Assembly (NCBI RefSeq): GCF_964204645.1
Contig: NC_134031.1
Span: 2,525,001-2,589,000 of the forward strand
Length of the DNA stretch: 64,000 nucleotides
Source: Tubulanus polymorphus
Taxonomy: Eukaryota > Nemertea > Palaeonemertea > Tubulaniformes > Tubulanidae
Direction: 5' to 3'
Positions within the stretch are counted from its first letter, which is position 1, and every line of letters starts with the position of its first letter. The notes under the pieces were generated by a model that was not told where the DNA came from, did no database searches, and saw only the letters and a program-made list of their open reading frames with translations. Positions 1-64,000 of the stretch are shown one piece after another. The position numbers and the translations under genes were made by a program.

Positions 1-154
1 TGCAGCAATCAAATTCAGCGTACTAATACCAATATGTTACCTTGTGACAAAGGTAGGATGTTTGGTGTCTCGTGTCGACCATTAAGCTTTTGCGTCGGTG
101 ACCAGTCAAACTGGTCGTAACTGATTGTCAAATGCCCCATTCGTCTGATGAGGG

Positions 155-210
155 AGAGTTGGAGTTAATCTTATAGTGTAGGACAACGTTTTGGAGTTTT
201 CCTCGAATTC
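155..210 (-). pseudogene. Relic of a third GRL101-like C-terminus
   Basis: Read on the minus strand, this stretch resembles the last codons of the neighbouring receptor gene (about 341-390). By eye about 35 of 45 aligned bases match, including the shared core tatagtgtagg / tgtagtgtagg. In the homologous frame it reads approximately ..S-R-K-T-P-K-R-C-P-T-L-stop-D-stop-L, compared with ..TGKAPKRRPTLQDKLPPS in the intact gene, so it is broken by two stops. No homology to the rest of the receptor is evident around it. It is either a remnant of an older tandem copy or a small 3'-end duplication. The rest of positions 1-337 is the 3' flank of the intact gene. From about 190 onward it is also alignable with the flank of the second copy (about 5795-5930). 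Confidence 0.45.
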
Positions 211-337
211 AGAAAGAAACGCCAGCAGAAAAGAAAACATCGACCGTTAATTAAAATGCTATCCATTTTAAAGAAGTTAACAACATAATCTATGACAACA
301 TTCACTTAGCTCCAGTAACAGGAGAAGATTATAAAAG

Positions 338-3300
338 TTAAGACGGTGGGAGTTTATCCTGTAGTGTAGGTCTACGTTTCGGGGCTTTCCCAGTCGGGTC
401 GACAGATTGAATTCTCGTGACTCCTCGAATCTCTGCGTATTTAAGCCGGAATGACCTATACGCGTATATATACGGCCACATGGCTGACTTGAGTGGTACG
501 ACGAAAAGACATATCCAATGAACGACGAATTGCGATAAATTGAGCTCCATCACATTTCCTAATTTCATAATTATAACGATCATCGTACTCAAGGCATTCA
601 GCACTATTATACTCTTGATTCGCAGTGTATACTTCATATCTATAAGCTGTTCTGTAGTCATCGTTTCTTTCGTCAGAGTGGCGTGTTTAGCGTACATACC
701 CAGGATTAGCGACATGATGCAAAGAGCGATAAACGACATCGAATCGATGGCGATCTCGATTCCGTGAAACGTCTCCCAACCTGCCACGAAATTCCCGAAT
801 AAAGTAGTCGACAGGCAAAGGCCATTGGTTTCGTACATAGCTTTCCCGAGATCGGGCAAAAACAATACAGGTATCAGGCAAATAATCATCCCGTACAACC
901 AGGGAAATATCAAAGAGAGTCGAAAGAAGTGCTTGTTTTCAAAAACGGATGATTTGAAAAATGATAGAATTTCAATGACGCGTTCAGCAGACATGAATAG
1001 AATTGCAACGAGAGAAATTTGATAACTCAACGACCAAAGAATACCAACAGCCTTACAAACACCTGACTTCAGCAACCATAAAGCCCATTTGTGATACTCT
1101 CCTGAAGTTGTCTTACTCGTAAAAGCCACCAATACGATATATATAGCCATCGGTAATTCGGATAAAGCTACATTCGAGACAAGAATCGACGTGGCAAAAT
1201 TTCGCTCGGTACACAGCTTCCAAATCGGTATGACGACATTGCCTACTAGTGACATCACCCCGACTAGCCATACTACGTTTTGAATAAAATCATCAGTCAA
1301 CAGATCGCCGCAGGTTGAGAATTCGTCTATATTCGGCGTACAACGACGTATCGACGACTGCAGACAACAATAACTGAAATGTGACGTAATCAGTGTGGAC
1401 AACGAGTCGATTTGAAAAGCTCTAGGATCGACATCGACCGGCAAGTTCCGGGAAATATCTAATTCTACCAAACTATTCATATCAGAGAATGCCAAACCAT
1501 CGATTCTATTTAACCGGTTTTTCTTCAGGGTTAACTTTTGCAAGGCGACAAGTCCCCGAAAAGAAAAATCTTCGATAACCGAAATGGCAAAATAAGAAAG
1601 GTCGAGACGTTTTAGCGAAACTGCACCGATGAAAGCAAGGGGTTCAATGGTGGTTATTCGGTTTCCGCGAAGCTCAAGACGGCGCAGATTCGTCAGACCC
1701 CTGAAAGCGTTTCGTGGTAAAATCGAGACAAAGTTGAACGCCAGGTTGAGCTCGTAAAGACTCCCCATCGTAGAGAACGCAGATGTCGGAAGAGAATTAA
1801 TATGGTTGTAAGACAGATCGAGACGTGCCAATGAATAATACTCTGAAAATGTATCGTTAGTCAGCAATAATCTGTTATAAGAGAATACCAGACCTCGTAA
1901 ATCTTTAACCATTTTTGACGGTAGTTCGGTTAAATTTCTACCCAAACAATCGACAAACAGTCCAAATTGACGACACGTTTCAACTTGACCATCGGCAACT
2001 GAGCAATACTTTTCGTCGTCGCCGTTTTGTTTGCAGTCTACTTTTCCATCGCAGACGTGTTTCTGCGATAGACAAAACGAAGAGTTCTTACATCGAAAAC
2101 TGCCGGCACAAGATCGTCTGGGACATTCTAGTTCATCTTCACCTGACGGACAATCGGAAACACCGTCACAAACTCTTCTTTCGTGAATACAATACGACAA
2201 ATGACATTTGAACATGTGCGGACACGTGAAATTGCGACAGTTCTTCAAGTGTTCGTTTCGACGACAAACGGGACCGATCATGTTGGGATTTTCGTAAATG
2301 CAAGCGTCGTATCTGGCAAAACAATTATGATTCGTTTCAAGGTCACACCTGACGTCATTTCTCGCCTCGCAATAGCGCCGGAAGTTCGTTCTAACACGGA
2401 ATTTAGTTATCTCGTTGTATTCAATTCTTCTCAGACGATTGTAACGGACATTTTCCTGTTCCAGAACGTTGTGAATAATGTCTTCGTCTTCCCCGTGCTC
2501 GCAGTCGGCTACCAGATCCAGGAAATTCCTCTTGTAGATACATTCTCCCGTGAAACACTGAAACCGGCCCTTACAGATATCGTCCGTCCAACTGTCAGTA
2601 CAATCCTCATCGGAGCCGTCCCGACAATGCTCGATCCAGTCACATCGTTTCGCGATCTGAATACATTCACCAGATCGACAATGGAACTTTCCGCTTTCGC
2701 ATTTCGGATAAGTGCAGTACGCCTCATCCGAACCATCTTCGCAATCACGTACGTGATCGCAGTGTAGAGATATAGGGATGCATCCTCTTCCGTCATCGCA
2801 AGTGAACGTCGACTGATCGCAAATACCGCAGTTCAGTTCATCTATACCGCCGTTACAGTCGACGCTTCCGTCGCAGACTCGTCCGATTGATATACACGTG
2901 CCATCTAAACACCGGAATTGCGTCACGTTGTTACAAACGTATCGATTCGATATCGGTGGAACTTCGCAGATAACGTTTATCACGCGAGGATAATTAACGG
3001 CCGGCTTTAAATATCCGGGTAATTCTAGATACGGCTGTTGACTGCAAGAAGTTTGACGTAGAACCCATTTGTACGGTTTCATGAGGTATTCTTGCCAACT
3101 CAACGATTCGGCATTTTTCTCGATGTAGTTACACACAGTCTCGTTCTCGTCCGCTTTCACCCAAATTGCTCCGTATTCCGACCTGTGACGCCAGATCTGC
3201 AGATACTGATTGAGGAAATCCATGTCATTTTCGGTAATGTTCGCTACTGTCGCGTTATCAGCCTCAGTGCTACAATACCATGTAGAAAGAGAATACCACA

Positions 3301-5153
3301 GTTCCCGCGTGAGCAATCTACGCGAACTCAATAACTGGATACATCTTCCATTGAACTGCGTCCAGTTTTGTGGACAGTCGATCATATCAAATCTTTCAGC
3401 ATCGAAACCAAATTCTGTTTTGTCCGCTTGATTTTTAATTCGTTCTACACGTTGCGTCGTCCGATTGGCTGATGTCGTCTGATTGGCTGATGTCGTCTGA
3501 TTGGCTGATGTCGTCTGATTGACCCGTTCTTCAGCTGCGTCAGTTCTAGTTGCGGTCGGTTTGATGTTTTTCTCGCACACATGCGCTGGCGCAACAAACT
3601 GCGAACTGCACGCTGTAGCGAAAGACCTCCATGCCATCCGAGGATTTAACGGTGATATCACTGCGCAATGAAATGATTCTTGTTGGAAAGGTTGAACGAC
3701 TCGGTCGTTCAGTTTTTGTTGTGTTGAGATCATATAACCGATGATGTCAAAATCGGACCAGGACGGATCCAGCACTGGTGTTCCGTCTATCCATTCGTGT
3801 CTTTTGGTCTGGAATTCGCAGATATCGTAATGTTAGACCTTATTTATATCAACCATTCAATTATAACATTTATTTTCGAAACCTTACCTCCTGGTTATAA
3901 ACGATGCCTACAAATATAACAGTTGCTTGGTCTCCGGTCTTGGAGTTCGGGTAGAGTTCATCCCTCCATTCGACCAAGAACAAGTATTTGAGGACGTTCT
4001 CGACTTCTTCAGTTTTAAACGTTAGTAACCTACCACCCTCTTGTTCGCAATGCTTGCTCGCATTCAACCACGTGTCATTTGCGTGCTACAAATAACGATT
4101 CGTTCGTTAAATATTGTTAAGAAAATACCAAAATAATCTAAGAGCCCCTCCATGAGCTCGAATGCGGCGGTGGCGACAGTTTGTCGATGCGTCGCCTCTT
4201 AGATTTTCAAGAAAGTTCCGTACATTTTCATACTTTTCTAAAGATAGAGATGTAATTATTCCACAGTTATTGAACTTACCTTAAATAATTTGTAGCACGT
4301 GTTTTTGTATCTATGATAATCGTAATCGTCTCCGCATAGCGATGAAGGTCTAATTAATGCTTTCGGTTTATCGTAGGATTTAACCGCGTATCTCAACGTT
4401 GTCTTTGACAGAGGAAAGAGCGGATTCTTCTCCGGCGATAGTTGTATATGCAAAGGCGATAAATCGAATGTTTTCACTCCGTACTGAGGGATGTTTGATG
4501 CCATTTTACTGAGCGTGCCTGTAACCCCCAACTCAAGCATGTATAACGAGGTGTTTTTCGTCCCGTATTGCAATAGCGCGAATGTCTTCAATATCAATTG
4601 GTTGATGTTATGTATGAAGTCGATTTCGAAGTAGCATCGCCTCGTATCGGGGCAGAAGCTAGAGTTAGGGTGGCGCATTAACGTCAAAGAGCTGGATTTC
4701 TTCTCCGATATCACTACAGTACCGCACTCCTCTATGAAACGCGTCTCATTGACAGGGATTAGACCGCTAAAATTCATCACCTTAAACGAATAGAAATAAA
4801 TAGAAAATTGTTTCACGCGGCGTTTGTATGGTGGCCGATTTAGGCCATACTAAAAAATTCTTGTACGGCCAAACGCGCGACACAAACAATTCTCGACATG
4901 AACAAAATGTTTTGATTTCTCGCGCGATGAAACGTGAAAAAGTGTATATATGCTGGTGTTTGGCCGTAGAGAAGTTTTTCAAGTGGCCCGAATCGGCTAC
5001 GATACGTTTGGCACATTATCGAAGTCTGACCAATGTTCAGAATGGAGCAAGCTCAGCTCATCGGTTTACCTGTCTAGAATAGTCGCATAGCTCGTGCGTT
5101 GATACCCCGAACAACAGTGGAGAAATCAGTGAGATGCTAAACAGCAGCAGCAT
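338..5153 (-). CDS. GRL101-like LDLa/LRR GPCR with two C-type lectin domains, copy 1
   Basis: Four-exon model, all phase 0: 5153-5070, 4780-4280, 4085-3888 and 3808-338 (stop), about 1,416 aa. Exon 1 encodes a signal peptide (MLLLFSISLISPLLF...) and starts at an ATG directly after a good acceptor (ttttttcgcag), so a 5'UTR exon ending near 5239 is likely. Exon 2 is a Cys-containing CUB-like module. Its end (CGDDY..YKNTCYKLF) opens a C-type lectin domain that continues through exon 3 (CEQEGGRLLTF) into exon 4 (HEWIDGTPV ... HVCEK). The single last exon then encodes a second lectin domain (CPQNWTQFNGRC ... ICEVPP), about six LDL-receptor class A repeats with SDE-type Ca2+ motifs, a Cys-rich linker, about seven leucine-rich repeats and a 7TM domain. 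The usual DRY position reads ERV and the NPxxY position WPYIY. The family (Lymnaea GRL101, relaxin-receptor-like LGRs) acts at the cell surface; the ligand is unknown. Domain calls are strong, exon edges are inferred. Confidence 0.88.
3463..3516 (-). repeat. 18-bp coding tandem repeat (NQTTSA) in receptor copy 1
   Basis: Three exact units of gattggctgatgtcgtct plus a partial fourth. On the minus strand they encode Asn-Gln-Thr-Thr-Ser-Ala repeats in the linker between the two C-type lectin domains. Each unit adds an N-glycosylation sequon (NQT). The second receptor copy has only two degenerate sequons at this place, so the array expanded after the duplication. Confidence 0.9.
4831..5001. repeat. 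Imperfect inverted repeat in intron 1 of receptor copy 1
   Basis: Arms of about 43 bp at 4831-4874 and 4959-5001 are reverse complements with a few mismatches. The shared cores are gtggccgatt..ggccat and acggccaaa. The loop is about 85 nt. The element lies wholly within intron 1. The two overlapping antiparallel open frames here are a by-product of the inverted symmetry and are not genes. A MITE-like insertion is possible; no clear target duplication was seen. Confidence 0.7.
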
Positions 5154-5930
5154 CTGCGAAAAAAGAACATTTCTTTCTTCATAAATATTTCCTATTTCAG
5201 CAGCTCTGTACTCTGATTTATTTGTAAATTACGTTACCTTAAAATCCAGGAGGAAGTCGTTTTTGAAAAAGTTTGTTTTCGCGTAGAATCACAATCTGCA
5301 GAATCACAAGTTGTCGAGAGTGTCTCTGGATCCGCCGGATTCGCCGGATACAATGCGCAGAGTACCGAGTGGGGCGCGGTAAAAATCTACTACCGGATTA
5401 GACAAACAAGCAGATGTACGCGACACTTACACAAACGATTTTAATGAAGCTCTCAGAAAGGTTAAAACTGACGAATCAAGAGAACAATAGATTAAAAGAT
5501 GACAGTGTTATTCAATACGATCAACGCGCAGTTTTCCGTTTGACAAGTTCTCATGCGTATGTTAGGTTTGGCTAAAACATTGCTCCATTCATTGTGTTGC
5601 AGATCTCAAACAATTGTCGCTGTTGGCAGATTTTCCAAACCGAAACTATAACGTTAGCGAAGACATCATACATCTTGTCAGAAGGAAATCCTACTTTGAT
5701 TTAAGAATCGAATATCAATCAAACATCTTCAAAAATCGGTTTATATTCGACACAAGCCGGTAACGATTATAGGATGAAATTGGAAATTCTAATTCTTTTG
5801 CAGAAATGATAACAACAGAAATACAATAAATCGTGGCCGTTAATGAGAATGCTTTCCATTTGATAGAAGTAGACAACATAATCTATGACAACATTCACTC
5901 TGCTCCAACCATAGTAAGATATTATAATAG
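5154..5930. other. Spacer between the two receptor genes; candidate 5'UTR and promoter of copy 1
   Basis: About 780 bp with no supported coding region. On the minus strand a donor-like ..ttttaag|gtaacg at about 5238 could end a 5'UTR exon, leaving a short intron before the acceptor at 5154. The half nearest copy 2 (about 5795-5930) aligns with positions 190-337, so the duplicated block includes at least about 130 bp of 3' flank. No TATA box at a convincing distance was recognised. Confidence 0.5.
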
Positions 5931-8900
5931 TTAAGACGGTGGGAGTTTATCCTGTAGTGTAGTTCTACGTTTCGGGGCTTTCCCAGTCGGGTCGACCGAT
6001 TGAATTCTCGTGACTCCTCGAATCTCTGCGTATTTAAGCCGGAATGACCTATACGCGTATATATACGGCCACATGGCTGACTTGAGTGGTACGACGAAAA
6101 GACATATCCAATGAACGACGAATTGCGATAGATTGAGCTCCATCACATTTCCTAATTTCATAATTATAACGATCATCGTACTCAAGGCATTCAGCACTAT
6201 TATACTCTTGATTCGCAGTGTATACTTCATATCTATAAGCTGTTCTGTAGTCATCGTTTCTTTCGTCAGAGTGGCGTGTTTAGCGTACATACCCAGGATT
6301 AGCGACATGATACAAAGAGCGATAAACGACATCAAATCGATGGCGATCTCGATTCCGTGAAACGTCTCCCAACCTGCCACGAAATTCCCGAATAAAGTAG
6401 TCGACAGGCAAAGGCCATTGGTTTCGTACATAGCTTTCCCGAGATCGGGCAAAATCAATACAGGTATCAGGCAAATAATCGCCCCGTACAACCACGGAAC
6501 TATCAAAGAGAGTCGAAAGAAGTGCTTGTTTTCAAAAACGGATGATTTGAAAAATGATAGAATTTCAATGACGCGTTCAGCAGACATGAATAGAATTGCA
6601 ATGAGAGAAATTTGACAACTCAACGACCAAAGAATACCAACAGTCTTACAAACACCTGACTTCAGCAACCATAAAGCCCATTTGTGATACTCTCCCGAAG
6701 TTGTCTTGCTCGTAAAAGCCACCAATACGATATAGATAGCCATCGGTAATTCGGATAAAGCTACATTCGAGACAAGAATCGACGTGGCAAAATTTCGCTC
6801 GGTACACAGCTTCCAAATCGGTATGACGACATTGCCTACTAGTGACATCACCCCGACTAGCCATACTACGTTTTGAATGAAATCATCAGTCAACAGATCG
6901 CTGCAGGTTGAGAATTCGTCTATATTCGGCGTACAACGGCGTATCGACGACTGCAGACAACAATAACTGAAATGTGACGTAATCAGTGTGGACAACGAGT
7001 CGATTTGAAAAGCTCTAGGATCGACATCGACCGGCAAGTTCCGGGAAATGTCTAATTCTACCAAACTATTCATATCAGAGAATGCCAAACCATTGATTCT
7101 ATTTAACAGGTTTTTCTTCAGAGTTAACTTTTGCAAGGCGACAAGTCCCCGAAAAGAAAAATCTTCGATAACCGAAATGGCAAAATAAGAAAGGTCGAGA
7201 CGTTTTAGCGAAACTGCACCGATGAAAGCAAGGGGTTCAATGGTGGTGATTCGGTTTCCACGAAGCTCAAGACGGCGCAGATTCGTCAGACCCCTGAAAG
7301 CGTTTCGTGGTAAAATCGAGACAAAGTTGAACGCCAGGTTGAGCTCGTAAAGACTCCCCATCGAAGAGAACGCAGATGTCGGAAGAGAAGTAATATAGTT
7401 GTAAGACAGATCGAGACGTGCCAATGAATAATACTCTGAAAATGTATCGTTAGTCAGCAATAATCTGTTATAAGAGAATACCAGACTTCGTAAATCTTTA
7501 ACCATTTTTGACGGTAGTTCGGTTAAATTTCTACCCAAACAATCGACAAACAGTCCAAATTGACGACACGTTTCAACTTGACCATCGGCAACTGAGCAAT
7601 ACTTTTCGTCGTCGCCGTTTTGTTTGCAGTCTACTTTTCCATCGCAGACGTGTTTCTGCGATAGACAAAACGAAGAGTTCTTACATCGAAAACTGCCGGC
7701 ACAAGATCGTCTGGGACATTCTAGTTCATCTTCACCTGACGGACAATCGGAAACACCGTCACAAACTCTTCTTTCGTGAATACAATACGACAAATGACAT
7801 TTGAACATATGCGGACACGTGAAATTGCGACAGTTCTTCAAGTGTTCGTTTCGACGACAAACGGGACCGATCATGTTGGGATTTTCGTAAATGCAAGCGT
7901 CGTATCTGGCAAAACAATTATGATTCGTTTCAAGGTCACACCTGACGTCATTTCTCGCCTCGCAATAGCGCCGGAAGTTCGTTCTTATGCGCTTCCTCCT
8001 GCTATCGTGAACTTCAATTCTCCTTGATTTCATATAAACAAATTTTGCTTCGTCTTCCATATCGTAGAATGAGTCATCGTCTTCCCCGTGCTCGCAGTCA
8101 GCTACCAGATCCTGAACGTTTTCCTGAAAGATGCATTTGCCACTGTAACACCGAAACCGATCCTTACAGATGTCGTCCGTCCAGCTGTCAGTACAATCCT
8201 CATCGGAGCCGTCCCGACAATGCTCGATCCAGTCACATCGTTTCGCAATCTGAATACATTCACCAGATCGACAATGGAACTCTCCGCTTTTGCATTTCGG
8301 ATAAGTGCAGTACGCCTCATCCGAACCATCTTCGCAATCACGTACGTGATCGCAGTGTAGAGATATAGGGATACATCCTCTTCCGTCATCGCAAGTGAAC
8401 GTCGACTGATCGCAAATACCGCAGTTCAGTTCATCTATACCGCCGTTACAGTCGACGCTTCCGTCGCAGACTCGTCCGATTGATATACACGTGCCATCTA
8501 AACACCGGAATTGCGTCACGTTGTTACAAACGTATCGATTCGATATCGGTGGAACTTCGCAGAGAACGTTTATCACGCGAGGATAATTAACGGCCGGATT
8601 CTGAAATCCGGGTAATTCTAGATACGGCTGTTGACTACAAGAAGTTTGACGTAGAACCCATTTGTACGGTTTCATGAGGTATTCTTGCCAACTCAACGAT
8701 TCGGCATTTTTCTCGATGTAGTTACACACAGTCTCGTTCTCGTCCGCTTTCACCCAAATTGCTCCGTATTCCGACCTGTGACGCCAGATCTGCAGATACT
8801 GATTGATGAAATCCATGTCATTTTCGGTAATGTTTGCCGCGGTTGAATTCTCATACTCGCCTTTGCAGTACCTCGTAGCAAGGTCATAAGACAATTCCCG

Positions 8901-11034
8901 TTTAAGCAGCCGACTAGAAGCCAACAACTGGATACATTTTCCATTGAGCTGCAACCAGTTTTGTGGACAGTCGGTCATATCAAATCTGTCGGCGTCGAAA
9001 CCAAATTCAGTTTTGTCCGTTTGATTTTTGCTCTGTTTTAGTGTCGTCTGATTGATTGATGTCGTCTGATTGGCCAGTTCTTCGACGTCGATATCAGTTC
9101 TGATTTTTTTCTCGCACACATGCCCTGGCGCATCGAACTCCGCACTGCAAGCTGTAGCCATTGAGTTCCATTCACTAAGAGGATTGTTTGGTGTCATCAC
9201 TGTGCAATGAAATAATTCTTGTTGGAATGGTTGCATGATTCCGGGATTGATCAAATGCTTCATTTGGACTGTGGTGAGGAACGCGTTTCTTTCGTCTTTA
9301 AACCAAGACGGATCGAGCACGGGAGTTCCGTCCAGCCATTCGTGCCTTCTATGCTGAAAATGATAGTTTGTAATATAGCAACAAACCCCGATATTCATTT
9401 TGAAGCATCTAGAATTGTAACGGTTTCTTATGGTACTGGAGGACATTCCTTTGCAATATCATCTAATTTCATTAGTTTGTGTGAAATGATTCTATCTACT
9501 AGATAAAATCTGTCCACGATAAGAAACGAAACGAACGTCAGACAAACATGGACTTTTGAATACTAAAACCGTTATTTCATACTTTATGCGATGGAATTGA
9601 TACCCAGCCTCACCTTCAAGTTATAAACGATGCCTACAAATATAGCAGTTGCTTGGTCTCCGGTCTTGGAGTTCGGGTAGAGTTCATCCCTCCATTCGAC
9701 CAAGAACAAGTATTTGAGAACGTTCTCGACGTCTTCAGTTTTAAACGTTAGTAACCTACCACCCTCTTGTTCGCAATGTTTGCTCGCATTCAACCACGTA
9801 TCCTTTTCGTACTGTAGTATAGAGACATTGAGTGAAAACATTTTCAGAAATAACATAGACAATATGAATAACATTGATAGAGATAAGTAAAGGACATTCA
9901 GCAAAAACATATGTCTAAACACCGGCTAACCTTGAATAATTTATAGCACGTGTCTTTATATCTATAGTATTCGTCATCTCCACATTGCGATGAAGGTCGA
10001 ATCAATCCTCTCGGTTTATCAAATGATTTCACCGCGTATCTTAACGTTATCTGCGCTTGTTTAGTAACTACGGAGCCCATAATCGGATACAGATCAATCA
10101 GCAATGGTGAAAGGTCAAACGTTTTCCATCCGTATTGAGGAATATTTGATGCCACTCCTAATCCGTAACTGCCCGGCTCGTAGTTAAACAGGGTTGTTCC
10201 GTTTCGCCCGTATTGTAATAAGCGGAATATGACCGTCACATAGTTGGCGTTATGTATGAAGTCGATTTCGAAGTAGCATCGCCTCGTATCCGGGCAGAAA
10301 CTAGAATTCGGGTGATGTTTTAACGTCACAATACTGGATTTTCTCTCGGACAGTACTATAGTACCGCACTTTTCGATATAGAATGTCTCCACGATTGGAC
10401 TTGGGCCGTTGAAGTTCATTACCTAACACATAAAACAAATTGATAAATGACTAAACCAACCACCACTAATTTGGTTATCGACCCTTATTTGAGTTATTAA
10501 GATGTCCTATAGACAATAAGATAAAATCCCACTATTTACAGATTAAAAGAATTTAAAAACCAGAATTTATTTATTAAATCTAAAATATTTAAAAGACACG
10601 ACGTTTCGATCTCACCCTAGAGATCATCACCTGACGATGATCTCTAGGGTGAGATCGAAACGTCGTGTCTTTTAAATATTTTAGATTTAATAAATAATTC
10701 TGGTTTTTAAATTCTTTTAATCTGTAAATAGTGGGATTTTATCTTATTATCCGTTCACCACGTTTGAGTGTGGTCATCGTTCTATAGACAATATTGTGCA
10801 GCATACGTATCTTGCAAAATTGAAATGGTTTTGCATGATGTATTGATTGTTTCTTTCATTTTACTCAATTTTTCAAATGAATATTAAGCAAAGCATATTT
10901 CCTAACGCCACGCCTTTCTGTTCATATACGTATTTGGTAAGAATAATTTTCCCTACCTGTTTTGAATAATCGCATTCGAAAGCGGAAGTCGTCCCGAGAA
11001 AGAATGCTACGGTTATCAACAAAGCGGCGCCCAT
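5931..11034 (-). CDS. GRL101-like LDLa/LRR GPCR with two C-type lectin domains, copy 2
   Basis: Tandem paralogue of the gene at 338-5153 with the same four phase-0 exons: 11034-10957, 10422-9931, 9811-9614 and 9353-5931 (stop), about 1,396 aa. Exon 1 encodes a signal peptide (MGAALLITVAFFLGTTSA). This ATG has a strong context (aaaatgg); two in-frame upstream ATGs, at 11073 and 11088, would only extend the N-terminus. The domain order is the same: CUB-like module, split C-type lectin domain (CEQEGGRLLTF, HEWLDGTPV), second lectin domain, LDLa repeats, LRRs, 7TM with ERV and WPYIY. From the Cys-rich linker to the C-terminus it differs from copy 1 by only about 15 residues in about 685. The CUB-like exon and the fourth LDLa repeat are clearly divergent. 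It probably arose by recent duplication followed by conversion. Ligand unknown. Confidence 0.88.
10507..10793. mobile_element. Foldback (MITE-like) insertion with 12-bp target-site duplication
   Basis: Arms of about 114 bp (10515-10628 and 10636-10748) are reverse complements, broken by a single 1-nt indel and separated by 7 nt, so the element folds into a near-perfect hairpin. A direct repeat ctatagacaata flanks the structure at 10507-10518 and 10782-10793, as expected for a target-site duplication. About 30 nt of asymmetric tail with a small ccac..gtgg hairpin precede the right duplication. No coding capacity, so it would be non-autonomous. It sits in intron 1 of receptor copy 2. Short related text (gatcatcatcagg, cgtttcgatct) recurs near 13655. 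Confidence 0.8.
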
Positions 11035-12614
11035 TTTAGTTCCATTCAGTGGGTAGATTTCAATCCGCGGCATCTGCTGTACAATCAATTCGTCAACTTT
11101 TTCAAATGTCTTTTACAGTTTCAGACTAATACGAATGACCCGATCGATCTCGCTGGTTCATTGTTCAAATGTCTACGAGACAATGCCAGAAAATTATGAA
11201 CGAAGAAAGGCGTAGCGTAAAACTGTCTGCACAAGATGTTTTATGTATTTGGCAGCTCTTAATTATTTAACTTACTGCGTGATTTTGAAATTAGATATTC
11301 TCGATATCATCTCGTAAGATTTGTAATTTATAGTTTAGGCACACACCCAAATTTAGTCGGATACGTCTGGTTTTTCTGAAATAATGCATGGGGCTATAGC
11401 AGTCCTTTACTACACGATGGTTTCTTCGTGTCAAGTCCAGCGCGATGCGGAGAAACGCAGAAACGCAGAAACGCAGAAACAGGTGACACGTATCCGAACG
11501 TTTCCCTTTGTGTCGTGTGCGTGTACGAGAAACATTGTTTCGTGAAACTGTTATGTTGTTTCCTATAGGGTAAGACAGGTTACGTTAAGGGAAAAGTCAA
11601 ATCTATGGAGAATTGAACGCTGGTTGATTTTATTTGAAATTCGAATGCGTGCAGCATTCTTGTTACAAGATCGTAAACGCGAAATGAGTATACCGTTACG
11701 GACAGATAGTAGAACCGACAAATGAACGAGGAAATTCGTTCGAATGCGACTTCATGTTTGAAGGATTTATTCATGTTGTCGAACGTTTTTTCGTATTCAA
11801 TGACCTTCAAACAATGAATAATATTTTTCCGAAAATGAATATTTCATGACGTTTAAAGATTTGTATATAGTCATCGGGTTAAATGCAACATTGAATGGTT
11901 TTTCGTAAAGATACCTATTGACTATAGTCGACCTCGACATGAAGTCGATAATGGATTATGTCCCGACGGATGAGAGAAAATAATATGAAGCTATGTCGGG
12001 TAGATTGTAGAATAACACAGAGGAAACCGCTTTGGGGACACATTAACTGCTCAACCAGCTTCATAAATCTTGCTGGATCAACAAAATTCGACTGAACTTA
12101 TGTATATAAATTGCCAGAAGGCGGCAATAAAGATGTACATCATCAGTTAGTCGGGGTTAATAATAATAATGCATATGTTTCGTAATGTTAGTTGCTTACT
12201 TACGAAGATACTCGAGAACCATATAGAAAAAGCACTTCACACAGAATGTAACATAACTTGAAAAATCGTCTTCAAACAGCGCCACTTCAACAACATATAA
12301 TGACAAACATTGACGAGTAAGATGCGCAAGACAGAAGATATGAATTGCACGAAATTTAGGCAATTGAAGAAGAAAGTAGTAGTTGTTGCGACTACACCGA
12401 ATGATCACAAAGCGCGCAGTAGTCGAGGCTGGATGTCGTCGGAAAGTTTTTGATTTTTCCTAAATCCGACGTTTTTGATTGATTCAACTCGGGTGCGCGT
12501 GTATACTGAAAAATGAATTCGTCGCTATCACCGGGATTCGAAACTCACAGAAACGAATCTATATCGAGCGGCGTTAAGTCTAAACGACTGTAGTGGAATA
12601 TTTTAATAGACAAA
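11035..12614. other. Non-coding spacer between divergent genes
   Basis: No supportable coding region. It separates the start of receptor copy 2 (minus) from the candidate plus-strand first exon at 12615, so both promoters may lie here. It contains an 8-bp tandem tract (aaacgcag, about four copies, 11452-11481). It also contains a segment around 11525-11545 with gaaacattgtttcgtgaaac, which recurs at 35587-35606. The minus-strand open frames near 11580 and 12196 show no recognisable protein features. Confidence 0.5.
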
Positions 12615-12729
12615 ATGAGGAAACAACAGCAGAAATTTAGTTACCCAGTAGAAAAGGGCTCTTCTAGTCGCAGGTATGCCCCACTTCGAGGATCTGCAGA
12701 TGTATACGCGATGGACGACGATTCGAAAG
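12615..12729 (+). CDS. Candidate first coding exon (39-residue N-terminus), phase-1 donor
   Basis: ATG in an AAA-AATGA context opens a frame beginning MRKQQQKFSYPVEKG and ending ..DVYAMDDDSK plus one base at the donor g|gtcagt. The peptide is basic then acidic, with no signal peptide or membrane segment. Phase 1 fits the acceptor at 48126 (TMEM26), giving an alternative N-terminus. It also fits a possible acceptor just before the GPCR ORF (..accaattag|ga, about 19996), from which the frame stays open into the GPCR. Phase alone cannot choose between them. RNA evidence would decide, and it may also be fortuitous. Confidence 0.4.
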
Positions 12730-12945
12730 GTCAGTAACTATATATCTTTTATTCGCGGCGGGTTTTAGGTGATCCGAAGCTTTTTTTGTGCAATTTCAGC
12801 TAATTCAATTCGTCCGTTCAATTTAATCATTCATGTTCTATCCACAAAGAAAATAAATTCAAAATCCAAGATTTCCAATTATTCACGAAATACATTAGAA
12901 TATTTCCTCAGTTATATGCGATAAAAAAGAAAATCAACATTTTAC

Positions 12946-13123
12946 CCCATTTTTTATGTATGAATATTTTCATTAATGGTTCGATTCGTTCAAGATACAT
13001 CACGACTCCCGACAGTATCGCGGTACCACCAAACAGAAACGTTTCTAGATCCATTACGCTTATCTCGCTATTAGCACCTTGAATATCCGGCATACTGGTA
13101 TTATTAGGCATCACGAATATTTC
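12946..13123 (-). CDS. Isolated exon of an unidentified membrane protein
   Basis: Good acceptor (tttttttag|gaa) and donor (tggg|gtaaaa) bound a 178-nt open exon, phase 0 in and phase 1 out. It encodes a peptide with a Met/Asn-rich start, an acidic stretch (SEISVMDLETF) and one hydrophobic segment (FLFGGTAILSGVVMYL), then a basic stretch (IFIHKKWG). The segment could be a transmembrane helix. I do not recognise the family. Partner exons should lie on the minus strand on both sides, but none is convincing; the ORF at 13758-14225 is the only upstream candidate. Confidence 0.4.
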
Positions 13124-13333
13124 CTAAAAAAATGGCACTCTCTTGAAAAAAAAGCTCGGGATAGTTTCATCGATATGAATATCCAATTCGTCCATAAATT
13201 CATGGGATATGATCTTTAGGTGAAATGAAAATTCTTTGCTTGTCTGTTAAAGATTCAATGATAATCGAATTGCAAAAGGCAAGTATCCGCACTTATTTTA
13301 CGCCTGTTTAATCCAGATCGATTTAGACTGATG

Positions 13334-13442
13334 GACCCAGTTCCACAGTTACGAGTTAGAGATAACTCTGAGTTAAAGTTAGTTCATTTTCAATGAGTTA
13401 ACTCTGAGTCAAATCTTAACTCGGAACTGCGGAACTGGACCC
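13334..13442. repeat. Foldback repeat with gagttaactc arms
   Basis: Imperfect inverted repeat with arms 13334-13378 and 13395-13442 sharing cccagttcc..cagtt..cgagtta. Related fragments (gttcattttcaa next to gagttaactc- or ctcagagttaactc-like runs) occur near 22890-22960, 28015-28060 and 48385-48445. This indicates a dispersed non-autonomous family. No target duplication identified. Confidence 0.6.
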
Positions 13443-13757
13443 TGAAGTTCATCCGGATTTTGAGAAATCCGAATTGGACGTCATATTGGACGTGCATTTA
13501 TTCATAGGTGAACCGTGAACATTATCTGGATAATAGTAGAATGTAAAACTCCGACGTGGGGGATGTAATATTAGGTTTTTAAAACCCAACATAATCTAAA
13601 AAAAAACTTTTTAAATCAAAAACTTAAATCAAATTCAATCAAACGACGCTTCGAGATCATCATCAGGTGCATAATATAGCGGGTTTTAAACTTGTTATCT
13701 GGATAAGATCGAAATCTCGATTAAACTGATCTGGATTTAGCCGATTTGACTGGATAA

Positions 13758-14225
13758 TCAGATAGCGCTAATATGTCTAATTCTATGAAGTTCTACGAAT
13801 GTTTCCGGTGAAATATAGAAAAAAATCAGCTCTCTTAAATCTTCATTCCACCATCTTGTCTTTGGCAATTCCAACAAGCCCGAATGAGATCGTGTAATCC
13901 AATACGTATAATCAAAAATCGCATCATTCTGTGAAGATCTTTGATATACTTTAATTAGACATTTGCAGCTCTCATCGTTACTTTTATATATGATATTCCC
14001 ACAGGCTGTAAGGATGTAATACCATAATTGCATTCCATTCTTTATCGAAATAATATCTAATGTTCCTCTTGAAATAAAACTCTTCTCTGCTCTCATAAAT
14101 TTCGAAGATATTCCCGCTAAGCCCGACCCGACATACATTCCATTCTTTTGAAAAAAATCGCATCTGATATTTTGCTTTAGAAACCTGGATATGCTTCGGC
14201 ACACCGGAGGAAAAATATCCGGCAC
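13758..14225 (-). pseudogene. Unassigned ORF, possibly a frameshifted gene remnant
   Basis: A 155-codon open frame ending ..ETFVELHRIRHISAI. A second frame of the same strand is open over 13984-14202 and reads protein-like (e.g. GNIFEIYESREEFYFKRN), so a frameshifted coding relic is one explanation. The C-terminal part (LPKTRWWNEDLRELIFFY) has plausible protein composition. No domain recognised, no strong splice sites found. In AT-rich DNA of this length one such ORF by chance is not excluded. Confidence 0.25.
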
Positions 14226-14454
14226 CCGTGATTCGTGATTAATACCCGTAATCAGTGGCGATTATACCGTGGTTTATACCAGAACATATCGATACTTAAT
14301 ACATCTGACCGAATACCGCTACTATCATTCGTTTGTGCAGACGATCGACGTGCAATTTCTCGTGGTTATTTGAAACTAGTTTGTTTCCTTGCTTGTATTA
14401 GATTCATTCGGGTTCGAATTTTTTGCTCTTTGAGATGAACACGGTTACGATGCA

Positions 14455-14545
14455 TTTGGACAAGATGGCCGCCGCCGATGATAGACCACGTGCGCGTGAC
14501 GTCACAGCGCATGGCCGTCGAGCGCAATAGAGGGTCACAGTACTG
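14455..14545. promoter_or_regulatory. CpG-rich cluster with YY1-like, E-box and CRE motifs
   Basis: Within about 50 bp there is aagatggccgccgcc (14462-14476, YY1-like), cacgtg (E-box, about 14488) and a perfect palindromic CRE tgacgtca (14497-14504). This is a composition typical of a promoter or TSS region in otherwise AT-rich sequence. No adjoining exon was found on either strand with confidence, so the assignment is tentative. Confidence 0.4.
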
Positions 14546-15690
14546 TTGACGGCCAATATGACACATGCGATCTGTGCAGCTGGGAAAATGATACAAGGTC
14601 ACAGACAAAATGTTGACGACGTCATAGATCTCCAACTATGAGAAATAAGATGACAATTGAAGTGATAAGTAGGTCACAGTAAGCTCTATAAATCATAAAC
14701 GTAACCATGCCTAAAATCGTAATCTTGTACGTATGTTATATATAAAAGCTGGAGAAAGATGATACACTGTATCAGCCCATGGGGTCATCAATTAACGCTA
14801 AGTGACCGCGTGATGTAGCCTGGACACGATCAGTTTTTTTCTTATTCGTGATATATATATCTATATATATATATATATACTTCATGCAGTTGAGTATTTA
14901 TTCTATGTTCATGTATGTACGTGTGGTCCATGCAAATCCGTAAACGAGTCCGTAAAAAACCGTCGCTCACATTTGAAATCAGATGCTCATGCATATTTCA
15001 AATCCATTTTTCAAGAGTCGTATCAAGTGTTCTTCCCCGGAAAACTTCAACTTTACCGCGCGGTTCAAATACGCGTATAGGACGTTTTCGAGCAGACGAG
15101 ATGTTGGCGAGAAGTATACGTGCGTGCACAATCGTTTTTGAAATCGTATTCAAATGATGCATATTTTAAACGAAAACAATTCAAGGGAAATCACTAGATA
15201 AAAATACATGCAATTTACACATACACGTATACAAGAAAGATGAAATTTATGCACATAATACAAACAAATTGGATAGGAAGATTTTGTTGTTTTTTTGTCT
15301 GGAAAATCATTGCGGTTTTCATTGTCTGTTGCGCATTCGTTGAATATATATTGTTCTTAATCTCTTTGTATTCCGGATGAAATTTCGACGCATTTGTCCA
15401 CAATCGGGTGTGCATACATGTATATTACCAAACGAAATATTTAGACGAACGAAGAGTGCATTAAAAAGTAGAAGGTTAGATAGAGAGAGAGAGAGGGAGA
15501 TGCTCTTAATGATAAAAAAACTCTAGTTTATTCGTTATATTAAATGTTTTGCTGGATTAGGTTACATAGGAATAGATGCATTATAACCTGTAGTATTAGA
15601 CATAATTATTCCATCTATCCACGTCTGAAAAATTACTCGATGTTTCACAAGCTTTAATGAGGTCTCTATTGCTAAAAAAACTCATTCGAT

Positions 15691-15927
<237 letters not shown>

Positions 15928-16916
15928 ATTTCTTCAAAATTGAATACTCTAATTTGTAGTGCGCGTGTGTATTTTTTCCGTTTCGATGTAGTCGAATCAA
16001 GGGGTTTCAGGCTATCGTTATTAGTAATAACAGGCGACTTCTATTCAGTAACTCATCAATTATGTACAAATGCCTCCTCACTCTCGTGATATATCAAGTG
16101 ACTCGTTTCCGGTAATTCGTTGATTAGTATCGGTCTAAATACTGATGGCGAACAACTTCATACGAAATATTAATTATGTGACAGGTAGCCGAGTGGTTCT
16201 CTGGTCCGGATCACGGTCCGGATCTTTGTCCGGGTCACTGGATGCCCATCGAAAGAAAGCTATAACGATATTCGCTCCGGTATCAAATCTCTCTTTTATT
16301 CCAACATAACCATTTGACGAGAAGTTTTTGGTTTTCGTGATTCTCTGCGTCTTGTGCGTTCGGTAATGATCAGTGACGCTACGTGGTTATTGTATAGCTA
16401 TACTACTATTTGAAGATACAAAATAGGTCCCCAAAACCTCAATTTCTAATTTGACTAGCGAGGGTGAATAGGTCTTGTGACGAACATGCCTCCGAAGTTA
16501 CCTTGTTGTACGGCGTAAAATTCAAACTACTTGAAAAAGTGATAATAAGAAATCACGTCGCAGCCAACTTTTAACGACAGGAACATTTAGCTTTTTATCG
16601 TGAATTAATCGTCGATAGTTATTGGTTTTTGCCGCGGTATGAATAATGAAAAATTAATGATATTTAGCCCAGCAGGTGCCCGTTAATACTCAGCTATATA
16701 AATGTCACTCGTCAAACAGATTTATCGACTAATAAATACCCCACGTGACTGGAAATTTTATAGAAATAAATGCGATCCGGTAATTCGGTTGACAACGTCT
16801 TGTGAAATATACCTTAATATCGCGGGTATCCTTTGTGTGAGGGGAAAATGTTACTTAATATCCTCTTAATGATTCTGCATCTTATCAATTTTCGGCTTTC
16901 ATACCCTGAAGCCCAC

Positions 16917-17055
16917 AGGGGCTCGTATTGGAAGTTTAGGGGTTGAACTGTGGCTTAGATCATCCAGTATCTCAGGTATTATTCTTCTTCGTATTTGGGA
17001 TACTGGATGATCTAAGCTACAGTTCACCACTAAACTTAAAATACGAGCCGTCCCT
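16917..17055. repeat. Imperfect inverted repeat
   Basis: Arms 16917-16973 and about 16997-17055 are reverse complements with scattered mismatches; the cores are agatcatccagtatc / gatactggatgatct and ggctcgtat / atacgagcc. The spacer is about 23 nt. Probably a non-autonomous foldback element. The minus-strand ORF crossing it is an artefact. Confidence 0.75.
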
Positions 17056-17459
17056 ATATGCTGCAGCCATAATTTAGATTTAGACGTCTTATTAAAAGTT
17101 TTCACCATTTCGTGTGGAAGTGGTTCTATCCACTGGGCTCCACGACGCTATACGATCCTAGTACATCCATCTGTGGTGGTAACATCATACTGAAGGTTCC
17201 CGGTGAAGTTAAGAGTCAATTCTATCTCATAACTTTAAGGCTTAATCGCTAGTTCAAAAGCAAGCGATTTACACAGCAGCTGTCAGTCTTGAATCAAACT
17301 TGGCAACATGATATATGACCAAATCCCGATGGAACAAAGATCTCGAACGGGTAATCTTTCATCATTCTGGAATACACTTTCGAAACCTTTCTATCGAATT
17401 ATTTCATAAGACGGAATCACGTGACCACGATATACTACGACTCGTTCGTGTGTTGAACG

Positions 17460-17740
17460 AGATGTGTGACGTCACGTGAAACGACGGAGTGAGGGGAGGG
17501 GATATTAGACGCCACCGGTGATATTTAATTGACTAATACGTTTTGATGATAGAAAGCCGACGTTACAGACAAACGTGGCGTCTCACCGGATTAAATCGTA
17601 CTGATACACACGGATAATCGGTTTACTGTCATCGCCGTGATCAGACGACATTTACTATAGAACGCGACGATTTCGGAATAGATAGAAAACCTTTTGGGTA
17701 ATTTGCCAAATTGCATCAGCCGCACTACTCTTGAAGGTAA
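17460..17740 (+). promoter_or_regulatory. Candidate promoter and non-coding first exon
   Basis: A perfect CRE overlapping an E-box-like site (tgacgtcacgtg, 17467-17478) is followed about 260 bp later by a consensus donor (cttgaag|gtaagc, about 17737). No usable ATG opens a frame to the donor, so this would be a 5'UTR exon. The nearest plus-strand gene is the GPCR at 20048, where acceptors at about 19955 (ctgacag|gt) or 19996 could receive it. TMEM26 is the alternative target. Inference only. Confidence 0.3.
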
Positions 17741-17914
17741 GCGAGAGATCTTTTCTGTTCGTGTGTTCTTTTCGAAAAATTGGAAAATTGGAAAAAATGC
17801 TTAGAAATACTTTGTTTGGGATTGTTAGCTAGCTTTTCGAGTAACCCGCAATATCAATTTAAAACAACTGTTATGGTTTTTTTCTGACGTTTCGGCTGGA
17901 ATCCTTCCACGTAC

Positions 17915-17975
17915 GTACCTTAAGTTAAGGAATTCACCTTAAGTTAAGGATTCCACCTTAAGTTGAGGAATTCGC
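17915..17975. repeat. Tandem palindromic short repeat (ccttaagttaagg)
   Basis: Three copies of a unit close to caccttaagttaaggaattc lie end to end. Each core is a near-palindrome, so the array can form alternative hairpins. No function can be assigned. Confidence 0.7.
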
Positions 17976-18544
17976 GAAACGTAAGAAAAAAACAAAAGCA
18001 GTTGTTTAATGATATTCGTCAAGACTGGAAATTGTCTGAACTATTTACAAATCATAGGCGTTCTCAAAATATGTTGAAAAGTGTCCCAAATCTAACAAAA
18101 ACAAAGAAGCGTATTAAATTCTTCAAAACCTACTTCGGAAATATGTGTTTATTTATCTCGAAATGTCTAAGAGATTTTATTCATATATGACATCGCTTGT
18201 CAGATAGTCCTCAAATTCGTCTGTATGATTTCTTTTTTTACCTTTGCGATATACACGTATTTTAGTTAATCTGGTTTATCTCTTTTTGAACTGTTACGCA
18301 AATGAAGCATCAGGAAGCTGTATAGCCGCACTAGCCAAGGGGAATAGTTTTAATCAGGTTCATTTTCATTTTATTGTAGTACAAAGTACAAATTTCGTTC
18401 ATACAGTACAAACAAGAAGATGGCAACTCACGCATATCAATGAATAGTAATAATATAGTGATTTAGGGAGGGGCAGGGTGTGGAGGTTCAAACGTGCTTT
18501 CAGGAATTGACATAATTTGACCCGATTATTGCTTAAAGAATCTA

Positions 18545-18605
18545 AAACTGGTTAGCACTCTTTCTTTTTGAGTTTACGAGACCCGGGTTCGAACCCCGGA
18601 TCCAC
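18545..18605 (+). repeat. Degenerate tRNA-derived (SINE-like) fragment
   Basis: An A-box-like tggttagcactc is followed about 30 nt later by a T-arm with paired cccgg and the B-box ggttcgaacc, then atccac. The 5' acceptor strand does not pair, so this is not a working tRNA gene. The A/B-box spacing and lack of an acceptor stem suggest the head of a tRNA-derived SINE. Confidence 0.45.
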
Positions 18606-20047
18606 GGACTTTCACAGTCACTTCTTAATCATTTCGATCGCTTCATTCTCGACGCGTCTCTTTGAAATGAAACTCGTTCTGTCGCACATCGAAGATAATC
18701 CATAAGATGGCGAGTCGGTGAAACGGTGTCGATATCTGGATCGCTGGATTTGCTCCGTGACACAGGAACGACCATGCCCCTCCCTAGTCGGCGCAAAGTA
18801 CCGCAATTCATTCTCAGCACGAAATGGGCAGCTTTACTACCAACGACATTCTAAACAAATATAAATGATCGCATTTTGACATCGGGATCTATGTTCGAAT
18901 GGGGAACGTACTTGAAATGATACGTATTTAAGTTAGATACCAACTTTTAAAATTTAATACTATTTTTTCTGGATTCGGATCATCTTTCATTATATGAAAA
19001 CACATCGATAAAGTTTGATAATTCGAAGAAGAAAAAATATTGTTTATGGGGAAAAAAACGACGTTCACAGTCTCGCAAACGTTTTCTCTCGCAATTTTCT
19101 CTGGTACGTGAGTACGTAAATAGATTTGTCTCCATTGCCTCTGTTTATTCCGTATTCTATTTTATAACCGCTCATGATTTGCATTTTCGATGCTCCTCGT
19201 GTTTTGAGCTATCCTTAGTCTCTCTGTACCATTCAGAGTAGTTTCAGAATTTGATAACATAACTTTCATATCGTCAGTATAATAGCATATATTTAGCATG
19301 TATGAATTTAAAATACATTTTTGTCGGTTCTAATGATTTATCTGACTTATTAAAGTGAGGTTCCAGGATATTTCCTCGAAATTTCTAAATCTTTGGTTAC
19401 GTCGATGCATATTTTTTCAACGATTTTTGTATTCGACTTCAGGAAGACGCAAGTTCCGTTAGATACAAAACTGCCATTGAACTTCTAAACTACTTTATAT
19501 TTTCATGGTCACCGTATCTCATCTTTTCAATGGCCTTTCCATCTTTTTTTCGATGTCAGGCTCTGCGTACTAGATACTAGACGACGTGACGTAGTTAACA
19601 GTGATCCTGAAAATGACAAGTCGTTGAAGAAACCGCCCGTGATTGATTCGACTTGCATTTGTTTACGCACGACAAGTGACAATTAAGACTTCAATTCTCG
19701 CTTCCAGTAAAATATTCCCGTTGCCAGGAATAGATTCTGAAAATTGTACAATTGGAATACTATCATACCAAGTTACGTTTTTAGTCTGTTGATATCAGAA
19801 AGGACTCTTATCTGGTCAACACGCGGGACAATCAACTTAGAGGATTTCTGAGAAAAAATAACAGAAAGGACAAACTAGTTACCTTAATGTTCATGAAGTA
19901 AGGATGAATTTTCGGAAAATTTATATGTACACGTAATACTATGTCTATCTGACAGGTCATTAATGATATAGCCTTTAAAGATTTTATTACCAATTAGGAG
20001 ATCGGCATCCGTCGCATTGCTGGCTTGTCATTCGAACTGTTGATGCG

Positions 20048-21109
20048 ATGCAAAACATATCGATGTCTTCAAACGGCAGTTATCTCGCTAGAACGACGAC
20101 CGCTGCGGGGGTTTTCAGGGCTCATCCGAGATGCAAATACATCCACTATTCGGACTACAAACCGTTTCATTTGAACATGTTTTACCAAGTCATCAATTAC
20201 GCCATATTCAGCACCGGATTTCTCGGCGTCTGTTTCAATGCGCTGTCCTTCATTTTACTGAGTAAAGAAAACTCGAAAAATACCAGCATATTTTACCTGA
20301 GATGTCTGGCGATAACTGATATGTTTTCATGCGCCGCGTATTTGTTATTCGACTTCCAAAGAGAACTCTACGCTCACACTCTATTGCTGGATATGACCGC
20401 CAAGATAAACCAGGATATGAAACGTATTTATTCATATACGCAACGTGTGAAAACAGTATTTTCAGTTTTTGGTAACTATATCATATTATTGATTGCCGTC
20501 GATAGGTATATTGTAGTAACTTTACCGCTGAGGGCTCAAACTCTTATAACGTTGAAGAGAGGGTACATGAGCATCGCGTGCGGTCTACCGCTGGTCGTCG
20601 CTTCTCAGTTCGGGTTGTTCCTCAAATACACCACTCGCCGTACGATCAATCCGTGCACTGGACACGTGCGATACGCGCAGAAACTTTCTCCGATCGGTAA
20701 AAGCCGCTATATACGATACTACCAGCTGTTCGGTTATTCCGTATTCATAACGATTCTTCCGACGTTGATCGTCGTTTTCGTAACTATTCGACTCATGTTA
20801 TCTCTGCGATCAGCGAGAGCGGCGAGGAAGAATATGTCTGCCGAACAATCATCTCGTTCGGACCGGAGTTTGACTCTAACTTTGGTTCTGATTTGCTGTC
20901 TGTATGTAATAAAGCACGCATTTTCCTTTAGATCTACCGTAGTGAATTTTATATTTTTTTTATCTGGTCGTAAATTGTCGTCGAGTCCGTACTATATCGG
21001 TTCTCAAAAACTTTGCAGAATGATCATTTCGACCGCGAATTTTTTCTTATACTGCGCATCGAGGCGGCGATTTCGAAATCGTTTGCGTACAATATGTCAG
21101 AAATGTTAA
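20048..21109 (+). CDS. Rhodopsin-family orphan GPCR, FMRFamide-receptor-like, intronless
   Basis: 353-aa single-exon 7TM protein. N-terminal sequons (NIS, NGS); TM1 with N1.50 (GVCFNALS); TM2 LAITD with D2.50; TM3 ending VDRYIVV (DRY intact) and the loop PLRAQTL; ECL2 Cys (NPCTGH); TM5 and TM6 hydrophobic; a basic C-tail ending CQKC. The TM6 CWxP Pro is missing (CCLYVIK) and NPxxY is degenerate (ANFFLYC), as in many lophotrochozoan FMRFamide-receptor-like orphans. Expected to be a plasma-membrane peptide receptor coupled to G proteins; ligand unknown. The frame is also open upstream to a possible acceptor at about 19996, so an extra N-terminal exon is possible. A poly(A) signal aataaa lies at 21388-21393. 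Confidence 0.85.
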   Translation: MQNISMSSNGSYLARTTTAAGVFRAHPRCKYIHYSDYKPFHLNMFYQVINYAIFSTGFLGVCFNALSFILLSKENSKNTSIFYLRCLAITDMFSCAAYLLFDFQRELYAHTLLLDMTAKINQDMKRIYSYTQRVKTVFSVFGNYIILLIAVDRYIVVTLPLRAQTLITLKRGYMSIACGLPLVVASQFGLFLKYTTRRTINPCTGHVRYAQKLSPIGKSRYIRYYQLFGYSVFITILPTLIVVFVTIRLMLSLRSARAARKNMSAEQSSRSDRSLTLTLVLICCLYVIKHAFSFRSTVVNFIFFLSGRKLSSSPYYIGSQKLCRMIISTANFFLYCASRRRFRNRLRTICQKC

Positions 21110-21387
21110 TGATTCTTTATAACATAATCAATTTCCTTGAAAGTAACAAGAGTAAGGCGAAAAAAAACCAGAAAGATTACTACATAACTATAGCACAAGA
21201 CGTGGCACATAGTTCCTGACAAATAATCTTGAAAAAGAAGCAAGTTACCACAGTTGCCAGGGACGAAGAGATTTTAGCTGAAAAATTATTTTCACTCACG
21301 TATTTTCAAGTATATAAAACAACCTGCGTTATTACTATCATAATCATCGTCATCATTATTATCGGCTTATCTCTTCACTAAAAGTAC

Positions 21388-21393
21388 AATAAA
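21388..21393 (+). terminator. Poly(A) signal of the GPCR gene
   Basis: aataaa in the A-rich 3' flank about 280 bp after the GPCR stop codon, at a normal 3'UTR distance. Confidence 0.4.
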
Positions 21394-24300
21394 AAAAAAC
21401 ACTATCACATCACTTTTACACAAATGTAATATATCAAATCCATGTGACTGAAATCCACTATGCACATCTAAAAGTAGAATTCATTTAGTAAAAAAAATTA
21501 AAATTAAAGATTAAAATCAAAAGGGTTTCCAACTCTCTGAAGTGATCATTATCACGCGTCAGAGAGAGCTCGAAACAACTTATCCTACGTTTCTAATTGT
21601 TTATTTTTTGATCGATAAATACTGCTTTTAATCTTTTAAATTTGATTGTGTGCGGGCTATTTTACTATTACATGTCTGTATTTCTACGTAACAAAATGTT
21701 ATAAAGAAAAAAGACAAACGGGACCCCGAGGGGTATACTTTGAACAGAACAGCCTTATATACGCTCTGTTGGAATTTAGACGGGAAATCACTAAACATGG
21801 GTCTTTTCTCGTCACATTTCTCCAAACCACACAGACATTGTTCCGATTTGTATAGCGAGGTTCAGTTATTTCGTCGTTAATCTCATTTCGGACGCCGCTG
21901 TCCCATCATCGAGATGAGACGGGAAAAAAGTTTTGATGTAGATAGATGCGAGCCCGTAACACTTAATCGTTACAATCGGCTCTACGGCCAAAATTCACAG
22001 TTCAATAATCAACCCTATGTCTTTAACACCCGCTACAAGTTGTTAGATTGGTTATAAGGAATGGTCTTAGCATAAACCTCGACTGGGCGCCCGACCCTTT
22101 CAAACTTCTATCAGATCTATAAAAAGAGATGAATAGAACATTCCGAAATGTCGAAACGTATATTCACATTGAGATCTGAAAACGGTTTCCATTGTGTAAA
22201 TGTAAGAAGTCGAAATTTTTATAATGCAAATAAATGCCATAAAAAGTAATGATTCTTATTGAATTGCTTGAGATATCGTAAACAGCAATTCAATTTCTAG
22301 ATTTCATTTATTTTGAACGTTGTGAACATTAAGATCGCGCGTGCATTTTATATACAGCCATTGAACGAGCAGCCATTGTACGTCTTGATGTAGTTTCGAA
22401 TATAGTTTTCCCTTTAAACCCCACACCCGCCGCACCTACTGCATTCCTACACAATATTTTCAATTCTTGACCGCAAACGTTTCACCGACGTTTCCTAAAG
22501 GTGTATATTCTATCCATTTTCCAGCTGTTGTTTTCGATGAATTCTCAATGAGGATTTTTCTCGCAATGCCCGAGCGACCAGGCACGAGAAAACGAGTCGT
22601 ACTGGTTATAGAGTCGAATTGAGCGATTAATCCAATGGTTAATACCCCCGGTTTATTGCTTTTAATCATTAGTGACATAAACGAAAGAATTTCACGGCCG
22701 CAAAGAGCTGATACTGATCTGCTAGAAAACTCCCGACTGCTTGTTAGAAAAGCGAGAAAACATTTGTTTTACGGTCCATATTTAGAATACGTTACCGCGA
22801 TAACTATTAAAATCTTAAGGTTGAATAGGTCACAGTTGGATTTGGATTGGAGCACTCGACGGTTTCACAATTTTGTCCACGCTACGGGTCCGGTCAACTC
22901 ATTGCAAATGAACTAATTTAAACTCAGAGCTAACTCTCAACTCTCAACTCTGGAACTAGCTCCTTGATTAGCGAAATATCAATACATGTTCTGTACTGAC
23001 TCTAAGGAGTCTGACTTATTTGGCCGCGCCGACAATATTGAACAGATTCTCCCCACGTATAGACGCCGGAAGTAGGCCTACTCGGTAAAACATTCAAATC
23101 TCGTGGCGGTTATTTCTAGTTGCAGGCGAATATGGTAAAACTCATCCATACATGACGTAACTTTCGGTCTAATGGAATTTCTGAGAAGACTTAATCTTCG
23201 AAATTCATTGAAACATTTCACCGAGTCCATTAGCCAGGTCGACAGTCGGTTGTCGGTCGATATTAGTGTTAAATCAAGATTATTCCAAATGCATTTTCTC
23301 CCAACTCAAATGCTTTGAATCCGATTTCACAGTTTGGCTCGCCCATTAAAAACTTGGAAATCAACTAGTTTTGACAACGGAGTCGAACTGGATTCGATAC
23401 TGCGAAATTAGCTCCTGGGACTGTTTGCACATTCCTGACTGAAGTACAAAATTGGTCTAAATCTTAGACTAGTAGAATCTAGACTTAAGTTGTTAGATTG
23501 GCTATAGAAGAAAGTTGGTTTTAGACTTGGCTTAAATCTTATCCATGACTGGAGAACTGATCCATGGTTGATTCGAAATGGATCCCGTGCCAGTGAAAAC
23601 TGACCAAATGAAATTTTTTTCCTGACGACGGCGACAACTGCGCAATATTTCATTCTTTCCACGATTCGCCGCTGCCCCTGATCTCTTCATTCGCCATAAC
23701 AGTGACTGAAGTAAACTGCGACGACATATTTGCTTGTGCAAAGCGCAGGAAGTCTTTGTTCAGTGACAAATGACTGAAACCACTAAACATCGCGTGTTTA
23801 TTCAGAATCGACTATCGAAAACGTTTCGGTTACAAACTGCCATCAGCTGTCAGTAACACCCGCAGTAAGATGCAATTCCGTCATTTCGGAAGCCCCCATT
23901 TCTATTTGCGTCGTCCCGATTGAGAGCGATTTCCGAAATCTTCAAAACAACATAATTTTTCAGAAAGATACCCGATCGCGATCGCGTTGCGCGGAAGAAA
24001 TTGTTACTGATTTAGCGGCGATAAGGTATTTTGTAAAAAGGAGTCGGATTTTATCCGTTACAAACTTCGCAGATTGGGCTGCATTCATCGTGCATACGAA
24101 TCTAGTGAAGGGAAACTATGATAATATTTCGTCCCGTCGACGTTGATATTACTTAAATCGGACGTTTATACCATTTATACCAGAAGCGTTTGAGTAGGAA
24201 CAATATTGTCGACATCAAGATCGTCCCGAGAAGAACCTCGGTCGATTTCTCGCGTTCTAACTGGTGAAGAATCGGGGAACTGCTCGGTTGAAGGAGAATT

Positions 24301-24639
24301 ATGATTGCAGTTTCTGCGTTCGGTCCTGACTAATCAAAGAGATTATTGTGTTGTTACAGCGGGATTCTATTCTCAATAGAGAACGAATGGATTCCAGATT
24401 TTGATCGTCGTTTTTAAAATCCCACCCGTCTTTTGAATCCCGAATCCACACGTGTTTAACAACGTTATCTGTTTTTCTTCTGAAGTCATCGGTACCGATA
24501 TAGATCTGAATGAGACGCCACCGAGTCGTTCTGGCGAAATGGGATTTAAACCGCTTGTAAAAAACGTGCGTGACTGTTTATAAATGTGTATGTATGTCTG
24601 ATATGGCATAAAGAGGAAGGCGAAATGTAGCTTATTGAT
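21394..24639. other. Non-coding region with dispersed repeats
   Basis: No supported coding exon in about 3.2 kb. Fragments of a dispersed repeat (gttagattggctatagaa-type) lie at about 22038-22070 and 23486-23525. A fragment of the gagttaactc foldback family lies at 22890-22960. The open frames at 22460-22916 and 23408-23741 overlap on opposite strands and show no protein features. Confidence 0.5.
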
Positions 24640-24946
24640 GGATAGACAAGATGCTTGTTTCTTCGATCAAGTATAGTTGAATTGTTTGATTGGTTAGGTG
24701 GTTCTCATCGAGAACGGGAAAGCTCTCACTCGATTCGAACGTAAGGCAGCGCGACTGGACAGGAGTTCAACCGATCGGGGGGAGTGTGTTACAACAAACT
24801 GTGTGTGGTTGCGATAGTCAGAGAGTGTTGAGGAGTGAAATTTAAATGTAGTCGCTAGAACTACTAAAGGACAGAGATAGAATACTCAGGGATAACTCGA
24901 TATATTTTCATCGTTGATATATTTCTCAAAACCATTTTCTGTAACC
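24640..24946 (+). promoter_or_regulatory. Candidate promoter and 5'UTR for the 24947 exon
   Basis: About 300 bp with no upstream in-frame extension, leading into an ATG with good context (taaccatgg). No strong TATA box at a fixed distance. Inferred from the position of the ATG exon only. Confidence 0.3.
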
Positions 24947-24995
24947 ATGGCTAAGCGCAAATATACTGCTAAATATGACAGAGTACATTTCGAAG
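24947..24995 (+). CDS. Candidate alternative first coding exon of TMEM26
   Basis: ATG in a strong context (taaccatgg) opens 16 codons (MAKRKYTAKYDRVHFE) plus one base before a consensus donor (g|gtaaga). Phase 1 joins exactly to the acceptor at 48126, giving a GAC codon followed by DMPQC.., in frame with the TMEM26 body. The exon at 38014 has the same coding length (49 nt) and phase. The basic, non-hydrophobic peptide would be a short tail before TM1. The 23-kb intron is long but not exceptional for animals. Junction reads are needed. Confidence 0.5.
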
Positions 24996-27899
24996 GTAAG
25001 ACTAATGTAAACATGAGCTCATAAAACGATATATTCTTCTGTCGTTCTGTCTTGAAATTATCTATCTTTGAAATCTTTTACATCAATGATTATATCTTTC
25101 GACGAAAAGAACTTTACCGAAAATTGCGAGAATGTTTCGAGGCGGATCCAAGCTATCTGTATTCTGTATTCTGTTTACTGTATTCCAGAATATGGTCAGA
25201 AAAAGTGACTATAGACCTTATCAATCAGGTCTAGAAAGCCTAAGATAAAAGGAAAACGAGTCGTGTTCCAAAATTTTCTTGCGAAAGACCCCTAAATCCC
25301 CCTTTAGTGATGGGCTTTGCTGTCGACAGCAATCTTTTCTAGGAATATATTCAAATTTACACGCTGGATCCGCCGATGTAACTAGGACCATGATTTAACA
25401 TAACATATAATATAATGTTCTTATAAACCGTGGCCGTTTTCTTACGACCATTTCACAAAAAAAGATGTTATAATTAGTTCGTTAGAATTTAGATTCAATG
25501 TGTACATAGCAAATAATTAGGTTTTGCAAATTATGTAGCAGCAGTCAGTGATAGTTTCAATATTGCGTAAACCGCCACCAAATCGAATTCGTAAGTAGTT
25601 GGAAAAAAATAACGAAATTATCGCTGCGGAGTCTTAAGATTTGAACATAATGCAGCGGCATTCACCCGAACGTTGAAGTGATTCTAACAACATCAATTAT
25701 TCACGATGTTGATTCTTTCATCTGAAAAGAAATGTCTTCAGAAACAAACTCTCGAGTTTGCTCCAGCTTCCGTCGTCTGCGAACACCCAAAACCGATGGA
25801 AAGGCTGAGACTCCTTTTCGATCGTAAATTTTGAGAAATGCGGTACAGGGCCGAATCGCTACCTAAATTATCCTAATACGTTGACATCTCAGCGGTTTCG
25901 CATCAATGTTTTCAGATAGTTCTTTATAATTTTCAAAACTCATACAGGAAACGAAAGTACACGTTAAAGTTGATCTTGTTTTTATGCGCGATGAAACAAC
26001 GTGCGTATCACATGTTTATATATATTCATACATTTTCTAATATATTGGCACGGTTTAGATTTTGCTTCGTAAGGAGAAAAATAGAAAGGTTTCGAGGGAT
26101 AGATAACATTTGATGTACTAACGCTGACACTGCTAGATCTTCTTAGATCGTCTCAGTCAAATTACGACAAAACCAAAATAAGGCGAAAGAGTGACATTTG
26201 ATTCGCGCTGTGTAAAGTGGAAAGTCGCGTGTTGATGAAATCAAGTGATAGAATCCAGAATCAAACAAAAATATCGGAAATTCTGCTCCATGCCTGGTAT
26301 CTATATCGGATGGTTTATCCTAATTCGAGTTGAGCTGGTGGTAAGTCCCTTGTGTGTTTTTGCCCGCGAATTGACCATTTTTTACCGCTTTCGTCTGGGA
26401 CGTGACGTCACGCCTGGTAAAATGGAATAAGATGTGACGTGTCGTTAAGATGCCCGAATCAGCGAAGTCGGTTCCGTTCTGCGTTCGGTGAAAGATATTG
26501 ATAAATTTTCAGCACTTTTATTGGCTTATATTGAAAAATCCGATGCTCGTATATTCTATGGATGCGCAATTCGAAGCGAGTTCACCCACCGAAAAGGAAC
26601 AAATTCGGATTATCCTTTAGACGATTTAGATGTGAATTATGGGACTGATCGTTCGTGTTCGGGGTAGAGAATGAAGAGCTTCCATATATCAGAGAGATTG
26701 CGGTCAGCGCTGAGATCTTGGTGGTAATTGTGTCTCTAGATCCCATCAAGGGCCGGATATGGACTCCCCAAACTGTATATATAGACTTTTAGGTAAGCGA
26801 AAAGCCTGCTCGATAAAGAAGTTATCCGTCATCCGCAGTTATCCCTACTGAATTCGAATATATGCTCGTGGTTCCTTTTTAAAGTATAGCCCGACCTTTG
26901 TCAAACGTGTTGAATATCGATCGTCGCGCGTTGGAAAACGAAATTTCTGAGTCATCTCATATAACGTCGTGGGACCTATCGATCACAAATCGAGAACTGG
27001 TTCCCGGTGGTCAAACTCACATAAAATCACGACTCTAATTTCTAGATACGACTCTTAATCCGATAATAAAGCGCTGACAATGTTCATTTTAGAAATCCCA
27101 TTTCGCTGGTTTATACCAGTTATGGACTTGACCATGGTCAATTATATTGATAATTTCCCGATAGAATGACTCAATTAATTTTTCGTCAGAGCAAGTCACT
27201 CGACGCATGCCGGCGATATGTTAGAAATGGCGGAAAGGTCCAGATAGGCACAGGTTCCATTTTAGTGCAATCAGCTATAGTAAACATTGCAATAGAGCAA
27301 CCGCTTATATGTTGGTTATGAGGTTAAACGGTTTAAAGCCCGTGAAAGTTGGGACAATGATGACCTTTGAATCGTTGTTTGGTTCGGATCACGAGTAAAA
27401 TCCATCTCCACCGACTCCGTCTGCGAGTGTTTTCATACGTACACTTCTTATATTCGATTTTATGCAATCTTTTTGCAATTTGTCGAGTGTCGCGTACGGT
27501 TTCGAGTTGTCGTAGATTATCCCTTTTCGAACTGCTGTTGAAAGGCGACAGAACTTGATATCCGGCTACTGAGCATTACAACTGCTGTGGTTCTATAGCA
27601 TTAACAACTGAACACTTCATTTTAGAGATCATGATATACATATTGATAAGTACTTCTTCCATTCACATGTACCACTGAAGGATCTCGAGGTTTCTGCTAA
27701 TATTTTGCTGTATTACAGAGAGTCGGAATTTACAACTCTCGGTGCAAATAGCATTTCCGTTGTATGGAGGTTATTTTTTACTCTAAAGCCAAGACAAGTC
27801 CAAAATAGATGTTTTCATAAGTGCTTTATCAATTTAATAACGCTTATTGGTTGTTAGGCTTATGAAGACTTGTCTTATTTAGTCCGCAAGCTGGACGGT

Positions 27900-28215
27900 C
27901 CAAAAATATTGTTTGATTGGTTATAGGACCAATATGGTCGTTGATTAAAGCCAATAGTACCCTCAGGCAAACACGAGGGGCCAGTTTTATAGCCTAGTAT
28001 TTACTTCAACCCGGGGACTAACTCAATTCATTTTCAACTGGATTAGCCCCAGTGTTAAAGGTAATACCAGTCTATAAAACCGGCTCATGGTACTGGGTTT
28101 TTAGATTAGTTATAGGACCATTGATTTCAGCCAATGCTCCTAGACGAACGCAAATCTTATACTAGGTTGTGAGATACATTATAGGACGAAGATAGCCATC
28201 ACTTATGCCAAGGAT
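27900..28215. repeat. Cluster of dispersed repeat copies (gattggttatagga type)
   Basis: Three related copies lie close together, starting at about 27905, 28095 and 28160. Each carries a form of gattggttataggaccaa followed by atggtc or gatagcc and a Cys/Ala-like gccaatg run. Related copies occur at about 22038, 23486 and 41400-41465. This is an interspersed family of unknown class; no coding frame or terminal repeats were identified. Confidence 0.6.
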
Positions 28216-31200
28216 TTCGTCAGGCTTAGGCTGATGTATGTGGAAGGAAAAGATCTATAACCTTAAAAATCAACATCTTCTTTTGAAAGTTACGGCCTGA
28301 TTCCTTGGCAACACATCGACGGGGAAAAGAATCTACAACCGGTTAGGAATTCAAATATAACTTCTCTATATCGCAATACGTGTTGATTAATATTCAATTT
28401 AAATTTTCATCGATCAATTTCTTTTGATCGTTGTTGATGATGAAATGCTACTCGAAGCGATACCTAACGGTCGTGCGACGGATTGTTTGAAATTTACGCC
28501 GAGATATTTTATCTTAACGTATTTCGTTTCGCGCGTTTGTTTGATCGTAATCAATCAAGCAATTCGGAAAAAGAGAGATTGAACAAGTGTTTATGTAAAT
28601 CAGATCGGAATACGACGTATTTTACACGTCATGTATGAATTAGATTTCGTTATCGTAAATTCATACAATTTCAGGTTTTAGAAATAATGTCGATGTGATA
28701 TTGCTTTCAACTTCGGTGCAATATTGGTTCAAGTTTGCAGTTGACTTTCCTCGAACGTGAGATCGATACAAACGAACCTAAGTGTAATCTAGATACATAA
28801 AAACTTGAAGTGTTACAACAAGGAAGTGTGCAATTTCTGAACCACTTTTTCCCGAAGGTTTTGAGTCTTTTGACTCATTTAGCGAGCAGTATTGACGACT
28901 TCTACAAGAGGTGACATATTCCGGGGAAGCAGGCATTTCTCTTTGAAATGTGGTAACAAGCTTAAGTTTCATACATATTTATATATTTGAAATCATGTCA
29001 AATTGGCCTGTATCAATAATCCAGAATACCTGCACTTAAATCACGTAATTTTTTATATATGGACCTACATATTCAAGATTATAGATATAATGTTTTTTAA
29101 AGCAATGAATAGCTTTTATTTCATAATTAAAGATGGCTGCCATATGCCTCGTACTTTTACACGTATATGATTTTCGGTAAAGCATCGCTTAAAAGTATCG
29201 TATATACATGTTAAATGTAGAATAATTTTTTCTAAATCGGTAACTTTACTTATGAAAGATGGCTACCATACGATTCATATGCGTCATGGCCACAAAATCG
29301 AGAAGATTTTCTATTCTCCTCTAAAAAAAAGTTTTTGTTACTTTCATATATAGGAGACGTTTTGCGAGGCCAACTGATCTGTTTCAAATAACGTAATTTA
29401 AACGCCTGATTTTCATAAACGTGTGTTTTTATAATAAAATACCTACAGATGATATCGGCTCGTCTGTGTTCGCCAGATGACTAAGCAGTTGGAAATCACG
29501 GTTTCTCTACGTGTGGGTGCGGATTAAACAAATTCCTATTACACAGACCTCGCTGCCTCCGGTGGACCGAGGTCTTTAACACGCTCGATATACATCGGGT
29601 TCAAACGCCACAAATCCACACGAAGCGTGTCCACATGTTTAAGGTTTTAGCCTCAGTGCAAGGTTCAGGCTTTATAAATCCCTTTCGAGAAAAGTAAATA
29701 TTATTTTTTTTTCTTTCTCGTACGTAATCTTATTGGGGTTACTTGGATACATTCGACGAATTTGCTAATAGCAGAATATTGTCGCAATGATACAAAAACT
29801 TGGACGGGAATTCCGACGGTGTAAGGGTCATTCTGATTGGTCGAGTACGAGATTTTTTTAAGCAAACTGACCAATAAGAATTGAGAACACTTAGATTAAT
29901 TCAACAACCTCTGGAATATGAAATATTCAGATCGTCGGCTACTTTGAATTGAACTAATGCGTTTGGGGACTGCGCGCGATTCGAGTTTTCGCTCGATCAC
30001 GTTTCGTAGCTATTTGCGAAGATGAATGAGGTCAATACAATTTAAACACATGATGCAATCCACACCTCGTTAGAGCGTCATCGATTTCTTCAGAAATTAC
30101 ACAGCCCGATTGGACTGTTTGATTAAACGTAAACGGCATTGATGATTTATAAACATTGGACAAATCCTGCGCTTTAAGCTTCCCAATTTGTTGACAATTT
30201 ACACATTTCTCAATTATTCATAAGATTGGATTTCATGTGACTTAATAATCTGTTAGCCCGGTCTACAGAATATAGTATGCGATGCAAGTTATGCACAGTG
30301 TTGTTGTAGTCGTGAAAACCTTCAACCTCGCTTACTAACACGGTTTAAGGATAATCATTCCACGGCCTATTTGTTTCTGAAGATATAAATATATTTGTAT
30401 ATATTTCTTAGGCTCTTCAAAACAACTAGTTGCGACGCTAACGAGGTTGAGGTAAGCAACGATTGTTTACTCATCCGGTGAAAATGGCCGGTGAGCGAAA
30501 CGTGATTTTGGACGTCGAGGCGAGACGCGAATACGATAATCAAAAAGACTCGTTGTATTCAGGCGTGATGATCGACTGACTGAAATCTATATTTCTACCC
30601 GCCGGCTGCATGCGAAAATACGCCATTTCTAAGATTAGTTTCACCGCAGGAATTGTCTTCAGCTTTCGCGGTTTCGAACCGCAAGAATTCGTTAGAAAAG
30701 CTATACTTATATATACCTAATCGACAGACATTCCGATTGCAGAGCAAATCCGTGTTTGAACGCCGCTGAATTTAGGGATGATGTTTCTATGTCTGGATTC
30801 GTTTTTTAAAGTAACAATTTCCTCGTCATTTGATAAAGTGCACCGACCACCTGTGTAGTACATAATTGTCTTCGTTTATTCTGCGTATAGGCTTATCATC
30901 GGTTTTCTGGTCGTCGCAGTCGGAGATTGGCGGAGAACGCCTCGAGATATCCACGTTCAACAAACGATTTTTGTCCGTGATAAGACTTACACACTCGTCT
31001 CCGAATCTGGAAAAATAAGAATGACCTACGTGAAAATAAATACCCTTCTTTCACAGACCCGTATGGACCACGGGGGAGAGTGAGCCAGTTATCATATTAT
31101 TTTGGGAAGCGTCTACCGTAGAAAAAAGCGGAAAGCCTGCATCTCTATTCATGGTTCTACTAACTTCTATACTAAAAGAGTTTTTTGCTGATCAGAACTT

Positions 31201-32514
31201 CTTTACTCAGTCCAATAATTGTTCTTGTTTTAGTTCGTATGTTAATATTCATCGGGAGATATTATCATCAAACTTGGGCGATCACTCGCTTCACTCGTTG
31301 CGCGGCTCCATACTGATCGACCCCTATATCATCACGGATTCCAACTATGCTTATTGCCCACTAACCTTCGCATGAAAACGCTTTATTTCTGCTAATTTAC
31401 GAGCAGTAACTGGTAATTTACTAATTAACGAGGCCTGCGCTGTTGAATGTATTCGAATAACTGCCAATGGAAAATCATACATCTATTCCGGCGAAAATTT
31501 TCGCATTGCCGCCAAAGAATATTTCTTTGATCTAGAGGAATTTTCCTCAGTGTTTCAATGTCAGTGAATGGTAATTAGAACACCATTATAGAGACCTTGA
31601 TGAAGGTAGATGATCCTATTACTCTAACCTTGTAGTGCGTAAGGTTGCCACGTGTGCTATAGAAATTGGACTTTAATTTGTAAGATATTCGATTATGGTC
31701 AATTCATCATTGGAATAACATTTCAATATGGAACAGCTACAGACATTTTAATAATGCTTTGTTCGCCACCCAAAGATTATGCCCGATTTGTTATCCTTAC
31801 AGCTTTCAGTCTAACGAGAGCTCGCACTCAACAGTTATTAGAATCACGTTCGCTGTTTTTGCAATAAGACGGGCATTTATCCGGTAAGCGATCAAGACGC
31901 TTCGTCGCCGTCAAGATACCACTCGAGTCGTGTTTGAGTGACCGTCTTAATCAATGTATGATAAAATACATACACCTTTTCTTTTTCTATCCTAAGTAAG
32001 TCGTTAACTTCTGATAAAGACGAATACTTCAGACATCTTTGAATAATAATTGACAAATCAGATGAAATTAAAGTTAATTGCATTTTAGTCATTGTCCTTG
32101 AACCTCGGCTGTGACCTTGCTCCCATAATTAGTCATTATCTTGTAAATTTGATAAACAACGAATATTCAGAATATTCATGAATTAAAAGGTTCATTTATT
32201 CCGAGCCTAGAATTCCCTTTCCCTTACCCGGAAACACGACACGGGCACGTCGTACTGATCACTTCCGGTATCGTTCCGAAAATGATTATCGATCGTATTG
32301 ATGACGTATATTTTTATGCGGGGCACGTTCAGATCGCGCCTTCAAAAAAATACACGATCTTTTATTTTTATATTCGATACCATTTCTCATCTGGCATGCG
32401 CGATTATTATAAAAACATTGACCCCGGGATCCAGGTGGGATAGATAACCAGTGAGACGCGTGCGAGAGTGGCGTGAAGAAAAAACAGAACGTGAGTAAAG
32501 ATTGAGGAGAGAGT

Positions 32515-32562
32515 CGAGCGAGGAAGAGGAAAGGGAGAGAGAGAGAGTGAGAGAGAGAGAGA
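32515..32562. repeat. GA-rich simple repeat
   Basis: Interrupted (GA)n tract, flanked by a GAGG-rich purine run. Read on the minus strand it gives an artefactual Ser-Leu-rich ORF. Confidence 0.9.
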
Positions 32563-33215
32563 GGCGCTCTGTGGAGTGGATTAATAATTCAAGGGTATCG
32601 CGTCGCATATATAGCGAGTGAGTCGAATCGTAAACGGGTAAGACGATCAATAGCAAACATGATATCGAAAATGAATAATTTATTGCTCTACGGCGACTGA
32701 ACGTACGAGGTTTTAAGGTAAATCAAATCATACGGTTAACAAACCGTGTATTACTTGTGACGACGTTAAGGGTGGTCCCGATTTGTTGTTTATCAAACGA
32801 TGCGATATGTATGATGAACAAATAAAATCATTTTCCGTGATGGAAATTCTATTTACCTCATATTTACTTAAACATCTTAGCGCGTTACGTGAATAAGAAA
32901 TCCGTAGACGTAGAGACAAATTGTACTTTAAAGGTTAACTTGATTTTATTCAAAGTAAACCTTCAAAGAACTATGATTCGATACCGGGTTAACAACATAG
33001 CATATATATTACAAGCGTGAGAGATGAATGTAACATCTTTCGTAGGTTTTGGCTCCGAATCATTAAAGATCTTTGTCTAATTTCTAGTTCGATAATTTAA
33101 GCATAGAATTTCACTTTGTAGTCAAACCATATAAGAAACGAAAAAAAATCATTTGAGTTCACTAAGATTAGATAACTAACTAACTAACTAATATAGATAA
33201 CATTGGAAACAAATC

Positions 33216-33258
33216 TAACGTTTCGTTCAAATCTAACGTTTCGTCTAACGTTTCGTCG
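33216..33258. repeat. Short tandem array (tctaacgtttcgt)
   Basis: Three copies of tctaacgtttcg(t) separated by 0-5 nt, just after four copies of taac (about 33175-33190). Simple local duplication; no function inferred. Confidence 0.7.
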
Positions 33259-35544
33259 AAATAGTTCATTTCCAATCATTTCATCACTGAAAGATTAAAA
33301 CTCGACGGTGTCAACTGGATCATAGTTTCTTTAAATCTATAATTACTTCAAAGACGTTGACATATGAATCCATATTAAAATAATGCGTATGAAGATTGAT
33401 ATGAAAGAACATACGACTGAGATTAATTCGAGTTACAATTTCGATCCCTCCCGCACTAGACAGAACGCTTACTCTACTAAAGATTGAAAAAAAGTATATT
33501 CTAAAAAGTCGTAAGTGATTCATCACTTATTATCGTCTGTTTTATCATCGAATACATCAGAAACATCGAGATACGTCTTATCGATCGAGGCGAAATTTCT
33601 AACAATTTTTGAGCCGTTTAATACTTAAATGGATCTGTACGCGGTGGCTTTCGGCGTATACAATCCATCAAATGCGTTATGCTTTATCTTCGCTGCATTG
33701 AAATCGACGCCGGGAAGATGGCAAGTGAAGAATGAAGCGCGTTTCCTTTAAAGTAATTGCAAATTCTCCATCAGCAACAGGCGGTGACGTAATATGAACT
33801 CAGTATTAAAGAAGCTTAGCTTCGAGTAAAATTAAAACGATGCCCAACTGTCATTTCGTAAGATAATGTTATCGGTACATTTTATGCCGGGAACGGAGAA
33901 AAATTTGCTTTCAAGATTTTCAGTGAAATGAACTACGGACAAATGAAGATGGACGCTTTTCAATACGCGTTTATTAAGCTACATCTGTGATCAGCACTAT
34001 ATCGGAATAAATTTAATTAGTTTTTTGCTCTCGTCCGGAGTTGGTCGTCTGCGCGGGCCGTTTTCATTTTTTCTGCCTGTGTGCAGAGTCGCAGCACTCT
34101 CCGGCCGTCGCGCATTCGCTCGTAGTAATTGGTCCGGAAATTGCATGAGAATCAAACGGTCTTTGCTCGCCGCATCCCAGTTCTGAAGAAAGAACGATTG
34201 TACTCGATTCAATGCCAGTGTCACGTATTTGCTCGACGATCAAAGATTGTTTTCCATCTCTCTGACGAATGGAACTATAATTGAGATTAATAAATGCTCT
34301 CGCGTGAAAAAATTCGCCTCGTAATTTAAGCAGTTGAAGCCTTTTTTCATCTAGAACCACTCGGCGGTGGTGAGAACAGCATTTGATATCTGTATACCGC
34401 TCGGCAGATATTGTCGGCACTGCGGTGAAATTTATGGAAGCTTGTACAATTGACTTATAGCCATTTCTTGCCTATATCGCGTTTAAAATCGACGAAAACC
34501 ATAAAGATTGATATCGAGTTTACGAATGACGACTCGAGTTGGCTCGAGCGCGGAGACACGTTCTTAACTTGCCAAAATGTCAATAAAACGCAACCAGTAA
34601 GAATTCGGTTTGATTTATCAGTCAATATCGGGCGATAACCTGATGGCAGTGACAGATGGCCTATACGTATCCCATCCCTACAAATATGAAGCCCCTTTTG
34701 TAAAAAAAGGGGTGGCACAGCTTGCATTCTGATAAGAATAAAATCACTGCCTATCCCAATTCCCATTTATTTCCTGCGTGTTAATTTTCTTTCGTGATAG
34801 TGTAGCTAGACTCTGCGACAAACTAAAAGATCATTCGGCACAAAATTGAGTTATTAACTACGAATTTTTCTTTGTTTCTTACGCAACGCCTCTGTGGAGA
34901 AGAAAAACGCGACCAATCAGAAATAATCAATTTCCAAATAGCTCTTAATTAGATGGAGATGTAATTTTGCTCGGATTGCGCAACAAGTCGAACGACTGTA
35001 AGACATTGTCGTATTGATGTATCTCGTGTATAGCGTGATCTAACTGATGCTCGCTACGCTCAACACATCAATAACTTTTCTTATCGGTAGCGAAGAAACA
35101 GAGTAGATATCTCCTGTGCTTTATCGCGCGTTAACCAATAAAACACCAAACTTTCCAACACGGCTACATCCCTTCGCCTGACTATTATAAAGTTGTCCGT
35201 ATACGAAACGGCAACGGATTTTGCACCGTATAACCCGGTGGGGTCGGGTTTGCCTGATAACTAACTATTCAAAAGTCATTACAGCTTGTCTATCTCTCTC
35301 TACGGTATATGAAATTACCCCCAATGAAAATATTCTTCTTCGAGCCATAGTTGTAGGTAGTGTTGTAATCTGTCACTCGATGATTTGTCGCAGACGGATT
35401 TAATTGAACGGAATAAAAGAAGTATCAGATTACTCCGAATTCTGCGCGGAGCAGCGTCGTGTAAGATTCTCGGTGATTCATATTGATAGAAATGACAACT
35501 ACAAAACGTGGCTCGCGTAGCTAAAGCCAAACGAACACACGACG

Positions 35545-35700
35545 CTGGGAAACACAGAAACACGGAATCAGACATGTTTGATCTGGGAAACATTGTTTCG
35601 CGAAACTTATGTTTTTTTCGTTTCTCGTAAACGCACACGAAACAGTAAATAAGTAAGTTTGTAATTTGTCAGGGAAACGCTCCGAAACATGTTTCTGCCT
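35545..35700. repeat. Dispersed repeat containing gaaacattgtttcgcgaaac
   Basis: Shares with 11450-11545 the order: gaaac-rich tandem run, then gaaacattgtttcg(t/c)gaaac, then a cgtaaacgcacac or cgtgtacgag tract. Both copies lack coding capacity. The core is partly palindromic (gaaac..gtttc). Probably a non-autonomous mobile element family. Confidence 0.5.
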
Positions 35701-38013
35701 CCTCAAGCCTTTATTCCCTTCATTTCGACTGCAATCTAGACGCTTATGGCTTCATTTTTACCATTTTTCAATTTCTCGAAATATCATCTATCCGGTTTAG
35801 TCACTTGTCGGACTGGTTTTACTATAGTCATCAACCTCTTTATCAGTACAAGTAAATCTCAGCGTTAACAGTAACAAAAATCTAGTTCTTCAGAAATAAA
35901 ATATATTTAACTACGCTTTCTTCTTATTACCGCATATAATCTAGATTTCTTACTATAAGACAATGCGGGTGGCTGCACCTTCCTATATCCGGTATAGTAG
36001 CCGGCCCCCGACTGACGGAGAGTTTCCAATCCTTCCTGTTTTTTCCACGTCATGATTTTATTTCAACACCTGAATCGTGTGGTCTTATTAAGCCTCGGAA
36101 TTCTCAGCCGCTGTAGAGGTCTCTGAAAATCTCAATCGTTCTAACTCGTCGAACTCCTGGGGAGGATTTTACACGGGAATCTCGCTTTACGAAAGACGCA
36201 CGGGAATGAAAATATTTCAGAAAGTTGATTTTCCAAAGAAAGGTTAGTTACATGTTTTAACAATTGATAACATAAAGATTAGTGATTGATAAATAGATTG
36301 ATAAATTCCAATCAAATATCAATTGGTTTAGAAAGGGATTGGTTTAACAGATTAGATACGAATAGAGGATTCTATATTTTGGGAAATGTTAGTGTGACTG
36401 ATTTAGATAAATATGGATAAAAAGAGGTGAAAACCATATAGAATATGGTTGAATAAAATTTATTTGTATATCCACATTTCGGAAATTCCAGCGGCGGTAA
36501 TCCAAGCTTTTCTAAAAAATGGCTTAAGATTGAAAGTCGAAATTGTCTGATTGTGGAAAATATTTCCTTATCTACATCTACCCGTTCTGTTGACCGTTTA
36601 ACTTTATCGCGAGATATTCGTTTAGACTTATTTGATTTATCTAAACGATACGTGGTTCTCGTGTAGGAGGTGTACGCATGAATGAATCAACACTTCCACG
36701 CATTTTCTCCGCAGACACCCAGCGATTTTTATTTCGATTCCGCTCTTGAGTTCTGAGAATCTCTGGAATTACGGAACATGAGTCAAGAATCCGACTGGAA
36801 TATTTTCGTGTTATGTCTAGTAGTCTCCATATGTGCTACGTATATCGTCACCGTTTCAGAGAGTTCTTGTATTTTCCACTTCAAAGCGGGTATAATTGCA
36901 CCTTGTTTTGAGCTTTGAAAATTTCTCAAAAACTATTGTCGAGATTGAAGTTGTGAATGTTTCGTGGTTCAGAGACACCGAATATTTTCCGGTTCTCGTG
37001 AAAGGTTCGGTATGACTTCCGAACTAGAAAGGAACGCAGCATTTTGTGAAATGAACGAGTTTTCTGGCGTCGGGATGGTTTGTCGATGACGTCATGTTGG
37101 ATCTCATAATAGCAGAGATTGAATCAAAAACGACATTTTACCATATTAACACCAGTAGGAAAATGAAGGTTCTTTGGTGCGCCACAGGCGTCTTTTTATC
37201 GCGTTAAGATGAAAAGAGCCGATATTTCGAAGGTGTTTTTACGCACACAAAATAAATATTTAGAGAGAATTGCAAACTCCTTGTAATACAAGGTACATAC
37301 GAAAGAATAAGCTAAGCAATTTTATGAGTCAGACGTCTTGAAATCCCATATAGTAAAAAGCCGAGACGCTTGCTATGATGAAAACTTTAATTCTATACTA
37401 GTATATAGCGTATCTAAAAGGGCTGGGGTATGGTTTCATAGAAAATAGTTAATAACGATTTCAAACATTGCGAGACTCTTGATAGGCTTTGAATCATTTT
37501 AGCGGTCGATTATCGATTCCAGGTGGAGCTTTTATATTCAAATCACTGCAGTAGCGATATTATACACTTCTGCGAGTCATCTTTATAAGTTAATCGGCCG
37601 GTAAGCTAGCACACTAATATACACACCTTCCGAGTTCGTTAGTTAGCTCGTTTTGAGAGGATTATCTCGTCTGGACGACCGAATATTTATCTATCGCGGG
37701 CGGCGCTGGAGTCTAACGCCGCCGTCGCCACCGCTGCAGACGATAGTTTCCCGATATGATTTAAAATGGAAATTGCAGAGAACCAACCCCTGAGTACGCA
37801 CTCATTCGCGCCATTCCAATAAAACATGAGATTATACATCTGACATAAGTGATCTTTAAGTAGTTTTATGAGCTTCTTCTAAGTGTCAATATCGTTGGAT
37901 GAATCCGTTTTTATTCATGCATAACATGTTGCTTCCGTTGCGAGGCGTGATCAGTCAACGAGGTCATTAGATTCACACAGCCAGCGGACAGCCAGCCTGC
38001 TCTCTTTCTCTCC

Positions 38014-38062
38014 ATGGAGACTGAAACGGAACGCCGTGAACCGCCGGACCATGAGGCAAAAA
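38014..38062 (+). CDS. Candidate alternative first coding exon of TMEM26
   Basis: ATG in a strong context (tccatgg) opens 16 codons (METETERREPPDHEAK) plus one base before the donor a|gtgagt. As with the exon at 24947, the coding part is 49 nt and phase 1, so it joins in frame to the acceptor at 48126 (AAC-GAT-ATG-CCG). The peptide is acidic, in contrast to the basic one encoded at 24947, so the two promoters would give different N-terminal tails. No other plus-strand gene lies between this exon and TMEM26. Confidence 0.5.
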
Positions 38063-41000
38063 GTGAGTTAGTCACATTTTCAAAAATGATAATCCTCTTC
38101 AAGCCTAGAATCTATCAGTATATGGTGGTTTTTCTGATCATTTCATTGCAAAAATCTTCAAAATCTTCTTTTCTATCAAGATGATTTTTATTGTATCATA
38201 TACATTAATTGTTTAAAACAAATTCTGTTTAACGGAAAAAAAAGACAAATTAGTTCCCTGATTAGTGTCTATGAATACGCCGGAAAGGTTTGTGGCATCC
38301 TTTCCCTGGTTCAGTACGTTTAAAAATCCATCGGTCCAAATTATCAATGCATTAATCATTCAAAGTTTCCCTCAAACATCAGTGCGAAATATCATCTGTT
38401 TTTTGGGTTCGATACGATTAGTAAATGGAATTCACTGGTGGATCTAAGGATTACCTTTGAAGTTATCATGACATGTTATTAAAGTGTAGTGTATACGCGA
38501 TTAAGGCATTTGTGGATGGGTTAGATGCATTCTACATCCTTTTCATCTTTATCCTACCAATCATGCAATACGTGCTTGTAAATTTCGCTATATTCAGGCA
38601 GTAAAAAATTCAGAAAAAGGCAGCTTAAAACATTTTAGGGTCTCGTACGAGGCCCACAAAATCCACACCTTTAATCACGTAGCGTATGATATTTTCTACT
38701 TGGAGAACCGTGGAAAAACTAAAACCGAAATAAGTATTGAAAATTCTGTGGAACAATGGACGTTCATCGATGAAAACTAAATACGCTAGCATAAAGAGTG
38801 CAGCTGCATCCTCCGTTTTGTCTCAGAGAGACATTCGAAACGATTCCAATCCAATTTGTTGGTCAGGCTAGTGGCAGGTGCCAATCCGTATCCATACATA
38901 TCATAATTAGGCCTACTGTAATATATTTTTCGCTCCATAACAATTATGATACACTTTTGAAGGAAAAAACTATATATGGATGAAATGACTAACAAACGCC
39001 TACTCAGTTATAGTAAATATGAATATTAGAAGGAGCATTTTATTTTTCATAATTTCATCGTTATCCATTAATAGGTTGTTGAATATACAACATAATTCAA
39101 GATGTATACGTAGCTCAGCTCGTGTGTGAACAGGCAAGAATAAATAGTTGATGGGGGTGAACGAATTGTCGAAAAGATAACTCAGTTTGATGCAACTCGT
39201 AGAAAGCGAGGGGGTGTATTGTATAACATGAACGGTTTACTGTTTAGTAAACACGCCGAGACGAGATACCCCTGTGATACTTTACAAACTACAAATTAAA
39301 TCCGATTTATGGCCAGACATCTCTTCGTGCGTACGGAATTTCTTTTTACCCATCGGCGGTTTGTGTACGAGTGAAACAAAGATAGTGTTTATTCCGCCAT
39401 ATTGATTATACTATAGTATCTTATGTTCGTCAGACTAGTGAAGTTTTGACTGAACCTACGTGACGTGTCAAACAGGTGACTGAAGCTTAGCTAACAACCT
39501 TAGCTTTCAAGGCTTTTTCTCCGACATACTCGGAGCTTTGTTTGACGTTAAGGCGTAAAATAGTGCCTAATTTATGACGACAAGTATGTAGTCAAGTAAA
39601 AAATGTTGTACTTTCTTTGGCGCACGTTCAACGCCCTGAATGCGAATCGGATGCTTTCAATTGCATCGGGATACGTAGACGAAGGATTTCATTCCATCGA
39701 AAACATTTTAATTCGCCGCGTTTCTATCAGTTTTTTTGCGCATTTTATCTGAAGAATTCTTGATTTAGATAAACCACACCTGAGCCCAATAAAACTCTCT
39801 CGCGATAAACAGCGAAGGAATCACACGAGTCGTTACTTTACAATGCGTTACGTTAACAAACACGAAATCCTATACGTGTATATACTTCACAAACACTAAG
39901 GCCCAAGATCGAATTTTCTTTATCAAAAAACCTTAAAGTTCCAGAATAACTGCAGTTATGGCCGATCAACTCAATAGATATAAGAAAATAACGCCAAAAT
40001 CGATGTAAACACAGATTTGAAAAGTAATTTGTTATAAATCCGACGATATGCTCCTTTGAACCGTGGTTTATGTTATGTCCCGACGCTTAGATCTAAAATA
40101 TGACCCATGATTGTGATGATATACGATACACGCGTTTAATGATATCTTATACGATTAATTTGGCGATCCAAGGAATGTATTTCTATCAATTCAATGAAGG
40201 CTCGTCTTTGATCGTAAAACTCATACGATATCTTCTGTTAGAACTGACCGAACGCGAAATATTGATTTGTTTATGATGATCGGATTGATAATGCGTTTCT
40301 ATGAGAGTATGGGACGAGATCAATGTATTCCAATGATTAAGTCTGCACTAAGATAGCGTCCGTCCTGTCTCTATCGGGTCGACCACTTCCGCTTTAACTT
40401 ACCCTCAAGAACCGCACGAACCCGAAGATTAGCCATTAGTTCCTTAAAAGGACGTCGCATTATCATCGTTTTCAAACGTACATCTAACGATTTTTGTGTT
40501 TCAAATTCTGTATCCATCCATTATGGATATTTCGCACTTTGTATTCAAGTGTCGTGACCGAGTGATGAAATATAGCCACATCCGTTATTTTGAAAAATGA
40601 CTATCAATCCGCGCTCATAATGACTACGGGTTTTTTTCTACCGCTCATGTTTTCATACCGGGTAACTTTTTAGATAGAATTGATATTCAGCTCGGTATTG
40701 TCCGGTGTTTAAAAAAAAAACGCTCGTCGTTCGGGGCCTTTTTTCGTTTCGCTTTGATATTACGTGCGCTGAGTGATACCGGAAGTGACGTAAACGAACA
40801 TACCGTGTTCCATCACACTCATGACTCGTTGACGTATTGCGAAAGATACAACGAGTCATTTTCAATCGGGATTGTATTTTCTATTTACCCAATATTTCAA
40901 TCGGAATAAATATTCCGAATAAAAGCTTTGATAGGCGATTAGAGAGAATTTGTTTCAGCGTATTATGAATGATTCAATTCGGTTCAATATTCATTTCACA

Positions 41001-44000
41001 GAAAGGAGAATAAATCTGGGAAATCAACAGTTTGAGACGACAGAAAAAAATTACAAAAATGGTATAGAGCACTTTTTCGTGCAAGCCAAGCAGTGCCGTA
41101 GGGACCGTAGGTTGATGAAACACTATTCAGTGTTGTGACGATATATAAAGAATGCCACACCAATAAAACGGAAGATTAAGTCCGAAAAGTTTTTCTTTCA
41201 GCAATAAATTTATTCATTCGACATTTCGTCTATATCCTAATAGTCATCTTCACGTTTTATCAGTGTGGGATTCTCTATATACCCAAATACAATGCTACAA
41301 TGATGGTTACAATGTAGAGCATGGTCCCATGAATCACGCCACTTTCACACATGGGGCCGATTCAATATTGACTTGGTCTTGAATCTAAAAACTGGTCTGT
41401 AACTGTTAGATTGGCTGTAGAACCAAGATGGTCCTACACTAAACTAATCTTGAATGTAAGCCATAATGACCGGCCATTGGATTAAGTTTCACAAAATGTT
41501 TAATACTAAATTTAATTGCTATAATATTGGCAACTTCGCTTTTTATGAAACAATTCAACTGTTCTCATGAAACTGGAATCAGGATGAATCTATAGGGTGT
41601 AAAATGTGTTATGTGAGCGTCATTTTTAACCAGACGATCATCCAGAATCATTACTCTAACATTAATGGAATGATACGTACGTGCCACCGACCAGTGAAAG
41701 CTTAATGGAAAATCTTTTCAGCCGTGATTGCAGGGTGTGGGATCGACAGTCACAGCAAAACACGATACACATTATTTATACCATCAATAAGACGCCGGAC
41801 CAGTCAGCATCCTGACGCTAGTCATTCAAGTGGTCCATGGCTAGTGATCGAACTATGTGCCGTGCGTAATCGGCCATTCAAGACTGGGCAAATATTTGAA
41901 TAGACCTTGTTTTATTGCATAATGCCAGTTGATATTTGTAAAGTGTTCGAATTAACGATTCACCATTCGTTGGAGTACTGCTGGGCGATGAATTATTTCC
42001 TGAACCGGGAATACAGCTCTGGTCGCAATGAATTATTGCTCGTATTTTTTTTTTAGATATTCATCAGCTTTTTCATACATATTTATTCGCAGACACATCA
42101 CCAGTCGCAGTCATTGAGAGTAAAAAAACATGGTTCGTTTTGAATAGATGGACTTAAGTACATTTGGTGCGTTAAAAACTGGTTATTAACCCCGTAAATA
42201 TTGTCGTATCCGGGATGAGTAAATGATAAATGGATGAAAACATGGGAGCTAATTTCATTTATATGAAAAATTGCACCATGTAAAAATTGACGAACTTCTT
42301 CGGAAAAAAATTCCTTAATCTTTTGGATCTATTTTTATAAGGTGTCTCCCAGGTTTTTATATATGGTATTGAAGACTGGCAAAATGTTTCGTTCTTTTTA
42401 ATACTGATTCAATGCTCTTCGTATTATAGCAATGCGTATTTTTCAGCAAGCAATAAAACTGAAAAATGATAATGAATGCGCTATATGGTGTTTATTGGTA
42501 ATTACATACGTGTCAGGGTTGGCTTCGTCTAAGTAGCAACTTAGTATTAGCAAACATTATGATGCGAGTTGATGAAGTAGAACTTATTATCAATTAATGC
42601 GTGTTATTCAACCGAGAACCGAGTATAGAAGGAATTAATGAAAAACATTCTTGAAATTTTCCCAGCGCGAAAAAATGAATACCGAATAAATATTACATCC
42701 GTCCATAAACTAACAGCCGAACGAAGACAATAGAGTTTTGTTGAGATGCAGCTTTTCAACGTAAAAAAGGCAGTATTTATTGTTTTATTGCTTTCAAAAG
42801 AATTTTCCTGTTCGTAACTAATGATTGGGCGTTGAAGTACTCGACAAATCAGTGGCATTCATCAAAGCATAACCAGTATGACGGAATGCTGGTGCTTAAA
42901 AACCCGATTTCAAATTGTTGCCAATCGTTCGCCAGTTGCCAACGAAAATCCAATATCGCATATACATGTATGATTTTACATTAAAAAGTAAACAACAGCG
43001 GTTACGGCGTATCTATTTTCATAGGTGTCAGAAATATTCCAGTAGTCGGCTAGAAACGGTGTCATTGAACGTCATTATATCGGGAAATATCAACGTGCAG
43101 TTGTTCTAAGCTAAAGTTAGCTTTACCGTTCTTAAAAATGACACTCACAACACTCCTTATACAGCACCAGTTAACGGCATCAATCGGATACACGCGCTCG
43201 ATGGCTTTCTATTTACCGGATTAACTCCTTGAAAACTCCATCGAGAAGCGGTCCAAATAGAGACCTAGTTGAAACGAAAAATAGCTTCGTAACAACGACA
43301 TATGAAATGAAAAAATGAACGATGTTAAATGGTTCCTGGACTGAGTGAAATAGAACTACGTTATAAAACCACATTATAACCCCGTTCACGACTGTTCTAT
43401 CCGTTCACATCGCGTTACGTAGAACGTTCTAATCCCGTTCCTATCAGGAACGAACGAAGCGTTCATTCTAGTAAAAAGTTTGATCCTCCTTGGTCCATGC
43501 AATTTAAGATTGGACCAGGCAAAACCGGAACGACAAAAATACCGATCCAGGTCTATTCTGAATTTTAGAACGGTCCACTTAGTGTGTGAATAGAAACTTT
43601 GTTTTAATTTTGTGTTTTGTGTTTGTAACTGGACCACTGATTACAGCAGATTTAAAAGCATGTGTTTTGAACGCGCAGCCATGATTTCGTCTGATCCAAG
43701 TACAAGCCAAATTAGAATTCTCTAACTAATCGTCAACGCGGATTATGTCAACTCTTGACAGTTAAATATCGTAAGACTGTAAAACTGGGTCCTGAGTGAC
43801 GTTATCGCTGCAGTTCTAGCGGCACACGTTGATCACGTGTTACTGTCAGTGACCGACAGCGCGTTGTTACACAATCATTATTCGATCGGTCGCACCGGCA
43901 ATAGAGCTCCATATTTAGTACTTCCCGTTCCGTAAAACTTCCTCGCCGAAGTTTTTTCCACTCCAATCTTCACTAAACACGCACAATATTCACGCCGAAT

Positions 44001-47000
44001 CCGCTGAACGTTATTACGATTTACATCATTTATTGTGCTGCTGTCGTTTGAGTTATGAACCAGTGCGTTGATGGAGTACACGAAGTCGATGAAATATTCA
44101 AAGGACAAATGACCTTGTATGTGGATTTATCTAAAGGCTCCGGCGAGACCTGGTGTATCTATAGGTGGTTGTAAATATAGATTTTTAATTTTTTAGGCGT
44201 CAAACTACAATTCTGAGGTATGTTATGTTTCCAAAGTGATCATGAAATGATGAATATATACAAAGCTTTAAAATTGTCAAATTTCTAGATTTTATAGAAT
44301 CAACTAATCGAAAACTAAATGATTTTTGAAAGCTAAATCTAGCGAATACTATTACTGATATTTATCTTTCATTTTGACAGCAGGAGAACATTTAGAGAAT
44401 CACTTATTTCATTGTTTAAGAAAATTCACCTCGAACCTTATGTAATTTTTTACGCGTAAAAAGGCGACGTCAAACATGAAGAAATTGCGTAAATAATCCA
44501 TTTCGTTGGCAATTACAATTACGCTATAATTTTCTGGGAGAAATTGATTACGTTTAATAAGGATGACGCTTGAAGTTGATTGTTTGCTTCGGGTAACAAT
44601 TTTTAACGTGTTTTCGACGTTGAAATCACGTCAGAAATGACCTATCTTTTCTTAATATTCTGTCTCATCTTCTCTATCTGCCTCGAGACTCTCGACATCT
44701 TGTCGTCACTCACAAATGTTCGCCATATTTCGCACTGTTTTCGGTCATGACGACGTGGCAATTCAAGTTCATCGCGGTCGGACAAGAACCTGCCGGCTTC
44801 AGTATGGATGCAAATCACAAGGATTTACATTCATCATAACTTAACCGATTCTTCTATCAAACCGAATAGATGAGCTGGTCATTTTGTATAAGTCCTAATT
44901 TCTTAAACTGGCTTTTTCATAAGGACCAATTCGAAAGCGGCCCAAATTGGAAACATATCTCCATATTAGGGATCAAAATAGTTATAATAGTTATAAATAA
45001 GTTATAATCTTTTAGAACCGCTGAACAGAGCACCGTGTAACAGGTGAACGACTTCGTTTTATATGTAAATGCTAAAAGAATATCCGTCGGAAAGAAGTGT
45101 CGAACAACGTTTGTCTAATATCTATTGACGATTATCCAAATAAGACAACAGACACTAGGATCAATAGCAATTAGACTTGCGAACACTCCAATTAATAGAT
45201 CCTATACTTGTCACGTTATATATTTATCTAAGCTTTTAAGTTCCTTTCACTCGAGACAAAACCTCTACCATATATTTCTCCATCGACTACCGATGAAATA
45301 ACAATTTTTTGTTTCGACAATTGAAAGCTTTGCCTTTTATAATTAGTACTTCGAAATCATACGTTCCGGTGACTCGATAATAGCAGATAGGATCGGCCGA
45401 CGTGCCGAAGCAGGTGAATGGACTATTTTGACGTGACGTTAGACAGAATCAGCTTAGTTTTATCGCTTTGACAAATATGGCAAATATAGCTAACAGGGTT
45501 TCTAAGTAATTTGAAGATGCGCGGCCATGTACCGCATATAAATTGCTCGGATATCGCTGTCGGCGACCGTGTAAAGAATCATCGGCAGATTAAGTTGATA
45601 GCAATAACACGACGGTCAGACGGCCGAAAGCCGACTGATCGTCAGACGTATGAGGCCATTCGGGTGACTCTGACCTCACAAATCACCGGATAAATGTTTC
45701 CGCGAGGATTCCCTATTATTAGAATTACTTCAGCTTATTCTATGGACCTCAGTCGCCGAGGAACTGTTGTTATTATCAAAACGGGTCTTCTAAGCCATAT
45801 CATTGAAAGAAATTTTGAATTGATTATCTGAATCATCATATTTCCCTCGAAGTTTGATTGTCTTTGTAAATTTCAAAATGATCCATAAAACCAGCTACAG
45901 AGGTCAAGGTTGCATGGCTTATTACGTTACGTTAAGTTTTCTACGGCGCTCTCAAGAAGCATATTAGATGGGAAATATTCCTGGTCTCGGCCCTTACACC
46001 ACCATCTGGTGTGTTGACTAACTGTAAAAACCAATCAATCGCTCAAACGATGTATTTATTTCCCGAATTATCAATACTTTAGAAATTTCAAAACAATAAG
46101 AATAACAAATATAGATTATATGAATCTTCATCTTGTATTCGAAAAATCGTTCGAAAGCAGATCGACCTGCTGCCGGAAATTCCTCTTTTCAGCCGATGCG
46201 TCTACTCCGCGCACGCGCAGTTGTATCGGTGATTTTTACCGTTACATTCGTAAGTGTAAAAAAGTGCAAGCGTAAAATGGAGGATGAATATCTTTTCAAG
46301 CATGTCACAACGGGACATATTGTCTGACAAAAACGAGTGTTAATACTTCTGTCTAGTCGGTACATTATCAATTCGTGTTTTTGACACGTATTCAGATAAA
46401 TAGAATAGATTTGCGACAAGACGACCAACAGAATTGTGTCAACGAGCGTGCATGTCTTTTGACTACTTGGTCGCTTTTAACATCTAGATTTTGAAATATC
46501 GACAATATAACGAGAAATGCTGCTAGTCGTCTGATATATTGGCTACGTATACATATGGTTTCCCGGGCTTGTGTGTCGAAAGACTGAAATTGTCCATCGA
46601 TATATCAAACAGAAAATTGCCCGAGGCAATGAGTCTAAAATACTATCTTGCGATGTTTGCCTAGCTCTATTACGTCTATTACTTCCAATTAAGAGTTACT
46701 TCAATTCGCGAGTTTCTTTCCAAGCGACAAAATCGTAATAAACGCGTTCAATTGGCGTCGATATTTTTGAATCTTTTCGCAATGAAATTGCATCAGTCCT
46801 CTTTTGTCTAACAAAGCATGGATTTAGATGTATTTTTACGACACCCCAGACGGCTTACGCGAGCGTTTCGTTTCATGCGTATTTGACAGTTAAACAGCTC
46901 TTTAACGCTCGTTGTTGATGTGATTTGAGAGAGAGAGGACCGATTCGCTCCAGGATCTTGATGTTCTAAAAAAATGAACGCATATGAAATGTGTTCATAT

Positions 47001-48125
47001 GCATAATAAACAGGAATTGCGGCGATTTTACAGTCAAAGTTCGTTATAGCGACCTCCTTTTTAACGCCAACATTTTTACAGAGAAAAATTCTGCTCAATC
47101 TAACTCAAATTCAATGAAAACGCCATTCTTTATAACGCCGAATTCTTTATAACGCCATATTATCGTTTTCATCGGTCCCAACGGCGTTATAAAGGACTTG
47201 AACTGTATACAAACGAACATATTTTTCCGAAAAATATGTAGAACGTCCTTCGTAGTGTCAACGATAAAAGTACCAAGATCCAGGATGAAATATCGGATCG
47301 GTTTCACACAACGTAAAGAATCGATGTTTGCAATAATAACTTGTGCAAAAATGTCAAGTTATATCGTAAGTCCCGCGAGTGCGCTGAAAAACAAATAAAA
47401 CAGTAGCAATCAACTCTCATTCTCTCGATACAAGCTTGTGTTGAAGTGTTTCGTTAGCTTTACGATGGACTTATCCTCAAATTATGACGATGCGACCTTG
47501 GTTTTATATTCTCAAATAATCATTATATTACGTCAAAAGCGTGTTGTCTCGCGTTGAACAAGTGTTAAGCGATCGGAAATAAATATGGTTTACATGTCCG
47601 AGACGTTTTTGGTTGTGCTTAAAAGTTTCAGATGCTTCCAAACTCTTGAGACGTACTTGCTGACGATCGTGAAACTGATAACCATTGCGGGGCCGGAAAA
47701 CTGGAAGGCCGGGGTTCGGATGAAGCTGCCTTGCAAATGCCTCTATCGAGGTCCGTGTGGTTCCATTTTCAGTTAAAGATGTTTCTAAAGAAATACATTC
47801 TTAAGTTGGCAATTTCCGAGAGGATGATTGTCAAATTAACAGGTTTAAACGATTTTTGTCTTGATAAAAAGGGCCACCCGTACCCCAGAGACCATCCCCT
47901 AAATCCGCCCCGTGCATTCATGCAAAGTGTTAAATTAAGGAAACAGGACTACTGTTTATAAGGACGAGACAAGTTATAAACGACTATAGCTAAAGGAAAA
48001 CATTTAGGACTTTATTTTTCATTTTTATGGATTTTTGTATATTCACCGTCGACGCCACAATGATGTAGGTGATGATGTAAGGTATATTTTAATATAATTA
48101 AAAAAGTGTTATTTTATAATTTCAG
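38063..48125. other. Long non-coding region (probable TMEM26 intron)
   Basis: About 10 kb with no supported exon. It contains a dispersed-repeat copy at 41400-41465 and a tandem/inverted short repeat at 47080-47180. The region is otherwise AT-rich. The short open frames here overlap on both strands and have no recognisable domains. Confidence 0.45.
47080..47185. repeat. Short direct and inverted repeats of ttctttataacgcc
   Basis: Two tandem copies of ttctttataacgcc (about 47125-47155) are followed by the inverted form ggcgttataaagga (about 47181-47194). Degenerate copies (ttttaacgcc) lie upstream. This resembles internal repeats of a decayed DNA transposon; the minus-strand ORF over it is not recognised. 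Confidence 0.55.
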
Positions 48126-50636
48126 ACGATATGCCGCAATGTCCTCGCTGTTGGTATCAACTGCTGACTATAATAGCTATGATAAAAGCTGTCATTGCCA
48201 GGCTCATCTTCGCCATTCATTCTTTCATAGCGGTTTGGCGTTTGGCTGATGTTAAAAACAACCCCGTCTATTGGTGCTTGGCTTTGACTTTGTTTCTACT
48301 TGCGGCTGAATGCGCTTTCACTTTATGGAAGAAACAGGGCGCCGAGTGGAAATGGTAAGCTGTCTGATAAATTCAAGCATACGCCACTCAGTTCCAGTGA
48401 GTTGAGAGTCCGAGTTAAAATTGAATTAGTTCATTTTCAAATACATATTTTTATACCATCAAATGCGGAGTATATTGCTAATTCCTGATTTGACTTCGCT
48501 ATCATCTACATTAGACGTTCATAACGGATTCTAACGGCTAAGTTATATATGCGGCCCATTGAGACTGATTGACTGTTCTTCAGATGACACTAAATCCCCA
48601 CTAGAACTGTTTACTAAATGTGTAGGAGATACTTCTCATATTGCTCTCATTTAATCCGGCACCAATTGTAGCATATTCTCAGTCCATTGACAGCGACGAA
48701 TATCCATATTTTGTCCGTTACTACTAACTACGTATATCACGCCGATATTTTCCAACTGTCGGTAATTCGTGTCTTAAAGTCAAATGTTATTCTAGTCTTG
48801 TTTCCAATACACCTAGGCATCGATCGAACCTTTACCACCCCGTCTTATAGGGTTATTTAATTTCGTGAGAAATGTTCATCAATTACCGCCATATCCCCGC
48901 AACAAAAACATCCGCCGAGTACTTCCGGCGTTATATGTGACGTCATTGCAGAGCAAAGTGGTAAACGGTGTTCCGAATGCCAGCGTCACTAGTGAGTGAA
49001 ACATCATAACATCTTATAGAGGAGGTTGGCCGATGGTTTAAGTAGACTGGTTATGAATAATTGCTTATTAAGTGCTTTGACAATCCTTATTCTCCTACTC
49101 AGTTTTTCCTATTCTTTTCATTGCAGGTTTTCGCCAGTGGTATTTTTCTATTTATGCAGTGTGGTACCGGCTATTTGGTTTCTAGAGCTGGACCTACTGT
49201 TCAAACGGCTGGAAAAGATTAAATTAGCCAAAGAAGGCATCGTCTTCAACTTCACAGAAAACACCGCCGAAGCATTGTCCATGATCCGAGGATTTGGCGG
49301 AGTAAGTTGCTCGAAATATGCGGAATGACTCTATTGGCCCAACACAGGAAAGATTTGTGTATATGTCTAGACCAAACGATCGGACACTCGTGATACGGTC
49401 AAACCATTTGAACACATCACCGACGATGTTTACTGTCGGAGCAATGGTCACCCTTGATATGTTTTAGACCATGGACGCATAAACTTGCATTCTCAAGTTC
49501 ATACGTCCATGTTCTGAGCAATAGTGCGTCTTCACTATCGGACTCATTGCCTTCCACTCATGACAATGGGAACAGGGCAATCGTCGGGCAACTGGTCAAC
49601 TATCAGCAATTATAGCTCAATTTTTCTTGTTCTCTAATGCATTTTCTCTTTGTAGGTTTATATTCCAATTATGATGACCGCTGATGAGTGGGCGAAAATT
49701 CTTGAACAACTCTTACTTCTATTTCTCATTATCGGTCGCTGGCTTTTACCGAAAGGCGACATAACACGTGACCAATTATCCCAGCTCCTACTGGTCAACA
49801 TAGGAATGGCGGCGGATATAATCGAGTTGTTCGAAGCGTTCAGAGAGGATCAAGTAAAATATAATTACACATTGACGGTAGCGATCTTGTCGTTATGGAC
49901 GGGAAGTTTGTGCCAGTTTACGTTAGTCGTAACGGCGACGAAAGCTCGTAAACCACGCGTAGCCATCGCGCAGAAGAAGGACCTAACGGTGACCTGCTTC
50001 TGTTGCGAAACAGAAATCTGGGCGATCATGACCAGTATAATGTTACAGGACGGACCGTTCCTCGTGTTGCGAATGTTATTGATTTTCCGTTACGAGGTAG
50101 TTAGTTATATGAACGTGTTCTTCACGTGCAAGAACACGTTGGTGATGTTGTTACAGTTGTACCGCATCGCTGTCGTCATTCTCGAACGACAGGTGGCGCG
50201 GAAAAAAGACGACGAGACGGAAACGATTAGCATGAGCATGTCACGATCTCAAAGCGGAATTTCTCGTATATCACGTTTCTCCAACAACAGACCGGATAGA
50301 ATTACGAAATCGCGCTCGTTCGGCGGTTTAGTGCAGAATAAGTCGCAAAACAATATAGACCATTCGTCGTATCCATGTCTAAATAGCAAATCTGCCGGTG
50401 ATCTGACGGTCATGCATGACAACTACTACCCTAGACCCACGCTAAAACCCAAATACCCGAAACACAAACGCTTGCTTTCAAATTCCAGCCATTTGCGCAC
50501 AACCGGTGGGAGTAATTCCAGTGTGAATACGACGAAACAAACTAATGATACCGATATGAAAAATGATGACAGCGATAGGTTGCCATTAGCCCGACACGAG
50601 ACATTCGAGCAGTCACTTGAAGATAGTATTGTATGA
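48126..50636 (+). CDS. TMEM26: TMEM26 orthologue (multi-pass membrane protein)
   Basis: Exons 48126-48354, 49127-49301 and 49656-50636 (stop). Joined, they give 459 aa from the first in-frame ATG at 48131. That ATG has a weak context, and the acceptor before it (tttcag|ac gat atg) implies an upstream exon supplying one base, so the real start may lie in a distant first exon. Recognition rests on family-typical strings: VWRLADVKNNPVYW, EWKWFSP, VPAIWFLELD, IIGRWLLPKGDITRDQLSQL, MAADIIELFE, LQDGPFLVLRMLL and LLQLYRI. About seven to eight hydrophobic segments. The cytoplasmic C-tail is longer than in vertebrates, rich in Ser/Arg (SMSMSRSQS, RSFGG) and suited to phosphorylation. The molecular function of the family is poorly known. 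Poly(A) signals lie at 50643 and 51023. Confidence 0.93.
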
Positions 50637-50642
50637 TTGAAG

Positions 50643-50648
50643 AATAAA
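50643..50648 (+). terminator. Proximal poly(A) signal of TMEM26
   Basis: aataaa 6 nt after the stop codon. A second copy at 51023-51028 would give a 3'UTR of about 400 nt and is more likely the main signal. Confidence 0.35.
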
Positions 50649-51022
50649 AGCCTGGAAGAACATACACATAGAATATAGATGGACTGGAGCTCGAAGCTTT
50701 TAGCTGAAAGCAATTCATCTAACATGAGAAAGATTGAATGATAATCCATAGCAATGAACGTTATACGAAAAGGCATTAGAATTAGAACGTAATTAATTGC
50801 CTTCAATGAGTGACAACATAGCATGGCCAGAGACATTAGGAAACCTCAATGAAAACTCACTGGCTTACTTAATTCATCTAGTTCTACTTATAAAGACGCA
50901 AAGCATACACTTTTAATTGTACACCCAATAGTTTAGGTACAGAGCTGTGGCTCAGATTTTTGAGAGGCTTTCAAAGCAGTCTTTCATCGATAGTTACTTG
51001 CCAATGATTTAACTCGATTCGA

Positions 51023-51068
51023 AATAAAACGTAAACAGTTTTGTTCATCTATTTTCATTTCCTTTATT
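51023..51068. terminator. Convergent poly(A) signals (TMEM26 plus, mucin-like gene minus)
   Basis: Plus-strand aataaa at 51023-51028 suits TMEM26. Minus-strand aataaa (tttatt at 51063-51068) lies about 200 nt past the stop of the mucin-like gene. The two transcripts therefore end tail to tail and probably overlap by a few tens of bases. Confidence 0.5.
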
Positions 51069-51270
51069 TCATTCTTACGATGTCCTACATCAGATAATCG
51101 TCTACTAACTTCAAACTACAATGATAACGGAGCAGCTGGGGTGGGGTTTCAACACGTATGACTTATCAATCACACTGCTGCACTTTCCCTTTATACCTCA
51201 TGTTATGGATTAAAATAATTCATCGCAAGAAATAACATTTTCATACGGTCACTTTTCTGACTCCGGTCCA

Positions 51271-54200
51271 TTATTTTTTGATATTGTCATTACTGGAGAC
51301 ACTGTCATGAGTTTCATTATTTTTTTCCTGTACATTTCCATCATTGGGTTGATTGTCGTGTTCTGACTCGAATCCTGGTAAGCCGGCATGTACTATCGAA
51401 TCTGTATCGCTTGCAGGGTCGTTCTTGTCGGCGTCTGCCGCCAATACGTCGTCAAGAATTTCGGAGCTATCATCGGTTGTAACAAAACCCGGTTGTATAA
51501 CCAGGCTTGCAGGTTTCTCATCAGAGGACTGTGGACTATCTGTGGACTGTGCCTTTACATCGTCATATATAATTTTCTTTATATCGTCATTTGTGACAAT
51601 CAGTTTTGGTTTAAACATAGAGCTGTGGCTTGATTGTTGACTTTCAGCATCTCCAATGGATGTACCTAAAACTTCGGGCAAACTATCAACGTCTATTTCA
51701 AACGTATCATTGGTTGAATCATTTAATGTCTGGTTATTGTTATCTTGTTTTGGATATTCCAGAATAGCATTTTCCGATAGAGCTTCGATGACTGAAGGAA
51801 CCGAATCAGCATTGATCGAACGAACATCTGTATTTTGCAAAGCAGTGTTCCGTGATTCTGAAGTATCTTCTGGATGGTGTTTCTTTATCCCAGCAGTAAC
51901 ATCAGACAATTCATTTTCATCGTCCATAACTATAGTAAATGTTTGAGGGCCGTTGTCATCGATTTCATCAATCGAATTTATGGTATTAGTTATGTTTTCT
52001 ACCTTGCCATCAAGAACGTCAGAATTGTCACCATCCCGTACACCATTAAGAATGTTTTCGAGATCTTTAATGGGAGAAACAGTTATGACCTTGTGATTTT
52101 GTCCATTGTCAATTTCATTGCCCCTATTTTCACTAGTGGGACTATGTGACGATGTGGCGGTTGTGACCTCGTCACTTAGTGTAGTTGTGGGAAACTGTGA
52201 CGTCGTAGGGTTTGTTGTAGATGACTGACGCGTAGTAGAAGGACTCTCTTTGGTATGCACTGTACTAGAAAGAGGCTTTGTGGATTTAGTGCTACTTGCA
52301 TCCATATTAGTGGTTAGGTTTTCCAACTTTCCAACAATAACTTCAGAATCACCATCTTGAAAGCCATTTAAGATGTTTTCGAGCTCTTCTATTGGAGAAG
52401 CAGTTGTGACATCGTCATTTTGTCCATCAGTGTTCACCGCGGGTTTACCTGCTTTTATTTCATTGTCTTTGTTTTCGAAACCAACCATCTGTACAGTAGT
52501 GAGGCTATTTGAAGATGTGGTGGTAGTAACCTCGTGATTTGATGTAGTTGTAGGAATCTGTGAAGTTGTAGGGTTTGTTGTAGATGACTGATGCGTAGTA
52601 GAAGGACTCTCATTGGTATGTGTTGTACTAGAAGGAGGCTTTGTGGATTTAGTAGTTGTTGGTTTAGTGCTACTTGCATCCGTAATAGTAGTTAGGTTTT
52701 CCAACTTTCCATCAATTACCTCAGCACTACCATCTTGAAAGCCATTTAAGATATTTTCGAGCTCTTCTATCGGAGAAGCAGTTGTGACATTGTTATTTTG
52801 TTCTTCAGTGTTCATTGCTGGTTTACCCGGTTTAATTTCATTGTCCTTGTTTTCAAAACCAGCTATCTGTACGGTAGTGAGGCTATTTGAAGATGTGGTT
52901 GTAGTAACCTCATGATTTGATGTAGTTGTAGAAATCTGTGAAGTTGTAGGGTTTGTTGTAGATGACCGATGCGTAGTAGAAGGGCTCTTATTGGCATGTG
53001 TTGTACTTGGAGGGAGCTTTACAGGTTCAGTAGTTGTTGATTTCGTGCTACTTGGGCCCGTAAGCTGTCCTTTCGTAGTGTGACGAATAAATTGTGTAGT
53101 TAGTAGTCTATTTCTGCGTGGAGATTCAGTTTGGTAGTTTTCTAGCAAATTTAAATCATTTTCAAACGAACTGCTTTTGCTCTCGTCTTCAGTAGTAGTT
53201 GGGTGTATATCTGAATTGTATTTTAATGAATCTGAATCATGTGAATCGGTAGACTTTTTAGGTGCAACAGTAATACCAGTTCCTAAACCGTTTTCATCAT
53301 CTATTACGATCGTGAATGTGTTCACACCAGTATTGTTGTTATCGATCGAATGAATGCGGTCGTTTCTTAAATCAGGTTTTGCAGCATTATCGTCAGGATT
53401 TCCATCTAAACCATTTAAGATATTTTCCAGTTCTTCTTCAGGTGATACGGTTGGGAGAAGTGCATTTTGTTCACCATTGTTCAATGTTGGTTCGGCCTTT
53501 TCTGTATCGTTGTGTACGTTAATGGAATCATCGATTTGATCATTGAAGAAATCGTGGGATGATTCAGTAGTACGATTGGCAGTAGGTGTAATGGTAGGAA
53601 CCTGGGTGGAATAGTTAGTCACAGGTTTACTAGTAGATGACTGATGTGTGGCAGAGGTCTTTTCATTTGTCGCAGTGGAAGTACGTAGTGAAGTAGTCAC
53701 CGGTTTAGTTGTAGACGACTGATGCGTGGCAGAGGTCTTCTCATCTGTCGCAGTGGAAGTACGAATTGAAGTAGTCACAGGTTTAGTTGTAGACGACTGA
53801 TGCGTGGCAGAGGGCTTCTCATCTGCCGCAGTGGAAGTACGAAGTGAAGTAGTCACAGGTTTAGTTGTAGACGACTGATGCGTGGCAGAGGTCTTCTCAT
53901 CTGTCGCAGTGGAAGTACGAATTGAAGTAGTCACAGGTTTAGTTGTAGACGACTGATGCGTGGCAGAGGTCTTCTCATCTGTCGCAGTGGAAATACGAAG
54001 TGAAGTAGTCACAGGTTTAGTTGTAGACGACTGATTATGAAGAGTGTGAGTATTGTTTAGTGGAACGTATTGGCGTGTCTTTTCTGTAGCAGTAAGATGT
54101 TCATCTGTATTGTGTATCGCTGTTGCTGAGGGATCAGAAATATCTGGGCCTATGTTGGGTCTTTCCTTTTGGTCATTTATATCAAATGTGAATGATGCAG

Positions 54201-57200
54201 GAATATCGGTAGAATTCCTTGTATTCATGACGTTCGCCAAATTTTTGTCGACGATTTCATGATTGTTTTCATCGGTTAAACCATTTAAGATGTTCTCTAG
54301 GTCTCTAGGAGAAACTGTCGAATGCGACTCATCTTGTTCAGCACGCGTGGTTCCTGTAATAACTTCGGGCCTCTCCTTTTCATCGTCTATCACAATGGTA
54401 AAGGTTTCAGGGGTATTGTAATCGATTAAAGAAATGTGTCCACTTTCAGGACTATCTTCGGTTTCCGAATTGTGTACGATATCATCATCCCCGTAATAAT
54501 TTAGTTTATTTACAAGTTCTTGTTTCGGAGAGCTGGATTGGAGATCATCAATGTAATCATCTGCTTTTGTTTCCGAAACATTTGATGATGTTTTGGAATT
54601 ACTTTTGTTGTCACTTGTTCCAGTAGGTTTAGTGGAAGTGAAAGTGGTTTGAGTTGGTTGATGCGTAGTTTGTCTAATGTCAATTGACTGAGGCGGTAGT
54701 ACTTCCATATTATCGACGGCATCTGGAAATTCAGTCCAGAGTATTCCTTGGCTAAGATTAATATCCTCAACAGTTTGCGAAACGGTAGCAGGAACATCTA
54801 GATTGTACGTTATTGAATAATATGAGTCATCTAATGAATTTACGGCCAAGTTAACCTTTGGAGACTCATCACCCTTGATGGTAAAAATCTCGCCACCAGA
54901 ACCAGAATGTGAATTTGTCGGTGTGTTGATATTGGGATAGCTTATTTCTTCTTCCAAATCATTGCGACTTTCAGTATGTGACACTAAAAAGAAAATACCA
55001 TATCTTATTCAATCATTCACCTATTTACAAAGAGTCTTTGATTCCATGGAAACTTTCAAGTGTTACCCCATTCACACGACGGACCATCGTAACCATCAGA
55101 GCACTGGCAGACAGGTCCTCCTTTCTCATCGACGTAGCACTCTCCGCCGTTTTCACAATGGACGGTCAAACAAACATCTGTATTTACATATGTAGAGTTA
55201 GCGACAGAACGAATACAACATCTAGGAATGTTACGAAAACGTTTATATATTTTCATGTAAAGAGGACTATTATTTGCACATATACCACATTCGGATAATG
55301 CTCGACAAGCATTCGCTTTGAAGATAAACCCGCGGTTACATTCACAACCAGGTGTTGACGGTAAATCACACTCCTTTTTGTTAACTGCACGCTCCGTGCA
55401 AGATGGCTGACATCCTGACATCCTTTTGTTAAACGTGCTATTTTCTGGACACTGCATTCCTGTAAGGACCACGTACATTAAAATAAACACTTAACAGTAT
55501 GTTGTATCTCACTAGGATCTATTACACGTACCACATCGCCGAGAAGTTCTCCACAGACCTATTTCGTAGCCGGCTGCTTCACATTTAGACTCTGCCCCTT
55601 CTAAAGCCCCGCATACCATTTGCATGTCCCCGTTCGTTACAGCTGCATCGAAAAGACAGTCGTCGTAATTTCCCTTGATTAATGAGGTAGAAATACAAGA
55701 AGCGAATGGACCAGTCGAGTTCGTTAATAAGCCGCAGAATTCATCTGATTTGTAACTGACATCATTTATCGAGCCCATTTGAATTAGATCGGCGGCATAA
55801 CTGAAAGGTGTGTAAAGTAGTTCATGTACCATAGTGAATATTGTCAAAGAGTATTGACGCTACCTCATTCCACACTTACTAAGTTATCTCGTGGGTATCA
55901 CGCCTTTTTCTAGTTTTAGATTCAACGTTTGTGCATCTGAAAATGTTCGCCATACATACATAAAATGCTAATTTTTAACGAATAAAGAATGAAGCAAATG
56001 TATATTCTGGATTGCTGTTGAATTCTTCGACTTACGATCCTCTTTCGTGACACTTCCCTTCATCAAGACATTGTAGGAAATTGTCATCATATGCGTTATT
56101 GTTACAATTCCCACATAAACCAGTTAGACTTCCATTGTAACTATTGGTCTGAGAATGATTATCTATAATGACTAAAATGCGATAGTTAGTCTGAATGGAA
56201 ACTGTGACTCCACAGCTGACGATTCTTGCATGCACCACTGAACCACTAGTAACTACTGAGATTCCTCCAGCCGTTAGAGGGGCAGTCCACCTTACGCCAT
56301 TTACCTGTAAATATTTGAATTGGAGATTTCAGCTATTAGATCAGCGTTGTGAGAATGCCAAGAAGGATCAAGTAGACTCTACAATAGTGGGAATTACCAG
56401 AATATGTCTTTTCTCATCAATGGCAACGACATAGCCGTCTAATTCGATTTGTACTTCAGAAATATATGATCCAGCGATTCCACTTTTTACGGGCGAGTGA
56501 ATACTTGTGATACGAAATGCACACGATCCGTACGTATTGCCAGCATATTCAGTCAGTATATATCGGCATAAGCTGCCTTGAAAGTCGAACCTCTTTCCAT
56601 CAAAACTTGTGAAATGGGGGTCACCATTTATAAGGCATTGGCCCGAACACGAATTGGCTGCAATTCACATCAAATGGAAATTGAAGATACAAAATATGAA
56701 AGGGAAAATATTGATAAGTTCATCAATTACGCATCTTACCCAAACTATCAGAAATAGGATCAATTCCAGTGACATTAGTTCTTGTAGTAACAGAATCCAT
56801 ATCATTTGAGTGGTTTGTCGAAATCGTAAGAGTTAAGGCAACACTGCTTGTGCTATTCGCGACATTCCGTCCAGACCCTTCCGGTCCTGCGTCGGTTGAG
56901 TTAGAATTATTTGAGATCGTATTCGAGCCATAATCATACGTGGTGTGGCTGTTTTCATCCTCCAAAATGAGAGTTGTTATCTGGTCCATATTTTTGTAAG
57001 TATCATCCAGGGCCAAATAGGTTTCCTGGTCTGAAACTTCATAATCAGTAGAGGAATGATTATCCTGATATTCCATTTCATACTCGCCGGAGTTTGGTAG
57101 TGGTTTTGTATCTTGCTTTGAAAACCCACTAAAATCGCCATAACCAGTTGAGCTTGATGTCGGTTTCTGTGGTTCTTCTAATTCAATATTCGTAGGCTTT

Positions 57201-59745
57201 CTATCAGAATCACCAGAGTTTGGTTCTTCTAATTCAATATTCGCAGGCTTTTTATCAGAATCACCAGAGTTTGGTTCTTCTAATTCAATATCCGTAGGCT
57301 TTCTATCAGAATCACCAGAGTTTGGTTCTTCTAATTCAATATTCGCAGGCTTTTTATCAGAATCACCAGAGTTTGGTTCTTCTAATTCAATATCCGTAGG
57401 CTTTCTATCAGAATCACCAGAGTTTGGTTCTTCTATTTTAATATTTGTTGGATTTCCATCAGAATCACCAGAGTTTGGTTCTTCTACTTCAATATTCGCA
57501 GGCTCTCTATCAGAATCACCAGAGTTTTGTTCTTCTAATTCAATATTCGTAGGCTCTCTATCAGAATTACCAGAGTTTGGTTCTTCTAATTCGATATTCG
57601 TAGGCGCTCTATCAGAATCACCAGAGTTTGGTTCTTCTATTTTAATATTTGTTGGATTTCCATCAGAATCACCAGAGTTTGGTTCTTCTACTTCAATATT
57701 CGCAGGCTCTCTATCAGAATCACCAGAGTTTTGTTCTTCTAATTCAATATTCGTAGGCTCTCTATCAGAATTACCAGAGTTTGGTTCTTCTAATTCGATA
57801 TTCGTAGGCGCTCTATCAGAATCACCAGAGTTTGGTCGTTCTAATTCGATATTCGTAGGCGCTCTATCAGAATCACCAGAGTTTGGTTCTTCTAATTCAA
57901 TATTCGTAGGCGCTCTATCAGAATCACCAGAGTTTGGTCGTTCTAATGCGATATTCGTAGGCTCTCTATCAGAATCACCAGAGTTTGGTCGTTCTAATTC
58001 GATATTCGTAGGCGCTCTATCAGAATCACCATAGTTTGGTCGTTCTAATTCAATATCCGTAGGCTTTCTATCAGAATCACCAGAGTTTGGTTCGCCTAAT
58101 TCAATATCCGTTGGATTTCTATCAGAATCATCATAGTTTGGCTGCGTTTTAGCATTGGCCTTGGTTTGCTTTGAATCATTAGTTGAAGTTTCTAAATCAC
58201 CACCCCCACCGATTATCTGGGCTGTACTAAAATCATAAACATCAGTAGCGATATGAACGTTTTTATCAGAAAAAAAACCTGGGGTAGTTGGATTATGGTT
58301 TTTGCTAGATTTCATGGTTGGAACTGCTTCTCCGATGCTTTCATCACTACGAAATAGACTGGCAGTTGTAACCGTTTTTGGGATTGAATTATCATTATCA
58401 TTGTATTTTCGGTGCAAAGTTCCCACGTTCAATTGTGTTGGTAATTCAGCAGAAATATCAGTTGGATTACCATTTCCCGGTTCATCATCATTAAAAGTGT
58501 CTTCGTAAACAGGCGATGATTCTGATTTCCCATTTACTAACGTCTGTAACATTCTGATAATCGAAGCGGAGTCACTGCGATCAACATCCTTTTCTTCCTT
58601 GTTCTTAGGATTATCCTCTTTTTTTGTTAAATACTCGCCAAATCCATCGTCAAGATATTCTGATAAAAGTTTTTCCAATAGCTGTAAAAGTCGACTATTA
58701 TTCACGCAGTTCTGATCATGTGCATTAGTATCCGGGTGATTGTTTCTTAAATGCTTAGAAATTGACAGCTTCGTCATGGCTGCTTTTGAGGCCAGGTCAT
58801 AACTACCTGACGTCCGCGGGAATGTTGGTTCTTCTTCGTATGTGACATCTGAACCAAGTCCACGTAGGACCATATTTGATCTGTCGTCGTCAATGCCGAG
58901 TCCACTTGAACCCGAGGCATGAGTGGTATCAATCGACATGTCGCTGTTCGCATTGAGACCGCTGAACATCTGGACATTACCACCCTCACTACTTTCCTTC
59001 GTGATTTGATGGATCGGGTTGGCTACAGAGGTGTAATATATCGAACTCTGTTTACCTACGCGCGGGTTGTAATCAATATGCGAAACACCGTCAGTCAAAG
59101 GGGGCGCAGCATCATCAGTGTCAGTTTGTAAATTGACATCATTCAAGTCACCAGAACCAATAGTTATCTTAGTGAAATCATCTTGTCCTTTTAACACTTT
59201 GTCTTTCGCATTAATTCCAATTTCAATTTCCCGATTGATATCACCAGAAGTAACGTCATCTGCAGGAATTTCATCATTTGTATCAAATTTCTGTATCCAA
59301 AATTTTGTATCGCCACTGCCACTCCCATCGTTATTCAAATTAAAGTCATCAATAGCTCCATGTTTCACTATTTTTTGCGGCGAAATCGATTCATTATCGG
59401 TTCCAGGATCAAACACTGTTCGTTTGAAATCGTCTATTTCAGTATCATCGCTGCCATCGCCGGAGAATTCTAACCAAACGTCTAGAAAATAAATCCACCG
59501 CAGAAGGTATTTGCATTAGGCACGATAATCATTATGTTTATTTAGTATAGGGGTTATAGATGTAAGCCCAGTGGTAACATAGCATTCATTATGTATTCTG
59601 TATAGATGGATAGGCTAAAGTATAGACAAGAAGATAAGAATTTAGGTTTGTTGAGTTAGAAGTTTTCAATTTGGCTGTTACCTTTATTCGGAATAGAGTG
59701 ACGCCCATTTCTCAAGGATTTTGAAGCAAAAATCGCTATAGTCAT
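51271..59745 (-). CDS. Mucin/proteoglycan-like secreted protein: acidic SG repeats, VWD-C8-TIL-EGF, Ser/Thr-rich tail
   Basis: Exons: 59745-59682 (tentative first), 59481-56740, 56657-56398, 56304-56036, 55800-55532, 55459-55067 and 54983-51271 (stop). All junctions keep frame, giving about 2,569 aa. The 2.7-kb exon is acidic with many Ser-Gly-Asp/Glu sites (GSGSGD, IGSGDL, SSGLG) and the 17-residue repeat array. Next come a VWD domain (GDPHFTSFDGKRFDFQG .. GLCGNCNNNAYDDN), C8 (FCGLL .. SCIS .. DDCLFDAA .. VCGAL .. CEAAG), TIL (CPENSTF .. CQPSC .. CNRGF) and one EGF (CENGGECYV .. CQCSDGYDGPSCE). The 3.7-kb last exon is Ser/Thr/Pro-rich and N-glycosylated, with repeats, and ends ..DNIKK without a membrane or GPI signal. 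Role by family: gel-forming or matrix glycoprotein. The true 5' end is unsure: MTIAIFASK.. is a poor signal peptide, and these exons may belong to the antistasin gene upstream. Confidence 0.8.
53600..54036 (-). repeat. 78-bp coding tandem repeat in the Ser/Thr-rich tail
   Basis: Five full units of 26 residues and a partial sixth. Each contains QSSTTKPVTTS, then L or I, then RTSTATDEKTSAT. The L/I position alternates strictly (L, I, L, I, L), which suggests growth by two-unit (156-bp) steps. The units are dense in potential O-glycosylation sites, as in mucin PTS domains. Confidence 0.9.
57171..58139 (-). repeat. 51-bp coding tandem repeat, 19 units (NSGDSDRxPTxIELEEP)
   Basis: Exactly 19 units (969 bp) of a 17-residue acidic repeat, consensus SGDSDRKPTNIELEEPN. 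Units 7-10 (57630-57833) and 11-14 (57426-57629) appear identical by eye, a 204-bp higher-order duplication. Units 15-16 and 17-18 form a second one of 102 bp. Nearly every unit carries Ser-Gly next to acidic residues, a candidate glycosaminoglycan attachment context. Confidence 0.95.
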
Positions 59746-60351
59746 TCGTTGAAAAAGTAATCGGTATCAATTTTGAACGGTGATACCACAATGAAACGAA
59801 AGGCAGCTAATTTCCTCTATCATACAAATATTTTTCTCGGTTTGCCTGAAGTCTATATGTAAATCTGTAGTGAACAAGCGTTCGTTCTTCTGTGTCGAAA
59901 ATAATCAGAATTCAGAAAAAATGCGATATACAAGCAACAATAAAACCAACATAAGCGATGGTATACTCCAACAAAAACAACAAAAATAACTTAACATAAA
60001 TTTCTAAAACCATTTCTCTATCTATTTAGGATACTCTTCCACATATAAACGCATCAATGTTGATTATGATGGATTTTCCAGGAAAAGAAGATAAATGTGT
60101 GATGTACGGAGATCATACAGCAGGGAATTTGAAAATTTCATGTTTAAAGTTTCACAAATGGTTAATTGGCAATGCCAACTGAAGCTAGATTGAAATGTAG
60201 TTGGAATTAGTCAATCTCTGCAGTTCCTAGGTAATCCTTGCCCAAATATTCTTAATGCATATACATATATAACACTGGGATTGCAAAAGGTGATTAACAC
60301 TCCAAGTTATCAAAATGGAATGTTTACTACGTGTGTTTGCTATATCGCGTT
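59746..60351 (-). other. Gap between the antistasin and mucin-like genes
   Basis: About 600 bp. No clear poly(A) signal for the antistasin gene was found. An acceptor-like gacacag occurs near 59897, followed by a frame open for about 28 codons. If the two genes are independent, this gap must hold both a terminator and a promoter; if they form one locus it is an intron plus an alternative 3'UTR. Confidence 0.4.
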
Positions 60352-63300
60352 TTAAGTTTTCTTATCATGCTTCGCCTTTGCCCCTCTGCTGTCCAACACT
60401 GGCTCGTTGCTATCAGTAGATGACCGAGTGATTGTACCGTTCTGTGCATCCGATTCATTACTTATCTCAGTGTCGCTATCGTGTATGATTTTCTCTTTGA
60501 AAAATTCAACATTCGTAGGCTCACCACCATTGATCCTGTCGACTTTGATGGCAAATATATCCGTTTCGTTCAGTTGAACATCGGCAATCTGTCCACTATA
60601 ATTCAGTTCATCGTTTTCAGAATCGTTTTTGCCACTGTGAACTGCGAATGCAGTAGTTGTAACAATCTGCTTCATGGTCGCGTTGTCATTTTCCACCTCA
60701 TTTACTTCGACAAACGTACTTGCATCTGTGAGTTGGTCACTTTCTTCTTCCGTGACCTGGATGGATTTTGAATGAACGGCTTCATTTGTTGCTTTGGCCA
60801 GTTTTTTAGGATCTTTCTGCTTTTTGTGATTTCTGCTTCCACTTTTCTTCTTCTTTCCGGGGTTCTTCTGTCTTTTGTTATGATTTTTAGCAACCTTATG
60901 TGGTTTCACTTTCTTACCAGAAAAACTAGCGTTCTCGATCTCTTGATCATGTACTGTATCATTTACAATCACTGAGTCAGATACCTCTAGCTCTTTGTCC
61001 TTAACTTCATCTAACGTTGTGGTATTATGGTTACCAGTTATATGATCACCACTGTTCGGAGCATTATCAAAACCAGCCGGCGGTACACAAGTACATGTCT
61101 CACAACTTAAGCTGTCCATCATGTGCCCATATTCGCAATGTTCATCGCAGTCAAGTTCTTCAATGCTTTTACAGGCAACTTCAACGAGTTCTTTGCATAT
61201 ACAAGAATCGCACCCGTGTTTGTCCTTAAATGAACCGTTTGGACAGGGGCCGCTGTCGCAATGAAGATCAGCGCATGGAACAGGTGGCAACTTAGGTCTT
61301 AAGCATTCGCAAGTCTCACATCCGTTTTCATCTCTTTCAGAACCGTGAAGGCAAGGTCCATCCCAACAGTTCAGGTCTAATTTACAACCTTTACAAAAAC
61401 ATGTGGGACAACCGTCCGAGTCAAGTTCATAGTCGTTTTGACAAGCATATTGGCAGTTATATTTCGGACAAAAACCGCTATTTTTATTAACTGGTGGCGG
61501 TACTATAATTCCATCAATGACAGGTGGCTGCAACACATCTGAGCACTGACAAATCACGCAGCCGTATTGATTATGTTCAAACCCTGTATCGCAGTCCAGT
61601 TTACAGGTGTCAATCGATTCACAAATGAATTCTGGAGGTGACCTACATCTGCAGGTTTCACAGCCAGATCTGTCAAGGAACGATCCATGAATACACGGTC
61701 CCTGGTCACAATGCAAGCTAGGACAAAGATCACTAGGAATCTCTGGTCGTTTACATTCGCACGTTTCGCAACCATTTTCATCTTGTATCGAACCATAAAG
61801 ACAGGGGCCATCCCAACATTTGTAGTCAGTACATGCACACTCGCAAGTAAGACAATAATTATTATCGTGTGCGTATCCATTGGTACATGTTCTGTTACAC
61901 TTTAGCATGGGACATTCATTGATACAATTACACGTTTCACAACCATTTCCATCGCTTTGGTAGCCGTTTTTACAAACACTCGGGCATGTATGCTTTTGGC
62001 AAATCTTCTCTACCACTCCCGTGCAGTTACAAGTTTCACAGCCATATTCATCTTTAACGCGCTCAAGAGGGCAGCTATTTCCACATTGTAGATCTGCGCA
62101 TTTGTGTTCTTCTGCGTTACATTCGCATTTACTACATCCAAAACGATCGACGACATAACCACGAAGACATGCACGAATACATTGAAGAGCGGGGCATTCG
62201 TGGTTCCCACTCGAGATTTTGCAAGCACACATTGGACAACCTGCGCTGTCAGTAGTGAAACCATAAGGGCATCTTTTGTTGCAGTCCTTTGTTGGTGGAC
62301 AGTTACTACCAGGTGCTCTAAGGCACGAACATGTCTCACAGCCGTTTACGTCCAAATTTGAACCGTGCAAGCAAGGGCCATCTGGACAGTGAACTGTTGG
62401 GCAAATGCACTCGCATGTTTTACAGCCCTCATTGTCAACCTGATTTCCTAATTCACACTTCTTTGTACATTCTGGTAATGTTGGACAACTCACGGACGTT
62501 GCGTTTCGACAGAGGCATATTTCACATCCGTACATGTCAACCTGATAACCAGTACTACAGGATTTGTAGCATTTGTTGATTTTCGATGTATCACAGATGA
62601 CCTCAGGTGGTTGCTGACATTCACACGTAGGACAACCTCGTTTGTCGTGTTTTGAGCCGTATTTGCACGGCTCCTTCTGGTAGCACCGATGGCTTGGACA
62701 TGTTTCCATCTCACCTGAAAAAGAAAAAAAGGGAAAAAATAACATCATGCATGACATTGTTCACGTTTTCCATTAATTTTTCCACTTCAATCTTTTCCCA
62801 GTGTTTTTAGCTAAGTAATCAGAATTTTTCACCTTTAACAATTGTTTGATTATTTTCTGTAAGTTCTGCTAGTTTGCTACTATTGTTGTTTTCTTGTGAA
62901 AATATCGCATGCGATTCAACGTGAAGATGTGCTTTTGTAGACAAAGCATCGTTGTGTTTAGAACTCTTGGACTTTTTAGCGTTATGGTGCCGCCGTCTTC
63001 TTATTTTTCTTCGCCGTCTTCGGGGCCGTTTTCTAGGTCTTCGATGGTAGCTTCGGCGGCGATGTCGCTTTTGTTTTGTATGACGACCATCGTTTTTCTT
63101 GCTAAGTTTGTTTTTGTTATTGTGGAGGTTAGCGTTAGTACTGTTTGAAATATTGATAGCAATTTCTGAAAAATGGATTTTCAAAACGTGTGAAATAAAA
63201 TTCCTTTCTAAAGACTTCTAGAGTTTCTTTGAGTATTTTTCATATTACCGTGGATTCAATGGTTTTGCCAAAATATCAGATAATTTATCAATAAGAAAAG

Positions 63301-63979
63301 GTAGATATGGCATATGTGATGTATTTTCATGAAAAACAGTACTTTTTTGAAAAAGCTTATTTACCGCTTTGCTCGATACATGCACAAACTGGGCAACCGA
63401 ATTCGCTGCGAAACCCACTATCACATCCCAAGTCACAATCCTGAATCGATGGACACGTTCTGTGGCATCCTGATTGATGTTTTTGTTTTTAAGAAAAAGA
63501 TAAGTACTGGCTATCAAAATTACAACGTTTCTGATCATCCAGAATAAACATTTATGGCTTGTGGTCATATGTACGTAGGTTTTAAGTTTGGCTTTTCGTA
63601 TAACTTGTTGGAATGTGCGGAATGAATGTTTGTGATTAGTACATACCTTCGTTTAGTCCGTAATCGGGCATTAGACAAGTGCAGGTCATGCAGCCGGTGA
63701 ATGCGGAGAATGCAAAACCAAGCGGGCAGTAATTCGGACAACGATACCGGCATTCATCATCTAATGTAAATATGTCATGCAGGTCATAACTACATGCGGT
63801 TAACAAGCTAAACAATTACATCAAACCTTGGAATATATAAAACGATTGATGGTCCATTGTCAAACTAAACTACATGAACTGGTATTGGATTAATGTTGCG
63901 TCTATCATGAACAAGCCCCACTCACTCTGCCTCTCTACTCCTTCAAACTCGATACCGATTAAGTCGATAAAACGCTTGC
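60352..63979 (-). CDS. Multi-antistasin-domain secreted protein, 5' end outside the window
   Basis: Exons 63979-63926 (tentative), 63760-63647, 63469-63365, 63165-62833 and 62714-60352 (stop). Every internal boundary is phase 1. There are 18 antistasin-like domains: one in each of two small exons (CPLGFAFSAFTGCMTCTC; CDSGFRSEFGCPVCACI) and 16 in the last exon, each close to C..C..GY..D..GC.TC.C. The 333-nt exon between them encodes a linker with a striking polybasic run (about 63080-62950: RHRRRS.., RPRRRRRKIRRRRHH). The C-terminal tail of the last exon is acidic, with a second Lys-rich stretch (NPGKKKKSGSRNHKKQKDPK) and N-glycosylation sites. Antistasins inhibit trypsin-like serine proteases through a loop in each domain and bind sulphated polysaccharides; for this protein inhibition is an inference. 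The signal peptide must lie upstream, beyond 64000. Confidence 0.85.
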
Positions 63980-64000
63980 CTAGGTTAATGTTTTCTGTTC

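What the first reader, a model, noticed from the sequence alone, without database searches (positions are those of the whole stretch)
57171..58139. Nineteen acidic Ser-Gly repeats with nested higher-order duplication: a candidate proteoglycan
The 17-residue unit SGDSDRxPTNIELEEPN places a Ser-Gly next to acidic residues 19 times, and non-repeat parts of the same exon contain more (GSGSGD, IGSGDL). This resembles glycosaminoglycan attachment contexts. Identical 204-bp and 102-bp blocks show recent growth by unequal exchange. A VWD-C8-TIL-EGF protein with a chain-bearing repeat arm would be an unusual secreted proteoglycan/mucin hybrid.
Basis: partly seen in the sequence, partly recalled or inferred. 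Interest (0 to 1): 0.7.

Follow-up and report, generated by a model that had tools for sequence, protein, structure and literature searches.

The report
Mucin-like protein with candidate sugar-chain arm
An animal gene encodes a large secreted mucin-like protein with a long acidic arm full of serine-glycine pairs that may carry chondroitin-type sugar chains; part of the arm grew by tandem duplication, and the sugar chains cannot be proven from sequence.

Summary
The array is real: 19 tandem 51-bp units, minus strand, in frame in one exon of a predicted secreted protein. Corrections: 17 of 19 units carry Ser-Gly (15 SGD), and 0 of those 17 sites meet the strict nematode motif E/D-G/A-S-G. They have Glu at -4 (16 of 17) and -3 (14 of 17), as at highly sulfated human sites, and Asn at -1, on which two XT1 papers differ. 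Support beyond the array: in the rest of the exon SG is the most over-represented of 73 dipeptides (2.3-fold), though not over the whole protein without the array. The genome has CHGN-family genes; the xylosyltransferase search did not complete. Against: no codon-level selection in the array; 1 of 895 stop-free stretches near related genes has two acidic SG sites. The core is an FCGBP-like VWD-C8-TIL-EGF unit with GDPH motif, possible furin site and Ser/Thr-rich tail. Best reading: FCGBP/mucin-like protein whose N-terminal arm is a plausible chondroitin carrier, about even odds. New variant of a known kind. AlphaFold's strand model of the array is discounted after a control.

The parts
59932..60013 (-). 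candidate first exon: start codon and signal peptide (MVLEIYVKLFLLFLLEYTIAYVGFIVA)
   Evidence: Inferred: phase-compatible GT donor; the five most hydrophobic 19-residue windows of the whole protein start at residues 7-11. An earlier donor (GTTTTA) would also fit in phase; no transcript and no signal-peptide program.
56740..59481 (-). exon 2: acidic N-terminal arm with many Ser-Gly pairs (residues 28 to about 942), including the array
   Evidence: Open frame with AG/GT borders in phase; outside the array SG occurs 12 times, 2.32-fold, first of 73 dipeptides.
57167..58135 (-). array of 19 in-frame 17-residue units (residues 477-799)
   Evidence: 13 distinct DNA units.
56036..56657 (-). two exons (56657-56398, 56304-56036) encoding the VWD domain with GDPH motif (residues 953-956)
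   Evidence: Pfam VWD 2.8e-21 on the joined protein; GDPH position and Gln at H+12.
55880..55936 (-). short 57-bp exon encoding RKRR (residues 1127-1130), possible furin-type site between VWD and C8
   Evidence: Exon chosen by phase and GT-AG borders only; RKRR; the furin reading is recalled motif knowledge, not tested.
55532..55800 (-). C8 domain exon
   Evidence: Pfam C8 1.9e-12 in the exon frame.
55067..55459 (-). TIL and EGF exon
   Evidence: Pfam TIL 2.5e-6, EGF 2.7e-4 in the exon frame.
51271..54983 (-). last exon: Ser/Thr-rich mucin-like tail, 20 N-glycan sequons, no Cys, stop codon
   Evidence: 216 of 1138 100-residue windows of the tail reach 40% S+T with 5% P (best 53%); 0 of 818 windows of the N-terminal arm do.
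53616..54035 (-). Thr/Ser-rich 26-residue tandem repeat (78 bp x 5.4) inside the tail
   Evidence: TRF.

Best explanation
The gene encodes a secreted mucin-like protein built around one FCGBP-like D assembly (VWD-C8-TIL) followed by EGF, with an acidic arm on the N-terminal side and a Ser/Thr-rich tail on the C-terminal side. Shown: open frames and phases, domains, array, composition. Inferred: the arm is unstructured; a xylosyltransferase adds xylose to some Ser of its Ser-Gly pairs and these are extended to chondroitin-type chains. Chondroitin is expected over heparan because CS is the default (PMC10570366) and because in 15 of 17 array sites Arg or Lys at +5 breaks the acidic run after the Ser. 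The VWD is expected to cut itself at GD|PH with the arm kept on by disulfides, so the product would be a chain-bearing arm clamped to a mucin-like body. Unequal exchange may vary the number of possible attachment sites between alleles.
For: Array, SG counts and duplications. Array site contexts: E at -4 in 16 of 17, E at -3 in 14 of 17, both in 13 of 17; 17 of 17 have at least 3 D/E within five residues on either side. D/E at -4/-3 is common at highly sulfated human CS sites (PMC10424144, passages). XT1 needs a small residue at +1 and in one report tolerates uncharged residues at -1 (PMC5992326, passages). SG in the exon outside the array: 12, 2.32-fold, first of 73 dipeptides; by 5,000 shuffles of a stretch that also takes in one SG just past the exon (residue 946), 13 against 5.2 expected, p 0.0002; part before the array 9 vs 3.6, p 0.007; part after it 4 vs 1.6, p 0.06. 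Two sites meet the strict motif, DGSG at 79 and EGSG at 895. SGD marks the attachment sites of perlecan domain I (PMC12063283, passages). CHGN family: seven matches over cut-off at four places of the genome, best E 1.9e-136. D assembly: best PDB relative FCGBP (8rde), then MUC5AC, MUC5B, MUC2, VWF; GDPH plus Gln at H+12, the position of FCGBP Q4094. Tail composition.
Against: 0 of 17 array sites meet E/D-G/A-S-G. Over the whole protein without the array SG is not enriched: 19 against 15.0, p 0.16; in the tail 3 against 5.6. [quoted passage not shown] PMC13038410, on the same peptide panel, says Gly at -1 does not tolerate substitution well and that basic residues lower XT1 activity (section 7); the 17 array sites have Asn at -1, 15 of 17 have Arg or Lys at +5, and 3 of 17 have Arg at -3. 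Among the 13 distinct units pN is 0.126 and pS 0.092; in the first five codons pS 0, pN 0.051: no sign that the Ser-Gly block is kept by selection on the protein. 1 of 895 stop-free stretches in 20 stretches fetched around related D-assembly exons has two or more acidic SG sites. Gln at H+12 is found in 11 of the 19 GDPH motifs of those stretches, so it is not invariant in the family. Xylosyltransferase and FAM20 searches did not complete (PF12529, PF06702).
Confidence: 0.5

Rival explanations
1. The array is a coding minisatellite that grew in a tolerant exon. The Ser-Gly pairs are incidental and the arm is an acidic spacer on an FCGBP-like mucin, without glycosaminoglycan.
For: pN not below pS in the array; strict motif absent in the array; other tandem arrays open in two frames occur in this genome (L002, L003, L004, L005, L008; two longest frames printed per locus); SG not enriched over the whole protein without the array; the stretches around other D-assembly exons hold no comparable arm.
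Against: SG is enriched in the same exon outside the array, which a minisatellite does not explain; Glu sits at -4/-3.
Confidence: 0.35
2. The arm is a polyanion that binds calcium or mineral, perhaps phosphorylated, working by its carboxylates.
For: 29% Asp+Glu in the array.
Against: 0 of 36 Ser of the array are in S-x-E, the FAM20C-type motif (motif recalled; count); Arg+Lys make up 9%. Calcium or mineral binding was not tested.
Confidence: 0.08
3. The array folds into a beta-solenoid rod.
For: AlphaFold2 without an alignment gives one strand per unit, best mean pLDDT 67.7, pTM 0.71, five models 54.7-67.7.
Against: The Thr-rich tail repeat of the same protein, given as a control, also comes out all-strand (11 strands in 142 residues), best pLDDT 88.1, pTM 0.83, although two of its five models are at 35-36; PMC11795689 reports confident but unrealistic beta-solenoids of AF2 on repeats (passages); Foldseek against PDB: best E 1.1, 0 at 0.001.
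Confidence: 0.03
4. The repeat exon is not part of the VWD protein but of a separate or skipped transcript.
For: No transcript data were available.
Against: The chosen splice sites join in phase into one 2,594-aa frame with one stop, at its end; the exon is open over 914 codons.
Confidence: 0.04

Closest known systems
FCGBP (IgG Fc-binding protein) D assemblies
   Same: VWD-C8-TIL with GDPH; best PDB sequence relative; Gln at H+12 as FCGBP Q4094.
   Different: One VWD instead of 13 (number for FCGBP from the abstract of PMC10880436); an EGF, a Ser-Gly arm and a mucin-like tail are added.
Gel-forming mucins (MUC2, MUC5AC, MUC5B)
   Same: D assembly is a sequence relative; Ser/Thr-rich stretches.
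   Different: One D assembly; no Cys after residue 1357 and therefore no C-terminal cystine knot.
Perlecan domain I and serglycin-type Ser-Gly proteoglycans
   Same: SGD or SG pairs as attachment sites (perlecan; serglycin and the acidic surroundings of both are recalled).
   Different: The array spaces its pairs by 17 residues and has Asn before the Ser; chains not shown.
Own-genome relatives on C9:11681185-11745834 (seven GDPH exons)
   Same: Same order of VWD (two exons), C8 and TIL matches, with EGF-like and Thr-rich stretches after them.
   Different: No acidic Ser-Gly arm in the fetched stretches; upstream of three of the seven GDPH exons EGF-like frames are seen by eye, not tested with Pfam.

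Membership tests
Proteoglycan | at least one covalently attached glycosaminoglycan chain | not testable with these tools
   Needs glycoproteomics.
Proteoglycan | Ser followed by Gly with acidic residues close by | tested here: met
   17 of 17 array SG sites have at least 3 D/E within five residues on either side; outside the array at least 2 D/E in 5 of 9 before it, 1 of 3 after it, 1 of 3 in the tail.
Proteoglycan | site in an unstructured stretch | tested here: inconclusive
   Inferred from composition; no disorder program was run and AlphaFold2 gave strands that the control discredits.
Proteoglycan | stringent C. elegans motif E/D-G/A-S-G | tested here: inconclusive
   0 of 17 in the array; 2 elsewhere in the protein, DGSG at 79 and EGSG at 895.
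Proteoglycan | host has chondroitin synthesis genes | tested here: met
   CHGN family over cut-off at four places. CHSY-type and CSGALNACT-type genes were not told apart.
Proteoglycan | host has peptide O-xylosyltransferase (Xylo_C) | not tested
   PF12529 requests not answered (first, last).
FCGBP-like D-assembly proteins | VWD-C8-TIL order | tested here: met
FCGBP-like D-assembly proteins | GDPH motif in VWD | tested here: met
   Residues 953-956. Cleavage itself is not testable here.
FCGBP-like D-assembly proteins | many D assemblies in series | tested here: not met
   One VWD stretch in the joined central part; no VWD in exons 2 and 8.
Gel-forming mucin | Pro/Thr/Ser-rich domain (at least 40% S+T and 5% P over 100 residues; criterion recalled) | tested here: met
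   216 of 1138 windows of the tail.
Gel-forming mucin | C-terminal cystine knot | tested here: not met
   No Cys in the 1,237-residue tail.

The most novel reading that the evidence does not exclude
A single secreted protein that is both a self-cleaving FCGBP-type mucin and a multi-chain chondroitin proteoglycan, with chain number set by an expanding tandem repeat and so possibly different between individuals; after GDPH cleavage the chain-bearing arm would be held to the body by disulfides only.
Probability: 0.3. Interest if true: 0.6.

Novelty: new variant of a known kind. Interest (0 to 1): 0.38.

Why it matters
Information on invertebrate proteoglycans is scarce and limited to a few species (PMC8418075). 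If the arm carries chains, this is a mucin and a proteoglycan in one protein with a repeat-tunable number of attachment sites. It also gives a natural test of whether PN-S-G with Glu at -4/-3, without Gly at -1, is enough for chain start, a point on which two XT1 reports differ in wording.

Tried and rejected
Beta-solenoid from AlphaFold2: set aside after the control with the tail repeat gave a more confident all-strand model and after PMC11795689. Other matches of the exon in the genome: 9 besides itself, 14-33% identity, 5 of 9 with stops inside, 50 of 58 candidates scored. For the seven loci given for them I printed the two longest frames each; they are other tandem or low-complexity repeats, one of them (L007) with 9 SG in 443 residues of the type FSGPSP; the matching frame itself may not be among those printed. 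FAM20C-type phosphorylation: 0 of 36 Ser in S-x-E. Selection on the Ser-Gly block: not detected. Searching the genome for xylosyltransferase (PF12529) and FAM20 (PF06702): no answer. The species was not identified.

Literature: nine paper searches were answered. Six bear on proteoglycans or on VWD proteins in general. In what was listed, titles and abstract starts name no proteoglycan with a VWD domain, 12 of 18 papers were listed and 0 of the 12 hold the term 'VWD domain', 10 of 13 were listed. Two papers that hold all six terms (PMC10609567, PMC7853314) were not opened. This is weak evidence of absence. No paper was read whole: passages of PMC8418075 (plus section 7), PMC10424144, PMC5992326, PMC10570366, PMC12063283, PMC13038410 (plus section 7) and PMC11795689; of PMC10880436 the outline with abstract, section 4 part 1 of 2, and section 11.
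Full report
What is there. The array lies on the minus strand at 57167-58135 in frame (TRF 57170-58141, 51 bp x 19.1, 90% matches). It encodes 19 units of 17 residues. There are 13 distinct DNA units. The nested duplications are real: 229 identical bases at a 204-bp lag and 143 at a 102-bp lag.

The gene. Eight exons with GT-AG introns join in phase to 2,594 residues. The first exon (60013-59932) is inferred from hydrophobicity and phase, and another donor would fit; the 57-bp fifth exon rests on phase and borders only. Exons 3, 4, 6 and 7 have Pfam matches. The joined central part matches VWD (2.8e-21), C8 (3.8e-11) and TIL (1.6e-5); EGF is at 1.3e-3, just under its cut-off there and just over it in the single exon. 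The closest solved relatives by sequence are FCGBP (8rde), then MUC5AC, MUC5B, MUC2 and VWF. The VWD has GDPH, and Gln at the position that in FCGBP D10 is Q4094, whose mutation partly impairs cleavage (PMC10880436, section 4 part 1; position by arithmetic); among 19 GDPH motifs of related stretches 11 have that Gln. An RKRR lies between VWD and C8; reading it as a furin site is recalled knowledge. The tail of 1,237 residues has 28.5% Ser+Thr, 20 N-glycan sequons and no Cys; 216 of its 1138 windows of 100 residues reach 40% S+T and 5% P.

Is it a proteoglycan? [quoted passage not shown] In the array, E is at -4 in 16 of 17 sites, at -3 in 14 of 17, at both in 13 of 17, and D/E at -4/-3 is common at highly sulfated human CS sites (PMC10424144, passages). 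SGD marks the attachment sites of perlecan domain I (PMC12063283, passages). The best support is independent of the array: in the rest of the exon SG occurs 12 times, 2.32-fold over composition, first of 73 dipeptides tested; a shuffle of a slightly longer stretch, which takes in one SG past the exon, gives 13 against 5.2, p 0.0002. Of the 9 SG before the array, 5 have at least two D/E within five residues; of the 3 after it within the arm, 1; of the 3 in the tail, 1. The genome (267.8 Mb, 77 contigs) has CHGN-family genes at four places.

Against: the stringent nematode motif E/D-G/A-S-G (PMC8418075, section 7) is met by 0 of 17 array sites and by two sites elsewhere. Over the whole protein without the array SG is not enriched (19 against 15.0, p 0.16; tail 3 against 5.6). 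Single substitutions of the Glu at -2 to -4 had little effect on XT1 (PMC5992326), so those positions are favourable, not required. [quoted passage not shown] Among the distinct array units pN (0.126) is not below pS (0.092), and the first five codons have pS 0 and pN 0.051, so their constancy is explained by copying and does not show selection.

Relatives in the genome. The exon-2 search found 10 matches, of which only the window itself runs full length; 50 of 58 candidates were scored. The D-assembly search found 88 exon matches, 4 of them the gene itself, with 98 of 161 candidates scored. Twenty stretches around some of them were fetched; they hold 19 GDPH motifs, and 1 of their 895 stop-free stretches of 60 residues or more, all six frames, has two or more acidic SG sites. 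Shorter exons and the surroundings of the other matches were not looked at. The arm thus seems peculiar to this gene among those looked at.

Which chain? PMC10570366 (passages) says CS is the default and that acidic residues after the Ser-Gly specify HS. The array sites have D at +2 (15 of 17) and D at +4 (17 of 17), but R or K at +5 in 15 of 17. I expect chondroitin. This is inference.

Structure. AlphaFold2 gave the array a strand per unit (best pLDDT 67.7). The Thr-rich tail repeat, used as a control, also gave an all-strand model, best pLDDT 88.1, with two of five models at 35-36; confident but unrealistic solenoids on repeats are described in PMC11795689 (passages). No PDB fold matches at 0.001 (best E 1.1). 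I take the array as unstructured, by composition; no disorder program was run.

Verdict. The protein is an FCGBP/mucin-like secreted protein and a candidate proteoglycan at about even odds. It is a new variant of a known kind, of moderate interest.

Noticed in passing
window 51271-54983 (-): The tail holds degenerate modules: five copies of a stretch ending in LENILNG after SP, and four TFTIVIDDE-like stretches, besides a direct duplication of period 378 bp at 52278-53054.
   Followed up: partly
window 338-3832 and 5931-9458 (-): Two neighbouring, similar frames with LDLa repeats, leucine-rich repeats and a rhodopsin-type 7TM (the 7TM match is just below its cut-off in both).
   Followed up: partly
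window 60352-62760 (-): Frame with 15 antistasin stretches (8.9e-65) and a long non-antistasin end, next upstream of the mucin-like gene on the same strand; that end also has an NSGD.
   Followed up: no
window 15693-15924: Perfect (AT)116 repeat.
   Followed up: no
window 49656-50636 (+): Frame matching Tmem26 (4.8e-64, positions 123-285 of the profile), convergent with the end of the mucin-like gene.
   Followed up: no
L028-L035 (C9:11681185-11745834): Tandem cluster with seven GDPH exons of the same family; the Thr-rich frame after the EGF-like one varies strongly in length between copies (759 residues at 11700676-11698400, 136-148 in others), followed by a recurring frame (QVDVPVDQRIAV...) without a Pfam match above cut-off in the one copy tested.
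   Followed up: partly
L005, L008 (C1:31.72 Mb): A tandem repeat open over 860-970 codons in more than one frame, showing how easily long stop-free repeat frames arise in this genome.
   Followed up: no
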